Assembly (NCBI GenBank): GCA_022842935.1 | Contig: JALHOP010000008.1 | Location: 186,001-250,000 of the forward strand | Source of the DNA: Myxococcota bacterium | Lineage (GTDB): Bacteria; Myxococcota; XYA12-FULL-58-9; JALHOP01 | DNA: 64,000 nt | Direction of reading: 5' to 3' | In this document: piece after piece, positions 1-64,000 of the stretch | Numbering within the stretch: the first letter of the stretch is position 1 | How the letters are laid out: the number at the start of each line of letters is the position of its first letter | Made by a program: the position numbers and the translations under genes | Notes under the pieces: model-generated | What the model was told of the DNA's origin: nothing | The model's input: the letters and a program-made list of their open reading frames with translations, nothing else | The model's database searches: none

Positions 1-681
1 GTTGGGGCTCCGCTGGAGAGCCGCGTCAGCGTTGCGCAACATAGTGTCGAGGCCAATGAGGTCCATGATGGCGAATGGCCCCTGCTCCATGCCGGTCGCC
101 GTGGTCCAGGCGTGGTCGATGCTCGCGACCGAGGCCACCTCGTCGAGCGCGAGCTCTTGCGCGGCGGTCAGCACAGCGATCAACATCGCGTTGAAGACAT
201 ACTCGCGGTGCTCGCGCGCATGCACCATCGGCTCGTGTCCGAGCTTGCGCGTTAGCTCCGCGATAGCGTCTATCGCGCCGGGGGAGGTTTCGGCGTGCCC
301 CATGACGTCGACGAGACGGTTGCGATCGACTGGCGGATGGAAATGCCAAGCGAGGAAGCGCTCGGGCCGCTCCACCGCCTCGGCGATCTCCGACGGCAAC
401 AACGTCGAGGTGTTACTCGTAAGCAGAGCGTCGGCGCGAACCACACGCGAAAGAGCCGACCATAGTCGCCTCTTCGCGGCGAGGTCTTCGATGATGGACT
501 CGCTGACGACATCAGCATCGAGCGCTGCCTCGAGGCTCGCGACCGTAAGAAAACGGTCGGCAACGCGTGCGAGCGCCCGCGCATCGCTATCGTAGAGCAC
601 CACCGCGCACCCCGCCTTCACGCAGAGGGCGGCAATTTGCGTTCCCATCGTCCCAGCGCCGACGATGAAGATGCGGGTCAT
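1..681 (-). CDS. 3-hydroxyacyl-CoA dehydrogenase, N-terminal part (3' end outside window)
   Basis: Partial gene reading off the left edge; 227 codons are visible. The protein starts MTRIFIVGAGTMG, the Rossmann NAD-binding glycine motif of the 3-hydroxyacyl-CoA dehydrogenase family, which oxidises 3-hydroxyacyl-CoA in beta-oxidation or butyrate-type pathways. Further family signs are a SNTSTLLPSEIA segment, then HFHPPVDRNRLVDV. These correspond to the conserved Ser-Asn and His-Phe-x-x-Pro regions of the NAD domain. The C-terminal domain is only partly present. The start ATG overlaps the stop of the upstream CheY-like gene by four bases (ATGA), so it is probably translated with that operon. Substrate chain length cannot be told. 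Confidence 0.88.
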   Translation of the reverse strand, partial: MTRIFIVGAGTMGTQIAALCVKAGCAVVLYDSDARALARVADRFLTVASLEAALDADVVSESIIEDLAAKRRLWSALSRVVRADALLTSNTSTLLPSEIAEAVERPERFLAWHFHPPVDRNRLVDVMGHAETSPGAIDAIAELTRKLGHEPMVHAREHREYVFNAMLIAVLTAAQELALDEVASVASIDHAWTTATGMEQGPFAIMDLIGLDTMLRNADAALQRSPN

Positions 682-1055
682 ATTCCGAGCAACATCTTGG
701 TTGTGTTGCAAACGTGCGCTGCTTGTACGGGCTTCGAGATGTACGCATTGGCGCCAAGTTGCATGGCGCGCTGCCGGTCACTCTCGGCGCCCTCGGTGGT
801 GATCACCACGATGCGCAGATCCTGATACTTGGCGTCACCGCGCAACGTACTGACCAGCTTGAACCCGTCCATGACCGGCATGTTGATGTCGGTGATTACG
901 AGGTCATAGTGGTCGCGCGCGAGCTTCTTGAGGGCATCGACGCCGTCGTCGGCCTCGTACACCTCGAGCGCCCTTAGCCTCTTCAAGGCGAAGACGATGA
1001 GGTGGCGCATGGTCGGAGAGTCTTCGACGACCAGTGCTTTCTTGTTCTCGGACAT
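678..1055 (-). CDS. Stand-alone CheY-like response regulator (tandem copy 1)
   Basis: A 125-residue single receiver domain with no output domain. The acidic pair is in VVEDSP, the phospho-acceptor is D56 in VITDINMP, the switch Thr is at about 86-87 and the conserved Lys is K108 in ISKP, so it should be phosphorylatable. It is a close paralogue of the product of 1183-1557, sharing long identical blocks such as ADDGVDALKKL and RQRA-LGANAY. It lies near a CheA gene, the plausible phosphodonor, but 2.5 kb beyond that operon's end and beyond a plus-strand gene. The output partner is unknown. Confidence 0.93.
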   Translation of the reverse strand: MSENKKALVVEDSPTMRHLIVFALKRLRALEVYEADDGVDALKKLARDHYDLVITDINMPVMDGFKLVSTLRGDAKYQDLRIVVITTEGAESDRQRAMQLGANAYISKPVQAAHVCNTTKMLLGI

Positions 1056-1182
1056 CGCAGAAGCAGTTTAGCGCCAAGACGAAGAGAATCCACGCAAACC
1101 AGACTCTTCGAGCCTTTGCCACCGCGAGGCGCGCGAAAGCTCTCTAACCCCAGTGGGCGCCTGTGTTGACCAGGCCGCCGGG

Positions 1183-1557
1183 TTAGAGCTTGAGGAGCTG
1201 TTTCACCGTATTGATGACGTGTGGCGCCTGGATGGGCTTGGTGATGTAGGCGTTCGCCCCCAAGGCAAGGGCGCGCTGGCGATCTTCTTGGGCGCCCTCG
1301 GTGGTGATGATGATGATCGGGATCTCTTTGTGAGTCTCGTCCTTGCGCACGAGGCTAACGAGCTTGAGGCCGTCCATGATCGGCATGTTGATGTCGGTGA
1401 TGAGGATGTCGAACTTGCTACTCTGAAGCTTCTTGAGAGCATCCACCCCGTCGTCTGCCTCGATCACCTTAAGCGCGGGAAGACGCTTGAGCGCGAAAAC
1501 GATGAGCTGACGCATGGTCGGCGAGTCTTCGACGACCAGCGCGGTGTACTCAGCCAT
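1183..1557 (-). CDS. Stand-alone CheY-like response regulator (tandem copy 2)
   Basis: A 124-residue single receiver domain with all key residues: acidic pair near residues 10-11, D55 in LITDINMP, Thr in IITTEG and K107 in ITKP. It reads as the duplicate of the downstream gene at 678-1055, from which it is separated by 127 bases. The two differ mainly in the alpha3-alpha4 surface and the last helix, where partner specificity normally lies. It follows the GAF/coiled-coil gene (1608-2414) in the same direction, so the three may form one transcript. Confidence 0.93.
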   Translation of the reverse strand: MAEYTALVVEDSPTMRQLIVFALKRLPALKVIEADDGVDALKKLQSSKFDILITDINMPIMDGLKLVSLVRKDETHKEIPIIIITTEGAQEDRQRALALGANAYITKPIQAPHVINTVKQLLKL

Positions 1558-1607
1558 TCAGCACCTGCGTGGCGACAGTGCCAGCGTGCCTGCGTCCGTC
1601 GCGGGCT

Positions 1608-2414
1608 CTACTCCGATGTGGACGACGAGGTGACAAGGTCGATGAACCCCTGAATCGTGGTGAGCTTGCGCTTCGAATCCGTGTAGAGCTTTGCCGCGAA
1701 AATCGCGGTGGCCGCGTGCCCGGCGAGCAGCGTGAACAGCTCGTGATCAACACTAGCAAGGCGCTTCTTCTGCCGCAAAAATTTATAGATCGACAGAACC
1801 CCGATCGTGAGCTCCTTGATCTTCAGGGGGACGCAAACGACTGGCGAGCTGAGGTCGGCGTCGACGCCTTCGAGCTCGGATACGAAATGCGGCACGCCGG
1901 TTTCGATGACCTCGTGTGCGATAGGTGACACCGGCACCTCCTGGGCGGTGCCCCAATCGAGTCCTTCGGCGACGAGCAGCTTCGGCTCCCAGCCACCGCG
2001 CGGAGTCGACTCGACGGCGGTCACAGTGAAGATCTCGGCGCCGATGAAGTTCAGAGTGACCTCGGTGATGGCGCGCAGCACCTCATCGTAGTCGAGGGTC
2101 GAATGCAGCTGGTAGGTTGCAACGTAGATGTTCAGGAGGTTGTTGTTCTCCTGCTCGATCTCGACGTAGCGGTCCGCAAAGCTCCGGTTGGCTGCCTCGA
2201 CGCCGCTGATGTTTTTCTCGAGCTCCGCGACGCGATAGCGGAGTCGCTCGTTCTCACGCATCAGCTCTTCGGTGAATTCCGCGCCGCGCTTGAAAACCTG
2301 CAAAAACTCCTGGCGAGCGGCGAGCAACTCCTCGATTCGGTCTTCGGGCTCAATCGGCGCTTTGCCTCGCCCGGCAGCGGCCTCAATGGGGCCGTCCTCG
2401 TCGTCTCGTGCCAT
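1608..2414 (-). CDS. Coiled-coil and GAF domain protein
   Basis: 268 residues. After an acidic, disordered start, residues about 25-95 form a heptad-rich coiled coil (ELLAARQEFLQVF, ENERLRYRVAELEKN, EIEQENNNLLN). Residues about 95-260 read as a GAF domain (LDYDEVLRAITEVTLNFIGAEIF, then ESSPVVCVPL-like strands and LLAGHAATAIFAAKLY). No kinase or cyclase output follows, so it is probably a ligand-sensing or scaffold subunit. Its position directly upstream of two CheY-like genes suggests it modulates or reads that signalling. The ligand is unknown. Confidence 0.82.
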   Translation of the reverse strand: MARDDEDGPIEAAAGRGKAPIEPEDRIEELLAARQEFLQVFKRGAEFTEELMRENERLRYRVAELEKNISGVEAANRSFADRYVEIEQENNNLLNIYVATYQLHSTLDYDEVLRAITEVTLNFIGAEIFTVTAVESTPRGGWEPKLLVAEGLDWGTAQEVPVSPIAHEVIETGVPHFVSELEGVDADLSSPVVCVPLKIKELTIGVLSIYKFLRQKKRLASVDHELFTLLAGHAATAIFAAKLYTDSKRKLTTIQGFIDLVTSSSTSE

Positions 2415-2510
2415 TCGACGCGCGTTAGTTTTAGCATTACCGCGCTGTCACCGCGCGGATTTCTCTGATCGCAGCAACGGAAGGCCGGGGTCGCCGAGAA
2501 TAGGCCCGCA

Positions 2511-3683
2511 ATGACCGGCACCGCCTCTAGAGTCGTGGAAACAGTTGCCTTACGGCCAACGACGCCGACCGTTGCTCTTGAGCCCCAAGACGAGTTCGAG
2601 CTCACCACGGTGCGGGCGCCGGACTTCGCACGGATGGCATCGGTGCAGCGCACCGTGCGCCCAGGGCTGCCAAATGCCGCGGCTCGTGCGGGTTTGCCTG
2701 ACCTTGGCGGTGTTCGTCCTCTGGCCGTCGACCTCGCCGCCAGCTCGGCTTCGTCTTCCGCGCCCCGCTCACCCTACCGCGAGCGTCCCGAGGTCCGAGC
2801 GTTCATCGAGCGCATGGTGAGCGTCCATGGCCTCGACCGCGCCGAGCTCGAGCGTCTCATCTTCGCCGTCCCACCGCCGCCCCCGTCGAGTGGAGGCGTC
2901 GCCGAGGGTCTTCCGTGGTGGCAATACCGCCAGCGCTTCGTGACGCCAGAGCTGCGTCAGCGCGGCGTCGAGTTCGCGCGAAGGCACGACGCGGCGCTGC
3001 GTGAGATCACGCGCACCTATCGCGTCGATCGCCGCGCCATTCTCGGTATCGCCGGGGTAGAGACCCGCTATGGCGGTTTCACGGGCAACGTTCGTGTCTT
3101 GCCCGCCCTCACGCGTCTGGCGTTCGACGACGAGCGCCGCCAAGACTACTTCCGCTCGGAGCTCGAGGCTCTTCTCTTGCTTGCGCGCGATCATGGACTC
3201 GACCTGCGCACGCTCGAGGGGTCCTACGCTGGGGCCTTGGGCATCCCGCAGTTCATGCCGAGCAACTACCGCAACCTCGCTGTTCGTTATCGCGGCGAGG
3301 GCCGCCCCAACCTATGGGAGCCGCTCGACGCGGTCGCAAGCATCGCCAACTATTTCGTGCGCTATGACCCCACACGTGCATGGCAATACGGCGAACCCGT
3401 GGTTGCCGCAGCTCGCGTCCGCGGTAGCGTGCCCGATGCCCTCCTGAACACCGTGACGAGCCTGGACCGCTTACGGCAGAGCGGCGTCGAGATCACCGGC
3501 GACACCGGTAACGCCACGACAGGCCGCTTGATCAAGATGCAGCGGCGCGATGGTAGCTTCGAATATTGGGTGGGTCTGCCGAACTTCGAGGCCATCCGCT
3601 CGTACAACCCGAGCAACAACTACGCTTTAGCGGTCGCTCAGCTTGGCGACGAAGTCTTGCGTGGCGTGAACCTGCGGCCTTAG
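2511..3683 (+). CDS. MltB-family lytic murein transglycosylase (N-terminus probably frameshifted)
   Basis: The conserved part, residues about 95-385, matches soluble/membrane lytic transglycosylase B, which cleaves the MurNAc-GlcNAc bond of peptidoglycan to form 1,6-anhydroMurNAc. The catalytic Glu lies in GVETRYGGF, and GALGIPQFMPSNYR is the family signature. The in-frame N-terminus is Pro/Ala-rich and has no signal peptide, which is odd for a periplasmic enzyme. In the +1 frame, an ATG at 2674 encodes MPRLVRVCLTLAVFVLW, a good signal peptide, and GC-rich third positions shift from that frame to this one at about 2715-2735. A one-base loss there, real or in the assembly, would explain it. 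If so, the true start is 2674. Confidence 0.85.
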   Translation: MTGTASRVVETVALRPTTPTVALEPQDEFELTTVRAPDFARMASVQRTVRPGLPNAAARAGLPDLGGVRPLAVDLAASSASSSAPRSPYRERPEVRAFIERMVSVHGLDRAELERLIFAVPPPPPSSGGVAEGLPWWQYRQRFVTPELRQRGVEFARRHDAALREITRTYRVDRRAILGIAGVETRYGGFTGNVRVLPALTRLAFDDERRQDYFRSELEALLLLARDHGLDLRTLEGSYAGALGIPQFMPSNYRNLAVRYRGEGRPNLWEPLDAVASIANYFVRYDPTRAWQYGEPVVAAARVRGSVPDALLNTVTSLDRLRQSGVEITGDTGNATTGRLIKMQRRDGSFEYWVGLPNFEAIRSYNPSNNYALAVAQLGDEVLRGVNLRP

Positions 3684-3697
3684 GAGCCGACTCTTGG

Positions 3698-4780
3698 TCA
3701 GGGCACGGGTGGCGACGCGAACTTGGCGACGCGCTCGATGATCTGCCCGAGGGCCAAGATCTCGTCGACGCAGCCAGTCTGAATCGCCTCCTTGGGCATA
3801 CCAAAGACGATCGAGCTCTCCTGCGATTCGGCGATGGTGCGACCGCCCGCCTGGCGTACGATACGGACACCGGCCGCGCCGTCTGCCCCCATGCCCGTGA
3901 GGACGACGGCGAGCATGCTCATCTCGAAGCTCATCGCAGCGCTCTCGAACAGCCGATCGATCGAGGGCACGTAGCGGTCAGTCTCACGCACGTCCTGCAG
4001 CTTGATGAAGTGCGCATCGCCGGAGCGCGTTAGCTCCATGTGTTTGCCACCGGGTGCGATGTAGACGCAGCCCCCGAGGATCTCCATGCCCTCCTCTGCT
4101 TCGCGGATGTCGAGACTCGTCATGCGGTTGAGCCGTTCCGCGAAAGCCCGTGTGAACTTCGCGGGCATGTGCTGCGCAACCAGAAAGGCGCACTGCGGAG
4201 AGGTTCCCATGGCTTTGAAGAGCGATTCGAGCGCCGGCGGACCTCCGGTCGAGGCGCCGACGCAGACAAGACGCGTCGCGGGCTGAGCCGCGCGGGGCGC
4301 TTGCCACTCGGTGGCACCGCCGCGTTGCTCGCGCGGCTCGGCCTTGGGCACGTTCATGTTGACACGCTTGGTGAAGTGCACCGGCTCCAAGCTGTGCACC
4401 GTGAGGGCCTTGGCAATGATCTCGTTGCGCAGCGATGCGATGTCGGGTGCGATGTGATGGGAGGGCTTCGCAATGAAGTCGAGGGCACCCAGCTCGAGGG
4501 CCTGAAAAACTTCCTGCTTTCGGCTGTGCGAGCTGATCACAATGACAGGCGTCGGCATCTTGGACATGACGATGCGTAGGAAGGTGAACCCGTCCATGCG
4601 TGGCATCTCGATGTCGAGGGTGACGAGGTCGGGCTTGAGCTGGGCGACGAGCTTGAGTCCTTCTTCACCGTCGTATGCCTTACCAACCACCTCGATTTCG
4701 GGATGACCGTTCAGAATCTCGGCAATCGTCTGGCGGTTGTAAGCGGAGTCATCAACCACCAGGACCCGCAGCTTCTTCAT
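3698..4780 (-). CDS. cheB: CheB: receptor glutamate methylesterase/deamidase
   Basis: 360 residues: an N-terminal receiver domain (acidic pair DDS at 10-12, D56 in VTLDIEMPRMDG) and a C-terminal methylesterase domain. The catalytic triad is visible as Ser in GASTGGPPAL, His in AQHMP and Asp in TGMGADGAAG. It removes methyl groups from chemoreceptor glutamates and sets adaptation with the CheR encoded just upstream. I chose the ATG at 4780 rather than the upstream extension because homology begins at MKKLRVLVVDD and a G-rich ribosome site precedes it. It is the last gene of the chemosensory operon. Confidence 0.97.
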   Translation of the reverse strand: MKKLRVLVVDDSAYNRQTIAEILNGHPEIEVVGKAYDGEEGLKLVAQLKPDLVTLDIEMPRMDGFTFLRIVMSKMPTPVIVISSHSRKQEVFQALELGALDFIAKPSHHIAPDIASLRNEIIAKALTVHSLEPVHFTKRVNMNVPKAEPREQRGGATEWQAPRAAQPATRLVCVGASTGGPPALESLFKAMGTSPQCAFLVAQHMPAKFTRAFAERLNRMTSLDIREAEEGMEILGGCVYIAPGGKHMELTRSGDAHFIKLQDVRETDRYVPSIDRLFESAAMSFEMSMLAVVLTGMGADGAAGVRIVRQAGGRTIAESQESSIVFGMPKEAIQTGCVDEILALGQIIERVAKFASPPVP

Positions 4781-4803
4781 GGCCCCCCCGTTGTGCCACA
4801 CGC

Positions 4804-5652
4804 TTAGCGTGGCCGCCGGTAAACGATGTCGTGGGTAAGGGGTACGAGCTCGAATTTCGTCGAAGCGTTGATCAACGATTCAGAGTGGCCGAGCAGCAAG
4901 AAGCCGCCGGGTCGCAGCTTCTTATGGAACATGTCGAGCAGGGCGGCGCGCGCCTCGTTAGCGAAGTAGATGATCACGTTCCGACAGAAGATGACGTCGA
5001 CGTTGCTCATGATCGCCATCGCCGCCTCGTCCATCAGATTGAGGTGACCAAAGTTGACGCGATTGCGAATGTCCTCGTTGAGCTTGAACATTCGTCCGTC
5101 GCGCGTGAAGTGCTTGTCGATCCAGTGCGGCTCGGTCTGACGAAAGGAGGACTCCCGGTAGAGCCCGGACCGCGCGGTCTTCAGGACTTTGCGCGAGATA
5201 TCGTTGCCAAAGATCTCCATTGGCAGACCCCGCGTGAGCGGCAAGTCGTGGGTCAACATGGCGAGCGAATACGGCTCTTCGCCGGTCGAGCAACCCGCCG
5301 ACCAGATACGTATGCGGTCGCCTGGCTTCTTGTGCTTCACGACAGCCGGCAAGATCTCGTCCGTGAAAGCGCGCAGCTGGTACGCCTCGCGAAAGAAATA
5401 CGTTTCGTTGGTTGTGACACGCTCGACGATCTCGTCGAACTCCTTGGCCCGATCCGACCCGTACTTCAGCAGGCGGTAGTAGTCGCGAAAGCTCGTGAGG
5501 TTGTGGACGGGTAGACGGGGCTGAAGCCGGCGCTCGATCAAGTACTTGAACGAGTCGGCAAAATAGATGCCGCAGTACTCGGTGATGAGATCGCGCAGGA
5601 GCCGAAACTCCTCGTCGGTCATGGCGACCGCTCTGCCCGTGCCCCAGGTCAC
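4804..5652 (-). CDS. cheR: CheR: SAM-dependent receptor methyltransferase
   Basis: 282 residues. An N-terminal CheR helical domain (TDEEFRLLRDLITEYCGIYF) is followed by the methyltransferase domain with the SAM-binding loop GCSTGEEPYSLA and the FCRNVIIYF segment typical of CheR. It methylates glutamates in chemoreceptors. Its start overlaps the stop of the HEAT-repeat gene by four bases (ATGA). An internal ATG at 5622 (MTDEEF) is where family homology starts, so the first ten residues may not be translated. No receptor gene is in the window, so its substrate is encoded elsewhere. Confidence 0.96.
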   Translation of the reverse strand: MTWGTGRAVAMTDEEFRLLRDLITEYCGIYFADSFKYLIERRLQPRLPVHNLTSFRDYYRLLKYGSDRAKEFDEIVERVTTNETYFFREAYQLRAFTDEILPAVVKHKKPGDRIRIWSAGCSTGEEPYSLAMLTHDLPLTRGLPMEIFGNDISRKVLKTARSGLYRESSFRQTEPHWIDKHFTRDGRMFKLNEDIRNRVNFGHLNLMDEAAMAIMSNVDVIFCRNVIIYFANEARAALLDMFHKKLRPGGFLLLGHSESLINASTKFELVPLTHDIVYRRPR

Positions 5653-7610
5653 GTGCGCCCCCCCGCTCGCGCGAGTCGCTCGAGCTCGTCGCGGACCAAA
5701 GGCTCGGTCTCATCACGAAGCCGCTCAGACAACACGTCGAGAGGCAGCGCGAGAGCACGATTGACCAGCGACTCGGCGGCGGCGCGGCGAACGCTCCAGG
5801 AGTGGTGCGACAACGCGGCGAGCAGGTGTGGCAACGCCGTAGCAGGCGGTAGCCGCAACGTGACGTCGATCGCCTCGCGAACGACTTCGGGGTCGAGGTG
5901 ACGAACACCGACGCGGACCGCGTCCTCGAGCTCCGGAGGCGCGAGCAAGAACAAGCTCTGCAATGCCGCGATGGCTATTGGAGATGCGGTCGCCGCCACT
6001 GCGGTGAGCAACGTTTGCGCCGCTCGCGTGCCACCAACAGCCCCGAGCGCGCGCAGGGCGCTCGCGACGACCCTCTCTGAAGGGTCGGTGCATGCCGCGA
6101 TCAGCGCGGCGACTACCTCATCACCCTGATAGCTCGCGAGGGCGCGCGCAGCGGCAGATCGAACCTCCTCGTGCTCATCCGCCAAAGCAAACACAAGCGT
6201 CTCACGTGGGAAACGGCTTGCGAAAGTCGTAGCAGCGTCGACAGCAGCGCGTCGAATATCGGGATCGGTATGCCGCACCCCCGACACCAACACATCGATA
6301 TCGCGCTCGCGGCCAATGGCCCCCAACACCGTCAGCCACCCAGCGTGCCAGTCGCCCGCGTCGACCAGCTCGCGAACCGACATTGCCACCGCATCTGCGT
6401 GGCGTCGGGCGACCGCGACGAGCGCGAAGATGGCCTGTCGCGCAAGGTCGGGATCGTCGCCGCGCCCGAGCTCGACCAAAGGCTCGACCACCGAAGCATC
6501 ACCGAAGGCGCCGAGGGCACGCATGGCCGCCTCGGCGCTGCGCATCTCGGGACCGTGAGCCAACTCGATGAGGTCGGCGACCGCAACGGGATCGGCGAGG
6601 CTCTCGAGCGTCTCGAGGTAGAGCACACGCGCCTCGACACCTACGCGATCAATCTCGCGTAGCAGATGTTTGGTGGCGGACCGGCCCAGCTCGAGCACCG
6701 CCATCACCGCGGTCTCGACGATGGTACGACAGGCAGCGGCGGCGAGAAATCGGGGTGCGAGGCTCGGCTCGCGCATCGTAGCAAGGAGCACGATGGTGCT
6801 GGCGACCACGGCGTCGCTCTCGGCATCGAGCGATGCGACGAGGCGCTCGTGCGCACGGTGATGCTTGCGTAGCATGGCGCCGAGCTCGTCATGGGCGCTG
6901 GTGTCGTGGACCAAGATGTCGAGTGCGAGGATTGCGGCGAAGCGGTTACCCTCGGGAGCACTGGCGATCGCCTCGAGCAAGATGGGGAGGACTCTCCGAT
7001 CAGCAGTGTTGCCGAGCACGGGATAGAGCGAACGCGCGAGCGAGGGGTTCGCGACGAACCACTGCAGCTCCGCGAAAGGCACGCGCGCACCAGATCTGGA
7101 CAAAGCGTCGAGCACGTAAACCGCGGCCTGCAAATCGTTCTGGGTGCCTTGGAGTCGCTCGCGCAGGCGGCCGATGACCGCTTCGCCCCCGATGCGCCCC
7201 AGGCTCTCCGCGACGGCGGCACGAACGTTGACATCGACGTCATCCTGGACCGCAAAGAGTGCCATCTGGGCCTCCACGGTCCCGATGGCGCCTAACACTT
7301 CGACCATGAACTTGCGCTGATCGGCGTCGGCTTGCGTCAAGTGCTCGATGAGCTGCGCAACGACGGGCGCGCCGAGACGAACGAGCGTCTCGCTCGCCGC
7401 GTTGCGCAGACCAGCATTGTCGCCGTCCGCCAAGGCGGAGATCAGCGCGGGCGCGAGCTCTGGGCTCCGCGCGAAACGCAGCGCTGCCGAGACGGCGGCC
7501 TTGCGCACACGCCAGCTTGCATCGCCCAAGGCGACGACCAGCGCGCCGACGTCATGCGTCGTCGGTGTCATGGCCACCGCCGTCTCGTAGCGTTCGTCTT
7601 CCTGGATCAC
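5649..7610 (-). CDS. HEAT-repeat protein of the chemosensory operon
   Basis: 653 residues composed almost wholly of HEAT/PBS-lyase-like helical repeats of about 31 residues. The recurring pattern is WRVRKAAVSAAL, NAGLRNAASETLVRLG, VNVRAAVAESLGRIGG, DIRRAAVDAATTF, EVRSAAARALASY. There is no signal peptide or transmembrane segment, so it should be a cytoplasmic superhelical scaffold. It is translationally coupled to its neighbours: its start overlaps the degenerate receiver gene and its stop overlaps cheR. That placement suggests a part in assembling or modulating the signalling complex, but no enzymatic role can be claimed. Confidence 0.9.
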   Translation of the reverse strand: MIQEDERYETAVAMTPTTHDVGALVVALGDASWRVRKAAVSAALRFARSPELAPALISALADGDNAGLRNAASETLVRLGAPVVAQLIEHLTQADADQRKFMVEVLGAIGTVEAQMALFAVQDDVDVNVRAAVAESLGRIGGEAVIGRLRERLQGTQNDLQAAVYVLDALSRSGARVPFAELQWFVANPSLARSLYPVLGNTADRRVLPILLEAIASAPEGNRFAAILALDILVHDTSAHDELGAMLRKHHRAHERLVASLDAESDAVVASTIVLLATMREPSLAPRFLAAAACRTIVETAVMAVLELGRSATKHLLREIDRVGVEARVLYLETLESLADPVAVADLIELAHGPEMRSAEAAMRALGAFGDASVVEPLVELGRGDDPDLARQAIFALVAVARRHADAVAMSVRELVDAGDWHAGWLTVLGAIGRERDIDVLVSGVRHTDPDIRRAAVDAATTFASRFPRETLVFALADEHEEVRSAAARALASYQGDEVVAALIAACTDPSERVVASALRALGAVGGTRAAQTLLTAVAATASPIAIAALQSLFLLAPPELEDAVRVGVRHLDPEVVREAIDVTLRLPPATALPHLLAALSHHSWSVRRAAAESLVNRALALPLDVLSERLRDETEPLVRDELERLARAGGRT

Positions 7611-8320
7611 GCGGGGCGCCCTCCCCCCATCTGCATGATCAACACGTCGAATGCTTCGCGTACCGGGTCAGGTACCGGCCAGCGACTCTCGGGGACCATC
7701 GTCGCGAGAACGCGACGTCCCTCGACGAGAGCGCTCTCGAGCGCGGCATCCGAGCCCCCCGTCAATACGGCCTCGAGTCCGAGGTGATTGTACAGGGCGA
7801 TATCGGCGACGATGCTGTGGGCGAGCGCCAGCACCCTCTCGCCGTCCGCGACGCTCACCGCGCTACTTGGTATCGCCACGGGCGCGTCGATACCGGGGTC
7901 CTGATGATGAGCCGGGAAGGCGACCGGTGGGCTGCGCAGACCCAAGAGGTCGTAAAGCTTCGCGGGGAGAAGGTCGACGATGTGGTGCTGCTCGACGTAG
8001 TCGTCGGCCCCGTACAGCTTCGTCGGCTTTCGCTTATAGGCGGTCCGGTTGTAGACCGAAGCGACGAGGATGATCTTCGTAGGTGCGAGCTCTTCCGATG
8101 CGCGGACCTGCTCGATGAGGTCGAACGCGCGCACCGTCGTCAATGCAACGTCCAGAACGGCAGCGGCGGGACGCGTCTGTGCCATCAGGCGCAGTGCGTC
8201 GCCGCTATCGCTCACCGAGACGACGGTGAAGCCGGCGTTAGAAAGCACGCTCGCGATATCGGCGAGCAAGGCATCCGTTTCGTGTGCAACCAAAACGCGT
8301 GGGGCGGCGCTTCCGGTCAA
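7607..8320 (-). CDS. Degenerate receiver-domain protein
   Basis: 237 residues. Residues 7-115 fold like a response-regulator receiver (RVLVAHETDALLADIASVL, D57 in AAVLDVALTT), followed by a mostly helical C-terminal part with no known DNA-binding or enzymatic motif. Two features are abnormal. The first acidic residue of the usual pair is His (HE), and the Lys-Pro after the GADDY segment is missing (YVEQHH). It may still bind phosphate weakly or act as a phosphorylation-independent adaptor. It overlaps cheW upstream and the HEAT gene downstream by four bases each. Confidence 0.82.
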   Translation of the reverse strand: MTGSAAPRVLVAHETDALLADIASVLSNAGFTVVSVSDSGDALRLMAQTRPAAAVLDVALTTVRAFDLIEQVRASEELAPTKIILVASVYNRTAYKRKPTKLYGADDYVEQHHIVDLLPAKLYDLLGLRSPPVAFPAHHQDPGIDAPVAIPSSAVSVADGERVLALAHSIVADIALYNHLGLEAVLTGGSDAALESALVEGRRVLATMVPESRWPVPDPVREAFDVLIMQMGGGRPA

Positions 8321-8823
8321 GTGAGCCCCTCGGCAAGCTCGGCGGCTGAGGGCGCTCCGATGGCCTCGTCGGATCCGACGATATTCTTGACGTTCAGCAG
8401 GATGAGCGTGCGCCCGCGGTACTGGACGACGCCCAGGAAATAAGGGGCGCGGTCCGCACCCAAGAGGCCGGGCGCGGCGCGGATCTCGCCCCGCGGTACG
8501 CGTACGACCTCGGTCATGCCGTCGACGACGAGGCCGAGAACGCGGCCGTCGATCATCAAGATGATGATCTTCCGTAAGCGATGCTCCTCTGCCGTGACAT
8601 CGAAGCGTCGGCGCAAATCGACGATCGGGATAACCTGCCCGCGCAACGAGATGACACCTTCGACGTATTTTGGTCCCTTGCGCACGCGCGTGATGGGTAG
8701 CGGCCGGAGGATCTCACGCACTCGCATGATGTCGACGACATACTCCTCCGACCCGACACGGAAGGCCGCCAGCTGCACGATGTCGCTGTCGCGACCGCGC
8801 GTCTCGGGCGAAAGACGCGTCAC
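8317..8823 (-). CDS. cheW: CheW coupling protein (second copy)
   Basis: 168 residues with a single CheW-like SH3-type domain at about 16-155. It includes FRVGSEEYVVDIMRVREIL, the ISLRGQVIPIVDLRRRF core, and VDGMTEVVRVP. CheW links the CheA kinase to chemoreceptor tips in the array. This copy is basic at the core (RRRF, RLRK) and lacks the N-terminal extension of its upstream neighbour, so the two may occupy different array positions. It overlaps the preceding cheW stop by four bases. Confidence 0.95.
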   Translation of the reverse strand: MTRLSPETRGRDSDIVQLAAFRVGSEEYVVDIMRVREILRPLPITRVRKGPKYVEGVISLRGQVIPIVDLRRRFDVTAEEHRLRKIIILMIDGRVLGLVVDGMTEVVRVPRGEIRAAPGLLGADRAPYFLGVVQYRGRTLILLNVKNIVGSDEAIGAPSAAELAEGLT

Positions 8824-9416
8824 TTCGGATGCTCCAACAGAGCCATGATGGCGGACAGGTCGAGGACAATGAGCAAGCGATCGTCGACGCGGCCGACGCC
8901 CGAGAGCAGGTCACCCACCTCTGTCTGCATGGTCCGCGGCACGGGCTCGATGCTCTCGCGCTCGATGCGAACCACGCTGGTAACGCGGTCGACCACCAGG
9001 CCTATTGGATCACCGTCGCCGCGCAAGACGAGGACACGCGTCGTCCGCGATACCGGACGCGTACCGAGCCGCAACATCCGTGAGAGCTCGACGATGGGAA
9101 CGATGGTGCCCCGCAGCGAGATGATTCCGATGATGCTCTCGGACGTACGCGGCACCTGCGTCACCGTCGGCAGCTTGATGAGTTCCTGAATCTCGAGGAT
9201 ATCAATGGCGTACTCTTCGTCACCAACCCAGAAGACCAGCAGCTCCGCCATCTCGCGGCCGAGACGCTGGCCTCCAGTGAACGGGTCACCGCCATAGCTT
9301 GTGACCACGTGTTCTTGCTCGGAGGGGCCGACAAAGAAGTCGGCAAGCGGGTCGTTAGCGATCAGCTCGTGCCAGGTGTCGTCGGTTTCAGGCGACTTGT
9401 CGCGGCCGTGGCTCAT
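8820..9416 (-). CDS. cheW: CheW coupling protein with N-terminal extension
   Basis: 198 residues. About 55 acidic, probably disordered residues precede a CheW domain (LLVFWVGDEEYAIDILEIQEL, IGIISLRGTIVPIVELSRML, LVVDRVTSVVRI). It is the receptor-kinase adaptor of the array. The extension is not part of the standard E. coli-sized CheW and may bind one of the extra proteins of this operon. Its start overlaps the cheA stop (ATGA), which keeps stoichiometry tight through translational coupling. Confidence 0.94.
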   Translation of the reverse strand: MSHGRDKSPETDDTWHELIANDPLADFFVGPSEQEHVVTSYGGDPFTGGQRLGREMAELLVFWVGDEEYAIDILEIQELIKLPTVTQVPRTSESIIGIISLRGTIVPIVELSRMLRLGTRPVSRTTRVLVLRGDGDPIGLVVDRVTSVVRIERESIEPVPRTMQTEVGDLLSGVGRVDDRLLIVLDLSAIMALLEHPK

Positions 9417-11506
9417 GGCGCGCTCCGTCGTGGACTGCCGCTCCGCGCTTCGGCCGACATCTCGCCGAGGAGCTCGACCATGTCGATGACGAGGATGGTT
9501 TGGCTATTGCCGAGCTCTGCGGCCCCCGCGATGCCCGGCACGTTGCGCAACCAGCGCCCCAGCGATTTGATGACGATATCCTGCTGAGCAACCAGGTCGT
9601 CAACCACGAGCGCCATCCGATTCTGGCCGGCGCCAGCGACGACGCCGTACACCGTCTTGGGACGAGCTTCGTCAGGGAGCATGAAGATGCGACGCAAGTC
9701 GAGCAGGGGCACGGTGGCGCCGCGCACCGAGATGACCTCGCGCCGCTCGATGGTCTTCACGTCGGCCGCAGTGAGCGCCAGAGTTTCTTGGACGTTGTTC
9801 AGCGGTATGGCGTAGGTGCGTCCAGCGACGGCCACGATGAGCGCGGGGATGATGGCGAGCGTGATGGGGAGCGTCACCACCACTTTCGTGCCGAGCCCTT
9901 CTTGCGAATCGACGTCGATGACACCCGAGAGCTGGGCGATGTTGGTCTTGACGACGTCCATGCCGACACCGCGACCGCTGTATTCGCTGACCTCGGTCCG
10001 CGTCGAGAATCCCGGCAAGAACAACAGGTTGTAGATCTCGCGGCGCGTGAGCTCGCTCGCTCGCTCGGGCGTCAAGAGTCCTCGCTCGACCGCGAGAGCG
10101 AGCGTGCGTTTGACGTCAATGCCGCGTCCGTCATCGGAGACCTCAACGACGACGTGGTTGCCCTGAGCTGCGGCGGACAGCTTGACGACCCCTTCGCCCG
10201 GCTTCCCGGCGGCAACACGCTCCTCGGGCGGCTCGATGCCGTGATCGAGGGCGTTGCGGATGAGGTGCATGAGCGGGTCGGCAAGATCCTCGACGATGAG
10301 CTTGTCGAGCTCGGTGTTTTCGCCGGTCGTCTCGATGCGCACCTCGCGCTTGAGCTCGCGGCCGATCTTGCGGCCGATACGCTGCATCCGCTCGAACAGG
10401 TTCTCGAGCGGGACCATACGCACTTCCATGATGCCGGCTTGCAGCTCGGCGAGGCGTCGCTCGAAATTGCGCCCTTCCTTGTATAGATCGACGGCGAGGC
10501 CTGAAAAGCCGTGCTCGCGCTTCATGGCGTCGGTGATGCGCAAGAAGGCCGCGCGGGTCAGGCCCAGCTCACCGACCAGGTTCATGAGGCGGTCCAGCCT
10601 GCGGATATCCACGCGGACGGTCCGCGAGACGCTGCGTACGCTAGGCGCCTCTTCGGACCCTTCATTTTCGGGGACGATGATGTGGTCGAGGAGGTCGCGC
10701 GCCGTACCCTGCCCAGACGGGGCTGGGTTTGGGCGCGCTTTGGGTCGGCGTCGAGGAATCGGTACGACCTCGACACGCTCATCGCCGATGGCCTTCGCGA
10801 GGTCGTCGCTGGTGGCATCGGAGCCGACGATGATGTCGAACGAAATCGCTCCGGGGTCGGCCGCCTTGCTGCTCGGCAACTTGGTGATGACCTCGCCGAG
10901 CTTCTTCACGGTAGCGTCGATCTCGGCGAGACCCACATCGAAGTTCGTCAGATCGAACGACGTACGCAGCATGTAGAGCTGCCGGCCTTTCGAGATGTTC
11001 TCGCGAAGGCGGTGCTCTTCGTATTCGGTGAGTACGCTGAGGACGTCTTCCCCCAGCTCGAAGAGATCGAGTGGCTCGGCGACCTTGAGGTTGCTGTCGC
11101 CACGCGCCACCTTTGTGAGGCGCGCGCCCATGTCTTCAATGGCGGCCACCGGCACGTCTTCGCCAGCAGCGGCGGCGGCAATCAGCGAGCCGGCGCGCTC
11201 GACCGCAGCGAACAAAGCGTCGAGAGCGGCCTTGTCGAACTGCACTCGCCCGAGACGCATGGCGTCGAGAACACTCTCGAGGTCGTGGGCAAGACGCGCC
11301 ATGGCGTCGAGGCCGAACATGCCGGCCAGGCCCTTGAGCGAGTGCGCACTTCGGAAAAGGTTGTTCACCCGGTCGGGGTCGACTTCTTCGCGGCCCTCAC
11401 GGGTCTCTTGTTCGGCCCCGATGAGATCGCGACCGAGCGCGTCGACGATCTCCTGCGCCTCGGCGATGAACTCGGGGCTGACGCCCCCGGAACCAGAGCT
11501 GGTCAT
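9413..11506 (-). CDS. cheA: CheA chemotaxis histidine kinase
   Basis: 697 residues. The domains in order are: an Hpt domain with phospho-accepting H55 in RSAHSLKG; a linker/P2-like region about 145-255; the dimerisation domain from about 295 (RLDRLMNLVGELGLTR); an HATPase domain with N-box NALDHG at about 418-423, DDGRGID and the GRGVGMDVV box; and a C-terminal CheW-like regulatory domain. It autophosphorylates and passes phosphate to CheB and the several receivers encoded around it. There is no C-terminal receiver, unlike hybrid CheA-CheY proteins such as FrzE. It lies six bases downstream of a CheY-like gene. Confidence 0.97.
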   Translation of the reverse strand: MTSSGSGGVSPEFIAEAQEIVDALGRDLIGAEQETREGREEVDPDRVNNLFRSAHSLKGLAGMFGLDAMARLAHDLESVLDAMRLGRVQFDKAALDALFAAVERAGSLIAAAAAGEDVPVAAIEDMGARLTKVARGDSNLKVAEPLDLFELGEDVLSVLTEYEEHRLRENISKGRQLYMLRTSFDLTNFDVGLAEIDATVKKLGEVITKLPSSKAADPGAISFDIIVGSDATSDDLAKAIGDERVEVVPIPRRRPKARPNPAPSGQGTARDLLDHIIVPENEGSEEAPSVRSVSRTVRVDIRRLDRLMNLVGELGLTRAAFLRITDAMKREHGFSGLAVDLYKEGRNFERRLAELQAGIMEVRMVPLENLFERMQRIGRKIGRELKREVRIETTGENTELDKLIVEDLADPLMHLIRNALDHGIEPPEERVAAGKPGEGVVKLSAAAQGNHVVVEVSDDGRGIDVKRTLALAVERGLLTPERASELTRREIYNLLFLPGFSTRTEVSEYSGRGVGMDVVKTNIAQLSGVIDVDSQEGLGTKVVVTLPITLAIIPALIVAVAGRTYAIPLNNVQETLALTAADVKTIERREVISVRGATVPLLDLRRIFMLPDEARPKTVYGVVAGAGQNRMALVVDDLVAQQDIVIKSLGRWLRNVPGIAGAAELGNSQTILVIDMVELLGEMSAEARSGSPRRSAP

Positions 11507-11512
11507 CGGGGG

Positions 11513-11884
11513 TCAAAAGCCTTTCGGGAGTAGTCCACGCACTGCGTCGAGCAAGCCCTCGGCATCGAACGGTTTCACCAGATAGGCATTGGCGCCAAGC
11601 GCGAGTGCCTTCTCCTTGTCGCGATCACTGCTCTCTGACGTGACCACCAGCACCGGAACCTTGGCGAGTGCCGGACTTCGCCGGACAAAGGCCAAGAGCT
11701 CGAGCCCGTTGATGTCGGGCATGTTGATGTCCGTGACGATGAGATCGACGGCGGAGCGGGGAAGCTGGCGCAAGGCCTCGAAGCCAGTCGACACCTCGAG
11801 TACCTCGCAGCCTGTGATCTGGCCGAGCACGGACGCGATGAGCCCACGCATGGCCGCGGAGTCTTCGACGACCATCACCTTCAT
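11513..11884 (-). CDS. Stand-alone CheY-like response regulator of the cheA operon
   Basis: 123 residues, one receiver domain. The acidic pair is in VVEDSAAMR, D52 in IVTDINMP is the phospho-acceptor, Thr/Ser lies in VVTSES and K104 in LVKPF is conserved. It sits immediately upstream of cheA with a six-base gap, so it is the best candidate for the cognate CheY of this system. It is more divergent from the tandem receivers at 678-1557 than those are from each other. Confidence 0.94.
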   Translation of the reverse strand: MKVMVVEDSAAMRGLIASVLGQITGCEVLEVSTGFEALRQLPRSAVDLIVTDINMPDINGLELLAFVRRSPALAKVPVLVVTSESSDRDKEKALALGANAYLVKPFDAEGLLDAVRGLLPKGF

Positions 11885-11911
11885 CGGAACCCCATGCTTT
11901 CAAGCACGCGC

Positions 11912-13939
11912 TTAACGATTTTTCTTCGACTCTTCGAGACGACGCTCCAGCAAGGCACGGTCCATGGCGAGGCCGGCCTGCTGCAAGAATATCTCAAGAC
12001 TGTCGGTGGCACCCAAAGGTTTGCCACTCGGGTTATCGCCAAAGAGGATGGCCGCCACACGGTCGCCAGAAACGATCGGTATGGCGACTGCCGGATGGTC
12101 GTGCCAACCTCCTAGGCCTTCGAGCAGTGCGCGGTTGGCACCGGTCGCGGCCAACGGACCGTGGATGGTCGTGCGGTACTGGGCGACCTTCGCGAACACC
12201 GAGTCATGCTCGACGGGGATTTGAATGCGGCGGACCAAGGCGACGAAGCCATCGCTCTGCTCGGCGTTGAGAAAGCCACCAAGGCCGACGAAAGCACGCC
12301 GGGTCGCAAGGAACAGGCCACCGCGCTCGAACACATCGCTCGCGTAGCGAAGGACGAGCAATGTGATGGTGTCACGATTCGCGGGGTCGATGAGCTCGGC
12401 AAGCATGGAGCGCAGGCTCGCAAGGTCGGCGCGGGCGGTGGGCGGCGGAGCCCCAAGGTCGCGCTCGGCCCCATCGAGATGACCCACGTCGACATCGAGC
12501 TCGCCAATCGTGAACGGCGGCGAGGGCGTGCTCTCTGCCGACGGCGTGCTGGCGACTTGCGCAGCGCCTATCGCATCGGCCGCTTGGACGCGCGCGTCGA
12601 ACCCGCGGTCCACGAACCCAGGCGCGGGCGGTAGCACCGCGTCGCGCGTCGCGATGTCAGCCGCATCCGCGAGGCTCCGCAGGAACGCTCGCATCGCGGG
12701 GCTCGACGTCTTGCCACTCGCATCGGCGACATCGCGCTTCTTCGGCTTACCGAGAAAGGTGTGGACGCCAAGCGCCTTGGCGCGGACCACCGCCTCTTCG
12801 TTCTTGTAGTCACTGAACGCGATGACCGGGCACGCGAGGTCGCGCTGGCGCAAATGCGCGATGACCTCGACACCACCCAAGATGCCGCGGCCGTCGGCGC
12901 GGGGCATGATGAGATCAACCGCGAGCATGTGGGGCTCGCCAGCGAGTCGCCCCAAAAGCTCGTTCGCCTCGCCGACGCGATGCGCGGTGTGAACTTGCGC
13001 GAAGTGTAAGGCCAGTTCGCCGGCGATGAGGGTCGCGGTCAACACATCGTCATCGACGACGACGAGGTGCCACTGCTTGAGCGCTGCTTCGTGCGCCGGA
13101 CTGGTCGCGAACACCGAGTCAGGGGGGATGACGAGACCGGGCACCGCGGCGCTGCGCGCGTTCTGCTCGCGTTGCGGTGACGGCGTGATGCGCGCGGGAG
13201 GCGGCACCAAGGCTTCCTTTTCCTCGTACGCGAAGGGAGGCGAGCCTTCGGGCTCCGGCGGCTTTCGGCGGCCCTGGGGGAACGGGATGATGTTCTGGTC
13301 GGGCGCCGACTCCGTGAGCGCATCGTCGAGGTCGAGATCCGCGGCACGCAGCGCCGTCGAGAGCTCGGCGGTCGCCTGACTCGAGCTCTCACGCGGGGGA
13401 CGCGCGCGTGCAAGGAAGCTCTCGAGGGGGTCTTGCCGTTGACGCTCGTCGCGTATCCGCGCGCCCTCGATCGCGAGGTACTGAGGGTTCAAGCCGCGGG
13501 CAAGCACGACCCGCGCCGCGGTCAAGGAGAATCCGTTCCACAGTGGCGGATCCTGGGCGAGCACGAACGAGAAGGTTCCTTCTTCCCACTCGAACATCTC
13601 GTAGACGATACGCGTGAGGAGCGACTCGAGGGCGCGGTCGAGCGCGTCCGCGTCCAGATTGAACTGTGCGAAAAGGTCGGCGCCCGCGACGCCACGGGCC
13701 TGCTGGGCGAGCATTTCTTGATAAAGGAGCGGCGTCACCACGCCCATGTGCAGGAGCACGTCGCCCACCGTCTGCGGCGGCCGGCTGCGTTCGGCGGCCA
13801 CGACCTTGCCCGAAACGAATACGATCTCGCCCGACTCGGCGGGCGTGTCGAGCTTCAAACTGCCCGAACGACGGCTCAGCGAGACGATCTGAAAGATGTC
13901 TCCGAGGCCAAGATCAGCGAGATTTCCAACCAGACTCAT
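11912..13939 (-). CDS. PATAN (DUF4388) - receiver - GAF-like protein
   Basis: 675 residues from the ATG at 13939, chosen because PATAN/DUF4388 domains begin with the pattern MSLVGNLADLGLGDIFQIV. Residues about 1-160 are the PATAN domain, a protein-interaction module known from cyanobacterial PatA and other delta-proteobacterial proteins. After a long Pro/Ala-rich linker comes a receiver at about 305-420 (VVDDDVLTATLIAG, Asp in AVDLIMPRADG, Lys in LGKPKK). The last about 190 residues look GAF-like and end in a charged helix. It heads the operon containing cheA and is a likely output or polarity scaffold. An upstream extension to 14026 is open but non-homologous. Confidence 0.85.
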   Translation of the reverse strand: MSLVGNLADLGLGDIFQIVSLSRRSGSLKLDTPAESGEIVFVSGKVVAAERSRPPQTVGDVLLHMGVVTPLLYQEMLAQQARGVAGADLFAQFNLDADALDRALESLLTRIVYEMFEWEEGTFSFVLAQDPPLWNGFSLTAARVVLARGLNPQYLAIEGARIRDERQRQDPLESFLARARPPRESSSQATAELSTALRAADLDLDDALTESAPDQNIIPFPQGRRKPPEPEGSPPFAYEEKEALVPPPARITPSPQREQNARSAAVPGLVIPPDSVFATSPAHEAALKQWHLVVVDDDVLTATLIAGELALHFAQVHTAHRVGEANELLGRLAGEPHMLAVDLIMPRADGRGILGGVEVIAHLRQRDLACPVIAFSDYKNEEAVVRAKALGVHTFLGKPKKRDVADASGKTSSPAMRAFLRSLADAADIATRDAVLPPAPGFVDRGFDARVQAADAIGAAQVASTPSAESTPSPPFTIGELDVDVGHLDGAERDLGAPPPTARADLASLRSMLAELIDPANRDTITLLVLRYASDVFERGGLFLATRRAFVGLGGFLNAEQSDGFVALVRRIQIPVEHDSVFAKVAQYRTTIHGPLAATGANRALLEGLGGWHDHPAVAIPIVSGDRVAAILFGDNPSGKPLGATDSLEIFLQQAGLAMDRALLERRLEESKKNR

Positions 13940-14031
13940 GGGACAGACCGACTCTGACCATACCTCGCGAACGCCGGCAATCGGCCACTCGCTGTCACCC
14001 GCGCCTTTCGGCCGGTTTCGTGCCAAACACG

Positions 14032-14535
14032 CTAGCCTACCGCGTCTTTCGCGGCGAACAGCGATGCCATCTCGTCCGTTGGTTGCTCGACGAAGATGAC
14101 GCGAAGCTGGTCGGCAACGGCGCTGGCCGCCGCTTTCACGAAGGTCAGCTCCACGCCCTTCTGCTTGCGGGAGGCAGGTGCGGCGATCGCCAGATCGGTC
14201 ACTCCTGCATCACGCATGACACGCGCCGCCTTACGCAGCTCGTTCCTGAAGATCCCTTCGTCACATTCCTGAGCAACGCCCAGTCCAAACACGAAGATCC
14301 GCCGAAACGCGGCGCGCATGCGCGTCGGCAGGAGCATCGATTCGCCACGCCCCGCCTTGAAGGCAGAGCTTTCGAGGGTGCGCGACACCGCGCCGCAGGC
14401 TCGCCAGTCGACGAACCCGGCGACTCCCGCGAGAGGCCTCTGATCACTGAACAAGAACAGGCCAATGGAATCACCGCCCCAAGCATCGAGGCCATCGAGG
14501 GTGCCAGCAGCGACCCTACCAGGCCTCTTGCTCAC
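14032..14535 (-). CDS. Orphan leucyl-aminopeptidase N-terminal-domain (M17_N-like) protein
   Basis: 167 residues resembling only the N-terminal macro-like domain of M17 leucyl aminopeptidases. The hexapeptide region reads GRGESMLLPT, followed by FVFGLG and the Val/Ala-rich helix RKAARVMRDAGVTDLAIAAP. The metal-binding catalytic domain of M17 enzymes is absent, so it is not a peptidase. The domain may bind a nucleotide or act in oligomerisation, but the function is unknown. The start is a GTG overlapping the nusB stop (GTGA), making it the last gene of the riboflavin-nusB run. Confidence 0.75.
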   Translation of the reverse strand: MSKRPGRVAAGTLDGLDAWGGDSIGLFLFSDQRPLAGVAGFVDWRACGAVSRTLESSAFKAGRGESMLLPTRMRAAFRRIFVFGLGVAQECDEGIFRNELRKAARVMRDAGVTDLAIAAPASRKQKGVELTFVKAAASAVADQLRVIFVEQPTDEMASLFAAKDAVG

Positions 14536-14954
14536 GGCTTGTCCTTGGCGAGTTGGTCGAGGATGCCGTTGATGAACGATGCCGACTCTTGCCCGCTAAA
14601 GCGTTTGGCGATCTCGATGGCTTCGTTGATGCTCGCGGCGCGCGGAATGTCGGGGCAACGCGTGATCTCGTAGGCCGCGAGGCGCAAGAGACTGCGGTCG
14701 ACCTTGGCCATGCGGTCAACCTTCCAATTGTGCGAGACGTTGCCGAGGATGGCGTCCACCGCATCGATGTCCGCAGCGACGCCACGCACCAGACGCTCGG
14801 CAAACTCGCGGTCCTCGGGGCTTACTGGTTCGAAGCTCGCCCAGTAGTCGCGGATGGCCGTGTCGAGGGCTGTCTGGTCTTGCGTGCCCAAGATGCGGGC
14901 AACATCGAGCTGATAGATGAGCTGCAGTGCGCTTTCGCGGGCACGACGTCGCAT
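14532..14954 (-). CDS. nusB: NusB transcription antitermination factor
   Basis: 140 residues, all-helical, with the NusB signatures RRRARESALQLIYQLD at the start, then NWKVDRMAKVDRSLLRLAAYEI and INEAIEIAKRFSGQESASFING. With NusE it binds boxA in rRNA leader transcripts and supports antitermination. It follows ribH with a one-base overlap, an arrangement seen in many bacteria (ribH-nusB). Confidence 0.97.
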   Translation of the reverse strand: MRRRARESALQLIYQLDVARILGTQDQTALDTAIRDYWASFEPVSPEDREFAERLVRGVAADIDAVDAILGNVSHNWKVDRMAKVDRSLLRLAAYEITRCPDIPRAASINEAIEIAKRFSGQESASFINGILDQLAKDKP

Positions 14955-15430
14955 TATTCGGACTTTGGCATCGTGTTGAGCAAGCGGGCCATCTCGATGG
15001 CGACGCCGGCGGCCTCGAAGCCCTTGTTACCAGCCTTCGTACCGGCGCGCTCGAGAGCTTGTTCGATGGTGTCGGTCGTCAACACGCCAAAGACGACAGG
15101 GACGCCGGTGTCGAGGGCTGCCCGGCTGATGCCGGCGGCCGCCTGGTTGCACACGATGTCGTAGTGCGAGGTGGCGCCGCGGATCACAGTTCCCAGGCAA
15201 ATGACCGCGTCGTACTTCTTCGACTCGGCGAGACGCTTGGCCGCCAGAGGAAGCTCGAAGGCGCCAGGCACCCAGGCGACGTCGATGTGGGCGTCGTTGA
15301 CCCCATGACGGCCAAGACCATCGCGTGCGCCGGCGAGCAGACGTTCCGTCACCAGCTCATTCCAGCGGGTCACGACGATTGCGAAGCGCAGGTCGCGCCC
15401 GTCGAGCATGCCTACGAATGTCTTCCCCAT
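14954..15430 (-). CDS. ribH: 6,7-dimethyl-8-ribityllumazine synthase
   Basis: 158 residues. It condenses 5-amino-6-ribitylamino-uracil with dihydroxybutanone phosphate. The motifs are [18 protein letters not shown], the VPGAFELP substrate loop, [12 protein letters not shown] with the catalytic His, and [13 protein letters not shown]. The ATG at 15430 (MGKTFVG) is preferred on homology; an in-frame ATG at 15448 also exists. A large imperfect inverted repeat ends six bases upstream of the chosen start and could control its translation (separate entry). Confidence 0.96.
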
Positions 15431-15435
15431 GACTT

Positions 15436-15499
15436 GAGCGTATCTCATAACCCGCGCTGGTGTAATTCCGAGGTGTCTTGCGGGTGATGAGACACGCTC
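15436..15499 (-). promoter_or_regulatory. Large inverted repeat abutting the ribH start
   Basis: The arms at 15436-15455 and 15480-15499 are complementary at 18 of 20 positions. The mismatches are 15442 with 15493 and 15449 with 15486. The loop is 24 bases. Read on the minus strand, the 3' arm ends five bases before the ribH ATG at 15430 and covers the alternative ATG at 15448. In the transcript it would form a long hairpin over the ribosome-binding region. No FMN riboswitch consensus is present, so this is either an attenuating hairpin or a dyad operator. Confidence 0.6.
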
Positions 15500-15570
15500 T
15501 GTCGACCCTTCCGGGCCCGTTCATTTCGCTTCGTTGGTTTTGCCTGCTGCCTGCGGCAGACTGAAACGCT

Positions 15571-16731
15571 TTACCTCTTCTCGCGGACGACCTCGAGTCG
15601 GATTGGATCCACCGGCTTTGGGCGCGCTGATTCCAGCAGGACGACGTCGTCGATGACCAGACCGAAACCGTCGAGACCGACTGGCCGCTTCGTGCTCTTG
15701 CTGAGCAGGCGAATGTGCGACAGACCGAGGTCGCGAAGAATCTGGGCGCCCACCCCGATCTCGCGGACGGTACCAGCGGGCTGTGGGTCGACGTCAGGCT
15801 CACCGAGACGTTTGACGCGCTCCTCGAGAGTAGCACTGGGGACGCCGCGGTCGAGACAAAGGAGGACCGCGGACGCCTCTTCGCCCATACGGCTGAGCGC
15901 GGCGTTCAGGCTCGCGCGGTCGTCGCTGAAGATATCGCCAAAGATGCTCGGGAATGGGTAGCCGCTCTGTACACGCACCAAGGGCGCGGCCCCGTCCGAA
16001 AGACTCCCCCGCACCACCGCGAGGTGTTGGCGCTTGTCGAGCGTCGTGCCGTAGACGTGCAACGTGACGTGTCCCCAACTCGGGTGGACCACTTCGCGCG
16101 ACACGAGCCGGCGGACCAACGACTCATGCGCCAGGCGGTACTGGATGAGCTCCGCGATGGTGAGGATGTTGAGGCTGTGCGTTTTGGCGAACTGCTCGAG
16201 GTCGCCCATGCGGGCCATCGAGCCGTCGTCGTTCATGATCTCGCAGATGACCCCGGCCGGCGTGAGGCCGGAAAGGTGCGCGAGATCGACGCTGCCTTCG
16301 GTCTGGCCGGTTCGCACCAGCACCCCACCCTCGCGAGCACGGAGCGGGAAGACGTGACCAGGACGGACGAGATCGCTTGGCTTGGCATTCGGGGCGACGG
16401 CCGCCTTGATGGTGGTGGACCGATCCGCGGCGCTGATACCGGTGCTCACGCCCTGCGCGGCCTCGATCGAGACCGTGAAAGCAGTACCGTAAGGTGAACC
16501 GTTTTCGCTGACCATGAGCGGCAGCTCGAGTTGGCTTACCCGGGCAGCGTCGAGGGTAAGGCAAATCAGACCGCGCGCGTGGCGCGCCATGAAGTTGATG
16601 GCCTCGGGAGTCACGAGCTCGGCGGCCATGCAAAGGTCGCCCTCGTTCTCGCGGTCCTCGTCGTCGACCAGAATGATCATCCGACCGGCACGAATGTCGG
16701 CGAGGGCTCTTTGGACGGCTTCGAAGCTCAT
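15571..16731 (-). CDS. ribB: RibBX: 3,4-dihydroxy-2-butanone-4-phosphate synthase fused to a degenerate GTP cyclohydrolase II domain
   Basis: 386 residues. Residues about 1-200 are DHBP synthase with the acidic metal/substrate loop [11 protein letters not shown], then RHARGLICL, and [13 protein letters not shown]-type and HTEASVDLA-type regions (here QTEGSVDLA). Residues about 205-380 align with RibA, but the zinc-binding cysteine stretch that normally reads ECLTGD...LRCDCG is replaced by [18 protein letters not shown], without cysteines. This domain therefore should not open GTP, matching the RibBX variant known from Proteobacteria. A true RibA must be encoded elsewhere. Confidence 0.93.
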
Positions 16732-16751
16732 TCTTGAGCCGGTCGTCTACA

Positions 16752-17342
16752 CTAGCGGCGCATATCCAACAAGCGCTGCACGTAGCGCGCCATGACGTCG
16801 GCCTCGAGGTTGATGGGCGCGCCGACCGCGTAGTCCGCGAGGGTCGTCACCTGCCAGGTATGGGGGATCAGGCCGACTTTGAACACGGCCCCGTGCGCCT
16901 CGACCACCGTCAAGGAGACACCCGCGATGGTGACCGAGCCGCGCGTCGCGATAAGGGGGGCGAGCTCCGCCGGCGCCTCGATCGCTACATACCAGGCGCT
17001 GTCGATCTGTTCGCGTCCGCGGACAATGCCGAGGCCGTCCACGTGGCCAAGAACCAGGTGTCCGTCCAAGCGGTCGCCGAGCTTGAGCGAGCGCTCGAGA
17101 TTCACGCGGCTACCTACGGTCAGATTGCCAATGGTCGTTCGCTTGAGCGTCTCGGTCGCGGCTTCGAAGGTTAGGCCGTCGGTGATCTTCTCGACGACCG
17201 TGAGACAGCACCCGTCGATGGCGATCGAGGCGCCAATCTCGACCTGACCCACGTCATAGCTCGACTGGATGGTGATACGTTTCGGCGAACTCCCGCTCGC
17301 GCGCGTGACCGTACCAACCGTCTCGACGAGTCCCGTGAACAT
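16752..17342 (-). CDS. ribE: Riboflavin synthase, alpha chain
   Basis: 196 residues with two internally repeated lumazine-binding halves. The N-terminal MFTGLVETVG, the substrate segment IDGCCLTVV, and the second-half counterpart IAGVSLTVV are visible, plus GHLVLGHVDG between them. It dismutates two lumazines to riboflavin, the last step of the pathway after RibH. It is the first riboflavin gene in transcription order, followed by ribBX and ribH. No ribD is in the window. It overlaps the stop of the preceding secreted-protein gene by one base. Confidence 0.97.
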   Translation of the reverse strand: MFTGLVETVGTVTRASGSSPKRITIQSSYDVGQVEIGASIAIDGCCLTVVEKITDGLTFEAATETLKRTTIGNLTVGSRVNLERSLKLGDRLDGHLVLGHVDGLGIVRGREQIDSAWYVAIEAPAELAPLIATRGSVTIAGVSLTVVEAHGAVFKVGLIPHTWQVTTLADYAVGAPINLEADVMARYVQRLLDMRR

Positions 17343-18436
17343 CAGCGCTTTACCTTGGCGTCGCCAACCAGCTTGAAACCGTCGTTCTCGAGCCTGACCA
17401 CGAAGGAGGCGCCCCCCTTACCGTCCACGGCCGCACCCCAGGCGATCGCGTTGCCACCTGCGTTCGTCACTTTGCCGCGGGCCTTGCTCGCGAAGTGGGC
17501 CTGTAGCGCTTTGCTGCTGGGAGCAACGACGATGGCGTTGGTATCGAATGCGAGGGCGATGCTCTCTTTGCTCGGCAGCGTTGCCGTGATGACGTCACGC
17601 TTACCGACCTTCGAGCGCGAGACCGTGCTCCCTGGGACCAACGCCCCCAGAGCATCGACATAGCGGTCGAGAAACGCCCTCACGAGACCGACGTCGGCCA
17701 CCTCGAGCACTGCGGCGCCCTCGCGTCCGCGCTCGTAGAAGCTCCAGACCCGCGGCGTCGAGCCCAAGGCATCATCAGCGAAGCGTTTGCCGAGCTGCGA
17801 TTCAAGTCCCTTGAGGTGGGTGACGAACAACGCCTGATCGACGGGTGACGCCGCTGCGAAGGCCAGATTCGCCTGATTGAAGACAGCAGATGGACGCACC
17901 GAGGCCATCAGCAGTCCATCGGAGGCGGGCGCCGACGCCGGGATGACGGCGGCAGCGGCCGGGCCGAGTGCCTCGACGAAGCCACTGCGCGGCGGCGGGT
18001 AGCTCACCAATCCGTCGATGTGCAGTCCATCTTTGCCGACAAGCTTTGCGCCCCCGAGAGCCGGCCCCAGCTTGTCGAGCCCCAAGCGTTGCATGGCGCG
18101 AACGGTATCGAAGCGTCCACCGCTGGGCAGGTGCGCGGCAGCGATTTGCTGGGTATCGGCCCCGAAAAACAGATCGGCCTCACGCGCGACTGACTCGACC
18201 TTGCCGACCGCCTCCTTGATGGTGGTCGCTTGAGCCAGCGTCGCCAGGGAGCCCGCGCCTTCGGCATCGTAGGCAATGTAGAGCGTTTCGCCGGTTGGTG
18301 GCTTGTCGAGTCTCAGCAAGACGTTGCGAAGCGGTGTCGCGTCGATCTTCGCGAGAGACGTTTGCGGCACAACCATCCACGCGGCCGGCTTCGCGGGGGA
18401 CTGCGTCAGGAGAAGGGTCAAAATGAATACGGTCAC
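17342..18436 (-). CDS. Exported protein of unknown function
   Basis: 364 residues, not recognised. The N-terminus MTVFILTLLLTQSPAKPAAW looks like a short signal peptide, so the protein is probably periplasmic or secreted. The remainder is Ala/Gly/Leu-rich with alternating strands and helices (GGRFDTVRAMQRLGLDKLG, EVADVGLVRAFLDRYVDALG). It resembles bacterial DUF3352-like repeat proteins, but only loosely. It is coupled to cinA upstream (ATGA overlap) and ribE downstream, so it is co-transcribed with unrelated housekeeping genes. No cysteine is present. Confidence 0.75.
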   Translation of the reverse strand: MTVFILTLLLTQSPAKPAAWMVVPQTSLAKIDATPLRNVLLRLDKPPTGETLYIAYDAEGAGSLATLAQATTIKEAVGKVESVAREADLFFGADTQQIAAAHLPSGGRFDTVRAMQRLGLDKLGPALGGAKLVGKDGLHIDGLVSYPPPRSGFVEALGPAAAAVIPASAPASDGLLMASVRPSAVFNQANLAFAAASPVDQALFVTHLKGLESQLGKRFADDALGSTPRVWSFYERGREGAAVLEVADVGLVRAFLDRYVDALGALVPGSTVSRSKVGKRDVITATLPSKESIALAFDTNAIVVAPSSKALQAHFASKARGKVTNAGGNAIAWGAAVDGKGGASFVVRLENDGFKLVGDAKVKR

Positions 18437-19683
18437 AGTGTCCGCCTCAGCAAATCGAGCGCGGCATAGGCGCTCACCATCTTGTTGCGCCGTCGGTCGA
18501 ACGGCCAGCGCATGGTCCTAGCTTCTCGGATCTTGGGCCCAATGAGCGCCATGCACGTGGTACCGACTGGCTTCTCTTCACTACCGCCTCCGGGACCCGC
18601 GATGCCACTGACCGCTATCGCGTAGGTCGCGCCGGTAACCTTCGCAGCACCGTCGGCCATTGCCAAGACGACCGGTTCGCTTACCACACCGCCATCGACC
18701 ATGAGCCCCTTGGGCACGGCGAGCGCGGCCTCCTTGAGCTCGTTGCCGTAGGCGACGAAGCCGCCCAAGAACACCTCGCTCGAGCCCGGGATGTCGGTGA
18801 GCAGATCACCGATGAGCCCACCCGTGCAGGACTCGGCGACCGTCAGCGTCGCGCCGTGCTTCTTCAACGCGTCGAGGATGACCTTGGCAAATGGCTCTTT
18901 GTCTTCCGTGAAGACGGCAACGCCTAGCTGCTCGCGCGTGAAACCGAGGGCCTTCTCGAGCGCACCGATCTCCTGCGCTGGCGCCGAGAGGCTGACGTGG
19001 ATCTCGGGAATGTGCGCGCGAAAGCCGACTCGCACCGACGGACAAAGCTCTGCGAGAGGCGCGAGGCGTGCATCGACTTCGCCCTCGGTCACGCCGAAGC
19101 AATACAGAGAACGCTTCTCGATGGGAGCGGCGCGTCGCTTCAAGGGGGCGACGACGTCGTTTGCGATCATGGCATCGAACTCGCTCGGCACGCCGGGCGT
19201 CGACACGAAGACGCACCCACCATGCCGCAACGCAAACCCCGGTGCGGTGCCGTTCGGGTTTGGGATGAGCTCAGCGCCTTTGGGGCGGTCGGCCTGCTTA
19301 CGCTGATTTTCGGTCATCGGGCGGCCGCGACGGGCCAGGCGCTCTTCGATGCGCCTCATCTGCGCCTCGTCGCGCACCATGCCGACCCCTGCGAGCTCTG
19401 CGAATGCCTCGCTGGTCACGTCGTCTCGCGTCGGCCCGAGACCGCCACTGACCACGCAGAGCTGGGTTCCGCGCGCAGCCACTGCTTTCGCCTCCCGCAC
19501 GATGGCGTCGATATCGTCGGTGACAGTCGTGCGCTGGCTAATCTTCAAACCGAGGTCGGCCAGAGCGAGAGCGAGGCGCAACGTGTTGGTGTCGGCGACC
19601 CGCCCATCGAGAAGCTCGTCCCCGATCGCCAGGACCTCGACACGAAAGCCGCGCGACGCGTCGAGCTCGGCAAGAAAGCTCAC
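18433..19683 (-). CDS. cinA: CinA family protein (nicotinamide-nucleotide amidohydrolase type)
   Basis: 416 residues from a GTG at 19683 that overlaps the pgpA stop (GTGA); homology begins at VEVLAIGDELLDGRVADTN. Residues about 8-175 are the MoaB/MogA-like COG1058 domain (VVSGGLGPTRDDVT). Residues about 255-410 are the C-terminal CinA domain (LTVAESCTGGLIGDLLTDIPGS), which deamidates NMN to nicotinate mononucleotide in related bacteria. So NAD salvage, possibly with ADP-ribose pyrophosphatase activity, is likely. The upstream Arg-rich open extension has no family match and was discarded. Confidence 0.94.
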   Translation of the reverse strand: MSFLAELDASRGFRVEVLAIGDELLDGRVADTNTLRLALALADLGLKISQRTTVTDDIDAIVREAKAVAARGTQLCVVSGGLGPTRDDVTSEAFAELAGVGMVRDEAQMRRIEERLARRGRPMTENQRKQADRPKGAELIPNPNGTAPGFALRHGGCVFVSTPGVPSEFDAMIANDVVAPLKRRAAPIEKRSLYCFGVTEGEVDARLAPLAELCPSVRVGFRAHIPEIHVSLSAPAQEIGALEKALGFTREQLGVAVFTEDKEPFAKVILDALKKHGATLTVAESCTGGLIGDLLTDIPGSSEVFLGGFVAYGNELKEAALAVPKGLMVDGGVVSEPVVLAMADGAAKVTGATYAIAVSGIAGPGGGSEEKPVGTTCMALIGPKIREARTMRWPFDRRRNKMVSAYAALDLLRRTL

Positions 19684-20167
19684 AGATGTCCTCCCAGGAA
19701 ATAAAGGGCGAGCTGCAGCACGACGCATCCGAAGATACCGGCGACGACATCGTCGAGAACGACCCCGAAGCCACCGTGGAGATGCTGATCGACCCAGCGG
19801 ATCGGCCAAGGCTTGGCGATGTCGAAGATGCGAAACACCAAGAATGCCACTATAGCGGTCTTGTAGTTGAATGGTAGCGCGATGGTGGCGGTCAACAGAC
19901 CGACGACTTCATCGATGACGATATGCTGGTTGTCCTGGCCAGGGAACACGCGTTCCGCGAGCCCGGCGAGCCAGACAGCGAGCGCGATGAGCGCGGCCAA
20001 CACGACGAGGTAGAGGTACAGGGGCAGCTGCGCCATGAGCCAAAAGACGGCGAGCCCGACGACGGTGCCGACGGTCCCTGGGGCGATCGGAGACAAACCC
20101 GCTCCGCCCGCCGTGGCGCCGACAACGACGAGAAAGCGCGCGACCGGCGAAAGCGGCCTTACGCTAC

Positions 20168-20171
<4 letters not shown>
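19680..20171 (-). CDS. pgpA: Phosphatidylglycerophosphatase A
   Basis: 163 residues from an ATG at 20171 overlapping the radical SAM stop (ATGA). It is an integral membrane protein with about four hydrophobic segments and the PgpA motifs GLSPIAPGTVGTVVGL, VIDEVVG and RIFDIAKPWPIRW. It dephosphorylates phosphatidylglycerol phosphate to phosphatidylglycerol. The open Arg-rich extension upstream to 20324 is inside the radical SAM gene and lacks homology. Confidence 0.94.
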
Positions 20172-21646
<1,475 letters not shown>

Positions 21647-21792
21647 GCCGGCGACCTTCTATATGAGCCGGCGCCGCTTGGCGACCCTTCGGGATGGGAT
21701 CCAATGTGGGCGCGAAGGATGTGCGCGCTGTGACATCGGTGCCCTGATTTCGCGACTCCCACCGTCCCGGCTCATCGGGGACTGCCCGGAAA

Positions 21793-21822
21793 TTGCCCAG
21801 GATCTCCACTGCGGCATATGTT
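21793..21822 (+). promoter_or_regulatory. Possible sigma70-type promoter for the lipoprotein genes
   Basis: TTGCCC at 21793-21798 and TATGTT at 21817-21822 are separated by 18 bases, 25-45 bases before the candidate starts of the first lipoprotein gene. It is a weak match found by eye. If correct, the open frame extending upstream to 21793 cannot be coding. Confidence 0.3.
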
Positions 21823-21867
21823 TTGCTCTTGGTTGCGCCCCGACGCATGATGGATCTGTTTGGCTCG

Positions 21868-23409
21868 ATGCCGCGCCGCCTCACCCAGCGAGCGGTTGCG
21901 CTCTTGGTATGTACGCCTCTGTGGGCGTGTAGCTCCAACGAGCTCTACTTCGTCAATGACACCATCGCGCCGCCCGAGAAGACCGGCCACGCCGAGGCCA
22001 CGTTGCCGCCGCTCGCGAGCGCCGGACCGGACCGCGAAGTGCTGCGCGGAACGCGTACCCAGCTCGACGCTACGGGGACCTGGAGCCTCGACGACGCGCC
22101 AGTCACCTTGAGCTGGCAGCAGACCGGCGGTGAGCTCGTCTATCTCTCCAATCCCAACGACGCCGCGCCCTACTTCATTGCGCCGCTCGATGAGCAGTTG
22201 CTCACGTTCTCACTCACGGTCACCAACGGTGCCTTCACGGTCAACGACGCAGTGGTGATCGCCGTGAAGAACGAGCCGCGTCGCATCGCACCTGTCGTCA
22301 ACGGCGGGCCGGACCAGGTGGGAGATACTCTCGATGTCAGCAGCGCCTCGCCCGCCATCGCGGACGACGACACCGCCGTCACCTGGGAAGAGGTGACACC
22401 AGACCGCGCGGCTTTGGCCGCCCACAAGACAAGTTACGACGGCCCTCGCATCTACAAGATCGTTGGAGTCCGCGACGGACTCACGTCAGCTCCCGACTAC
22501 GTCTTGCTGCACGCTCCAGCCGACAACGCGACCGCCCCCCCGGTCTCCAGTGTCGAGGGGCCGTCTCAGGCAGCGACCGGTAGCGCCATCACGCTCGCCG
22601 CGTCCGGACAAGCCGACGCGGGCAAGAGCTTGAGCTACCACTGGGAACAGACCCGAGGAGCGCCCGTGCTGCAGACGCTTGGCGCAAGGAGCCCCGCGCT
22701 CGACATCGAGATACCGCGCGTCTCGCAACAGCTCCGCTTCCGCGTGCATGCCTTCGACGGTCGACTCGCCTCGGCCCCCAGTGAGATTATCCTCGAGGTG
22801 GTACCTGGGGACGGCCTGCACCCCGGCCAGCTCGTCCCAGGCAGCGATGTCCGAGCCCGCCCGGGATCGCAAGTCGCTTTGAGGGCGAGCACCAACAACG
22901 CGACGCCGGGAGCCCAGCTTGCCTGGCAACAGACGCGCGGCACGACAGTCGACTTCGACGGGAGCGATGATCGTATCGTCTTCCCGACCCCCGCCCAGGA
23001 TGACGAGCTCGCGTTCGTCGTGAGCTCGACCATCGACGACTCCGAGAGCGATCCGGCGGCCTACCGTATCGTGGTTACGAGCCAGGGAAACACGGCGCCG
23101 CGCATCACCGCATGTCCCCAAGACGTGATCGTTCCAGGTGAGCAGGTTCAAGTGAGTGTCCGCATCACGGACCCGGACGGCGACAGCATTGCTCAGCTGT
23201 CCGCGCAAGTGGACGGCTCGGAGGCCGGCGAGATCCCAGACGGGACCGTCAACGGCGAGTGCACCGAAGAGCCCAGCGCCGCGGTCGGCAGCAGCATCAC
23301 CCGCGTCTATACTCTCGACGCGCCCCTTTCAGGTTCGGTCGATCTCGAGCTCATCGCGGTCGACGCCTTGGGCGCCGAGCGCAGTTTGACGGTCACCCTC
23401 GCGCCCTGA
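21868..23409 (+). CDS. Lipoprotein with tandem PKD/cadherin-like beta-sandwich domains
   Basis: 513 residues from the ATG at 21868. The sequence MPRRLTQRAVALLVCTPLWAC is a lipoprotein signal with lipobox LWAC, so it should be lipidated and outer-membrane or periplasm anchored. ATGs at 21847 and 21850 are alternatives. The body contains repeated beta-sandwich units marked by SWQQTGGELVYLS, HWEQTRGAPVLQ and AWQQTRGTTVDF, each following an AG-rich strand and ending VNDAV-, ASAPSE- or SESDPA-like. These resemble PKD/REJ extracellular domains used in adhesion or carbohydrate contact. The function is unknown. Confidence 0.82.
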   Translation: MPRRLTQRAVALLVCTPLWACSSNELYFVNDTIAPPEKTGHAEATLPPLASAGPDREVLRGTRTQLDATGTWSLDDAPVTLSWQQTGGELVYLSNPNDAAPYFIAPLDEQLLTFSLTVTNGAFTVNDAVVIAVKNEPRRIAPVVNGGPDQVGDTLDVSSASPAIADDDTAVTWEEVTPDRAALAAHKTSYDGPRIYKIVGVRDGLTSAPDYVLLHAPADNATAPPVSSVEGPSQAATGSAITLAASGQADAGKSLSYHWEQTRGAPVLQTLGARSPALDIEIPRVSQQLRFRVHAFDGRLASAPSEIILEVVPGDGLHPGQLVPGSDVRARPGSQVALRASTNNATPGAQLAWQQTRGTTVDFDGSDDRIVFPTPAQDDELAFVVSSTIDDSESDPAAYRIVVTSQGNTAPRITACPQDVIVPGEQVQVSVRITDPDGDSIAQLSAQVDGSEAGEIPDGTVNGECTEEPSAAVGSSITRVYTLDAPLSGSVDLELIAVDALGAERSLTVTLAP

Positions 23410-23425
23410 GCGCGCTGGAGGCGCC

Positions 23426-23872
23426 ATGAGGCTCGCGAAAATCGCATGGATCGGCGCATTGGCGCTCACTGCATGTCTCGACGACGACGCCGGCTACTAC
23501 TGGTGGGACGAGACCAACGACGTCTGGTGCTACACGTACGATGACGGTGCTACGGTGTGCGACGAAACCTCGAGCTCACGTCGCGTCTCCTGCAGCGACA
23601 GCGCTGACGGGGGCCGGCGCTGCGAGGTCTACGACGGTGGCTACCTCTGCGTGTTCGAGTACGCCCCCGACGGCACAATGACGCCTGGCGCGTGCATCCT
23701 CATCGATGACGACGCAGAGAGCCCCGTGCGCCGTGACTGTGAGCCAGCCAACGACGGAAGCCTCATCTGTCAGTTCCAGAGCTCGGCCGGCACGCACTGC
23801 GTCGTGATCTTCGATGGGAGCGGCGCGGTCAGCTACGACCCGTGCGGGTATTTCGTTCCGGTCGGGCCGTAA
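23426..23872 (+). CDS. Small cysteine-rich acidic lipoprotein
   Basis: 148 residues. MRLAKIAWIGALALTACLDDD is a lipoprotein signal with lipobox LTAC. The Asp after the acylated Cys would retain a lipoprotein in the inner membrane of E. coli, but that rule is unproven here. The mature part is Asp/Tyr-rich with about ten cysteines in paired settings (DVWCYTYDDGATVC, RRCEVYDGGYLC, LICQFQSSAGTHC), suggesting disulfide-stabilised repeats. It is not recognised. It lies 16 bases after the PKD lipoprotein and one base before the next secreted gene. Confidence 0.78.
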   Translation: MRLAKIAWIGALALTACLDDDAGYYWWDETNDVWCYTYDDGATVCDETSSSRRVSCSDSADGGRRCEVYDGGYLCVFEYAPDGTMTPGACILIDDDAESPVRRDCEPANDGSLICQFQSSAGTHCVVIFDGSGAVSYDPCGYFVPVGP

Positions 23873-23873
23873 G

Positions 23874-24611
23874 GTGAGTCTGCTGCGCTATCGCGTTGCG
23901 ATACTCGCTCTCTTGGTAGCGATCGCACCGTCCCGCGCGACGTTTCCGTGTGATCTTGCGAGCCCTTCGCTGCCGGCCAGCTCGCCCTGGGACGCCAATG
24001 TTCAAGGCGCGGACCTGCACGTTGGACCCACCCCTCGGATCTTCGCCTTCGAGCCGGGCGACGTTCCCAAGCTAACGACTCCAGGAGGCCAGCCGCTGGA
24101 CGTGAGATTCGAGCTCGCCGACACCGCGGGGCTCGATGCGGTCGACGGGCTGTTCGTCTTCGCTCCCAACGCGCCGCTCGAGCCCGGCGTGTATTGCGTC
24201 GCGAACCAGCGGTGCGTCACTGTCGAGGCGACGTTTGATGCGAGCGTCCCTGTTTTCACCGTGGAGGTCCTGGCCAGTGCGTACGACGGCGAGTCGGGGC
24301 CGAGTTGCTCTGACGACTCCTGTGGTCCGCGCGAGGGCCGCAGCGTCGGCGTGGTCGTCCGTGGCTACGACCACGCCGCCGATCACCGTGTCGCCAACTA
24401 CCTGGTCAGCCTTTCGGACCAACCAGACGGCACCGGTAACGTGTTTTCGACCATCGTTGCGGCCGACGGTTACCTGAACCTCGACGGAGCTCTGCGCAAT
24501 GGGCGGTTCGAGCTCGATGACCTCGACCTCGTCTGCGCCCGCGTCAGGGCCGTGCTTTGGGATGGAACCGTGGGTCCCGCCGTCGACGCCGGCTGCGACG
24601 TGTTCGACTAG
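23874..24611 (+). CDS. Exported protein of unknown function
   Basis: 245 residues from a GTG at 23874, one base after the stop of the preceding lipoprotein gene. The N-terminus VSLLRYRVAILALLVAIAPSRA is a cleavable signal peptide, which decides the start over an open extension to 23814. The mature protein is beta-rich and acidic with several cysteines (CVANQRC, CSDDSC). No family is recognised. Its tight spacing to the two lipoprotein genes suggests the three act together at the cell surface. Confidence 0.77.
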   Translation: MSLLRYRVAILALLVAIAPSRATFPCDLASPSLPASSPWDANVQGADLHVGPTPRIFAFEPGDVPKLTTPGGQPLDVRFELADTAGLDAVDGLFVFAPNAPLEPGVYCVANQRCVTVEATFDASVPVFTVEVLASAYDGESGPSCSDDSCGPREGRSVGVVVRGYDHAADHRVANYLVSLSDQPDGTGNVFSTIVAADGYLNLDGALRNGRFELDDLDLVCARVRAVLWDGTVGPAVDAGCDVFD

Positions 24612-24686
24612 TCCGCCAGCAGAACGTCGTAAGCGCCTGCCAGTCGGTCAGGTAACCGGAACGCCGTGGCGGCGATAACGCCGCGC

Positions 24687-26174
24687 ATGAACACGTCTCA
24701 AGCCAGCCGCAAGCCAGGGGTCGTCGCCCCAACGGTCGCGAGGCCTGTCGTCACCGCACCCCCACCCTCGGTGCCACCCCCGGGCACGCTTCCGTCCGCC
24801 CCGATCAGCAACTGGAACGGCGAAGTCGTCTCCAAGCCGCGTGCGGTTTACACCCCCGTTCGCGACGCCGAGATCATTCAGATCATGACGAGCGAGAAGA
24901 AGGTCCGCGTCAGTGGAGCCATGCACTCGTTCAACGAACAGCTCTTCGTCGACCGCGACACCGCCTTGATCAACATGACGCACTTCAACCGAGTCGGCGA
25001 GCCGCAACGCCTGGCCGGCGGTAGCGCAACCATCTGGGTCGAGGCGGGCGCTCTCGTCAAAGACGTCTCGACCGCGCTTCACAGGCACGGTCTCGCACTC
25101 GAGAACCTACCCTCTCTCGAATACATCACCGTCGGCGGCGCCATCGCCAACGGCGTCCATGGGTCGGGTCTCACCAGCCCCGCGACCCTCGCCGAGCAAG
25201 TCATCGGCATGGAGGTGATCACGAGCGCCGGAGAAAAGAAGGTGGTCTCCGAGGCAGAGCTGCCGGTCTACCGTATCAACCTGGGCAGCCTCGGCGTGGT
25301 CACCCGCGTTCAGCTCAAGTGCGTGCCCGACTTCGACATGGTGACGAACGACGGCAAGATCGTCGGTGAAGATGCCGTCGTCGCGGCACTCGAGCACAAG
25401 CGCTTGCTCGCCGACGTGGGCGCTCAGCAGAGCGTCACGTACTTCTTCAATCCCAACCTCGCGGATCCCACCAAGACAACCTTGGTGTCGTGGGGCATGA
25501 CCCGTGCGACGGCCGAGCAGAGCCGCGCAGCAGAAGGCGAAGGATTGCAACGCAAGGTCAACTACGACGGGCGCGGCTCACTTGGAACCTTCGCGGTCTT
25601 CAAGGCGTACGAACGCGCGGCGAACGCCACCGGGGCCTCGGCGAGCGAGGTGAAGGCCTTTCTGCGGGACCGCTTCCAACCCCGCGAGCGACGCATCGGG
25701 CGGTCTGCCTTGATGTACCAGATGCACCTCGACCATCCGTCGCACGACGTCTCCTACGGTGTACCGCTCGAGCGTGCACAGGAGGCCTTCGTGCGCGTAA
25801 TGAAGAAAATGCGCGAGCTCAACTACGAGGCGCCGATCCCGATGGGGATGCGCTTCCTCAAGGGAACCGACAAGACCCTGGTGGGCATGAACAGCGGCCG
25901 CGACGTCGCGGTCTTCGAGATCTTCACGTCGGTGTTGTTCGACGACACGACGACTGGCGCGCTACGCGATGACGTCAAAGCGGCCCACGAAGCCTTCGAG
26001 GCCATCATGATCGAGCTGGGCGGTCGGCCGCACTGGGCCAAAGAATTCTTCGTCAACCCCAGGAGCCGCCACGATCCGCGAGCGTGGCAGCGGTTTGCGA
26101 CCGAAAGCGCGGCAGTTGGCGGCAAGCTCGTGAACGCCTGGGCAAAACAAATGACGCCGGCAGGGGGCGCATAG
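24687..26174 (+). CDS. FAD-binding sugar-lactone/alditol oxidase (VAO family)
   Basis: 495 residues from the ATG at 24687 (MNTSQ); a Pro-rich leader of about 40 residues precedes the FAD domain. The PP-loop-like SGAMHSFNEQ at about 75-85, with its His placed as in flavinylated alditol oxidases, identifies an FAD_binding_4 domain. ITVGGAIANGVHGSG and the C-terminal ALO-like domain (MQHLDHP-type, FFVNPRSRHDPR) also support it. Relatives oxidise gulonolactone, arabinonolactone or alditols to products plus H2O2. The substrate is unknown. It is convergent with ftsZ across a 68-base gap. Confidence 0.85.
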   Translation: MNTSQASRKPGVVAPTVARPVVTAPPPSVPPPGTLPSAPISNWNGEVVSKPRAVYTPVRDAEIIQIMTSEKKVRVSGAMHSFNEQLFVDRDTALINMTHFNRVGEPQRLAGGSATIWVEAGALVKDVSTALHRHGLALENLPSLEYITVGGAIANGVHGSGLTSPATLAEQVIGMEVITSAGEKKVVSEAELPVYRINLGSLGVVTRVQLKCVPDFDMVTNDGKIVGEDAVVAALEHKRLLADVGAQQSVTYFFNPNLADPTKTTLVSWGMTRATAEQSRAAEGEGLQRKVNYDGRGSLGTFAVFKAYERAANATGASASEVKAFLRDRFQPRERRIGRSALMYQMHLDHPSHDVSYGVPLERAQEAFVRVMKKMRELNYEAPIPMGMRFLKGTDKTLVGMNSGRDVAVFEIFTSVLFDDTTTGALRDDVKAAHEAFEAIMIELGGRPHWAKEFFVNPRSRHDPRAWQRFATESAAVGGKLVNAWAKQMTPAGGA

Positions 26175-26214
26175 ACCGCCTCGGTCAGCGCCACTCCACT
26201 GGGAACATCCACAG

Positions 26215-26236
26215 AGGAGGTGGGCGGCCGCCTCCT
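26215..26236. terminator. Hairpin between convergent oxidase and ftsZ genes
   Basis: AGGAGG at 26215-26220 pairs with CCTCCT at 26231-26236. The loop contains the overlapping perfect palindrome GGCGGCCGCC at 26223-26232. It sits midway in the 68-base gap between the stop codons of the oxidase gene and ftsZ, so a bidirectional terminator is reasonable. No U-rich tract follows on either strand. Confidence 0.4.
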
Positions 26237-26242
26237 GCGTGT

Positions 26243-27388
26243 CTACTCGACGCGGCGTCGCAAGAACGCCGGGATGTCGTACTCGTCGGCTGACACCTGC
26301 TCCTGGCGCTCCGGCGGACGAACCTTCGCGAGCTTCTCGTTCTCCCAGCGATTGCGGATGATCGTCGGAATGTCGGTCGCGACTTGCGGCAACGCTGCCG
26401 GCATCTGATGCGTATCGAGCTTCTTCGACTCGCTGCGGTCGAAGCCGGTCGCGATGACGGTGACCTTGAGGTCGTCGCCCATGCTCTCGTCGATGACTGA
26501 GCCGAAGATGATGTTGGCGTCTTCGTCAGCCGCCTCTTGGATGAGGATCGAAGCCGCGTTGATCTCGTGCAGCGTCATGCCGGGTCCGCCGGTGACGTTG
26601 ATGAGAATGCCGGTGGCCCCGTCGATGCTCACATCTTCGAGCAGCGGCGAGCTCACAGCTTGTGTGGCCGCCTCGATGGCGCGGCGCGGACCCGATGCAC
26701 GTCCAGTCCCCATGAGCGCCATGCCTTGATCGGTCATGATGGTGCGCACGTCGGCGAAGTCGACGTTGACGATACCGTGGAAGGTGATGAGGTCGCTGAT
26801 GCCCTGAACCGCGTTGAGGAGCACCTCGTCGGCCTTCTTGAAGGCGTCCATCATCGACGTGCTCTCCTCGGTGATCGAGAGGAGCCGCTGATTTGGGATG
26901 GTGATGAGCGTGTCAACGGCTTCGCGCAGCGCCAGAATGCCGGACTCGGCATGGCGGCGGCGACGGTTCCCTTCGAAGAAGAACGGCTTGGTCACGACGC
27001 CGACGGTGAGCGCGCCAAGCGAGCGAGCGATCGAGGCGATGACCGGAGCCGCACCAGTCCCGGTGCCACCCCCCATCCCGGCGGTGACGAACACCATGTC
27101 GGCACCCTCGAGTGCCGCCGCGATCTGATCTTTGTCCTCGAGCGCAGCCTCGCGGCCCACTTCGGGATTGGCGCCAGCACCGAGGCCCTTGGTGAGACCG
27201 TGGCCGAGCTGGATGCGGATGGGCGCGAGGTTGTTGCTGAGCGCCTGGCGGTCGGTGTTGGCAGCGAGGAACTCGACCCCGTGGATGTTCCCCTCGATCA
27301 TCGTGTTGATGGCGTTTCCTCCGCCACCGCCACAGCCGATGACCTTGATTAGCGCATCACCAAAACCGTTCTCATCCAACTCGATCAT
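26243..27388 (-). CDS. ftsZ: FtsZ cell-division GTPase
   Basis: 381 residues. It is the tubulin homologue that polymerises into the Z ring. The GTP-binding motifs are [13 protein letters not shown] at the start and the tubulin signature [10 protein letters not shown] at about 105-115. The T7 loop [11 protein letters not shown] and the short C-terminal tail [12 protein letters not shown], which binds FtsA, are intact. I chose the ATG at 27388 because a GGAGGG ribosome site (27394-27399) lies five bases upstream; an overlapping GTG at 27394 is less likely. The linker is short. It is the last gene of the dcw cluster, with a 350-base gap after ftsA. Confidence 0.98.
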
Positions 27389-27394
27389 GAACAC

Positions 27395-27740
27395 CCTCCG
27401 GAAAATGCGAGCCGCGCAGCCCGCACACTCAATTCAGTAGATTCGTTCGAATAGAATCGAGCTAACGCGTCGATCTTAATTCAACACGATCGCGCGTGGA
27501 ATCGATTTTTCTTGCAACACGTACGTTTTCACGTGCGCGACGTACGCGCGGCCGCTATCGCGGCCACACTCTGTTTTCTGCGCCTCGTTCCGCCTTCGGC
27601 GGCGGCGCTGTCGAGTTCGCCGCAAAAAACGTCGGAGAACCCGACGCCAGGCCACGCCGGAGCTTCGTTCGCAACGGGCGTTGCGGCACGAACCGGTTCG
27701 CGAACCGGGTCAGCGGCCCGCTCACTTGCAATCAGGCTCA
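27395..27740 (-). other. ftsA-ftsZ intergenic region
   Basis: This 346-base gap contains no convincing gene. About 27411-27530 is unusually AT-rich for this genome, with several TTGAAT/TTGCAA-like hexamers on the minus strand, and is the natural place for a private ftsZ promoter. I could not fix a -35/-10 pair. The ftsA-proximal half carries two compact inverted repeats (27670-27685 and 27693-27708). Confidence 0.5.
27670..27708. repeat. Two adjacent inverted repeats downstream of ftsA
   Basis: CGCAAC at 27670-27675 pairs with GTTGCG at 27680-27685 around a four-base loop. CCGGTTCGCGAACCGG at 27693-27708 is a perfect 16-base palindrome. They lie 33-70 bases after the ftsA stop in the ftsA-ftsZ gap. 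They may end or stabilise the ftsA transcript or bind a dimeric regulator. No U-tract is present. Confidence 0.5.
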
Positions 27741-28970
27741 TCAGAACAACTCTCCCAGCCACGAGCGCATGCGACTCTTCACTTTGTTGTAGACGTTGTC
27801 GTCGCGGACCTTGAAGAAGCGGCTCTCCTCGTGATCGCGGCCGTACATCACGAGGCCAACACCGGTCGCGTACATCGGGCTCTTCACGACGTCGACGAGA
27901 CCGCCGATGTTCGACGGCACGCCTTGGCGCACCGGCAGCCCCAAGATGTCCTCGGCGAGCTCAGGCATGCCCTTGAGCAAGGTCGCACCTCCCGTGACCA
28001 CGACCCCCGAAGCCAACAGGTCTTCGTAGCCGGTACGCTGAATCTCCTGGTGGACGAGCGAAAACATCTCTTCGACGCGCGGCTCGATGATCTCGGTGAG
28101 GATCTGCTTGGAGAGCTGACGGGCCTTGCGGCCGCCGACGCTCGGCACCTCGATGGTGTCTTCGGGCTCGACCATCGATTGCATCGCGCAACCGTACTTC
28201 TGCTTGATCTGTTCGGCCTCCTCCATGGGCGTACGAAGACCGACCGCGATGTCGCTCGTGATGTGATCGCCGCCAATGGCGAGCACGCTGGTGTGCACGA
28301 TGGAGCCGTTCGACCAAATGGCGATATCCGTGGTGCCACCGCCGATATCGATCAACGCGACGCCAAGCTCCTTTTCGTCCGCCGAGAGCACCGCATGCGA
28401 CGACGCGAGCTGCTCGAGCACGATGTCGGCGACGGTCAGTCCGCACCGTTGGGCGCACTTGATGATGTTCTGGGCGCTGGTGACGGCCCCGGTGACGATG
28501 TGGACGCGGGCCTCGAGGCGCACGCCGCTCATCCCGAGCGGCTCCTTGATGCCGTCCTGATCGTCGATAATGTATTCCTGAGGTAGGATGTGAATGACCT
28601 CGCGATCGAGCGGGATGGCCACCGCCCGCGCGGCGTCGATAACGCGGTTGATGTCGGCGCGAACGACCTCTTTGTCCTTCACGGCGACGATACCGTGGCT
28701 GTTGAAGCCCTTGATGTGGCCCCCCGCGATGCCCGCGTAGACGTGGGAAATCTCGCAGCCAGCCATCAGCTCGGCTTCCTGGATGGCCTGCTTGATCGAG
28801 TCGACCGTCGCCTCGATGTTGATGACCACGCCTTTGCGCAGCCCCTTGGACGGGTGGGTCCCAATACCAACGATGTCGATGCCGCCGGTTGCCGTCACTT
28901 CTCCGACAATGGCGCAGATCTTCGTGGTCCCGATGTCCAGGCCAACGACCAACTCACCTTTTTGAGCCAT
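27741..28970 (-). CDS. ftsA: FtsA, actin-like membrane tether of the Z ring
   Basis: 409 residues. It has the actin-fold phosphate motifs VVGLDIGTTKICAIVGEV at the N-terminus, ALIDIGGGTTDIAIW in the middle and VVTGGATLLKGMPE near the C-terminus, with the FtsA-specific SHVYAGIAGGHIKGFNS (1C domain). The extreme C-terminus YNKVKSRMRSWLGELF is an amphipathic helix suited to membrane binding. It binds the FtsZ tail and recruits later divisome proteins. It follows ftsQ by five bases. Confidence 0.97.
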   Translation of the reverse strand: MAQKGELVVGLDIGTTKICAIVGEVTATGGIDIVGIGTHPSKGLRKGVVINIEATVDSIKQAIQEAELMAGCEISHVYAGIAGGHIKGFNSHGIVAVKDKEVVRADINRVIDAARAVAIPLDREVIHILPQEYIIDDQDGIKEPLGMSGVRLEARVHIVTGAVTSAQNIIKCAQRCGLTVADIVLEQLASSHAVLSADEKELGVALIDIGGGTTDIAIWSNGSIVHTSVLAIGGDHITSDIAVGLRTPMEEAEQIKQKYGCAMQSMVEPEDTIEVPSVGGRKARQLSKQILTEIIEPRVEEMFSLVHQEIQRTGYEDLLASGVVVTGGATLLKGMPELAEDILGLPVRQGVPSNIGGLVDVVKSPMYATGVGLVMYGRDHEESRFFKVRDDNVYNKVKSRMRSWLGELF

Positions 28971-28975
28971 CTCAA

Positions 28976-29851
28976 TTACCTCGCGGTTGCTAGGAGATCA
29001 GTTGCCGGGTCCGCGTCGGTGCGCGTGGGCGCCTCGATACGAGCCTGGATGAAGCTTCGACCGACGGGCGCGTCCGCCCACAAGACTCGGGGCGCGGCGC
29101 CCAACTGTGCCAAGCGTGCGAGCGACGCGGCGGCGACGTCCAGCGCCTGGCGCGGCTCGCGACCCAAGTGCGTCGTCATGGCGTGGGCGCCTGTGACACG
29201 GGTCACGACGCTCCAGCCTAGCGCCTCGTCCCAGTGCAGCTCGTCGACACGACCGAGCGCACTCACGCGACTCTGGACGAGCTGTGCAACCTCCGTCGCA
29301 TCGCGGACGCGCGCATGGACCCCTTCGGCGTCGCGCGCGGCTGACTCGCGTGAAAGGCCGGTCAACACCGGCACATCGAGCTTGTCGTCGGCGCTTTGGC
29401 GCTTCACCAACTCGCCGCGCCGATTCGCGACGTAGAGATCGACGACGCCAGTCCCAGCCTCGCTGCCGAGAGCCACCACGATGATGGGATCGTGCTCGAC
29501 AACCTCGATGGTCACCTTGTCGGGCAGGCGACGCTTCACGGTGGCGCTGTCGACCCAGGGATGCCGCCGCAAGCTCATCGCGATGTCATCGAGGTCGAGC
29601 GCGAGCATGGGATCGCCGAGCTTCACGCCGGCGTAGGCGACAATGTCAGGCTCGAGGGCACGCACGGCACCGCTGACTTCGATGTTCCGAACAGCGAACG
29701 TGCCCGACTTGGCGAGAGCTTCCCATCCGTAGCGTCCCCCCAGAACGACACCCGCGAGGGTCGCGACCGCCGCCATCCACGAAGCGATGATGCGGAACAC
29801 CGGTAGACGCGTCGCTTCGTCGGCTCGACTGCGCCGATTCTTCTTACTCAC
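28976..29851 (-). CDS. ftsQ: FtsQ/DivIB division protein
   Basis: 291 residues. A basic cytoplasmic tail (KKNRRSR) is followed by a transmembrane segment at about 20-45 and a POTRA domain beginning [34 protein letters not shown]. The FtsQ beta domain then includes [26 protein letters not shown]. It is a bitopic divisome protein that scaffolds FtsL/FtsB. The start is a GTG overlapping the murC stop (GTGA). Confidence 0.94.
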
Positions 29852-31233
29852 GCTTTCACCTCCGAACGCGCCGCGAGGAATTCCTCACCGGCTTGGTAGA
29901 CGTTTCCGGCACCTAGCGTGAGGATGAGATCGCCGGGCGTGGCGATGTCGGCGAGGCGCGCCGCGACCCGCTCGACCGGACCGATGTATTCGGCATTCGG
30001 GTGACCGTGCTTGCGAACGGCCTCCGTCAGGGCCCAGGCGTTGACGTCGGCAATAGGCGCCTCGCCGGCCGCGTAGACATCAGCAATGAGAACGACGTCG
30101 GCGTTGCCGAACGATGTCGCGAACTCACCCATCAGATCGCGGGTCCGCGTATAGCGGTGGGGCTGGAACACGACGACGAGGCGCCGCTTGTGTGAGCCCT
30201 TGGCTGCTTCGAGAGTCGCTTGAATCTCCGCCGGGTGGTGCCCGTAGTCGTCGACCACGAGGATGTCATTGACGTGACCCTTGACCTCGAAACGGCGACC
30301 AACGCCGTCGAAGCTCGCGAGGGCCTGGCTCGCGACATCGAACTTCACACCGACTTCATCAGCGACCGCCAAAGCAGCCAGTGCGTTGAGCACGTTATGC
30401 TTCCCGATCATCGCGAGCCTGGCGCGTCCGAGCTCGACCCCTTTCTTCTTCACGGTGAAGCTCATGGCGCCCTCGAGGGCCTCGAGCTCGGTTGCCACCC
30501 AGTCGGCTTGGGGCGCGAAGCCGTAAGTGACCGCCCGTTTCTCGAAGCGAGGCAACGCCTGCTGAACTGTCGGATGATCGAGGCAGACCACGGCAGCTCC
30601 GTAGAACGGCACTTTGTTGGCGAAATCCACGAACGCGTCGACGATTTGTGGGAGGCCGCCCCGCCAGTGATCGAGGTGCTCGGGGTCAATGTTCGTGATG
30701 ATCGCGATCGTCGGCATGAGGCGCAGAAACGAGCCGTCGCTCTCGTCCGCTTCAGCGACCAAGTATTCGCCGCCGCCGAGGCTTGCGTTCGTGCCAATCG
30801 AACGCAGGCGGCCGCCGATGACGACCGTGGGGTCGAGTCCACCCTGGCGCAAGATCGTGGAGACCAGCGAGGTCGTCGTGGTCTTGCCGTGGGTGCCGGC
30901 GACAGCAATGCCGTACTTGAGGCGCATGAGCTCGGCGAGCATCTCGGCACGCCGGATGACGGGAATTCCGCGGCTGCGCGCCTCGCGTACCTCGGGGTTG
31001 GTGGCATGAACCGCGCTCGACACCACGACCACGTCAGCGTCGCCGACATGGCTCATGGCGTGGCCCTTGTGAATCGTAGCGCCAAGCGAGGCGAGCCTCT
31101 TGGTGACGCTCGATTCGGCGAGGTCGCTGCCGCGGACGTCGAAGCCCAGGGCGATAAGCACTTCGGCGATGCCGCTCATCCCAATGCCGCCGATACCCAC
31201 GAAGTGGAGCTTTCGCGCGCGCTCTCTAAACAC
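29848..31233 (-). CDS. murC: UDP-N-acetylmuramate--L-alanine ligase
   Basis: 461 residues. It adds L-Ala to UDP-MurNAc in the cytoplasm. The N-terminal nucleotide-binding glycine motif is [17 protein letters not shown], the ATP P-loop is [12 protein letters not shown], and the Mur ligase central motifs HLDHW and the C-terminal [10 protein letters not shown] are present. It overlaps murG by eight bases upstream and ftsQ downstream. murB and ddl, which often sit next to murC, are absent here. Confidence 0.97.
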
Positions 31234-32290
31234 GACCTACCTCCTCGAGAGCATCGGCGATGGCGCTCGCGGCGTACGGGCGGCCGACATCGTGGGCAGC
31301 CTTCGCCATGGACACCAGGCGATTGCCATCGAGCTCCGTCAAGAGCTTTGCCAGATCGTCCGCCAAGCTAGCGGACTGCGCGAGATGAATGGCGGCGCCC
31401 GTCGCGGCGAGCGCTTTGGCGTTCGCCGTCTGGTGGTCGTCGGTGGCGCCCGGGAACGGCACCAAGATCGATGGGCGTCCGACCACCGTGAGCTCGGCGA
31501 TACTCGTCGCCCCAGCCCGGCACACGACGATATCGGCGTCCCGGTAGGCTGCCGCCATGTCGTCGATGAACGCGGACACGTGAGCGTCAGTCACGCCGGC
31601 CGAGACATACGCATCCCGCACGCGTTGCTGATCGGCTTCACCTGTCTGATGACGCACCGTGAGGTTGAGATCCCGGAGACGCGGCGCGAGCTTCATCATG
31701 GCCTCGTTGATCGCGCGCGCGCCCTGCGAGCCGCCAAACACGAACAACCGACGTGGCGATGATGGCGTGTAGACGCTCTCTCGAACGGGGACCAGATCGG
31801 CGCGCACCGGATTGCCAAGCACCTTCACCTTGTCACCGCTCAGGGTCGTCGTTGGTAGCGAAGCGATGACGCGTGCGGAAACGCCAGCAAGGATTTTGTT
31901 GGTAAGACCGGGGATCGCGTTCTGCTCCATGACCACGCACGGGACGCCGAGCAAGCGCGCGGCCAACACTGCGGGGCCAGCGGCGTAGCCACCGACGCTC
32001 ACCGCGACTTGGGGCTTGAAGCGGCGCACGACGCCCAGGGCCTTGACGAGCGCTATCGGCAGACGCGCAAGCCCCATGAACAAGCCGACGACGCCCGTAC
32101 GCTTCAAACCGGACACCGGCAAGAGGGCGAGCTCGAACCCAGCCTTCGGTACGGCGCGCGTCTCGATCCCCCGTGCCGTGCCAACGAAGAGGATGCGAGC
32201 CTGCGCATCGCGCCGCTTGAGCTCTTGGGCGAGTGCGATCCCCGGAAACAAGTGACCACCTGTGCCGCCGCCTGCGATGAGGACGTCCAT
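31226..32290 (-). CDS. murG: MurG, lipid II-forming GlcNAc transferase
   Basis: 354 residues from the ATG at 32290, one base inside the ftsW stop (TGATG). The glycosyltransferase family 28 N-terminus [19 protein letters not shown], the acceptor loop [20 protein letters not shown] and the C-terminal donor region [13 protein letters not shown], then [16 protein letters not shown] are all present. It transfers GlcNAc to lipid I on the inner membrane face. The open frame upstream to 32428 lies inside ftsW and has no homology. Confidence 0.97.
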
Positions 32291-33477
32291 CACGTAGCGC
32301 CCCCTCTTTCGCGGGCGATACGCAGCAAGATGCCCGTGCCCATGAGGGCCGTGAGCAAATTCGAACCGCCATAGCTGACGAACGGCAAGGGTAAACCTTT
32401 GCAGGGCAACAAGCCGGTGGCGACGCACACGTTGAAGATTGCTGGGACGCCGATGAGGGCGACGATACCGACCGCAAGATACGCCGCGAAAGGGTCTTTC
32501 GCATCGCTCGCGATCGACAGACCGCGCCAGATGAACAGACCGAAACCGCTGAGCAGCGCAACGATGCCGACGAGGCCCAGTTCTTCTCCCAAGATCGCGA
32601 AGATGAAATCGGTGTGCGCTTCCGGCAGGAAGAAGAGCTTGTGCTTACCGTCACCGAGGCCGAGCCCGAAGACGCCGCCGGAGCCTATCGAAATGAGAGC
32701 TTCGGTCACCTGGTAGCCCACCGTGCTGCGGTAAGCCCACGGGTCGATGTAGCCCAGCATGCGCTGCAGACGAAACGGCGTCCCCATGACCAGGTGGTAG
32801 AAGACGGGTAGCGCCGCCAGGGCGAGTACCGCGATCGTCCGCAAGCGCAAACCCGCCGCGAAGATCATCGTGAACATGATGAGCTCGATGACGAGCGCGG
32901 TACCAAGGTCGGTCTCGGCGAGAATGAGCGCGACCGGAACCTGCGTGAGCATGACGGGGACCAAGAGCTTACCCGCCTTGCCTTGTTTCTTTTCGCGCTT
33001 GGCCAGGACGGCGGCGAGCATGACGATAACCGACATCTTGGCGAGCTCACTCGGCTGGAAACCCAACGGACCGAGCTGCAGCCAGCGTCGCGCACCACCG
33101 GCGACGTGACCGATACCGGGGATGAGCACGAGCACACAAAGCGCGGTACAGACGAGGAAGATCTTGAGCGCGTTGTCTCGCAGCCAATCGGTCGACGTGC
33201 GCATGAGCAAGAGACACGCGACTCCGCCGATGGCGCACGCTCGAAGCTGTGCGCGCAAGAAGACCTCGGCGTCACCGAAGTTGCGCTGTGCGTAGACCGA
33301 GCTGGCGCTGTAGACGAGTACAAGCCCGAGCGAGACCAGCGCGACGACCAGGCCGACGATGACCCCGTCGGTTCGGCTCGCGGCGACCGAACGGTCCTCA
33401 TGGGCGACGGCCCACTTGAAGTAGTGAGCAAAACCGGCAGAGCGGTAAGACGCCGCGAAGCTGCGCACACGCGTCAT
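32290..33477 (-). CDS. ftsW: FtsW, SEDS-family septal peptidoglycan polymerase
   Basis: 395 residues with about ten membrane segments. SEDS landmarks are VYSASSVYA in TM1, GGARRWLQLGPLGFQPSELAK, the ETDLGTALVI loop, HTDFIFAILGEELGLVG and the final PFVSYGGSNLL. It polymerises lipid II with FtsI at the septum. The extra 30 cytoplasmic residues at the N-terminus are common in this family. Its ATG overlaps the murD stop (ATGA). Confidence 0.96.
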   Translation of the reverse strand: MTRVRSFAASYRSAGFAHYFKWAVAHEDRSVAASRTDGVIVGLVVALVSLGLVLVYSASSVYAQRNFGDAEVFLRAQLRACAIGGVACLLLMRTSTDWLRDNALKIFLVCTALCVLVLIPGIGHVAGGARRWLQLGPLGFQPSELAKMSVIVMLAAVLAKREKKQGKAGKLLVPVMLTQVPVALILAETDLGTALVIELIMFTMIFAAGLRLRTIAVLALAALPVFYHLVMGTPFRLQRMLGYIDPWAYRSTVGYQVTEALISIGSGGVFGLGLGDGKHKLFFLPEAHTDFIFAILGEELGLVGIVALLSGFGLFIWRGLSIASDAKDPFAAYLAVGIVALIGVPAIFNVCVATGLLPCKGLPLPFVSYGGSNLLTALMGTGILLRIARERGGAT

Positions 33478-34895
33478 GACGCTCCCCTCCCCAGACTGGT
33501 CACCAACTCTTTGAACGTGCGGCCACGGTGCGCGTAGTTCGTGAACTCGTCGAACGAAGAGCAGGCGGGCGCGAGCAAGACGACCTCGCCAGCCTTGGCT
33601 TCCATCGCGGCTTGCGCGAAAGCGGCTCTCATGGTCGTCGCCAGGCGAAGACCAGGATGCTCACGGAACGCTTCGGCGATGGGCTTCTGAGCCGCGCCGT
33701 AAGCATAGACAACACGCACGCGCTGCTTCGAAGCTTCCACCAGACGCGCATAGCCGCCGCCTTTGTCGACGCCACCAGCGAGCAGGACCACTGGACGATC
33801 CATGGCCTCGACCGCGATGGCGGCCGAGTCGTCGTTCGTCGCTTTGGTGTCGTTGACGTATCGCACGCCACCGACCTCGGCGACGAGCTCGAGGCGGTGC
33901 TCGAGCCCCTTGAATTCCCGATAGGCGCGTTCGAAAAGTGGACGGCTCGTCGCGTCGACAATGCCAAGTCCGACAACCGCCAGGAACGCAGCCAAGGCGT
34001 TCTCGCGGTTGTGCCTGCCGAAGAGACGCGCATGCGTGAGGTCGAGCCCCTCCAGCACCGCGGCAGCCCCGACGCCGCGAACGGTATCGCCCTCGAGCCA
34101 GGCTCCGTGATGACCTGGGAGCTTCGCGGCGCGCGTCGAGAACCACATCAGCCGCGCATTGGTCTTCTTTGCCATCGCCGCAACGATCGCATCGTCAGCG
34201 TTGAGGACCGCGCTGTCTTCAGGCCCTTGGTTCTCGAGGATGTGCGCCTTCGCGTCGGCGTAATCGTCGATGGTCGCGTAGCGTTCGGCGTGGTCGGGCG
34301 TCAAGTTCAACACAACCGAGACGCGGGGCTTGAAACGGTAGGCCGTCTCGAGCTGGTAGCTCGACAGTTCGAGACTCGCGAGGTCGGTCGGCCGCTGATC
34401 GACCCAGTTCGCGATCGGCGAGCCGAGGTTGCCCCCCGCGAACGTGCGAGCACCGCGAGCCGAGGCGAGCACCCCGAGCAGTGCCGTCGTGGTGCTCTTG
34501 CCATTCGTCCCGGTGACCGCGGCGACGAGGCCCGGGAGCGGCGCGCACAGCTCGAGCTCACCGACGATCGGTACACCGCGGTCGCGAGCTCGCCTGACCT
34601 CGGCCTTGCGCGGATCGATGCCAGGCGAGATGGCAAGCAAGTCGCAGTCGTCGAAGGCGTCGACCGCAACAGGGCCGAAACGGTGGACGATCGTGTCAGA
34701 AGCCTCGAGGACGACCGGGAGCTCTGGTGTCTTGGCATCGACCAGCACCACGGTCGCCCCGCGCCGCATGAGGTACTCCGCCATGGCGCGGCCCGAGATA
34801 CCAAGACCGTAGACACCAACACGCCGGTTCACGAGATCCGCTTTTGCGGCGTCGATGCGAGCGAGCATCGCCGTATCGGAGAACCAGTTGGTCAT
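33474..34895 (-). CDS. murD: UDP-N-acetylmuramoyl-L-alanine--D-glutamate ligase
   Basis: 473 residues from the ATG at 34895, which overlaps the mraY stop (ATGA). It adds D-Glu to UDP-MurNAc-L-Ala. GLGISGRAMAEYLMRRGA is the N-terminal motif, GTNGKSTTTALLG the ATP loop, and LNLTPDHAERY, FGRHNRENALAAF and VNDTKATN the Mur ligase signatures. The same frame stays open to 35771 through mraY, but that Arg/His-rich extension is a shadow. Confidence 0.97.
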   Translation of the reverse strand: MTNWFSDTAMLARIDAAKADLVNRRVGVYGLGISGRAMAEYLMRRGATVVLVDAKTPELPVVLEASDTIVHRFGPVAVDAFDDCDLLAISPGIDPRKAEVRRARDRGVPIVGELELCAPLPGLVAAVTGTNGKSTTTALLGVLASARGARTFAGGNLGSPIANWVDQRPTDLASLELSSYQLETAYRFKPRVSVVLNLTPDHAERYATIDDYADAKAHILENQGPEDSAVLNADDAIVAAMAKKTNARLMWFSTRAAKLPGHHGAWLEGDTVRGVGAAAVLEGLDLTHARLFGRHNRENALAAFLAVVGLGIVDATSRPLFERAYREFKGLEHRLELVAEVGGVRYVNDTKATNDDSAAIAVEAMDRPVVLLAGGVDKGGGYARLVEASKQRVRVVYAYGAAQKPIAEAFREHPGLRLATTMRAAFAQAAMEAKAGEVVLLAPACSSFDEFTNYAHRGRTFKELVTSLGRGAS

Positions 34896-36040
34896 CGAAG
34901 TTTCAACGTCGTCAGAGACACCAGGGCCAAGATGATGGACACGATCCAGAATCGAACGATGATCTTGGGCTCGGGCAGCCCCTGTAGCTCGAAGTGATGG
35001 TGAATCGGCGCCATGCGGAAGACGCGACGGCGAAACAGCTTGAAGCTCGTCACCTGCGTGATGACGCTGACTGCTTCGGTGAGAAAGACGCCATGCAAGA
35101 TCGCCGAAAGAAACTCGTTCTTGGTGAGCACCGCCATGGTGCCAAGGGCGCCGCCGAGCGCGAGCGAGCCGACGTCGCCCATGAAGACGGAGGCGGGATA
35201 GGTATTGAACCAGAGGAAGCCGATGCCAGCTCCGGCGATAGCTGCGCTCACCACCGCGAGCTCCGAGACGCCCTCGATGTGCGAGATATTCAGGTACTTG
35301 GCAACGTTGAAGTCGACCCATTCGCCCTGCACGTGAAAGGTGAGCACCAGACCGGCGGCGTAGGCGAGGAAGAGCCAAGTCGCGGCCGAGACGACGGTTG
35401 GTCCAATCGCAAGACCATCGAGACCGTCGGTCAGGTTCACCGCGTTGGACGTGCCGATGATCACGAGGATGGCGAACGGTAGATAGAGCCAACCGATATC
35501 GGGATTCCAGCGGTCGACCGAGATGAAAGGGAATGTGAGGCGCGTATCGAACTCGGCGTGGGTACCAGGGATATGCCCCATGTGACTCGCCATCAGTAGA
35601 CCGGCGACCGCCAGGAGCACGACGAGCTGCCAGACGAGCTTCCAGCGACCGGCGAGACCCTTCGAGTTCTTCTTGCTCACCTTGCGGTAGTCGTCGACGA
35701 AGCCGATGACGCCGAAGCCTGCAGTGACGATGAGCACCGCCCACACCAATAGGTTCGAAATGTCGGCCCACAGTAGCGCCGCCGAAATCATCGACACGAG
35801 GATGAACAGCCCCCCCATGGTCGGGGTCCCGCCCTTCTTCTTGTGCGTCTCCGGCGTGTCTTCACGGACGTTCGAGACGCCATATTGGGTCTTGCGCAGG
35901 AACTCGATGAACGCCGGAAAGAACCAAAGCATCATCACCAGCGCGGTCAGCGCCGCAGCCGGGATGCGGAACGAGGGATACTCGAAGACGCGGAAGGCGC
36001 CGAACTCGTTCCTGAGCGATGAGAACAAGAGATAGAGCAT
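34892..36040 (-). CDS. mraY: MraY, phospho-MurNAc-pentapeptide translocase
   Basis: 382 residues with ten predicted membrane helices. It forms lipid I on undecaprenyl phosphate. The motifs present are KKGGTPTMGGLF, the metal-binding FVDDYRKV (Asp pair), NLTDGLDGLA and the C-terminal PIHHHFELQG. The start ATG overlaps the murF TAA stop by one base. Confidence 0.97.
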   Translation of the reverse strand: MLYLLFSSLRNEFGAFRVFEYPSFRIPAAALTALVMMLWFFPAFIEFLRKTQYGVSNVREDTPETHKKKGGTPTMGGLFILVSMISAALLWADISNLLVWAVLIVTAGFGVIGFVDDYRKVSKKNSKGLAGRWKLVWQLVVLLAVAGLLMASHMGHIPGTHAEFDTRLTFPFISVDRWNPDIGWLYLPFAILVIIGTSNAVNLTDGLDGLAIGPTVVSAATWLFLAYAAGLVLTFHVQGEWVDFNVAKYLNISHIEGVSELAVVSAAIAGAGIGFLWFNTYPASVFMGDVGSLALGGALGTMAVLTKNEFLSAILHGVFLTEAVSVITQVTSFKLFRRRVFRMAPIHHHFELQGLPEPKIIVRFWIVSIILALVSLTTLKLR

Positions 36041-37446
36041 TAGTGGGAATCCCCCCCTGACTGCCCGGACAGGTGTTCGACGACGCGCTCCATCTTCATG
36101 CCGCGCGAGCCCTTCACCGTGATCCAGTCGCCGCGCCGCATGCCGGAAGTCAGCGTTCGATTCAACGCATCGATGTCGAGAAAGGCTTCCGCCTCTGCTC
36201 CGTTATCGCGGGCACCCGAGGCTGTCTCGGTGGCATTGGGGCCGAGTGCGAGCACCCAGGTGATTCCAGAACGAGCGGCTGCTTCACCGACTTGGCGGTG
36301 CAATGCGGGTGCCGTATCGCCGAGCTCGAACATGTCGCCGATGACAGCCACGCGGCGGGCACCCTTTGGCGCGAGCTCGGCCAGGCTAGCGAATGAGGCG
36401 ATCATCGACTGCGGGTTGGCGTTGTACGTGTCGTCGACGATCGAGACGCCGTTCGGAAGATCGCGCAGGATGCGCTGACGGCCGCCCGGAACCTTCACGC
36501 TCGCCAGACCCTGCGCGATGGCCGCGGCGTCGAGCCCAAGCGCGTAGGCGCAAGCGGCGGCCGCTGCGGCGTTGGCTACGTTGTGACCACCGACCAGCGG
36601 CAACGCGACGTCGACCACAGCGCCAGCGATGGCGAGGGTCACGAGACTTCCTTCGCGGGCGCCGACGCTCTTGACGATGCGCACATCACAGCCGGGCCCG
36701 CGTCCGAACGTGAGCTGCTTTCGCTTCCCCACGAAGGGTAAGGCGATCTTCATGATCAGGGGGTCGTCGGTGTTGACGACCGCGGTGGCGTTTTCGGGCA
36801 ACATTTCGAAGAGCTCTGCCTTGGCGCGCGCGATGTTCTCGATGGTCCCAAGTCCCTCGAGGTGCGCGGGGCCGACAGTGGTGATGACACCGATATCTGG
36901 AACGGCAATGAGCGCCAGACGATCGATCTCGTGCCGCGCGTTCATCCCCATTTCGATGACTTGCGCCCAGGTACCTTCCGGCCGGGCAACCAACGTCAGC
37001 GGCACGCCAATCAAGTTGTTGAGGTTGCCCTGCGTCTTGTGAACGGGGCCACGCGCAGAGAGCGCCGCCGCGATGAGCTCCTTCGTGGTGGTCTTGCCAT
37101 TCGAACCGGTGACCGCGACGACTGGGCCATCTTCGCCGAGGCGGATGCCACGAGCGATGTCGCCAAGGGCGCGCAACGTATCGTCGACCACGATGGTCGG
37201 GACTCCGACATCGCCAGCGGTGTTTGCAAACGCCCGGTCGACACAGACGGCGACGGCGCCGCCTGCGACGGCTGCAGGCACGAACTGATGTCCGTCGAAG
37301 CGGTCACCGCGGAGCGCTACGAACAAGCACGCGGGCGGTAGGGACCTCGAGTCGGTCCCTACCGCCTTCACGCTCACGGGGAGCGCCCCTCCGCTGACTT
37401 GTGCCCCGGCGGCTCGCGCAAGCGCGCCGAGATCCCAAGATTTCAT
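36040..37446 (-). CDS. murF: UDP-MurNAc-tripeptide--D-Ala-D-Ala ligase
   Basis: 468 residues. It adds the D-Ala-D-Ala dipeptide. The N-terminal substrate domain contains GTDSRSLPPACLFVALRGDRFDGHQF, the ATP loop is GSNGKTTTKELI, and EMGMNARHEI, DDTYNANPQSM and AVIGDMFELG are MurF hallmarks. A GAGGT ribosome site lies upstream of its ATG. It is separated from murE by 267 bases, the longest gap in the mraZ-to-ftsA part of the cluster. Confidence 0.97.
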   Translation of the reverse strand: MKSWDLGALARAAGAQVSGGALPVSVKAVGTDSRSLPPACLFVALRGDRFDGHQFVPAAVAGGAVAVCVDRAFANTAGDVGVPTIVVDDTLRALGDIARGIRLGEDGPVVAVTGSNGKTTTKELIAAALSARGPVHKTQGNLNNLIGVPLTLVARPEGTWAQVIEMGMNARHEIDRLALIAVPDIGVITTVGPAHLEGLGTIENIARAKAELFEMLPENATAVVNTDDPLIMKIALPFVGKRKQLTFGRGPGCDVRIVKSVGAREGSLVTLAIAGAVVDVALPLVGGHNVANAAAAAACAYALGLDAAAIAQGLASVKVPGGRQRILRDLPNGVSIVDDTYNANPQSMIASFASLAELAPKGARRVAVIGDMFELGDTAPALHRQVGEAAARSGITWVLALGPNATETASGARDNGAEAEAFLDIDALNRTLTSGMRRGDWITVKGSRGMKMERVVEHLSGQSGGDSH

Positions 37447-37465
37447 CGTCTGTTACCTCTTCCCA

Positions 37466-37717
37466 TCATGTGTTGGAGCGGCGGGCCATTGGCACCCGCG
37501 CTGGTTCAAGTCGACTGTTGACCCCTGAAACGCGGCCGCCAAGAAGGCTGCCTACTCGCGCCGATGCCCCGAAGGACTGCTCCGTCCCTTGCCCACCGCT
37601 CCCACGAGCGCGCCAGGCCTCTGGCAAACGCCACGACATGGGCTCCTCGCTCTGAACCCTCTCGTCGCCGTTGCGCAACGCAAACGCCGCAGGCACCACG
37701 TACCAAGTCTCACTCAC
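37466..37717 (-). CDS. Possible small protein between murE and murF
   Basis: An 83-codon open frame whose GTG start overlaps the murE stop (GTGA), exactly like the real gene junctions of this cluster, and which ends 19 bases before murF. The product is basic and Arg/Gly/Ser-rich with no recognised domain, signal or membrane segment. Third-position GC is only moderate, below that of neighbouring genes. It could be a coupled small gene or simply an untranslated leader. Confidence 0.3.
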   Translation of the reverse strand: MSETWYVVPAAFALRNGDERVQSEEPMSWRLPEAWRARGSGGQGTEQSFGASARVGSLLGGRVSGVNSRLEPARVPMARRSNT

Positions 37718-39273
37718 GAGGACCCCCGAGGTTTCTTTGGTTTTGGTGACACGTCATCGTGCGAGGCGGGAACCCGAGGCTCCATCGTTGCCGGCGACGA
37801 TGACGAGGTGTTGGCGATCTTGGCGAGCGCCTTCTTGGCTATCTCGCGGTCATCGAAGGCGCGCCTTTCGGCCCCGACAATCTGGTAGTTTTCGTGCCCT
37901 TTGCCAGCGATGAGCACCGCGTCTTCGTTCGCAGCTTTACCGATGGCAAGCTCGATGGCGGCGGCGCGATCGAGCTCGACGAGATAACCACCGCCGCTCT
38001 TTTTCATGCCTACCTCGATCTGCGCCGCGATGAGCGCAGGGTCTTCGGTGCGCGGGTTATCGTTCGTAATGATGCTGAAGTCGGCGCCATTGCCGGCCGC
38101 CTCGCCCATCGGCGCACGTTTCTTGGCGTCGCGGTCTCCACCGCATCCGAAGACACAGATGAGCTTACCGTCGGTGAGCTCGCGCACCGTCGCCAGCGCT
38201 TTGGTGAGCGCGTCGGGTGTGTGCGCGTAATCGACCAGCACCACGGGTCCAGAACCGCTCCCCGCTCGCTCGAGGCGGCCGGGTACAACGCCGCGATTGC
38301 GGATTGCGGACAGCATGGTGGCGTCGGGGATGCCGAGCGCCTTGGCGACGCCGATCGCGAGCAGCAAATTTTCGACGTTGAAGCGGCCGACCAGCGGCGA
38401 GTCGATGTCGAGCGGACCAGCCGACCGTAAGGCCGTGAAGCGCGTGCCAGTCAGCGCCAGCTGCACGTTCGTCGCCGCGATGTCGGCATCGGCGCCGAAC
38501 GGGCTCACACCAATCACCTGGCGACCCGAGTCGCGCAGCTCACGCGCGAGGCTCGCGCCATAGCGGTCGTCGATGTTGATGACGGCGCAGCCCCCGCTCT
38601 TTAGGTGTGTTCGAAAGAGCGCCGCCTTGGCCTCGAAGTAGTTCTCCATGGTGCCGTGAAAATCGAGATGGTCGTGCGTGAGGTTCGTGAATACACCGAC
38701 GTCGTAGGCGACACCTTCCACGCGCCCCTGCGCCAACGCGTGCGAGCTCACTTCCATACTGACCGCTTTCGCGCCCTGGTCGCGCATCGATCCGAACGCC
38801 TGCTGCAGCTCAAGTGATTCCGGCGTCGTGAGGCCAGTGTCGATCGTGGTGTTGCCGAGGCGAACCCCAAGAGTCCCGACGACACCGGTCGGCATTCCGG
38901 CGGTCTCGAGCAACGCTGCCACTAGATGGCTGGTGGTGGTTTTGCCGTTGGTACCGGTGACACCAACCATGGTCAGGTGGTCGGAGGGCTCGCCATAAAA
39001 ACGCTTCGCTGCGAGGGCCAATGCCCGTCGACTGTCTGACGCGACGACACGTGTGACGTTCCCCGTATCGACCTCACGCTCGCAGAGGATGCTCGTAGCC
39101 CCGGACGCAATCGCCTTGGCGATGAAGTCGTGGCCGTCGCTCTTCGCCCCGGGAATAGCGGCGAAGAGCGAACCGGACACAACGCGGCGTGAATCGTAGG
39201 CCAGAGCAGACACATCGACGTCTCCGCCGTCGATGCGAACGCCCTGACCTTCGAAGAGCCGCGTCAGATTCAC
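37714..39273 (-). CDS. murE: UDP-MurNAc-L-Ala-D-Glu--meso-diaminopimelate ligase
   Basis: 519 residues. Motifs are DSRRVVSGSLFAAIPG in the substrate domain, GTNGKTTTSHLV as ATP loop and FTNLTHDHLDFHGTME. DNPRTEDP is the DNPR signature that selects meso-diaminopimelate over lysine, so the cell wall is DAP-type. The start is a GTG overlapping the ftsI stop (GTGA), with a GGGGAG ribosome site six bases upstream. The C-terminus runs about 30 Ser/Pro-rich residues past the usual end. Confidence 0.97.
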   Translation of the reverse strand: MNLTRLFEGQGVRIDGGDVDVSALAYDSRRVVSGSLFAAIPGAKSDGHDFIAKAIASGATSILCEREVDTGNVTRVVASDSRRALALAAKRFYGEPSDHLTMVGVTGTNGKTTTSHLVAALLETAGMPTGVVGTLGVRLGNTTIDTGLTTPESLELQQAFGSMRDQGAKAVSMEVSSHALAQGRVEGVAYDVGVFTNLTHDHLDFHGTMENYFEAKAALFRTHLKSGGCAVINIDDRYGASLARELRDSGRQVIGVSPFGADADIAATNVQLALTGTRFTALRSAGPLDIDSPLVGRFNVENLLLAIGVAKALGIPDATMLSAIRNRGVVPGRLERAGSGSGPVVLVDYAHTPDALTKALATVRELTDGKLICVFGCGGDRDAKKRAPMGEAAGNGADFSIITNDNPRTEDPALIAAQIEVGMKKSGGGYLVELDRAAAIELAIGKAANEDAVLIAGKGHENYQIVGAERRAFDDREIAKKALAKIANTSSSSPATMEPRVPASHDDVSPKPKKPRGSS

Positions 39274-41267
39274 GGTTGCTCCCCTTGTGAGGTGAGCACC
39301 AAATGCAAGCGTCGATTCGGGTCGTCTTGGCTACCCGCCGCGGGCGACTGGCGCACCACACGCCCACTGCCCTCGAGCTGAAGCTCGGCGTGGAGTTGCA
39401 GTTCGCTATAGCGGTCCATCGCCTCGCGCGCGGTCAGACCAATGAAGCTCGGGACAGTCCCTTTCTCGACAGCGCGGTCGGCGAGGTCCGGCATCTGGGG
39501 CGCGATGGCCGCGGCGACCTTTGGGGCATCCGTCGACTCGGCGGTCGCCGCCTTGCCTTCAGGCTTCTTGTCCAGAGCGACGACGGCCGAAGGGACAACA
39601 CCCATGGCGCGCATAGCAACTTCACCGATTCGCGCGAAGACGGGCGCCGCGGTGTCGCCACCGTGATGAAGCTTCATGGGCTCGTCGATGGCAACCGCGA
39701 TAACGACGCGGGGCGCTTCGGCGGGCAGGAAGCCCGCGAACGACGCGGCATAGCGGTCATTCGTGTAACCGCCCGCGACCGTGTCGATCTTGGTCGAGGT
39801 GCCGGTCTTACCCGCTACCCGGTAGCCGGGTACACGCGCGAGGTAACCAGTGCCTTCGTCTGAGACCACTGCCTCGAGCATCGGCGTCACCAAGCGCACG
39901 GTCGACGACTTGAAGACTCGGCGCTCGGGAGGCGCAGCGAGCTTCATCACACGGCCGTCGGCATAACGAACTTCGCGAACCAGGCGCGGCGCTCTGTACA
40001 TGCCGTCCGCCGCGAGCGCGCGATATGCCGCGGCCAGCTGCAAGGTCGTCACCGCGATGCCGTGGCCGTACGACATGGTTGCGACGTGAATCGGGCCCCA
40101 CGTGTTCGATGGCCGCATCAAGCCGGGCAACTCGCCGGGCAGCTCGATACCGCTGCGTGCGCCGAAACCGACGCCCTTGAACAACTCGCCCAGCCGCTCG
40201 CGACCGAGCTTCTCGCCGACCTTGGCAGCACCGATATTCGACGAGCGTTGCAGAATGCCCGTCAGGCTCATCCAGCCGGCCGGATGAATGTCGTGGATGG
40301 TGTGCGAGCCGATCTTCATTTCGCCGTTCTCGCAAAAGAACGGATCGTTCTTGCCGACGGCGCCAGCATCGAGCGCTGCGGCGATGACCAGCGGCTTCAT
40401 CGCCGAGCCCGGCTCGAAAACGTCGGTCACGGGGCGATTTTTCATGCGCGCTTTCGGCGTCGTCTGCGCGGCATTCGGGTTGAAGGTGGGCTCGGTCGCG
40501 AGCGCCAACACTTCAGCGGTGGCGACATCGAGGACGACGGCGGTGCCAGATTGGGCGTCATACTCCTTGAGCGCCTGGGCCAACGCGTCTTGCGCGGCGT
40601 GCTGCAGGGTCAAGTCGATGCTGAGCTTCACGTCGGCACCGTGCGAAGCCTCGCTATCGAGGCTACCCTCGAGCACGCTACGACCGCGGGCATCGCGTAC
40701 AGCCGCGACCACGTGTGGTTCGCCTGCGAGAGCTTCGTCGAGCTGCCTCTCGACGCCTTCGAGCCCCTTCGATTCGATGCCCGCGAAGCCGATGATGTTC
40801 GCTGCGATGGTGGTGTTCGGATAGAAGCGCCGAGGCTCCTTTGCGATACCGATCCCCGGGAGCTTGGCCGTCTCGATGGCCTTGGCGACCTCGGGCGAGA
40901 CCTGGCGCGACAGCCATACGAAGTACCGCTCGCTCGCAAGCTTCTGGTAGGTTGCGTCCAGGTCGAGCTTGAGGATCTGCGCGACCTTGCGCGCTGTCCC
41001 ACGCGGGTCCTTGATGTCGCCCGGGTTCGCGAAAACGGACGGTGCATCAACCGAGATGGCGAGCTGCCGACCTTCGCGATCGCTGATGACGCCTCGCGCG
41101 GCGGGTACCTTGACGTCGGAGAGATATTGCCCGCGCGAAAGCTTCGCGAGGCTCTCGTGCTGTGAAACCTGAAGTTGAAAAGCGCGCGCCGCGACGCCCA
41201 CGAGCGCCGCGACCATGACGACGAACACGATACGTACGCGAGATTGGAAGGCTCTGCGCTCAGCCAC
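39270..41267 (-). CDS. ftsI: FtsI/PBP3 septal transpeptidase with PASTA domain
   Basis: 665 residues. A cytoplasmic basic tail and one transmembrane helix (about 12-32) are followed by the PBP dimerisation domain, then the transpeptidase domain. That domain has SxxK as SAMK in FEPGSAMKPLV, SxN as SSN and KTG as AGKTGTS. A PASTA domain at about 595-660 (VPSFIGLTAREAMDRY) closes the protein, a feature uncommon in E. coli-type FtsI. The GTG at 41267 is chosen because AAGGGAGG lies five bases upstream and the start then overlaps ftsL by eight bases. Confidence 0.96.
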   Translation of the reverse strand: MAERRAFQSRVRIVFVVMVAALVGVAARAFQLQVSQHESLAKLSRGQYLSDVKVPAARGVISDREGRQLAISVDAPSVFANPGDIKDPRGTARKVAQILKLDLDATYQKLASERYFVWLSRQVSPEVAKAIETAKLPGIGIAKEPRRFYPNTTIAANIIGFAGIESKGLEGVERQLDEALAGEPHVVAAVRDARGRSVLEGSLDSEASHGADVKLSIDLTLQHAAQDALAQALKEYDAQSGTAVVLDVATAEVLALATEPTFNPNAAQTTPKARMKNRPVTDVFEPGSAMKPLVIAAALDAGAVGKNDPFFCENGEMKIGSHTIHDIHPAGWMSLTGILQRSSNIGAAKVGEKLGRERLGELFKGVGFGARSGIELPGELPGLMRPSNTWGPIHVATMSYGHGIAVTTLQLAAAYRALAADGMYRAPRLVREVRYADGRVMKLAAPPERRVFKSSTVRLVTPMLEAVVSDEGTGYLARVPGYRVAGKTGTSTKIDTVAGGYTNDRYAASFAGFLPAEAPRVVIAVAIDEPMKLHHGGDTAAPVFARIGEVAMRAMGVVPSAVVALDKKPEGKAATAESTDAPKVAAAIAPQMPDLADRAVEKGTVPSFIGLTAREAMDRYSELQLHAELQLEGSGRVVRQSPAAGSQDDPNRRLHLVLTSQGEQP

Positions 41268-41601
41268 GGCGGCCTCCCTTGCTATCCGCTTTGGCGGGCT
41301 TATCGGGAGCGGCATGCAGACGAGGCGCGTTCTTGCCGACAACCTGGGTCGGAGCAGGAGGTCGCAGGCCCAACTGCTTCGCTAGCTGCACGAGGTGGGT
41401 GGGCGAGCGCTCCGCGGCCAGCTCGAGCTCGAGCTGGCGCTCTAGATGAGCGAGCTCGGTGCCCCTTCGTTCCTCGCTGGAAAGCTGGTAGCCGAGGCGC
41501 ACTGCTTCTTGATGCACCCAAACGCGGAAGAGGCACGCCGAGACTGGCGTCACAGTCGCAGCGACGAAGATGAGGCGCATGAGCAACGTGCCGATGCTCA
41601 T
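41260..41601 (-). CDS. ftsL: FtsL-type bitopic division protein
   Basis: 113 residues. There is one transmembrane helix near the start (LLMRLIFVAATVTPVSACLFRVWV), then a heptad-rich periplasmic coiled coil (LSSEERRGTELAHLERQLELELAAER). This is the FtsL architecture, and the gene sits between rsmH and ftsI as in other dcw clusters. Sequence identity in this family is always low, so the call rests on topology and position. The start overlaps the rsmH stop (ATGA). Confidence 0.88.
   Translation of the reverse strand: MSIGTLLMRLIFVAATVTPVSACLFRVWVHQEAVRLGYQLSSEERRGTELAHLERQLELELAAERSPTHLVQLAKQLGLRPPAPTQVVGKNAPRLHAAPDKPAKADSKGGRRG
41273..41280 (-). promoter_or_regulatory. Ribosome-binding site that fixes the ftsI GTG start
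   Basis: AAGGGAGG on the minus strand at 41280-41273 lies five bases before the GTG at 41267, inside the last codons of ftsL. This near-perfect Shine-Dalgarno rules out the longer open frame that begins at 41342. Confidence 0.8.
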
Positions 41602-42557
41602 GTGGACCTCGGGGAGCGGCGCACCGCACGCAGCCTCGCGCTGCGCGCCCGCGGATTGCTCGCGACCTCGGCGTTGCTCGCCGTTTCGTTGGCGACTTCC
41701 ATGAAAACGCCCGCTGCGGAAGTAATCGGCGACGCGGCACTCGTAGCGGCGGCCTTGTACTTCGAAACATGGCGACGCTTCGTTCCGTGCTCGCGGAAGA
41801 AGTGTTTCACCGCACGGTCTTCGAGCGAATGAAACGTAATCACCATTCCCATACCGCCGTCGGCGAGAAGGTCCGGAAGTTGCGCGAGATATTTGTCGAG
41901 CTCGCCGAGCTCGTCGTTCACGGCCATGCGCAGGGCCTGGAAGGTTCGGGTCGCTGGGTGGATGGCGTCGCGCGGCGCGGGGGCGACGCGCTTGACCAAC
42001 TCGGCCAGAGCGCCCGTGGTCCGAGGCAGGTCCGCCTTCACGGCTCGGGCAATGCGGCGCGACTGGCGTTCTTCACCGAGTTGGAAAATCAAATTGGCGA
42101 GATCTTCCTCGTCGGTCGTGTCGATGAGCTCGAACGCCGTCATGCCGCGCGTTGTGTCCATACGCATGTCGAGCGGTGCATCGAAGCGAAACGAAAAGCC
42201 ACGATCGGCGGTGTCGAACTGATGCGAGGACACGCCAAGGTCGACGAGCGTTGCATCGACCTGCGCGATACCGAGGTCCGCGAGAACCCGGGAAGCCTCG
42301 GAGAAAGAGGCGTGGACCAGCGTTACACGATCGCTAAAGCGGTCAAGCCGAGCACGGGCCGCGTCGAGCGCTTCAGGGTCGCGATCGATGCCGACCAACT
42401 TGGCTTCGGGCAACGCATCGAGCATCGCGGCGGCGTGTCCCGCCCCACCTAACGTTCCGTCGAGGATGAGCCGGGGGCCGCTTGCCTCGACCAGCTTGAG
42501 GACCTCAGAGAGCAGGACCGGTTGATGCTGGAAAGCGATGGCCAAGGCAGCGCTCAC
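41598..42557 (-). CDS. rsmH: 16S rRNA (cytosine1402-N4)-methyltransferase
   Basis: 319 residues. HQPVLLSEVLKLVE starts the family domain, DGTLGGAGHAAAML is the SAM-binding loop, and LVDLGVSSHQFD, RGFSFRFDAPLDMRMD and ALRMAVNDEL follow. C-terminal VITFHSLEDRAVKHFFRE completes the RsmH/MraW signature. It methylates C1402 of 16S rRNA. The start is a GTG overlapping the mraZ stop (GTGA). Confidence 0.97.
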   Translation of the reverse strand: MSAALAIAFQHQPVLLSEVLKLVEASGPRLILDGTLGGAGHAAAMLDALPEAKLVGIDRDPEALDAARARLDRFSDRVTLVHASFSEASRVLADLGIAQVDATLVDLGVSSHQFDTADRGFSFRFDAPLDMRMDTTRGMTAFELIDTTDEEDLANLIFQLGEERQSRRIARAVKADLPRTTGALAELVKRVAPAPRDAIHPATRTFQALRMAVNDELGELDKYLAQLPDLLADGGMGMVITFHSLEDRAVKHFFREHGTKRRHVSKYKAAATSAASPITSAAGVFMEVANETASNAEVASNPRARSARLRAVRRSPRST

Positions 42558-43027
42558 AGTCCCAGCTCCGCGAGCTTTTGAGCCACGGCCTGGCGGTCAG
42601 AACGCGACAGCCGCGACTGCTCGGTCCACGTCTCTTTCGACCACATCTCGATGGTAGCGACCATGCCCGCAAAGACGACGTCGCGCGTGAGACCGGCGTA
42701 CTCGCGAAGCATCGGCGGCACGAGGAGCCGGCCGTGGCGGTCGATGGGACACTCGGTCGCGCCGGCAACGTAGATGCGCTTCACCTGGACCACCGCCGGG
42801 TCGAACTGCGGCAGGGCCGCGAGGCGCGCTTCGAAAGCGTCCCATTCGGCTCGCGGGTACGCAACCAGGCACTTGTCGATGCCAGTCGTGATGATGAGGC
42901 TCGCATCGTGGTCGCCATTGTCGCCGTCATTCTGTCCGCTATTGCGGCCAAGAAGCTCCCGAAAGCGCTGCGGCAGGCTCACTCGGCCTTTGGCGTCGAT
43001 GGTGTGCTCGTGCAGGCCGCGAAACAT
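42554..43027 (-). CDS. mraZ: MraZ, transcriptional regulator of the dcw cluster
   Basis: 157 residues with two SpoVT/AbrB-like MraZ repeats: MFRGLHEHTIDAKGRVSLPQRFR and, in the second half, TECPIDRHGRLLVPPMLREYAGL. In E. coli and other bacteria MraZ represses its own promoter and the dcw genes by binding direct repeats upstream of mraZ. An Asn/Asp/Gly-rich insertion (about 25-45) is unusual. A matching array of phased repeats lies just upstream (separate entry). Confidence 0.97.
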   Translation of the reverse strand: MFRGLHEHTIDAKGRVSLPQRFRELLGRNSGQNDGDNGDHDASLIITTGIDKCLVAYPRAEWDAFEARLAALPQFDPAVVQVKRIYVAGATECPIDRHGRLLVPPMLREYAGLTRDVVFAGMVATIEMWSKETWTEQSRLSRSDRQAVAQKLAELGL

Positions 43028-43052
43028 TGCGCGTAAGAGCCCTCTCGACCGC

Positions 43053-43070
43053 GGTGGTGCTTACACCACC
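43053..43070 (-). promoter_or_regulatory. Hairpin in the mraZ leader
   Basis: GGTGGTG at 43053-43059 and CACCACC at 43064-43070 form a perfect seven-base stem with a four-base loop, 25 bases upstream of the mraZ ATG. It overlaps the start-codon-proximal unit of the MraZ repeat array, so it may simply reflect two opposed binding half-sites. Confidence 0.45.
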
Positions 43071-43119
43071 CTTCCCAACCCAGCACCGCTTGGATCCACC
43101 TGGATCCACTTTTTGCCAC
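43066..43119 (-). promoter_or_regulatory. MraZ operator: 10-bp-phased GTGG repeat array
   Basis: On the minus strand, GTGG occurs at 43116-43119, 43106-43109, 43096-43099 and 43066-43069. One-mismatch units GCGG (43086-43089) and GTTG (43076-43079) fill the gaps, giving six units at exactly 10-base spacing. The array lies 39-92 bases upstream of the mraZ ATG. MraZ is known to bind tandem short G-rich repeats at helical-turn spacing upstream of its own gene, so autoregulation of the dcw cluster is expected. Confidence 0.75.
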
Positions 43120-43424
43120 CCCGGTTGTCTCTTAGCCGAGGCATGCAGATCAAGATCTTTGTGTTGGAAAAACTTATGGAAAAACGCGGCAGTCGGTGAG
43201 GGGATGTAGGCCTATACATACATTTTGACATGCATGTGGCGGACGGACGTTACACTGCCTTGCCATACATGTGTGGTGAAAGCGGCAGGCCCGATTCTGC
43301 TTAGATCTCGCTAAGTGCCTGAGATCATTTGGGCGGGCGATCGTCCGAGATCGTCAGACCCTCCCGCTACGCTATGGGGCCCTTAGGGTCGAGCCGTCGT
43401 CATCCCGCGACGAGCCCAACCCAC
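43120..43424. other. Gene-free region between the serine hydrolase gene and mraZ
   Basis: About 305 bases without a gene. It must carry the dcw promoter (minus strand), although I see no strong -35/-10 pair near 43125-43180. On the plus strand TTGACA at 43225-43230 overlaps the palindrome ACATGCATGT (43228-43237), with TACACT at 43251-43256, a spacing of 20 that is too long for a good promoter. Small inverted repeats follow at 43300-43315, 43304-43326 and about 43357-43390. The last may terminate the hydrolase transcript. Confidence 0.45.
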
Positions 43425-45500
43425 CTAACGCTCGGTGAACACGTACTCGTGCTGAGCGTCCCGCATGATGAGCGCGCGCTTGCCGGCTTTTTCGCCCATC
43501 ACGAGCTCGAAGCCGTCGTGGCCAGGATCGATCGTGATGAATGAGAGCGAACCGTCGTCGTTCATGCGGCTCGCGACGGCGCTTTGGAACTCGCCGAAAT
43601 CGAACACGACCTTCTTGACGCCTTTCTGCACACTGATGCTGCCGAGCTCGGGACTGCTGTAGCGACTAGCGAGCTTCGCCACCTCGGCGGGGTTCGGTGG
43701 AATGGTGACGCGCAAACGTTCCTTGGCCTGGCGCTCTTTGAGTTGATTGATGGCGGTGAGCACGTCTTCGGAGGCCTCCGGACGGCCGTCGAAGAGCACC
43801 TCGAGCGTTCTTCGGATGAAGGCCCGCCGCAAGAGAACCCCACTATCGGCGTTGGTCAGAATGACGCCACCGACACCGTGCTCCGGAAGCCAGAACATGT
43901 CGCTGTGGTAACCAATCAAGTCTCCGCCATGGCGGACAACTGGTGTGCCATATTGGACGTCGACGAACAGGCCCATGCCGTAGGTGAGGTCTTCGCCAAT
44001 CTCGACTTGAGGCGCCTGACGCGCGAGGATGTTGGCTTCGCTGACGTGCTGCTTGCCGTCCGGCAGCTTGCCCTTGGCGAGCTCAACCATGATGTATTTG
44101 GCGAGGTCGTGGACGCTCGACCAGGCGCCGCCAGCCGGGCGCGCCGCCTCAATGGCGTAGTCGAGATCCAAAGCGGCATTCTGGACCCTGCCCTCGATGT
44201 CGGTCCCGTGAGGCGTCGCATGATTCGTCGCCAAAGCGCGCGTGAAGTCGAAGGTCGTCTCGCGCATGCCAAGAGGCGTGAACACGCGGCTCTGCATGAC
44301 GGCGTCGTAGGCGGAGCCGAGCTCACTGCGCGGGAACACCACGGCGCCACCGACATAGCCGGCGGCGGCCGCCATCAGATTCGAGTACTGGAACACCTCG
44401 CCAAACTTGGACGTAGGTTGCATGGTCGACAGCAGCTTCATGACCCCGCTCGGGGTCTGCTTGTCGAACTCGAGCAGCCACTCGAGATCCTGGCGCGGCA
44501 ACCCCGTGCAAGCGCACAGCAGGTGCTTCACCAAGACCTGCTTGGTGATCTCCGGAGTCCCCAGCGCGAACTTCGAGTAGAGCTTGGTGACCGGCGTGTC
44601 CCATGCAAAGCGTCCCTCGTCGACGAGCTTCGCAAGCATGAGAGTCGTCAAGGCCTTGGTGTTCGACGCGATCATGAACAGGGTGTGCTCGTTCACCGGA
44701 GCACGCTTTCCGTGGCTGCGCACACCGAGCCCGCCGGCGTGGACCACCTTGCCGTTCTGGACCAACGCAATGGCCACACCAGGAACTTCCGCCGCGATGC
44801 GTGCCTGGTCGACGACGTTGACAATCTTTGCGACAGCGTCACCGTCGAGCTCATGCGCGGTCTTGCCCGCGAAAGATTCGCGCGAGAACCCGGCGGGCCG
44901 CAAGCTGTCGCCCACGAGCTGGATCTGACCAGCACGTCTCTCGAAGCCGCCTTGGTCTCCGTCCATGGCGAGCACGGTCCACTGCTCCGCTCGCCGCAAC
45001 GCGATAGCGGTCACAACGCGTCTCTCGTTAGGCGAAGTTTCGTAGGAGAACACCCTGCGCTCGTCCCAGCCCTTACGAGGCGGGCGCCCCTGAGCGACGC
45101 GCAGCGGCCGCGACCACCCGGGGTCGAACGCCTGCCAGACCTTCATGACGGCGTCGTCAGCTCCCGTCGCGCCATGCACGTCTCCGACGGCGAGCCGGAT
45201 GTCGTGTTCGGGGGACTCGAGGACCAAAAAAGCGTTGGAGGTGTCCAACGTCCAGCCGACTGGAACCCGAAAGGTCGCGCCAGACGCAAGCGTCAGGGTC
45301 TCTTCCACCACGATCGGCAGCTTTTCGGGGGGCGATACCGCTGCGGTCGCGGGCGCCGGCTTCTCGGGCTCCACGGGCACAGGAGTCGGCGCGGGTGCCG
45401 GTGGCGGGGTCTGCGGCTCGGGTACCGACGGCTTGGAGCTGCCACAGGCATCCAGCGTCAAGAGGGCCGATAACGCGAACAGGACGCCGCGACGTCGCAT
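43425..45500 (-). CDS. Serine hydrolase lipoprotein (beta-lactamase/esterase family)
   Basis: 691 residues from the ATG at 45500, with a GAGG site six bases upstream. The start MRRRGVLFALSALLTLDAC carries lipobox LDAC, then a Pro-rich linker. An N-terminal domain of about 170 residues precedes a class C beta-lactamase-like domain with SxxK as SNTK in MIASNTKALT, YxN as YSN in FQYSN and HxG as HGG in VVRHGGDLIG. A C-terminal beta domain follows. Relatives are D-aminopeptidases, esterases and PBP-like carboxypeptidases, so true beta-lactamase activity is not implied. Confidence 0.9.
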   Translation of the reverse strand: MRRRGVLFALSALLTLDACGSSKPSVPEPQTPPPAPAPTPVPVEPEKPAPATAAVSPPEKLPIVVEETLTLASGATFRVPVGWTLDTSNAFLVLESPEHDIRLAVGDVHGATGADDAVMKVWQAFDPGWSRPLRVAQGRPPRKGWDERRVFSYETSPNERRVVTAIALRRAEQWTVLAMDGDQGGFERRAGQIQLVGDSLRPAGFSRESFAGKTAHELDGDAVAKIVNVVDQARIAAEVPGVAIALVQNGKVVHAGGLGVRSHGKRAPVNEHTLFMIASNTKALTTLMLAKLVDEGRFAWDTPVTKLYSKFALGTPEITKQVLVKHLLCACTGLPRQDLEWLLEFDKQTPSGVMKLLSTMQPTSKFGEVFQYSNLMAAAAGYVGGAVVFPRSELGSAYDAVMQSRVFTPLGMRETTFDFTRALATNHATPHGTDIEGRVQNAALDLDYAIEAARPAGGAWSSVHDLAKYIMVELAKGKLPDGKQHVSEANILARQAPQVEIGEDLTYGMGLFVDVQYGTPVVRHGGDLIGYHSDMFWLPEHGVGGVILTNADSGVLLRRAFIRRTLEVLFDGRPEASEDVLTAINQLKERQAKERLRVTIPPNPAEVAKLASRYSSPELGSISVQKGVKKVVFDFGEFQSAVASRMNDDGSLSFITIDPGHDGFELVMGEKAGKRALIMRDAQHEYVFTER

Positions 45501-45574
45501 GGGATGCCTCTGCCGGCGGCTGCAGGTCTGCGCCGTCGCTCTTGGCCATCCATCGCAACGCCTGTGGTTGCCCA

Positions 45575-46804
45575 TCAACGATCGGAGGCACGCCGCAGGC
45601 GCGCGTTGTCGCCGCGCTCGGGAACGGCGCGCGGCTCACCCCCCCCCACTGGAGCAGTCAACAAGCGATAGATGGGCTCGACGAAATGGTCGGAGCGCCA
45701 GCCCACGAGCTCGGGGTGGTCTTCGAGGTCGGCCTTGTCGACGCGAGGTTTGCGCGCCAGCTCCTCGAGAACCGCGTTACCTAGCGCCACCTCGGGCTCG
45801 AGCCCGATTCCGGTAGCGATCTCGCGCCGCAGGTTGCGCAGCTCTTCGTAGCGCGCGCGCGCATCGGGATCGAGGAACCGACCCGATCGGCGGCGGCGCA
45901 CCGCGCCGCTGGGCGCTTTGCCATGAACCGGTTTGGCGGACGCCAGAGCAGTCGCGATCTCTTTGCCGAACCTGTCGACGCCGGCGCGGCGCAATCCAGG
46001 CCGGGGACGCAAACTGTCGCCGCTCGGAGGTTTCAGGGCGAGCTCGACGAGCACATGATCGCCGAAAACTTTGAAGGCGGGGCGGTCGAGTCGCTCGGCG
46101 ATACGCTCACGGGCAACATACAGCGCCTGAACGCGACCTAAAGCCTCAGGCGACAAGCCTCGAATGCCCTTGATGCGCCAGAATCCATCGGGGTCGGCAC
46201 CAGCGATGCGCGGCGTGATGCGCGCGGCGACGTCGGGCAAACGCGTGAATTCCTCGCGCGCCCACAACCAGCGGTCTGCCGCTTCCAATTCTGTCTGCAA
46301 TAGCGTCGTGAGCCGCGGCAAGAAGTGGGTGTCGAAGCGCGCGTACTGCAGTTGCTCGTCGGAGAGCGGGCGGCGCGCCCAGTCGGACCGCTGCATGCGC
46401 TTGTCTGCCTTGAACCCGAAGTACTCATCGAGCACCGCAGCGAGGCCGAAGTTGCGCTTTCCAAGCAAGCGGCTCGCCACCATGGTGTCGAACAAACCGC
46501 GCAGCTTGAGGTCGAAGTCACGTCGCAAGCAGATGAGGTCGTAAACGGCGTCGTGGAAGACTTTAATGACGCTCGGATCCTCGAACATGTCCCGCAGCGG
46601 CTCGAGTGATCGCGTCGCGAGCGGGTCGATGATGACGTCCGTATCGCCGACGGTCATTTGAACCAGGCAGACTTTTTCGCGGTAGTGATGGAATGAGTCG
46701 CTCTCGGTATCGACGGCGACGAGCTTGGCTCCAGCACATTCCTTTGCCCAGGCCGCCAGTGCCTCTTCGGTGTCGATGATGAGCGGCGGCTTCAGGGATT
46801 GCAC
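45575..46804 (-). CDS. rnd: Ribonuclease D
   Basis: 409 residues. The 3'-5' exonuclease domain shows the DEDDy residues: Asp and Glu in VAVDTESDSFHHY, Asp in FHDAVYDL, and Tyr/Asp in YARFDTHFL. HRDC-like helical domains follow (DVAARITPRIA..., then RRRSGRFLDPDARARYEELRNLRREIA). It trims tRNA 3' ends and other structured RNAs. The start is uncertain: GTG at 46804 has GGGG directly in front, while a TTG at 46846 would add 14 Cys-rich residues. Confidence 0.92.
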   Translation of the reverse strand: MQSLKPPLIIDTEEALAAWAKECAGAKLVAVDTESDSFHHYREKVCLVQMTVGDTDVIIDPLATRSLEPLRDMFEDPSVIKVFHDAVYDLICLRRDFDLKLRGLFDTMVASRLLGKRNFGLAAVLDEYFGFKADKRMQRSDWARRPLSDEQLQYARFDTHFLPRLTTLLQTELEAADRWLWAREEFTRLPDVAARITPRIAGADPDGFWRIKGIRGLSPEALGRVQALYVARERIAERLDRPAFKVFGDHVLVELALKPPSGDSLRPRPGLRRAGVDRFGKEIATALASAKPVHGKAPSGAVRRRRSGRFLDPDARARYEELRNLRREIATGIGLEPEVALGNAVLEELARKPRVDKADLEDHPELVGWRSDHFVEPIYRLLTAPVGGGEPRAVPERGDNARLRRASDR

Positions 46805-46903
46805 CCCCTTAAAATAGGCGACAGGAGCGCAAAAGCACAATCGCAACCGTGCCGTCAGGGGCCGCAGAATGTCACCGCGCGTACGCGGCGCGATCGGGCT
46901 AAC

Positions 46904-48292
46904 TCACCGATAAAACGCCAGATAATCGTCCGGAGCCAGGTCATAGGCGCCGTCACCAAGGATTCGGATGCGAGTTTCTTGGTCCCAAGGTCCTGAACCA
47001 TAGGCGGCGATGGCCTGGTCGGCGCGGGTGGTCCGTGAGGCGACCAGAGGCTCCAAAGGCGCCAAGAAGTGACTTTCGTCGCGCCCCTTGGCATCGCGAA
47101 CGTCGAGGCGCTGGAGACCCTCTTTACCCAACCGAAGCACTTCGCTCGCGAGCTCACCGAGATCGAAGGTCGACGCCCGCCCCGCTAGACCGTCCCGAGC
47201 TGCGGCGATTTGCATGGCCTCGCGCTCCGGCATGCTGAACCCCGCCGTCAGCGCACAGACGTCACGGAGTGCCTGCTCGTCGTAGAGTAAGCCCTTCCAC
47301 AGCGCCACCATGGCGAGTGCTAGTGGCGGCGGCACCGAGTCGCCGCAGCGCACCTCGACGAAGCGTTTCAGACGAACCTCGGGGAACAACGCCGAGATGT
47401 GATTCTCGAAGTCGGTGAGGTTTGCGTGCTCGCCGTTCCAACCCTTTTCCATGTACTGGCGGAACGTGAGATCGGAGACCTCGAGATAGCGACCGTCGCG
47501 TCGCAGGAAGAACATCGGCACGTCGAGGGCCCACTCGACATAGTCGCGATAGCCGAAATCGTCCGCGAAAACGAACGGAAGGATACCCGTGCGGTCGCGA
47601 TCGACGTTGCGCCACATCGCGTAACGCCGACTACGCTGGCCACCCCAGGCGCCGAACTCGAATGGGGAGTTCGCGAACATCGCGGCGACGATCGGCGAGA
47701 CCCCCATGGACGCACGCATCTTACGCGCCATGTCGCTCTCGGAGCTGAAGTCGAGGTTCGCTTGCACGGTCGCCGAGAGGAGCATCATTTCAAGGCCGCC
47801 ACGACCTCGAGGCCCCAGGTGCTCACGCATGATTCGATAGCGATCCTTGGGCATCCACGGCATTTCGTCAGTCCGCTGGAACGGACGAAAGCCCCAGGTA
47901 GAAAAACCAATACCCAACGACTTGCCTACTTGAACGAGCTCCGCAACATGACGCGCGAGCTCGCGCGCGACGTCGTGGATACTGGGCTGGGGAGCGCCCG
48001 ATAGCTCGAACTGTCCGCCTGGTTCGAGCGACACGCTAGCGCCGTCACGTTCGAGAGCCACCACCGGCTCGCCACCGGTAGGCTTCCAGCCGAAACCTGT
48101 CAGCGCGTTGAGCAACGCGCCGATCCCGCCTTCGTATTGCACGGGTCGGCCATCGCGTACCCAATAAGCCAGCTTCTCGTATTCGGCACCGATGCGGAAC
48201 GCCTCGCGAGACTTCTCTCCCGCGCTGAAGACCTGGGTAAGCTCTTGGACACTTCCGATGCGGCCGCTTTTGGCCTCGAAGTCACGCGACAT
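46904..48292 (-). CDS. gshA: Glutamate-cysteine ligase, plant/alpha-proteobacterial type
   Basis: 462 residues. It makes gamma-glutamylcysteine, the first step of glutathione synthesis. The family (GCS2/plant GSH1) is shown by FRIGAEYEKLAYW, the substrate loop SLEPGGQFELSGAP, the GFSTWGFRPFQRTDEMPWMPK segment and TVQANLDFSSE. The ATG at 48292 is chosen on homology and overlaps the penicillin-acylase gene stop by eleven bases. No gshB is nearby. Confidence 0.94.
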   Translation of the reverse strand: MSRDFEAKSGRIGSVQELTQVFSAGEKSREAFRIGAEYEKLAYWVRDGRPVQYEGGIGALLNALTGFGWKPTGGEPVVALERDGASVSLEPGGQFELSGAPQPSIHDVARELARHVAELVQVGKSLGIGFSTWGFRPFQRTDEMPWMPKDRYRIMREHLGPRGRGGLEMMLLSATVQANLDFSSESDMARKMRASMGVSPIVAAMFANSPFEFGAWGGQRSRRYAMWRNVDRDRTGILPFVFADDFGYRDYVEWALDVPMFFLRRDGRYLEVSDLTFRQYMEKGWNGEHANLTDFENHISALFPEVRLKRFVEVRCGDSVPPPLALAMVALWKGLLYDEQALRDVCALTAGFSMPEREAMQIAAARDGLAGRASTFDLGELASEVLRLGKEGLQRLDVRDAKGRDESHFLAPLEPLVASRTTRADQAIAAYGSGPWDQETRIRILGDGAYDLAPDDYLAFYR

Positions 48293-50693
48293 GGACGCCT
48301 TTCGGCCAGAAGCTCTCACGGCGGGAGGGCACGCAATGGGGGGCATCGAATGGGGCCGGTTTCATGCGGCCAGCAAGAAAATCGGCGAACTGATCGTCGT
48401 AGTGAGCAGAGAGGCGGTCGCCGCTTTGGCCGCCCGGGATGATGGTAGCGGCCTCGTCCAGCTTGGCCGCGTTCACGACCATGCGCATTGCGGCACCCGC
48501 GCGGTGGGCGAACGTGCCGGCGTAGAGGTCGCCGCGATTTACGGTATCGGTGGAACCGTCGGACGGCTCGGGTCCGATGGAGAACATGGAGCCGATCCCC
48601 GCGGCGTGGTGAAACGGATGGCGCAGCGTGAGCGTGTGGATGCGCCCCCAACGCCAGTCCGAGATGTCCGGGCCGAGCTCGGCGGTGAGTCGCGCGACCG
48701 TCCGCGCGAACGCCTCACGCGTAATGGCCGCGAGATCGACGCCCAGCTGGGCCAGACGCTGGCGCATCTTCGGAAAGCGCATGAGCGGCAAGTGCGCGAA
48801 GGCGGGCTGCTCGAGCAAGCCATGCGCCACGTCGTCGTCCGCCAGGGTCGCTACGACCGTGCGGCCGATCTCGAATACCGTCATATAAGCGATCGTCGCC
48901 CCCACCGAGTCGCGGCGGGCCTCACCATCCCAGGTCGCCCAAGCCTGCGCCGCAGACTCGCCGTTGGGCACTTGGGCGGCAAGCATGGCGGCGCCGCCGG
49001 CTATACCAATGTAGGCATCGCGCGTTGCACGCCCCATGGTGGAGGCGGTGTCGAGTTGCATGGCAACCAGATCATCGAAGGTCACCTTGCGCCCGAGCTC
49101 CCTGACGAGCTGCGTGAGACGGTCGGCGCGGTCATTGGGCTCGAACACCCCGCCGAGCTCGAACGGGTACGATGCACCGGCCACGCGCTGATTGGCGGTG
49201 ACGATGAACCCGCACGGTGGATCGTAGACGTAGGGGTGCTGCGCGAACGGCACTGTTCCCTGCCACTCCCACTCCCCGCTCCACCCCTCGAGCGGCCGCG
49301 TCGGTGAGCCCACGCGCCGTTTCGGAATGTTGCCCGTCATCACGTAACCGATGTGACCGTCGCGGTCCGCGTAGCTGATGTTGAATGGGCACGAGCCGAT
49401 ATCGGCGAGCGATGCCCTGAAGGACTCGAAGCTCGAAGCGCTCCATGAACGCACGAGGCCTTCGAAGTCGCGTGACGGCGCAAGGCCTGCCCACGCCATC
49501 GCATAGCGCTCCCGCCGCGAGGCCTTCGGCCGCGTCGCAACGTCGATAAGAGGCCCGTGACGCGTCCGCGAAAGCGTACGGACGAGCGATGGTTTGCCTT
49601 TGATGTGGAAGGTCTCTTGGCGCTGCTCGAGCTCTTGCCAGCCATCAGGCGTGAGGTAGCGGTGAGGCGCCCGCGGGTGGATTTTCTCGACGTAGATGTC
49701 GAGATCCTGCGCGAGAGCAGCTGTGATGCCCCACGCGTGGTGGGGTGTACGACCAATCGCGACGCCCGGCAGACCGGCGAGAGCGAAACCCTGCAGCTCG
49801 AAGCCAGGGGGCCCATGCAACGCGACCTCGTGCCATCGGCTGGGCGCCTGCATCATGAGGTGCGTGTCATTGGCGAGCAGAGCGTCGCCCGACTCGGTAT
49901 GCGAGCCGGCGACCGCCACACAATTGCTACCTAGCCCAGGGAGGTTCCCCATGCCCGTAAGCTCGCGTGTCGCCTCTGATGCGGCGAGCAGCTCACGCGC
50001 GGAATTTGCGACGCCATCACGAACGATGCTCGAGCCCGACAGCGGGTACGACGGCCATATGCAACGCGCCACGTCCTCGGGCACACCCGCCGCGAGAAGC
50101 ATCGCGCCGAACAACGCGGAACGCCACGCCGGCGAGAGCTCGAGGCCGATGGCCTTGAACAGCAGCACGCTATCCACCGCGGACCACGGCCCCACTATGG
50201 CATTGAGCAGCTTGTGCTCGATGGGCCGCTCCCCGGTCGCAATGTACGCGTTCACCCCCGCGGCGTAGGCCTCGAGCATGGCGCGCGTGTCGGCCGAATA
50301 CAGCATGAGCGACGCCTCGGCGGACTCAGCGAGGCCCATGCTCCGCAGGAACACGTCGGCATCGAGGGTATCGAAGCCGCGCATTTGCACGGACAGCTCG
50401 CGCCAGGGAACGGGCTTCTCACCGACGAGCTCGGCGAGCCGTCCACGCGCGACATGACGCGTGAAGTCCATCTGGAAAAGGCGATCACGCGCTGTGATGA
50501 AGCCCTGGGCAAGGAAGAGGTCGTAGCTGCTAGCGGCGTGCAGGTGTGGGACGCCCCAAGCGTCGGTGAGCGCCTCGACCGGCGCGGTGAGTCCGTCGAG
50601 CTCGAGGCGGACCGGTCGCGTCAACGCACGCTGCGCGTGAATCGCCTTCTGCGCCCATCCGACGACGGCCCTGGTGACACCACTCAACCGCAA
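48282..50693 (-). CDS. Penicillin acylase-family Ntn hydrolase (S45)
   Basis: 803 residues. An alpha-like region (DAWGVPHLHAASSYDLFLAQGFITARDRLFQMDF) leads to the autoprocessing site GLGSNCVAV at about 250. Its Ser would become the N-terminal nucleophile of the beta chain, as in penicillin G acylases and acyl-homoserine lactone acylases. The usual Trp two positions after SN is replaced here by Val. VANDTHL-like (LLANDTHLMMQAPS) and the C-terminal PGGQSG support the family. There is no clear signal peptide, which is unusual. The start is a TTG with AAGGA upstream. The substrate is unknown. Confidence 0.9.
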   Translation of the reverse strand: MRLSGVTRAVVGWAQKAIHAQRALTRPVRLELDGLTAPVEALTDAWGVPHLHAASSYDLFLAQGFITARDRLFQMDFTRHVARGRLAELVGEKPVPWRELSVQMRGFDTLDADVFLRSMGLAESAEASLMLYSADTRAMLEAYAAGVNAYIATGERPIEHKLLNAIVGPWSAVDSVLLFKAIGLELSPAWRSALFGAMLLAAGVPEDVARCIWPSYPLSGSSIVRDGVANSARELLAASEATRELTGMGNLPGLGSNCVAVAGSHTESGDALLANDTHLMMQAPSRWHEVALHGPPGFELQGFALAGLPGVAIGRTPHHAWGITAALAQDLDIYVEKIHPRAPHRYLTPDGWQELEQRQETFHIKGKPSLVRTLSRTRHGPLIDVATRPKASRRERYAMAWAGLAPSRDFEGLVRSWSASSFESFRASLADIGSCPFNISYADRDGHIGYVMTGNIPKRRVGSPTRPLEGWSGEWEWQGTVPFAQHPYVYDPPCGFIVTANQRVAGASYPFELGGVFEPNDRADRLTQLVRELGRKVTFDDLVAMQLDTASTMGRATRDAYIGIAGGAAMLAAQVPNGESAAQAWATWDGEARRDSVGATIAYMTVFEIGRTVVATLADDDVAHGLLEQPAFAHLPLMRFPKMRQRLAQLGVDLAAITREAFARTVARLTAELGPDISDWRWGRIHTLTLRHPFHHAAGIGSMFSIGPEPSDGSTDTVNRGDLYAGTFAHRAGAAMRMVVNAAKLDEAATIIPGGQSGDRLSAHYDDQFADFLAGRMKPAPFDAPHCVPSRRESFWPKGVHVA

Positions 50694-50759
50694 AGTTCAC
50701 GATCCTTCACGCACGCGCATACTGGACAACCGACGCGCATCGGGCAAGGCTTCCGACGC

Positions 50760-51368
50760 ATGGCCAGTAAGCCTTCCGATCCGCGTGCCGAGAAAATCAG
50801 GCGCTTGACGCGCGAGCTCCTCGAAGCATTGGGCTACGAAGCGACCGGTGATCTAGCGCGCACACCAGAGCGCGTCGCCGAGCTCTGGACCGAACACCTC
50901 GTGTTGCCTGCCACCGACATCGGGTCCCTCTTGAAGCGCGGACTCGTGCCAGCGGACGCTGGGGCCGCCGGGCAGCCGACCGCCATCGTCGATATGGGCG
51001 TTCAGCTCGTCTGTCCCCATCACCTCACGATCGCATTCGGACGAGCACACGTCGTTTATGTGCCAGGGGCTCAGGTTCTCGGCTTCGGCACCATCTCGGA
51101 GCTCGTCACGCACCTCACCGCGCGCCTCGTCCTGCAAGAGCGCGCGACTCTGGAGATCGCCGAAGCGCTCGTCCGCCATGCCGGAGCCCAAGCAGCGGCG
51201 GCGGCGCTACAGGCCACGCATCCGTGTCACAATGTCGGCCACCCCCGCTCGCACGACGCACAAGCGGTCACCTGGGCGTTCGCTGGCGAAGAAAAGCACC
51301 AGGCCGCGATGCGCGAGACCGTCCGCATCGCGCTCGACGGCCGACTACCACGTCACGGCGAGCGCTAG
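50760..51368 (+). CDS. folE: GTP cyclohydrolase I
   Basis: 202 residues from the ATG at 50760. It converts GTP to dihydroneopterin triphosphate for folate. Zinc ligands are visible as Cys and His in LVCPHHLTIAFGRAHVVYVP and the later Cys in ATHPCHNVG. TPERVAELW and ELVTHLTARLVLQE also match. The segment after the last Cys, normally MRGV followed by S-x-T, is replaced by a divergent GHPRSH sequence, so the enzyme is atypical. The last 24 bases overlap the convergent gene at 51345. The open frame upstream of 50760 is an antisense shadow. Confidence 0.9.
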   Translation: MASKPSDPRAEKIRRLTRELLEALGYEATGDLARTPERVAELWTEHLVLPATDIGSLLKRGLVPADAGAAGQPTAIVDMGVQLVCPHHLTIAFGRAHVVYVPGAQVLGFGTISELVTHLTARLVLQERATLEIAEALVRHAGAQAAAAALQATHPCHNVGHPRSHDAQAVTWAFAGEEKHQAAMRETVRIALDGRLPRHGER

Positions 51369-52142
51369 CCGAGCGCCGCCAGGAGTCGCGGCCGCGAGGG
51401 GCACGATGCTGACACCGCGGAGCTCGGCGTTCGTATGGGCCGCCGCGCGGTAGCCGTCGATCGCCTGAAAGACGCGCGAGACGCCCGCCGCAACGCCAAG
51501 CCCCCACGAGAGCGCGTAGAGCGTCGACTCGGTTCCGTCCCGGGAGCGTTCATTGCGCGCGAGGGAAAGTCCCGTGCGACGGTCCTCTTGCACCGCGTGC
51601 TCGTTGAGTGCCCAGAGGCTCCCTGCAAGACCACCCAGGAGAAGTGTGTCTGTAATCGCCATGACGAGCCCACGGCGTGGCGCCCCAGCGTAGAAGTGGC
51701 CGGTTCCAAACCCGACCAGCCCGCCAAGCAGCGCAGCCCCGGGCTCCCAGCGTGGCGCAAACAGACGCGGAGCGAGCGCGCTGTCAGAGGGCAAGCCTGG
51801 AGGGACACAGTCAGCCGAAGGCTTCGTGCGCGTTGGAGGAAATACATCACGTACCGACCTGTCGCTTGCACGGCCAGCGGGTGGAGGGACGCTGTCGCTT
51901 GCCTGCGGCGCTTGGGCGACCGGCTTGGACGATGCGTCGGGGGTGGCCTCGATGGGGACCGTGTCGTCCAGCGGCACCGACAAGCTCGATAGCTCGTCAT
52001 CGCTCATCGGCGCGACATCGTCGGCGTCACGCGCGGAGGCCTTGTCGCGCGGCATCGAGGTGGGCTGCGAAGGCTCGGTCGGGCGAGGCAGCAGGACCTG
52101 CACCACCAGCAAGCAAACCCGGGTCGCGACCAGCGCCGTCAC
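51345..52142 (-). CDS. Membrane protein with Ser/Pro-rich N-terminal region, unknown function
   Basis: 265 residues, not recognised. The first helix MTALVATRVCLLVVQVLL looks like a signal or anchor. A long acidic Ser/Pro/Ala-rich segment (about 20-125) follows, then two or three hydrophobic stretches (LLGGLVGFGTGHFYAGAPRRGLV, DTLLLGGLAGSLWAL, LYALSWGLGVAAGVSRVFQAIDGYRAA). The GxGHFYAG motif is reminiscent of the TM2-type membrane proteins common in Myxococcota. The start overlaps the gmk stop (ATGA), so it is co-translated with gmk. Confidence 0.78.
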   Translation of the reverse strand: MTALVATRVCLLVVQVLLPRPTEPSQPTSMPRDKASARDADDVAPMSDDELSSLSVPLDDTVPIEATPDASSKPVAQAPQASDSVPPPAGRASDRSVRDVFPPTRTKPSADCVPPGLPSDSALAPRLFAPRWEPGAALLGGLVGFGTGHFYAGAPRRGLVMAITDTLLLGGLAGSLWALNEHAVQEDRRTGLSLARNERSRDGTESTLYALSWGLGVAAGVSRVFQAIDGYRAAAHTNAELRGVSIVPLAAATPGGARLALAVTW

Positions 52143-52756
52143 CCGTTACCCCTTGTCAGCGCCTGAGCAAGCTCCATCTTGTCCACACGCCGTATGCGCT
52201 CGGCCATGATGATGGCGGACATCTCGCGTACCGCATGATCGAGATCGTCGTTCACCAGCCAGTAGTTGTAGAACGTCGCCGATTCGATCTCGGTCTTCGT
52301 GGCGGCCAGCCGTCTCTGAATCTGTGCTTCGAGGTCGGTGGCGCGCGCCCGCAACCGGCGCTCGAGCACCTCGATGTTCGGCGGCAATACGAACACGAGG
52401 ACGGCTCCGGGCAGGCGCTCGGCAATCTGGCGGCCACCCTGCACATCAATGTCGAAGAAGACGTCGACGCCGTTCGCCAAATGTCCCGTCACTTGATCGC
52501 GAGTCGTGCCATAACGTTTGCCGTGGACGTTCGCCCACTCGAGAAAAGCACCCTTGGCGATCAGGTCGTCGAACGCGTTGTCATCGACGAAGTGGTAGTC
52601 GATTCCCTCGCGCTCGCTACCGCGCATGGCTCGTGTCGTATGCGATACGCTAAAGACCGCGCCGCCGAGCTCGCTAATGACCCGGCGGCAAAGGGTGGTC
52701 TTGCCACCGCCGCTAGGCGCCGAAACGACTATGGGAACTCCGGAGCGCACCGCCAT
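52139..52756 (-). CDS. gmk: Guanylate kinase
   Basis: 205 residues. It phosphorylates GMP to GDP. The P-loop is APSGGGKTTL, the GMP-binding region SHTTRAMRGSEREGIDYHFVD, and FDIDVQGGRQI and the lid follow. The start ATG (52756-52754) overlaps the start ATG of the divergent epimerase gene (52755-52757). There is no Shine-Dalgarno upstream. A TATTAG hexamer on the minus strand at 52770-52765 would place a transcription start at or next to the ATG, so a leaderless mRNA is possible. The longer upstream frame has no homology. Confidence 0.95.
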   Translation of the reverse strand: MAVRSGVPIVVSAPSGGGKTTLCRRVISELGGAVFSVSHTTRAMRGSEREGIDYHFVDDNAFDDLIAKGAFLEWANVHGKRYGTTRDQVTGHLANGVDVFFDIDVQGGRQIAERLPGAVLVFVLPPNIEVLERRLRARATDLEAQIQRRLAATKTEIESATFYNYWLVNDDLDHAVREMSAIIMAERIRRVDKMELAQALTRGNG

Positions 52757-53615
52757 GACCGATTCTAATACAACGTCCGCCCTGGGCGATGCGAATCTTC
52801 GCGGCGCCCACGTCATCGTCGTCGGCGCCGGGTTCTTGGGACGCGTCGTCGCAAAGCAACTCAAGTCGGCGGGCGCCCGGGTCACCGGCACCACGCGTAG
52901 CGAAGCCGGGGCGGAGCCCCTCCATGCGATGGGCATCGAGCACCGCCCGCTTCACCTCACCAGCAACAGCCGGCAAACGGTGCTCACGCGGTCGCTCGCG
53001 GACGCCGACATGATCGTTTACGCCGTGTCCCCGGGCGAAGAGGGTCAGACAGTGGTCTTCCGCGACGCCCTCCTTGGCGTCGCGCAGGCAACCAATGGCC
53101 CCCTCGTCGTCGTCTCGAGCACCGGAGTTTACGACGCAGACGACGGCTCGTGGGTCGATGAGACCAGCCACACCACCGGCATCATCGCAGGGAGCGAACG
53201 CCTCTTGTGGGCAAGGCCTCACACAGCGGTCGTCCGCTGTGGCGGTCTCTACGGGCCGGGACGCTCCCCGGTTGCGTGGGTCAAGAACGAGCAGCAGCGT
53301 AAGCGCGCAAGCAACGGCAACCAACTCGCCTGGATGAACTGGGTCAACGTCGAAGACGCCGCGAGCGCCATCATCCTCGCGCTATCCCACGGCGAGGGCC
53401 CGTTCAATGTCGCGCACACGCCGGTCACGCGCGAGGACTTCTACGGCGAGGCGTGCAAACTGGCAGGCGTCGAGGAGCTGACGTTCCGCGACTCGGGATA
53501 CGGGCTTGGCAAGCGCGTCTCCTCGACCCGTGCGCAGTCGGTGCTGGGCTGGCAGCCCCGCCACCCGACTCACGTTGAAGGTTTGAGGGCCTGCACCAAA
53601 GCGGTCGTCGAGTGA
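52755..53615 (+). CDS. NAD(P)-dependent SDR epimerase/dehydratase-like protein
   Basis: 286 residues. The Rossmann motif [17 protein letters not shown] binds NAD(P), [16 protein letters not shown] contains the SDR serine region, and [12 protein letters not shown] matches atypical extended SDRs (YeeD/GalE-like). The catalytic Tyr-x-x-x-Lys is not evident (GSERLLW is at its expected place), as in the atypical subgroup. The ATG shares bases with the divergent gmk start. A GGAG lies nine bases upstream. The 3' end overlaps hldE2 by 46 bases, tail to tail. Confidence 0.85.
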
Positions 53616-54043
53616 TCTTTGGGGTCGCCCGCGATGCGAACGACACCGCCATTGCGAACAACCTCGTCGCGTTCTGGGACGGTATCCTCGCGATAGTCGG
53701 TGCCCTTCGCGTGAACGTCGGGCTTCAAGGCGCGGATAATCGGCACCACGGTGTCGTCCTCGAAAACCGTCACCCAGTCCACGCAACGTAGCGCCGCGAC
53801 CAGCTCGGCCCGCTCGGACGCGGCGACGACCGGCCTTTCCGCTCCTTTGGCTCGGCGTACCGACGCATCGCTATTCACGGCAACCACCAAGACGTCGCCG
53901 AAGCCCCGGGCCGCCTCGAGGTAGCGCACGTGGCCGACGTGCAAGAGATCGAAGGCGCCGTTGGCAAGCACGATGCGTTGGCCGCGACTGCGCGCTGCCG
54001 CGACACCGCGCTCCAAGGTGGTTAGGTCGACGATGCGTCCCAT
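53570..54043 (-). CDS. rfaE2: D-glycero-beta-D-manno-heptose 1-phosphate adenylyltransferase
   Basis: 157 residues. It is a nucleotidyltransferase with the HxGH motif in [33 protein letters not shown] and [16 protein letters not shown]. It matches the C-terminal half of E. coli HldE and makes ADP-heptose for the LPS core. Here it is a separate gene starting at an ATG 22 bases inside the kinase gene. The longer open frame to 54487 is antisense noise. Confidence 0.94.
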
Positions 54044-55044
54044 GGCTCGAGCTCGACTCCGGCGCGCTCGGCGACGGCGGTGATCTCCTGCGGGCTCGCT
54101 GTGGCGGTCCCGAGGCGAGTGACGACAATGCCCGCCGCGACGTTCGCGAGCTTCATGCCGTTGGTCATACCGATGTTGCCCGCGAGGGCGGCGCTGAAGG
54201 TGGCGGTCACGGTATCGCCCGCGCCAGTGACGTCGGTCACCTCGTCCTCTCCAACGATATCGACGTGTGCCGTGGCCATGCCCGCGCGAAACAGGCTCAT
54301 GCCTCCCTTCCCCTGCGTGAGCAAAACCGCTTGGTACTTCAGTCGCGCCAAGATCTCCGAGCCGGCGCGGTTGACGGCATCCTTGCTGCTCAACGGGAAC
54401 CCAGCGAGCGCCTCCGCCTCCGGGACGTTCGGCATGATCGCGGTCGCGCCCGCGAAAGCGGAAGCCTGGTATCGTGAGTCCACGCACACGAGCGCGCCTC
54501 TTGCGATCAGCTCACGAACCGTCTCGACGACCGCGCCCGTGACGGCCCCCATGCCGTAGTCACTGACAACCACCACGTCGGCGTGTGCGGCGTGCTTACG
54601 CAGCTGCTCGGCGATGCGCTCCTGGACGGCCGCGCCGATTGGCCGCTCGGGCTCGTCGTCGATACGCAACACCTGCTGGCGGGTCGTTCCGAACGCACCT
54701 GCAAGGATCCGCGTCTTCACCGGGGTTGCGACGTCGCTCGTCATCACCGCTTCGGTCGACACCTGGGCAGCCTGCAGCATCGCCCGTGTCGTGTCACCGG
54801 AGCTGTCGCTGCCCAAGGCGCTGACCATGGTTGTCGACAGACCGAGGGCCGCGAGGTTCGCCGCGGTGTTTGCGGCTCCGCCCAAGCGATGGGTGGTGCG
54901 CTCCTTGCGGACGACCAGCACAGGCGCCTCGCGCGAAACCCGCACGGTCTCTCCGTACACGTATGCGTCAAGGACCAGGTCGCCGACCAGCACAGCGCGC
55001 TTGCCCCGTAGAGACGCGAGCGCCCCCGCGACACTTGGCTTCAA
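54022..55044 (-). CDS. rfaE1: D-glycero-beta-D-manno-heptose-7-phosphate kinase
   Basis: 340 residues, PfkB/ribokinase fold. The motifs are [41 protein letters not shown] and the ATP-binding [15 protein letters not shown] with the catalytic Asp. It matches the N-terminal half of HldE. The start is a TTG overlapping the zapA stop, with GGAG eight bases upstream. It forms an operon with zapA and rfaE2. Confidence 0.94.
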
Positions 55045-55328
55045 CTCTCGAGCTCCGAGAGCAACGCCCTGGACTTGCGGGCAACTTCTTGCTTGAGCTC
55101 GCGCGCCTCGTCGAGCGCCCTGAAGTAGTCGTCGGCGATGTTCAAGGCGAGCAGCGCGCCCGCCTTTCCCGGCGGCAATGGCGTCTTGGAGGTCAGCTCG
55201 TCGGCCTTGCGGCTCACGTAAGCAGCCAGCCGCTCGACGCGCGCGGGGTCATCATCGACCTTGAGGGTCATGCGCTGGCCGAGGATCACAACCTCGATGG
55301 AGCGGTCGTTGCCCTTGTTGCTGGTCAT
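55041..55328 (-). CDS. zapA: ZapA, Z-ring-associated protein
   Basis: 95 residues. An N-terminal beta-strand region (IEVVILGQRMTLKVDDDPARVERLAAYV) is followed by a helix/coiled coil (ALNIADDYFRALDEARELKQEVARKSRALL). This is the ZapA pattern; ZapA crosslinks FtsZ filaments. It lies downstream of ftsY and upstream of the heptose kinase gene. The gap to ftsY holds strong hairpins. Confidence 0.9.
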   Translation of the reverse strand: MTSNKGNDRSIEVVILGQRMTLKVDDDPARVERLAAYVSRKADELTSKTPLPPGKAGALLALNIADDYFRALDEARELKQEVARKSRALLSELES

Positions 55329-55353
55329 GGCCGCCGACTAGTACGCGGGTCTC

Positions 55354-55389
55354 GCCTGGTCAAGGCGCGACGGCCTGACCAGGCCGTCG
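55354..55389 (-). terminator. Competing hairpins between ftsY and zapA
   Basis: CGACGGCCT (55368-55376) pairs with AGGCCGTCG (55381-55389) around a four-base loop, giving a nine-base perfect stem 20 bases after the ftsY stop. A second nine-base perfect stem, GCCTGGTCA (55354-55362) with TGACCAGGC (55376-55384), shares bases with the first, so the two are mutually exclusive. No U-tract follows. They may terminate ftsY transcripts or switch read-through into zapA. Confidence 0.55.
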
Positions 55390-55409
55390 GCGGCAGGTGC
55401 CGGTCCGCG

Positions 55410-56639
55410 TCAGCCCGTGAAGAGCGCCTCCACGAACTGCCTCGCGTCGAAGGGGCGGAGGTCCTCGGCTTTTTCACCAACACCGACGAAGCGCACCGGG
55501 ATCTTGAGCGCGTCGCGAATAGCGATGACCACGCCCCCCTTGGCGGTGCCGTCGAGCTTGGTCAGGATCACTCCCGTGAGGCCGAGAACCTGATTGAACT
55601 CGCGGGCTTGCTGCAAGGCGTTTTGACCGGTCGTGGCGTCGACCACGAGCCAGGTCTCGTCAGGCGCGCCTGGACGTGCTTTGCCGCAGGCCCGCTGCAC
55701 CTTCTTGATCTCGTCCATGAGCTCGGTCTTGGTATGAAGGCGACCTGCGGTATCGCAAAGGACCACGTCCGCGTCGTGTGCCTTGGCGTGCTCTAAGGCG
55801 TTGAAGACGACGCTCGCTGGATCGGCGCCCTCGTTGCCGCGTACGATCTTGGCTCCCGTGCGGTCCGCCCAAACAGACAGCTGCTCCGCGGCAGCAGCCC
55901 GAAACGTGTCGCCAGCGGCAAGCACGACAGAGGCGCCTCGGCCCCGTAGCTGCGCTGCGACCTTGCCGATGGTCGTGGTCTTGCCGACCCCGTTCACACC
56001 GACGAAAAGGATGATGCGCGGCTTCGCGCCACCGAGCGCGAGCGGATCCGCGCTCGCCTCCTCGACGCCCATTGCCTGAGCGACGCGAGCCTTCAAGGCC
56101 GCGCGCACGGCTGCCGCCCCATCGAGCTTTTTGGCTTTCCAATCGGCACGTAGCTCGTCGACCAGCTTCGATGCGAGGCCAACACCGACGTCAGCGGTGA
56201 TGAGCGCCTCCTCGAGACCATCGAGCACGGTTGCGTCGATCGTCCCCTTTCCGAGGAGGCCGGCGACCTTTCCCCAAAGTGAGGTCCGCGTCCGTTCGAG
56301 GCCCTGCTGCAAGACCGCGTCGTCCGTTCGCAGGTCGACCGTCCGTCGCTCGTGCGCAGCCTCCGCGAGAGCGGCTTGTTGCGCCACCGCGTCGGTGGCC
56401 ACCTCTTCGGCCTCGTCCTCTTCGTCCGCAATAGCATCCTGAGAAGCGTTCTGCGCCGCCCGCGCGAGTGCGGCGCTCTCTTCGGGATGCTCGCGAGCCT
56501 CGAGCGCATCACGCTGCTCTTCTTCGGCAAAGTCACGACGACGGCGCCGCCGCGCGGCGACCAGGGCCAAGATGAACATCAGCGCCACGGCGAACACCGC
56601 GCCGATGACGATGAGGCCCCTTATCTGTTCCACTTGCAT
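55410..56639 (-). CDS. ftsY: FtsY, signal recognition particle receptor
   Basis: 409 residues. A transmembrane helix at about 7-30 (GLIVIGAVFAVALMFILALVAA) is followed by an RRRRRR stop-transfer, then a 70-residue acidic Ala/Glu-rich A domain and the NG domain. The GTPase motifs are GVNGVGKTTTIGKVA, DTAGRLHTKTELMDE and TKLDGTAKGG. It receives ribosome-SRP complexes at the inner membrane. The membrane anchor replaces the peripheral A domain of E. coli FtsY. The gene is divergent from the GNAT gene across 23 bases. Confidence 0.96.
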   Translation of the reverse strand: MQVEQIRGLIVIGAVFAVALMFILALVAARRRRRRDFAEEEQRDALEAREHPEESAALARAAQNASQDAIADEEDEAEEVATDAVAQQAALAEAAHERRTVDLRTDDAVLQQGLERTRTSLWGKVAGLLGKGTIDATVLDGLEEALITADVGVGLASKLVDELRADWKAKKLDGAAAVRAALKARVAQAMGVEEASADPLALGGAKPRIILFVGVNGVGKTTTIGKVAAQLRGRGASVVLAAGDTFRAAAAEQLSVWADRTGAKIVRGNEGADPASVVFNALEHAKAHDADVVLCDTAGRLHTKTELMDEIKKVQRACGKARPGAPDETWLVVDATTGQNALQQAREFNQVLGLTGVILTKLDGTAKGGVVIAIRDALKIPVRFVGVGEKAEDLRPFDARQFVEALFTG

Positions 56640-56662
56640 GCCCGCGCAGTTAGGAGAGGGCC

Positions 56663-57184
56663 GTGACCCCTGTCAATGACATCGATATCGTCAAGGTGAG
56701 CGAGCGGACCCTCAATGGTCTGCACAAGGCACTCGGCGCCGTCGCCCGCGAGCGCAAGTACCTGGCCCTCACCGACGCGCCGCCGCTCGCCGCAGTGGCG
56801 GCCTTTTCGCATATGCTGTCCCAAGCCGGGTGCCCGCAGCTCGTCGCCCTCGACGGCAAGAACGTCATTGGCTGGGGCGACTTGCGGCCGCGCGACGACG
56901 CGCTCGCCAAACACGTCGGCGTGCTCGGCATGGGTCTTCTGCCCGAATATCGGCGACGCGGTATCGGTCGCAGGCTGCTCGACGAGCTCCTCGAGCGCTC
57001 CCCGTTCGAGCGCGTCGAGCTGTCGGTTTTCGCGCACAACACGGCGGCTATATCTCTCTACGAGAAAGCCGGCTTCGTGCATGAGGGTGTGAGGAGGCGC
57101 GCGGTGAAGCTCGATGGATACATCGACATCGTGCTCATGGGGCGCCTCGTCGGCGCGGCCCATGAGCACGTGCCTTCAAGCTAG
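56663..57184 (+). CDS. GNAT-family N-acetyltransferase
   Basis: 173 residues. The acetyl-CoA loop reads LGMGLLPEYRRRGIGRRLLDELLE (Q/RxxGxG/A as RRRGIG), followed by LSVFAHNTAAISLYEKAGFVHEG, the classical motif B. The substrate cannot be predicted; RimI- or ribosomal-type targets are possible. The start is a GTG with an AGGAG site (56652-56656) six bases upstream, inside the 23-base gap to ftsY. The stop overlaps the convergent gene by four bases. Confidence 0.9.
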   Translation: MTPVNDIDIVKVSERTLNGLHKALGAVARERKYLALTDAPPLAAVAAFSHMLSQAGCPQLVALDGKNVIGWGDLRPRDDALAKHVGVLGMGLLPEYRRRGIGRRLLDELLERSPFERVELSVFAHNTAAISLYEKAGFVHEGVRRRAVKLDGYIDIVLMGRLVGAAHEHVPSS

Positions 57185-58275
57185 AAGCGGATGCCCTTGC
57201 CCGCAAGCAGGGCGATCACCAGCGGCAAGCCGAGGATGATCTGACCGAAGACGTCCTTGAGCGGCGTCCGGCTGCCGTCGGCTTCGATACGGAACAAGGC
57301 AGGCTTGTTGCCCTCGACGCTGACGAGCAAGTTCTCAGTCGTGTAGACGCGCGGCTTGCCGAGATCGAGCGTGTCTTTGTCGGCCTCGTCGAGCGTGAGC
57401 TTCGTGTGACCGTCGACGCGCGGATAGCCTTCGTCCACTTCATCGAGCGCATGATCGACCTGGATATCGAGCGCGTTCTTGCCGCCCGTCAGGTGCGCCT
57501 TGCTAACGCCCTTTTCTCCGGCCACGTCGATCTTGAAGACCTGCGAGCTCTCGATGAGACCGCGGAAGAACTCGACGCCGGCCGTCGACGTGCGCTTGAG
57601 CGCGCGCTTGAGGCTCTCGGCGAGCTCGGCCTTCATCTCCTCGGTGACCGTCTGACCAACCGGGAGCTGCTCGAGGATGCGGCCGATGTTCTTCTCGAAC
57701 TCGGCGAGCTTGTCACCCGAGAGCTTGGGGAGGTTTGCGACGCTCGCCTCGGCCTTGATGCTCCCGATCTCACCCCGCTCGTTGATCTTGCCGGTGAGGG
57801 TCATCTTGACGACGATCGGGTCCTTGCTCTGCTTCTCGTCGGGGGCGAGGTAGTCTTTCAGAACGTCCTTGACGAGATCTTGGCTGATGTTCACGCCGCA
57901 CTCGATGAGAACGTTGCTATCGCGAGCCGTGAAGTCCGCGAAGGCGTGGCCAACGCGCTCGACCGGCGCCTCGAAGTGATAGCGCACCTCGGTACCGTTC
58001 TCGGAGTCGGCCGACAGCTTCTGGAGGAAGTCGACCGAGTTCTCGACCGCGAGCTGCGCGAGCGCCGCGCCTTCGGCTTCGCTGATGCCGTCGCTCGTGT
58101 CGATACGCTCGCCCGCGGCGGTGCGGGTCGGCTCGTAGACGTCCTTGTCGCCGAGGGGTTTTCCGCTCTGCGGATCGCGGCCCGGACGGGTCCCGGGGGC
58201 CGCCTGCGCGGCGGGTTGCTGCTGAACGAACGGACGAACGCCCGGAGTATTCGAAACACTCGAAGAAGAAGCCAT
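57181..58275 (-). CDS. Conserved-looking protein of unknown function with C-terminal hydrophobic tail
   Basis: 364 residues, not recognised. A Gln/Ala/Pro-rich start without signal peptide precedes an acidic mixed alpha/beta body (GISEAEGAALAQLAVENSVDFLQKL, LKDYLAPDEKQSKDPIVVKMTLTGKINERGE). The C-terminal hydrophobic helix is VFGQIILGLPLVIALLAG. The layout suits a cytoplasmic protein attached by a tail anchor. Codon use matches its neighbours. Its upstream flank to the MFS gene is 108 bases. Confidence 0.75.
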   Translation of the reverse strand: MASSSSVSNTPGVRPFVQQQPAAQAAPGTRPGRDPQSGKPLGDKDVYEPTRTAAGERIDTSDGISEAEGAALAQLAVENSVDFLQKLSADSENGTEVRYHFEAPVERVGHAFADFTARDSNVLIECGVNISQDLVKDVLKDYLAPDEKQSKDPIVVKMTLTGKINERGEIGSIKAEASVANLPKLSGDKLAEFEKNIGRILEQLPVGQTVTEEMKAELAESLKRALKRTSTAGVEFFRGLIESSQVFKIDVAGEKGVSKAHLTGGKNALDIQVDHALDEVDEGYPRVDGHTKLTLDEADKDTLDLGKPRVYTTENLLVSVEGNKPALFRIEADGSRTPLKDVFGQIILGLPLVIALLAGKGIRF

Positions 58276-58365
58276 TTGTGGTGAGTCCCCTGTTAGAGGC
58301 CGGGTTATCGGAGCGGTACGCGACGGGTTGCTTCGTTGAACCTGACACCCTCACAGGCGTGTCGT

Positions 58366-58384
58366 GCGTTCCCCGAAGGAACGC
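58366..58384 (-). terminator. Hairpin at the end of the MFS exporter gene
   Basis: GCGTTCC (58366-58372) pairs perfectly with GGAACGC (58378-58384) around a five-base loop, touching the last base of the MFS stop codon. It would fold at the 3' end of that transcript. No U-run follows, so it may be a Rho-independent-like or stabilising hairpin only. Confidence 0.45.
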
Positions 58385-59649
58385 TAGGCGGTCACCTGGG
58401 TTTCGCGTTCCTGCGGCGCGATGTCGAGCGCTCGCAACGTGTGCAACGGTCCGATGCGACGGAGCTGCGGAAATACGATAGCGACGCTGCCGGCGACGAG
58501 TAGCGAGATGATGCCACCACCAACCGTGCCCCAAATCGGCCCAAAGAAGCTCGCAGCAGCGCCACTCTCGAACGCACCGAGCTCGTTCGAAAAGCCAACG
58601 AAAACGTAGTTCACGGCTGCGACGCGACCACGCAGGTAGTCGGGTGTGATGAGCTGCTGCAGGGTCGAGCGCACCACGACGCTGATCTCGTCGCATAGAC
58701 CCGCGACGTAAAGACACAACAGAGACACGGCCACGTTGGTCGAGAGCGCAAAGCAGATGTTGGCGAGCGCAAAACCGACAACCGCGATCAGCATGACTTT
58801 GCCTGGCCGTGCCCAGGGCCGGATGCGCGTGAGGATGAGAGCCATGGTGAGCGCGCCGAGCGAGGGAGCTGCGCGCAACCACCCGAGGCCCATCGGCCCG
58901 ACGTGCAAGATGTCGCGGGCGAAGACGGGCAACAGCGCCACGGCTCCGCCAAAGAGCACCACGAAAAGATCGAGGGTGATCGCGGAGAGGAATAGCGGAT
59001 TGCTCTTGATGAACTGAAAGCCCGCCAAAAAGTCCGACGGCGCACGCTGCTGGTCGTGTTGCGGAGGCAGCGCGGGGAAGGTCGAGAGCACCGCGATGAA
59101 AATGAGCTGTCCGAGTCCGGCAACCCCGAACGCGAGGGTCGGCGTCACCGCTGCGAGAAAGCCGCCGATCGCAGGTCCAGAGATGGCTGCAATCTCGTAA
59201 CTCGACGAGAGCCATGCCATGGCACCCGGGAGCTGACGAGGAGGCAGGAGTTGCGGGATGATGCTGCCGACAGACGGCGCGGCGAAGGCGCGCGCCACCC
59301 CGATGAAGCAGAGCAGCACGTACATGGAGGCAACCGGCAAGCGGAGCGCCGACACCGCCGCGAGCCCCAAGGCGGCTAGCGCGAGCATCGCGTTCGCGAA
59401 CATGGCGACGTTACGACGCGGATAGCGATCGGCCGCGATGCCCGCGGGCAACATCAACACCAACGCTGGCGCCAGCTCGACGAGCCCGACGAGGCCAAGC
59501 GACCACGGATCGTGAGTGATCTCGTAGAGCTGAAAGCCGGCGGTCACGGATACGATCTGCGCACCGATGACGGACGCAACGCGTCCGCCCGCAAACGACC
59601 GCAAATACGGAGTCTTGAAGAGCTCTACGCGCGCCGGCTCCTCGCTCAT
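58384..59649 (-). CDS. MFS exporter, EntS-like (MFS_3)
   Basis: 421 residues with about twelve membrane helices. The N-terminal half has LFKTPYLRSFAGGRVASVIGAQIVSV, the loop PAGIAADRYPRRNVAMF (MFS motif A) and SVGSIIPQLLPPRQLPGAMAW. These resemble the enterobactin exporter EntS and related drug or siderophore efflux proteins. The ATG overlaps the stop of the dehydratase-like gene (ATGA), so the two are co-transcribed. The substrate is unknown. Confidence 0.9.
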   Translation of the reverse strand: MSEEPARVELFKTPYLRSFAGGRVASVIGAQIVSVTAGFQLYEITHDPWSLGLVGLVELAPALVLMLPAGIAADRYPRRNVAMFANAMLALAALGLAAVSALRLPVASMYVLLCFIGVARAFAAPSVGSIIPQLLPPRQLPGAMAWLSSSYEIAAISGPAIGGFLAAVTPTLAFGVAGLGQLIFIAVLSTFPALPPQHDQQRAPSDFLAGFQFIKSNPLFLSAITLDLFVVLFGGAVALLPVFARDILHVGPMGLGWLRAAPSLGALTMALILTRIRPWARPGKVMLIAVVGFALANICFALSTNVAVSLLCLYVAGLCDEISVVVRSTLQQLITPDYLRGRVAAVNYVFVGFSNELGAFESGAAASFFGPIWGTVGGGIISLLVAGSVAIVFPQLRRIGPLHTLRALDIAPQERETQVTA

Positions 59650-60605
59650 GATTCGATGAGCTGCGCGAGCGTCCGGGGATCAATGTTGCCTCCGGAGATG
59701 ATGAGGCCGACCTTGCGTCCCCCCAGCTCGGTGAGCTTACCGGACAACATGGCGGCCAAAGGGACCGCGCCCGAGGGCTCGACCACGAGCTTCATGCGCG
59801 TGAACATGGTGCGAAGCGCATAGACGATCAGGCTCTCGTCGACGAGGACAATCTTCTGTACGCCCTGGCGGATAATCGAGAACGTGCGTTCGGAAAGCGC
59901 GGTGAGCAGACCGTCGGCGATCGACTTGTGGTCCTTGGCACCATAGAGAACGTTGTCGCGCAGCGAGCGGAACGCGTCGTCGGCACCTTCTGGCTCGGCG
60001 CCGATGACACGCAGCAGGGGCGAGTGTGCCCGCGCCACGAGGCTCGTACCCGAGATGAGGCCCCCGCCGCCCACCGATACGATGATCACGTCCAGATCGG
60101 GTCTCTCGTCGAGGAGCTCGAGGGCGACCGTGCCCTGGCCGGCGATGACGCGCTGGTCATCGTACGCGTGGACGAAATGGGCGCCAGTCTCGGCGACCAC
60201 GCGCTGAAGAGTCTCTTCGCGGTCCTTCAACGTCGGTTTGCAGTGAACGATCTTGCCGCCGTACTCGCGCACAGCCGCTTGCTTCACCTCGGGGGAGTTG
60301 CTCGGCATCACGACGTAGGCCGGCACGCCCCGCATCCACGCCGCGAGGGAAAGCGCCTGCGCGTGATTGCCCGACGAGTGGGTGGCGACACCGTTTTTGG
60401 CCTCGCCGTCGCTGAGCGAAAAAACCGCGTTCGCGGCCCCGCGGAACTTGAAGGCTCCGACACGCTGAAACGATTCGCATTTGAAGTACAGGTGCGCCCC
60501 GGTCATGCGGTCGAGCGTCGCGCTGGTCAGGACGGGTGTGCGGTGCGCGTACGGGGCGATGCGTTTGGCAGCGGCACGGATGTCGTCGATGGTTGGTACT
60601 TCCAC
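59646..60605 (-). CDS. Threonine dehydratase/serine racemase-like PLP enzyme
   Basis: 319 residues from a GTG at 60605. It is a fold-type II PLP enzyme: the Schiff-base Lys in FKFRGAANAVF, SSGNHAQALSLAA, and the phosphate-binding GGGGLISG. The C-terminal ISGGNIDP Ser/Gly stretch matches the SDS/serine racemase subgroup. The C-terminal ACT regulatory domain of biosynthetic IlvA is missing, so a catabolic threonine/serine deaminase or racemase is likelier. It is divergent from lpxB across 73 bases and coupled to the MFS exporter. Confidence 0.9.
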   Translation of the reverse strand: MEVPTIDDIRAAAKRIAPYAHRTPVLTSATLDRMTGAHLYFKCESFQRVGAFKFRGAANAVFSLSDGEAKNGVATHSSGNHAQALSLAAWMRGVPAYVVMPSNSPEVKQAAVREYGGKIVHCKPTLKDREETLQRVVAETGAHFVHAYDDQRVIAGQGTVALELLDERPDLDVIIVSVGGGGLISGTSLVARAHSPLLRVIGAEPEGADDAFRSLRDNVLYGAKDHKSIADGLLTALSERTFSIIRQGVQKIVLVDESLIVYALRTMFTRMKLVVEPSGAVPLAAMLSGKLTELGGRKVGLIISGGNIDPRTLAQLIES

Positions 60606-60678
60606 ACCCTCGGAATTATTGGCAAGGGCGCCACTTGGCAAGGGGCGTGACAGGAGGCTATCTGCCCGCTCGCACCCC

Positions 60679-61830
60679 ATGACCAGCTCAGTCCTCATCG
60701 TCGCCGGAGAAGCCTCCGCCGATCATCACGGCGCGGCATTGGTGCGCGAGCTCAAAGGGCTGCGACCCGATGTTCAGTGCTTCGGCGTCGGCGGCAAGCA
60801 TATGCGCGATCTCGGCTTCGACTGTGTGGCGCGCGCAGAAGACATGGCAGTCGCTGGTCTCACCGAGGTTCTCTGGGCCCTGCCCCGCCTGCTCGGTATC
60901 GCAAATAGCCTCACGCGGGCAGCCGCCGAGCGCCGGCCCGACGTCGCCGTGCTCATCGATCATCCCGACTTCAATCTGCGCCTGGCCAAGCGCCTGAAGG
61001 CCCTCGGCATCCGCGTCGTCTACTACATCAGCCCGCAAGTCTGGGCGTGGCGCCAGAGCCGGGTCGAGGTGATCCGCGAGCGTGTCGACGAGATGCTCGT
61101 GATCCTCCCGTTCGAGCAAGAGTTCTACGCCAAGCACGGCGTACGGGCGCAGTTCGTCGGCCATCCGTTCGTCGAGGAGCTGCCGCGCGACCCGGATCGC
61201 GCGCAAGCGCGCGCCTCACTCGCACTCGCAGCAGCAGGACCGCTCGTCGCGCTGCTTCCCGGGAGCCGCCGAAAAGAGGTCAGCCGTCATCTGCCCATCA
61301 TGCTCGAAGCCATGCGCGTATTGCGCCAGACCATCCCCAATGCGCGCGCGCTGATCCCAGTGGCCAGCACCATCGACAAGAGCTCGGTCGAGCTCGCAGT
61401 GCAGCGCGCTGGTGTCGACGCTCAAGTCATCGATGGGCATGCAACCGAGGTGTTGTCAGCCGCCGACGCTGCCGTGGTCTGCTCGGGCACGGCGACACTG
61501 CAGACGGCGCTGCTCAAGCGACCCATGGTCGTCGTCTATCGAGTGTCGTGGCTGACGTACCAGATCTTGAAACGCATGATCAAAGTAGCGCACATCGCGA
61601 TGGTGAATCTCATCGCCGGCCGCGCGCTCGTGCCCGAGCTCATCCAGGGCGCATTCACGGCCGAAAACGTGGCGCGTCACATCAGCGGATTGCTCGCAGA
61701 CAAACACGCGCGTGAGTCCGTGGAAGCGGACCTGTCGCGTTTGCGCGACCAGCTCGGCGATGGCGAAACCGCGAAGAGAGTCGCCCAAGTAGTTGTTACC
61801 TATCTGTCACCCGCAAAGGCCATTGCGTGA
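60679..61830 (+). CDS. lpxB: Lipid-A-disaccharide synthase
   Basis: 383 residues from the ATG at 60679 (MTSSVLIVAGEASADHHGA). The family landmarks are GVGGKHMRDLGFDCV, LIDHPDFNLRLAKRLK, YYISPQVWAWRQSRV, LPGSRRKEV and CSGTATLQTALLKRPMVVVYR. It joins UDP-diacylglucosamine and lipid X, a step unique to LPS. An AGGAGG lies about 20 bases upstream of the ATG, too far for a standard ribosome site. It starts an operon with the two genes downstream. Confidence 0.96.
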   Translation: MTSSVLIVAGEASADHHGAALVRELKGLRPDVQCFGVGGKHMRDLGFDCVARAEDMAVAGLTEVLWALPRLLGIANSLTRAAAERRPDVAVLIDHPDFNLRLAKRLKALGIRVVYYISPQVWAWRQSRVEVIRERVDEMLVILPFEQEFYAKHGVRAQFVGHPFVEELPRDPDRAQARASLALAAAGPLVALLPGSRRKEVSRHLPIMLEAMRVLRQTIPNARALIPVASTIDKSSVELAVQRAGVDAQVIDGHATEVLSAADAAVVCSGTATLQTALLKRPMVVVYRVSWLTYQILKRMIKVAHIAMVNLIAGRALVPELIQGAFTAENVARHISGLLADKHARESVEADLSRLRDQLGDGETAKRVAQVVVTYLSPAKAIA

Positions 61831-62543
61831 GCGTCAAGCGTACACACGACGCGGTCGTGCTTCTCCCCACCTACAACGAGCGCGAAAATCTGCCGCGCAT
61901 CGTACCTGCGATCCTCGAGGCGGCGCCTGTCGACGTCTGGGTCCTCGATGACAACTCCCCTGACGGTACCGGTCAGCTCGCCGACGAGCTTGCGGCTCGG
62001 CACCCCCGCGTCCACGTCGCCCACCGCGCCGGTAAGGAAGGACTGGGGAAGGCCTATCTCGATGGGTTCCGCCGCGCGCTTGCCGCTGGCTACTCGCGTA
62101 TCTTGGAGATGGACGCCGACTTCTCGCACCCACCCCGCTACCTCGGCGACTTACTCGCATTGGCCGACACGCACGACGTCGTCCTGGGGTCCCGCTGGGT
62201 GAGTGGCGGCGGCACCGAAAACTGGCCGCTGCACCGGCAGTTCATCTCGCGCGCCGGCTCGTTGTACGCGCGAACCGTTCTGGGCGTTGGTATCAAGGAC
62301 TTGACCGGCGGCTTCAAGTGTTTCAATCGCCGCGTCCTCGAAGCCATCGACTTGGACAGCGTCCAGTCGACAGGCTACGCGTTTCAGATCGAAATGACAT
62401 ATCGCGCGCTGAAGCTCGGCTTCACCGTCGTCGAGACGCCCATCGTCTTCGTCGAACGGGAACAAGGCGCCTCGAAGATGTCACGGCGCATCGTGTTCGA
62501 AGCGGTAGCGCGGGTGCCGAAGCTGCGCGCCGAGATCCGGTGA
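61827..62543 (+). CDS. Polyprenol-phosphate mannose/glucose synthase-like glycosyltransferase (GT2, Dpm1-like)
   Basis: 238 residues. The GT-A fold is shown by VVLLPTYNERENLPRIV, WVLDDNSPDGTGQLADEL, LEMDADFSHPPRYL (DxD-like) and VLGSRWVSGGGTENW, as in Dpm1 and bacterial polyprenol monophosphomannose synthases. There is no C-terminal transmembrane domain. The start is a GTG overlapping the lpxB stop (GTGA). Placement between lpxB and an MsbA-like exporter suggests a role in envelope glycan or lipid A decoration. Confidence 0.92.
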   Translation: MSVKRTHDAVVLLPTYNERENLPRIVPAILEAAPVDVWVLDDNSPDGTGQLADELAARHPRVHVAHRAGKEGLGKAYLDGFRRALAAGYSRILEMDADFSHPPRYLGDLLALADTHDVVLGSRWVSGGGTENWPLHRQFISRAGSLYARTVLGVGIKDLTGGFKCFNRRVLEAIDLDSVQSTGYAFQIEMTYRALKLGFTVVETPIVFVEREQGASKMSRRIVFEAVARVPKLRAEIR

Positions 62544-64000
62544 AGACCCTCCGCCGTCTCCTACGTTACGTGCGTCCGCACGTGGGCGCGCTGGTGACGG
62601 CGTACGTTTGCATGATCGTCTTGGCGGCGACCGGCGCAGTGTTTGCTCTGCTCGCGGGCCCGCTGCTCAAGTTCGTCTTCACCGGCGATCTCCACGACAT
62701 GATCTACGACTCGCGCGGTCAGCTACGCACGGGGTGGGACCTGCTCCCGCCTGCCGCCATCGAGTCGCTCAATGGGCTAGCTGACGTCTTGTGGTTCGTC
62801 CCAGTCCTCATCGTGGTCTCGACGGTCATTCAGGGCATTGCCCAGACGGGACAGTTTTTTCTGCTCGGGCGCATGGCGCAGAGCATCCTCATCGCTCTAC
62901 GCCGCGACGCGTTCGGCGCGATGCTGCGCTTGTCTCCGCGCTTCTACAATACGACGGCGCATGGTGATCTGCTGTCGCGGTTAACCAGTGACGCCGCGCA
63001 GGTCGAGCAACTCGTTTTCTACGGTCTCGCGCCTCTCTTGCGCGATTCGCTAGCCGTGGTTGTTCTCCTCGCCCTGTGCTTCGTCATGGATGCCAAGCTC
63101 GCACTCGTGACCTTCGTGGTCGTGCCCCTCGCGGTTCTGCCCATCGTACGGTTCGCGCGTTGGCTCAAGCGCGTCTCACGTCGCGGCCAGGCCGCTCAGG
63201 GCGCAATCAACGCGGTGTGCTACGAAGCGCTCGCGGGCATCCGTGTCGTCCAAGCATTCGCCAACGAGGCGCACGAAGAGCAACGGCTCGAGAAGGCGGC
63301 CCGCAAGTATTACGGCGAGATGCTGGTCTCGTATTTCATTCGGGCGGTGCGGACACCGACCATGGAGACCCTGGGCTTGTCCGCTCTAGCGGTTCTACTC
63401 GCCTATCTTGCGCGTGAGGTGCGCTTGAATCAGGCCGATCCAGCCCACTTCATCAGCTTCTTCGTTGCGATCGTCCTCATGTACGATCCGCTAAAGAAGT
63501 TGGGAAACACGAGCGACTTCCTTGCAGCCGGGTCCGCGGCGGCGGAGCGCATCTTCGAGATCGTGGACCTAACGCCGGATATACGCGACGCCGCAGGCGC
63601 CCGCGCCCTACCACCGTTCAGCGACGCGGTCCGATTCGAAAATGTGAGCTTCGACTACGTCGGCACACCCGTGCTCGCAGGGGTCACGCTCGACGTCCCC
63701 AAGGGTCAGATGGTGGCGCTGGTCGGGCCCTCGGGGTCGGGCAAGACCACGATGGCGAACCTCGTGCCGCGCTTCTATGACGTCACCCAAGGCCGCCTGA
63801 GTATTGATGGCATCGACGTGCGGGAGCTCGAGCTCGCGTCTCTGCGTCGTCAGGTGAGCGTCGTCAGTCAGGACACATTCCTCTTCAATACCAGCGTCGC
63901 GGACAACATCGCCTACGGGTCACCAAACGCGACGCCCGAACAAGTCCGTGCTGCGGCCAAGGCCGCCTACGCGGAGGAGTTCATCGACAAGCTCCCGAAG
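62540..64000 (+). CDS. MsbA-like ABC exporter (3' end outside window)
   Basis: Partial, 487 codons visible from a GTG at 62540 that overlaps the preceding stop (GTGA). The six-helix transmembrane domain (LRYVRPHVGALVTAYVCMIV..., MLRLSPRFYNTTAHGDLLSRLTSDA) is followed by the nucleotide-binding domain. That has Walker A GPSGSGKTT at about 397-405 and a Q-loop VVSQDTFLFNTSVADNIAYG. The signature and Walker B lie past the window. Operon position with lpxB supports lipid A flipping, but a general lipid or drug exporter is possible. Confidence 0.93.
   Translation, partial: MKTLRRLLRYVRPHVGALVTAYVCMIVLAATGAVFALLAGPLLKFVFTGDLHDMIYDSRGQLRTGWDLLPPAAIESLNGLADVLWFVPVLIVVSTVIQGIAQTGQFFLLGRMAQSILIALRRDAFGAMLRLSPRFYNTTAHGDLLSRLTSDAAQVEQLVFYGLAPLLRDSLAVVVLLALCFVMDAKLALVTFVVVPLAVLPIVRFARWLKRVSRRGQAAQGAINAVCYEALAGIRVVQAFANEAHEEQRLEKAARKYYGEMLVSYFIRAVRTPTMETLGLSALAVLLAYLAREVRLNQADPAHFISFFVAIVLMYDPLKKLGNTSDFLAAGSAAAERIFEIVDLTPDIRDAAGARALPPFSDAVRFENVSFDYVGTPVLAGVTLDVPKGQMVALVGPSGSGKTTMANLVPRFYDVTQGRLSIDGIDVRELELASLRRQVSVVSQDTFLFNTSVADNIAYGSPNATPEQVRAAAKAAYAEEFIDKLPK

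Follow-up and report, generated by a model that had tools for sequence, protein, structure and literature searches.

The locus studied here raises the question of which chemosensory system is encoded by an operon that places a HEAT-repeat protein and a degenerate receiver among its che genes while containing no chemoreceptor gene, and what such a system might control. The operon lies in a 64,000-nucleotide stretch of a Myxococcota bacterium genome (hereafter the window), where a first-pass annotation had described nine minus-strand genes at 3698-13939; we recovered the same genes, in the same order and with the same ends (Table 1). Neighbouring genes overlap by 4 bp at five of the eight junctions (CheA/CheW1, CheW1/CheW2, CheW2/pseudo-receiver, pseudo-receiver/HEAT and HEAT/CheR), in keeping with the remark that most do so, and gaps of 2 bp, 6 bp and 27 bp separate CheR/CheB, CheY/CheA and PATAN-receiver/CheY, respectively. 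CheZ, CheC, CheD and flagellar genes are indeed missing within the operon, and a Pfam domain search of the operon ORFs found no MCP gene there. The unit extends past the end originally given to it, as a GAF protein and two CheYs follow after an intervening transglycosylase gene; in orthologous loci, the GAF protein and a CheY come directly after CheB. Among 66 loci scanned, the lytic transglycosylase gene was matched only in the window's own stretch (L106).

Table 1. Genes of the chemosensory unit in the window, with the gene that interrupts it
Feature	Position	Strand	Evidence
PATAN/DUF4388 - receiver - weak GAF response regulator	11912..13939	-	PF14332 9e-23; PF00072 7e-11; GAF_2 E 0.0084
CheY, CheY8b (MXAN_4759) orthologue by position	11513..11884	-	PF00072 3e-28
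CheA8 kinase	9413..11506	-	Hpt, H-kinase_dim, HATPase, CheW domains
CheW, first	8820..9416	-	PF01584 3e-35
CheW, second	8317..8823	-	PF01584 6e-34
Pseudo-receiver with C-terminal RomX-like domain (residues ~158-230)	7607..8320	-	REC 30.6 bits
HEAT-repeat alpha-solenoid, 653 aa, Cpc7 homologue	5649..7610	-	HEAT_2 5e-53
CheR methyltransferase	4804..5652	-	PF01739 7e-59
CheB methylesterase with receiver	3698..4801	-	PF01339 2e-61; PF00072 7e-26
Coiled-coil/GAF protein, after CheB in orthologous loci	1608..2414	-	GAF_2 2.5e-7; synteny
CheY, CheY8a (MXAN_4751) orthologue by position	1183..1557	-	identity comparison
Second CheY, tandem relative of the CheY8a orthologue	678..1055	-	PF00072 1e-28; alignment
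Lytic transglycosylase, between CheB and the GAF/CheY genes; outside the system	2511..3683	+	PF13406 1.5e-71

Judged from gene order and protein lengths, the window operon is an orthologue of the Che8 system of Myxococcus xanthus (MXAN_4751-4759), and it is an early-branching Che8 from a deep lineage of its phylum. The assignment rests on the agreement of both features with the M. xanthus che8 table, as it appears in the available text of PMC3945109, at the locus of G053, a genome that is M. xanthus-like by its protein lengths (CheA 862, CheW8b 188, CheR 290 and CheY8a 126 aa) and in which nusB and the rib genes adjoin the operon. The window locus has a single best Che8-type CheA with syntenic CheW, CheW, CheR, CheB and CheY, and in 19 of 20 genomes a single CheA matched at 401 bits or more, with the next best CheA at no more than 279 bits. 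A single-protein search of 195 genomes in the phylum found a Che8-type CheA in 128, usually adjoining ribBA-ribH-nusB; nusB, ribH, ribBA and ribE are found upstream both at the window operon and at many orthologous loci. The arrangement recurs across the phylum when gene order is searched as the annotation had proposed, and is therefore not a product of chance. Che8 is an already known system, widespread among myxobacteria and without an established function, and not an unrecognised one.

Within this system, H55 of CheA8 is invariant across 27 aligned rows, and the window kinase is 42-69% identical to its orthologues. The most conserved component is the CheY8a orthologue, with a median identity of 77% across 19 loci compared to 48% for CheA. 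For the CheY at 11513..11884, alignment shows the acidic pair, Asp, Ser/Thr and Lys all intact. Only a minority of orthologous loci have the PATAN-receiver gene, in whose product Pfam identifies both a receiver and DUF4388, which we take to be the PATAN domain; the C-terminal GAF is a weak match only. Cyanobacterial PixG and its relatives are described in an excerpt of PMC12288463 as PATAN regulators that bind PilB/PilC. Presence of a type IV pilus was dropped as a discriminating test, since PilB occurs in 193 of 195 genomes and is uninformative.

The described absence of a chemoreceptor holds at the locus but does not extend to the genome. A search for receptors with matching tips elsewhere, which the annotation had suggested, identified two orphan receptors in the window genome, an McpJ orthologue (G000:C3:391600-393420) and a second receptor on C6, whose tips match those of receptors encoded within sister Che8 operons. 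In these sister operons, a receptor of the same clade occupies the slot of the pseudo-receiver. McpJ orthology is supported by best match in each genome, by the tree and by the tip, and the McpJ orthologue is 51% identical in G053/G049; the window receptor differs from McpJ (MXAN_5907) in having two close membrane helices, about 18 residues apart. All 56 McpJ-type and in-operon receptors have other residues in place of both the Glu and the Arg that form the trimer 'ionic lock' (Tsr E385/R388), giving an I/L...Q/A/G tip, and all 16 other receptors keep the two; the receptor tree groups McpJ with the in-operon receptors, apart from Mcp7 and the receptors of other clusters. CheA8 and an McpJ-type receptor are found together in 123 genomes, CheA8 only in 5, the receptor only in 9 and neither in 58; by family, the corresponding counts are 17, 1, 0 and 13. 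Because orphan receptors with this unusual tip are present in the genome and receptors of the same clade are found inside sister operons, it is doubtful that Che8 functions without a receptor, and receptors encoded elsewhere probably feed the system. M. xanthus cells deleted for McpJ showed no defect in motility or in fruiting, according to the available text of PMC3945109.

The HEAT protein and the pseudo-receiver had both been proposed as core parts of the complex, a proposal that stands for the former, kept beside CheR across the phylum, but not for the latter, which we found in 12 of 195 genomes. Given its conservation next to CheR, its fusion to CheR and its loss together with CheR, the HEAT protein is, on comparative grounds, a core Che8 subunit tied to CheR. 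It was found in 118 of the 128 genomes with a Che8-type CheA, in 99 of them within 6.2 kb on the same strand and in 11 on another contig; in the other 18 of the 128, HEAT is at the locus in 8 (4 fused to CheR and 4 partial), the contig ends first in 4, and 6 have neither HEAT nor CheR at the locus. In five loci, HEAT is absent jointly with both CheR and CheB. HEAT and CheR share a single reading frame at five loci (L094, L095, L096, L243 and L254), and the pseudo-receiver and HEAT do so at L077 (926 aa); the fusion loci come from draft genomes, and at L077 a single indel could mimic a fusion. CheR without HEAT was seen at two loci (L124 and L128), in a set where many HEAT-bearing loci had been picked by their match to HEAT or the pseudo-receiver. 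A HEAT-CheR fusion suspected from Pfam in Sorangium (L118) was rejected, as the frames differ and the genes abut with a 4-bp overlap. The window HEAT protein has an all-helical predicted model (pLDDT 91.6), for which a fold search returned only generic HEAT/armadillo proteins and says little; an assignment to CpcF/CpcE was discarded, as the NCBIfam matches were far below cut-off. In the comparison with Cpc7, scores to profile A2 were about 255-281 bits among the matches listed, and HEAT profile matches occur in Che8 loci and, more weakly, in Che7 loci, where HEAT also directly precedes CheR (5/5 loci).

By profile comparison, the pseudo-receiver family ends in a RomX-related domain. Positions 10-77 of its C-terminal profile A6 match residues 8-75 of RomX (8zna) at E 4e-16; the profile shows clear homology, as does L120 by itself, but the C-terminal domain of the window protein, used as the sole query, had no RomX match. 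The receiver itself is degenerate, with H-E as its acid pair and Q for the conserved Lys, though Asp57 is kept and is invariant in 16/16 orthologues, and its Pfam receiver match is weak, scoring 30.6 bits where the cut-off is 30.2. An AlphaFold model contains REC (5-129), a disordered linker and C-terminal helices, and a fold search returned generic receivers only, which says little. In one of the 12 genomes, the gene is sited away from the operon; this count leaves out matches of 69-93 bits elsewhere, most of which span the receiver only, with a few running further (G059, G075), and which in a 58-genome search fell in frames of other proteins. Among the ORFs of 240 sequences (2.93 Mb), pseudo-receiver proteins are the only carriers of the RomX-like domain, and some family members also carry zinc ribbons. 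As RomX is half of the MglA GEF, the suggestion that the output may be polarity or gliding gains concrete but indirect support. Scanning the examined loci for MglA-like motifs turned up a single MglA homologue (L202), which lies close to a different che cluster; neither the window nor the window-genome stretches examined contained any.

Taken as a whole, the best explanation, to which we give an even chance, is a private receptor array with a HEAT feedback platform and, in some lineages, GTPase coupling; what it says about output, about receptor pairing and about a GTPase link is our inference. Orphan membrane receptors, the two CheWs and CheA8 would form an array of their own, which the altered trimer-contact tip would keep from mixing with other receptors. 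Phosphorylation by CheA8 would reach the CheYs and the receivers of CheB and of the PATAN protein, the CheY8a-type regulator being the principal conserved output. The HEAT solenoid may serve as a platform that brings CheR together with a receiver, be it phospho-CheY (by analogy with CheY7-Cpc7), the pseudo-receiver or both, and through which output or localisation would feed back on receptor methylation; this role would resemble that of the TPR domain in FrzF. In lineages with the pseudo-receiver, the RomX-like domain could dock the complex on an MglA-type GTPase. The PATAN regulator could act on the type IV pilus or polarity machinery. It seems to us rather unlikely that Che8 works throughout the phylum as a chemosensory-to-GTPase polarity switch, in which a non-mixing array with rewired tips, a HEAT protein joining CheR to receivers such that output tunes methylation, and, in deep lineages, a receiver-RomX exchange platform for an MglA-type GTPase would all be combined.

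Individual steps of the private-array explanation can be read differently. McpJ-type receptors might serve Che7 rather than Che8, as Moine et al. connect Mcp7 with McpJ on the basis of their phylogeny and their subpolar localisation (PMC3945109, available text); this is improbable given that the Mcp7 tip is canonical while McpJ shares the changed tip of receptors inside Che8 operons, that McpJ co-occurs with CheA8, and that it is present in the window genome, whose only HEAT protein of this family at E 1e-40 is that of Che8. Likewise, the HEAT protein might be an effector instead of a part of adaptation: its homologue Cpc7 binds CheY7 (reported in part of PMC11514114) and influences development (reported in part of PMC9040617), and a Che8 counterpart acting as the output effector of phospho-CheY would be linked to CheR by gene order alone. 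An effector would be expected to remain with CheA and CheY, and the joint absences with CheR and CheB, the CheR fusions and the place of HEAT beside CheR in Che7 as well as Che8 argue against this role, which we nonetheless keep as a tentative, less probable reading.

A mainly transcriptional output would have CheA8 phosphorylating orphan regulators, for example MXAN_4468, a partner of HrcA in acting on groESL; the available text of PMC9040617 reports that MXAN_4468 pulls down CheA8 and that groESL levels after cheA8 deletion resemble those after MXAN_4468 deletion. We consider such an output quite unlikely, as the operon has CheYs of its own, one of them its most conserved component, and the RomX-like and PATAN domains point elsewhere. 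The GTPase step is finely balanced against the possibility that the RomX-like domain serves for helical docking in general and is unconnected with MglA-type GTPases, which the zinc ribbons of some family members would fit; its restriction to pseudo-receiver proteins and the identity of its only solved relative, the GEF partner RomX, speak for the connection.

For a system with no assigned function or receptor, the tip-diagnostic conserved orphan receptor, the CheR-tied HEAT protein and the RomX-type domain offer three leads. If the tip pairing is true, a receptor can have two of its highly conserved residues replaced and still be under selection, which bears on how arrays are kept apart where one cell has many chemosensory systems. 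A true RomX link would mean that a chemosensory array connects straight to a Ras-like polarity GTPase.

Compared to known systems, the window operon shares with M. xanthus Che8 the CheY-CheA-CheW-CheW-HEAT-CheR-CheB-CheY order (as seen in the M. xanthus-like genome), the rib/nusB neighbours and the lack of a cluster MCP, M. xanthus Che8 being described in an excerpt of PMC6194562 as having no MCP gene of its own. Relative to that system, the window has in addition the PATAN-receiver, the receiver-RomX-like protein, the GAF protein and the second CheY, and a transglycosylase gene cuts off its CheY/GAF genes. Che7 with Cpc7 likewise has HEAT directly before CheR, and an MCP ahead of HEAT as in the f8 Che8 operons, but differs in its one CheW, its own MCP with a canonical tip and its more distant HEAT protein. 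FrzF and other CheR-TPR proteins are alike in joining an alpha-solenoid to CheR (PMC3447774, available text), whereas the Che8 solenoid is HEAT rather than TPR, lies N-terminal to CheR and is usually a separate subunit. Finally, the pseudo-receiver shares a receiver and a RomX-type domain with the RomR/RomX GEF of MglA, and is distinguished from it by combining them in one polypeptide, with a degenerate receiver and a gene inside a chemosensory operon.

The nine chemosensory genes described in the first-pass annotation were confirmed in position, minus strand throughout, and the claim that most overlap by four bases held at five of the eight junctions. Beyond CheB, past a plus-strand transglycosylase gene, a GAF protein and two CheYs complete the gene set; in orthologous loci the GAF protein and one CheY come straight after CheB. 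Upstream lie genes for a 167-aa protein, nusB, ribH, ribBA and ribE. The gene-order search that had been proposed recovered these rib/nusB surroundings and the che order again across the phylum, in named records including Sorangium cellulosum, Nannocystis sp. and Myxococcales MAGs. In the 9.1-Mb genome G053, protein lengths at a che8-like locus (CheA 862, CheW 188, CheR 290, CheY 126 aa) and at a second locus (CheB 348, CheR 273, CheW 148, CheY 125 aa) equal those of Myxococcus xanthus Che8 and Che7 in Moine et al. 2014 (PMC3945109). Given the shared neighbourhood and order and these equal lengths, the window operon is, by sequence comparison, Che8. The best CheA match scored at least 401 bits in 19 of 20 genomes tested, with the runner-up CheA at 279 bits or less, and a Che8-type CheA occurs in 128 of 195 genomes of the phylum, including G002, a 36% outlier. 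The function of Che8 is given in print as not identified, though MXAN_4468, an orphan regulator, is reported to pull down CheA8 (PMC9040617). Corallococcus Che8 is described as being without an MCP of its own (PMC6194562), and synteny with Anaeromyxobacter and Geobacter was pointed out in 2008 (PMC2330069). The window operon is a variant of this known system, with additional parts.

Features located in the window, its genome (G000) and the compared loci (L-numbers)
Location	Strand	Feature
window:678-1557		Tandem pair of very similar CheYs closing the gene set; most orthologous loci show one
window:2511-3683	+	Transglycosylase gene
window:3698-13939	-	Nine-gene che operon
window:14032-14535		Conserved 167-aa protein between nusB and che operon, similar to M17 aminopeptidase N-terminal domain (9e-10)
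window:26243-41342	same strand	Partial division/cell-wall (dcw) cluster: FtsZ, FtsA, Mur ligases, PBP transpeptidase
G000:C3:391600-393420		Orphan receptor
L082:8247-8951 (G018:C17)		Orthologous pseudo-receiver–RomX-like gene outside the Che8 operon; the G018 operon has an MCP in the slot
L096:6877-7755		AAA_22 ATPase gene between CheA and CheW (Pfam, 5e-23); similar-sized ORFs at this place in L095, L114, L090, L120
L118:13066-15403 (S. cellulosum)		HEAT matches between CheW and CheR in two frames, which suggests a frameshift or split gene
L202:3073-3771 (G018:C240, f8 genome)		MglA homologue (PDB MglA, E 2e-49) near a different che cluster (MCP, CheW, CheY, CheA)

The window's genome encodes eight MCPs, three in other che clusters and five orphans. 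The best match to the tabulated orphan is 61-67% identical in each of five same-order genomes and 51% identical in the two Myxococcus-like ones, with an open frame of 724 aa in G053 against 723 aa for McpJ (PMC3945109). McpJ-type orphan receptors occur in 132 of 195 genomes: receptor and CheA8 are both present in 123, CheA8 only in 5, the receptor only in 9 and neither in 58, or 17, 1, 0 and 13 by family, a tally that removes relatedness only in part. The Che8 HEAT turns up in four of the nine genomes with the receptor only, so that the locus is present there and its CheA was missed or cut. In a tree with some long branches, which included the genome's own second receptor L011, McpJ-type and in-operon receptors cluster; Mcp7 falls outside them, and receptors belonging to other che clusters are more distant still. 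The two membrane helices lie ~18 residues apart in the own orphan L009 and ~160 apart in L011. In Tsr, E385 and R388 hold neighbouring dimers together by an ionic lock (PMC8144572). At the equivalent positions I/L and Q/A/G stand in place of Glu and Arg in all 36 members of the McpJ-type/in-operon group (both own orphans and all eight in-operon receptors included) and in 20 of 20 additional McpJ orthologues, with duplicates L234 and L238 left out of the counts, whereas both are retained in 16 of 16 other receptors examined. Receptors with matching tips, suggested as something to look for elsewhere, were thus found, L009 and L011 sharing the tip of the in-operon receptors, and McpJ-type receptors may pair with Che8.

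In an AlphaFold model the pseudo-receiver has a real receiver fold (residues 5-129), and its description as degenerate is borne out by an H-E acid pair and Gln for Lys, with Asp57 retained; all 16 orthologues share H13 and D57. In several copies there is a zinc ribbon, or what is left of one, at the N-terminus. Its proposed standing as a core part was not sustained: it was detected (at least 160 bits) in only 12 of 195 genomes, at the Che8 locus in 11 and elsewhere in G018, and additionally in named records L117, L120, L130 and L135 (L127 and the G016 contig are identical). In family f8 an MCP of ~846-878 aa, if complete, occupies its slot, whole or partial in eight loci (L083, L084, L086, L087, L110, L111, L112, L206). 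The C-terminal domain is homologous to RomX (15-row profile against PDB 8zna, E 4e-16). Searched singly, L120 matches RomX (1.8e-13) and the window's copy does not, so the window's link to RomX goes via its orthologues; among 240 sequences no RomX-like domain was found in other ORFs. RomR/RomX both recruits MglA and acts as its GEF (PMC7332107, PMC6785124), and the pseudo-receiver may provide a comparable GTPase link.

By far the most conserved component is the CheY8a orthologue (median identity over 19 loci 77%, compared with 51% in the other CheY and 48% in CheA; HEAT, over 16 loci, reaches 32.5%), a pattern that points to a constrained partner. The PATAN-type regulator is confined to some lineages; cyanobacterial PATAN-type regulators bind PilB1 and PilC (PMC12288463), and some MglA genes have PATAN genes nearby (PMC4316618). 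PilB, found at G000:C9 in the window's genome, is not discriminating, since 193 of 195 genomes have it. Moine et al. place McpJ and Mcp7 in subpolar clusters and report McpJ loss to be without phenotype (PMC3945109), which limits the strength of any motility role in M. xanthus.

The HEAT protein fared better as a proposed core part, being near CheA8 in most genomes, fused to CheR in five loci and lost with CheR. A profile built from 28 orthologues placed it within 6.2 kb of CheA8, on the same strand, in 99 of the 128 genomes; in 11 it lies on a different contig. The remaining 18 comprise four HEAT-CheR fusions (G027, G043, G054, G094), four partial HEATs at the locus (G137, G140, G166, G173), four contigs ending before the HEAT position (G079, G089, G111, G172) and six genomes without HEAT. 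Five of these six (G040, G083, G133, G167, G168) lack HEAT, CheR and CheB together and retain CheA, CheW and CheY8a; G002 retains CheA and CheB alone. CheR stands without HEAT at two more loci, L124 and L128, and HEAT without CheR was not found in any locus of complete span, in a sample partly biased by the many loci obtained via HEAT or pseudo-receiver matches. The single-frame HEAT-CheR loci are L094 and L095 (both f21), L096 (f19), L243 (f27) and L254 (f17), in all of which the HEAT match falls short of its typical length of 650 residues; L077 has pseudo-receiver and HEAT in one frame. At paralogous Che7 loci HEAT immediately precedes CheR in 5 of 5, scoring ~255-281 bits against the Che8 HEAT profile among the matches listed, and its M. 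xanthus counterpart Cpc7 is reviewed as interacting with CheY7 (PMC11514114). The window HEAT model (653 residues, pLDDT 91.6) is entirely helical, and Pfam returned repeat families only. On the adjacency, fusion and co-loss with CheR, the Che7 parallel, the Cpc7-CheY7 interaction and the helical model, HEAT would be a platform linking receivers and CheR, through which feedback may pass. FrzF offers a parallel to such a platform, its TPR domain setting a limit on methylation (PMC3447774).

Follow-up and report, generated by a model that had tools for sequence, protein, structure and literature searches.

A phased array of predicted MraZ boxes, some of GGATC type, upstream of the division and cell-wall gene cluster in uncultured Myxococcota

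Introduction

Few regulators of bacterial division genes are as widely conserved as MraZ. The leader of E. coli K-12 mraZ contains the units GTGGGAAATT-GTGGGGCAAA-GTGGGAATAA-GGGGTGAGGC; TTGACA lies 31 nt before the start of this array and mraZ 44 nt after it, and repression by E. coli MraZ is described in the literature that PMC7761207 and PMC8475190 cite. At PmraBc of Burkholderia cenocepacia, MraZ binds in gel shifts to DNA containing four GTG repeats of 7 nt with 3-nt spacers between them, and these repeats lie downstream of the -10 element and overlap the transcription start site (PMC7761207). A Mycoplasma genitalium mraZ mutant overexpresses the cluster, and the boxes are AAAGTG[T/G] (PMC8475190), the form given for the Mollicutes by Fisunov 2016 as cited in the same article. 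For the mraZ promoter of S. aureus a G-quadruplex has been claimed (PMC11796246). It sits in a G-rich stretch downstream of the promoter, where MraZ boxes are expected, and the quadruplex and the MraZ boxes may be the same DNA under two readings.

Here we describe a phased array of predicted MraZ boxes in a window of 64,000 nucleotides from a Myxococcota bacterium, and compare it with the leaders of mraZ across the phylum. The collection contains only eight genomes of the class to which this one belongs, all uncultured, judging by named records.

Results

Gene context of the array

An initial sequence-only reading of the window linked the array to the dcw cluster, and mraZ indeed heads a same-strand cluster running to ftsZ.

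42554-43027, minus strand: mraZ (Pfam PF02381, E=1.3e-32), two domains, with DAKGR and DRHGR motifs
41598-42557, minus strand: rsmH (mraW; Pfam PF01795, E=3.3e-95)
41260-41601, minus strand: ftsL-like small ORF of 113 amino acids, named solely from its position and an N-terminal hydrophobic stretch
26243-41342, minus strand: remaining dcw cluster, in the same-strand order ftsI, murE, murF, mraY, murD, ftsW, murG, murC, ftsQ, ftsA, ftsZ

The genes ftsI, murD, ftsW, murG, murC, ftsQ, ftsA and ftsZ were assigned with Pfam, and murE, murF and mraY from their translations and position. Upstream of mraZ, a gene for a beta-lactamase-family protein on the same strand ends at 43425. The cluster is tightly packed apart from a gap of approximately 270 bp between murE and murF (37447-37713), which may hold an internal promoter. 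The cognate MraZ encoded downstream of the array has a conserved DNA-binding motif, and residues D11, K13, G14, R15, D96, G99 and R100 are invariant across 19 homologues. MraZ proteins of the order carry an insertion after residue 27 that varies in length and composition (42907-42947 in the window) and reaches approximately 40 residues in one relative (L023).

Six phased units upstream of mraZ

Re-reading of the minus strand confirmed the coordinates, the 10-bp steps and the distances to the ATG given in the sequence-only reading. The units start at 43119, 43109, 43099, 43089, 43079 and 43069, all steps being exactly 10 bp, and the array occupies the stretch 39-92 bases 5' of the mraZ ATG at 43027. 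The unit cores read, in order, GTGG, GTGG, GTGG, GCGG, GTTG and GTGG, and the minus strand through the array reads CCGG GGTGGCAAAA AGTGGATCCA GGTGGATCCA AGCGGTGCTG GGTTGGGAAG GGTGGTGTAA GCACC. These are directly repeated GTG(G) boxes at a spacing of one turn.

43110-43119, minus strand: predicted MraZ box 1, GTGGCAAAAA; strong, 13.8 bits with a position weight matrix trained outside the order
43100-43109, minus strand: predicted MraZ box 2, GTGGATCCAG; GGATC type, called with the matrix
43090-43099, minus strand: predicted MraZ box 3, GTGGATCCAA; GGATC type, called with the matrix
43080-43089, minus strand: box 4, a variant, GCGGTGCTGG; its GCGG recurs in phase in relatives
43070-43079, minus strand: box 5, doubtful, GTTGGGAAGG; matrix score -2.1
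43060-43069, minus strand: box 6, outlying, GTGGTGTAAG; matrix score 7.2

Dinucleotide shuffling of the 150-nt leader gave no set of six in-phase units as good as the array in 20,000 trials, and the in-phase tail (units 4-6), with boxes 1-3 given, was equalled in 31 of 50,000 shuffles; both figures are indicative, as the GTGG scoring was picked post hoc. The 6.28-Mb genome contains a single exact triple GTGG(N6)GTGG(N6)GTGG, the one in the mraZ leader. A genome-wide search for a wider MraZ regulon returned 35 one-mismatch triples versus 37 for the reversed control, and thus no excess, and a stricter two-box pattern gave three matches, the same number as its reversed control pattern.

The six units are not equal. 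The matrix gives units 4 and 5 negative scores. Of the 7 other members of the order, 5 have an in-register GG at unit 4 (p=3e-5) and just 1 has it at unit 5. For unit 6 the count is 5 of 6 (p=1e-5), compared with 0 of 41 at out-of-phase positions. This pattern makes boxes 1-3, 4 and 6 credible and box 5 doubtful. GCGG is found as an in-phase variant at unit 3 in 14 and at unit 4 in 8 of the 71 leaders outside the order. Of the six GTGG units proposed from sequence, the phasing stands but the equivalence does not: unit 4 is a recurrent variant, and the GTTG unit 5 is usually absent in the order. A more apt description of the array is three strong boxes with one GCGG box and one outlying GTGG box behind them, the fifth being doubtful. 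The two TGGATCCA palindromes of boxes 2 and 3 (43091-43108, plus strand) together give a terminator-like hairpin, behind which the opposite strand reads CTTTTTG; this hairpin is probably a by-product of the boxes.

Promoter and leader

43148-43153, minus strand: -35-like element TTGATC, 28 nt 5' of box 1
43125-43130, minus strand: weak -10 position, AGACAA, after a 17-nt spacer; assigned from position only
43053-43070, minus strand: hairpin GGTGGTG-TAAG-CACCACC in the leader, one arm shared with the box 6 region

Relatives in the order have TTGAC[TC] 24-29 nt 5' of their first box and TAAAGT/TTTAGA-like elements where AGACAA stands here. A consensus scan found no full sigma-70 match in this leader, and TTGA[CT] lies within 45 nt upstream of the array in 70 of the 79 leaders analyzed. 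The array is placed between the promoter and mraZ, at or shortly past the predicted start site, and its position relative to TTGATC and the ATG is conserved. The hairpin at 43053-43070, also pointed out in the sequence-only reading, is present and a bit rarer than chance (a perfect stem of at least 7 bp arises in approximately 2% of shuffled leaders), but it is found in no relative of the order and is probably incidental. The leader RNA folds only moderately better than its shuffles (z -2.1).

Conservation in Myxococcota

The leader set drew on the order and, across the phylum, on one or a few genomes from each genus, giving 79 leaders after removal of near-duplicates, 71 of them outside the order. 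A narrower alignment scan of the collection returned six uncultured Deltaproteobacteria/Myxococcota loci, at least five of which came from genomes already sampled. Comparison with relatives, named in the sequence-only reading as the check on its proposal, showed the phased GTGG units upstream of mraZ to be conserved in nearly all of the 79 leaders, with a TTGAC-type -35 element just upstream of the array. A box matrix whose training leaders all came from outside the order detects a phased array in essentially every leader and gives the unit form GTGG-N-A-A/T-R-A-A. Outside the order, 100, 99 and 90% of the 71 leaders match at least three of the four GTGG letters in register at units 1, 2 and 3. 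The share falls to 39% at unit 4 (p=1e-19) and to 29-30% at unit 5 (p=5e-9), over an out-of-register background of 3-7%. The surroundings diverge: pairs within the order share 75% identity in the box cores versus 26% further upstream.

Array length was counted with a lax rule, which requires at least three of four GTGG letters in consecutive units. This leader then has six units, other members of the order one to five, and 27 of the 71 leaders outside the order have at least four, with five or six units in six of these; the most frequent length there is three units (36 of 71). The rule undercounts relatives whose units read NNGGATC. One relative in the order (L005) has approximately seven units, GTGGTAAATT TTGGATCAGA TTGGATCGAG TTGGATCAAG TTTGATCGGC CCGGATCGTA ACGGGATCAA, two others (L004 and L006) have approximately six each, and L009 has five exact GTGG units. 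The array exceeds the usual three units, in keeping with the extension proposed in the sequence-only reading; the usual number in other phyla is that of published cases, and our own comparison outside Myxococcota is with E. coli. The extension of the predicted array is not peculiar to this genome, as relatives in the order reach five to seven units.

A GGATC type of box

Arrays in the order follow a pattern in which unit 1 is GTGG[G/C]AAAAA and units 2-4 are mostly NNGGATC. GATC is in register with the boxes in 25 of 26 cases in the order and in 50 of 71 elsewhere. Outside the order, 24 of the 56 in-register units at position 3 carry GGATC, versus 4 of 67 at position 2 (p=1e-6). The novelty lies in an extended predicted operator, shared across the clade, in which a second class of predicted boxes is of GGATC type. 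A search of the open-access literature found no prior description of a GGATC box type, and we know of none for MraZ. A single Dam-family adenine methylase gene was found (G000:C10:68015-68797, minus strand; TIGR00571, E=2.3e-81), and orthologues are present in 6 of the 8 genomes of the order, this genome included, and are patchy across the phylum.

Genomes without mraZ

Three genomes of one genus (L106, L107 and L108) contain rsmH but no mraZ match, while a congener has both mraZ and the array. All three keep the promoter almost letter for letter (TTGCATTTCTTGACCGGGTAGG-AGGCCGCGCGTATTTTCCGCCGCCCG) and retain the next gene, and the GTGG array has gone together with mraZ. Loss of the array with mraZ while the promoter stays ties the array to MraZ and not to the promoter. 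The joint loss was probably a single ancestral event, and a single deletion may have removed array and gene together. The kept promoter now lies ahead of a STAS-like gene and rsmH. In a further genome scored as lacking mraZ (G021), a divergent MraZ-like ORF precedes rsmH (approximately 929-1477 of L110 after reverse complementation), and no GTGG array was found at this ORF.

Discussion

The sequence-only reading put the array forward as an MraZ operator. The position of the array, its 10-bp register and its promoter context support this identification, as do its conservation across the phylum, its matches to E. coli and to the published B. cenocepacia site, and its joint loss with mraZ. Unusually multivalent MraZ control of the whole dcw cluster, also proposed there, is speculative. 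We are highly confident in reading the array as the MraZ operator for the division and cell-wall genes, with boxes 1-3 as a core followed by a weaker tail, where bound MraZ would repress mraZ, rsmH and the genes behind them. Such an operator would almost certainly autoregulate the mraZ-ftsZ cluster. The points against an operator are the weak -10 element, the poor box 5 and the joint loss with mraZ, which probably counts as one event.

An MraZ oligomer of two-domain, AbrB-like subunits would contact successive boxes, which the 10-bp repeat puts on one face of the DNA. The boxes appear to begin approximately at the transcription start and extend into the leader, so that bound MraZ would repress the cluster from mraZ onward by blocking either initiation or the escape of polymerase from the promoter. 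Boxes 1-3 would form the core, and the GCGG box 4, the GTGG box 6 and perhaps box 5 a weaker tail, as in relatives. This tail would probably raise occupancy, or engage a second oligomer or more subunits.

That the tail has any function we regard as reasonably likely. The opposite case, in which boxes 1-3 alone matter and units 4-6 are chance G-rich sequence behind an ordinary three-box operator, is rather unlikely. It would account for the negative matrix scores of units 4 and 5 and for three being the most frequent length outside the order under the lax rule, but not for the rarity of such a tail in shuffles or for the GG register at units 4 and 6 in other members of the order. A G-rich leader could also act as a G-quadruplex, as claimed for S. 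aureus (PMC11796246), with the 10-bp spacing incidental. Although GGGTTGGGAAGGGTGG is present at the tail and this leader has a G4Hunter score of 1.44, a canonical motif of four G3 runs occurs in no leader, and six of the other seven members of the order score 0.56-0.80 with their boxes still phased. Without conserved G-runs the quadruplex was rejected as the element, and we consider it highly improbable.

The later, GGATC-type units might be sites for a second regulator, or Dam methylation might tune MraZ binding to replication; both the phasing of GATC with the boxes and the methylase in most genomes of the order fit this. Against it, phased GATC is found in 14 of 30 Dam-positive versus 30 of 48 Dam-negative genomes, a difference in the opposite direction (Fisher p=0.24), and a register shared by box and GGATC is a better fit to one protein. 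A Dam-controlled GATC site was rejected on this lack of association across the 78 genomes, and the whole explanation seems very unlikely. A composite operator is a speculative reading that we hold unlikely. In the order it would consist of a canonical GTGG[G/C]AAAAA box and, behind it, as many as six in-phase NNGGATC boxes. These would form a second class, recognized by MraZ in another mode, by extra subunits or by a second oligomer, and repression of the dcw cluster would become unusually steep or graded.

Within the clade, the predicted natural operators range from three to seven phased boxes, with the GGATC type at fixed positions, and so provide a ready series in which box number and type could be tested against affinity, stoichiometry and repression. 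Such a series bears on how the ring-shaped MraZ oligomer reads rows of boxes and on what sets their number.

Compared with the known systems, the array resembles E. coli Pmra in its direct GTGG boxes at exact 10-bp steps, 3' of a TTGAC -35 element and just before mraZ. In E. coli a degenerate fourth unit (GGGG) follows three exact boxes and none is of GGATC type, whereas here three boxes, the second and third of GGATC type, are followed by GCGG, GTTG and an outlying GTGG. It shares with PmraBc of B. cenocepacia the 10-bp period and a site downstream of the -10 element that overlaps the start site, here a predicted one; there, four units are bound experimentally, while the array here is predicted. 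Direct GTG repeats in the mraZ promoter are likewise a feature of the Mollicutes, where MraZ represses the cluster, but those boxes lie in an A/T-rich context, and the description of them in PMC8475190 includes no GGATC type.
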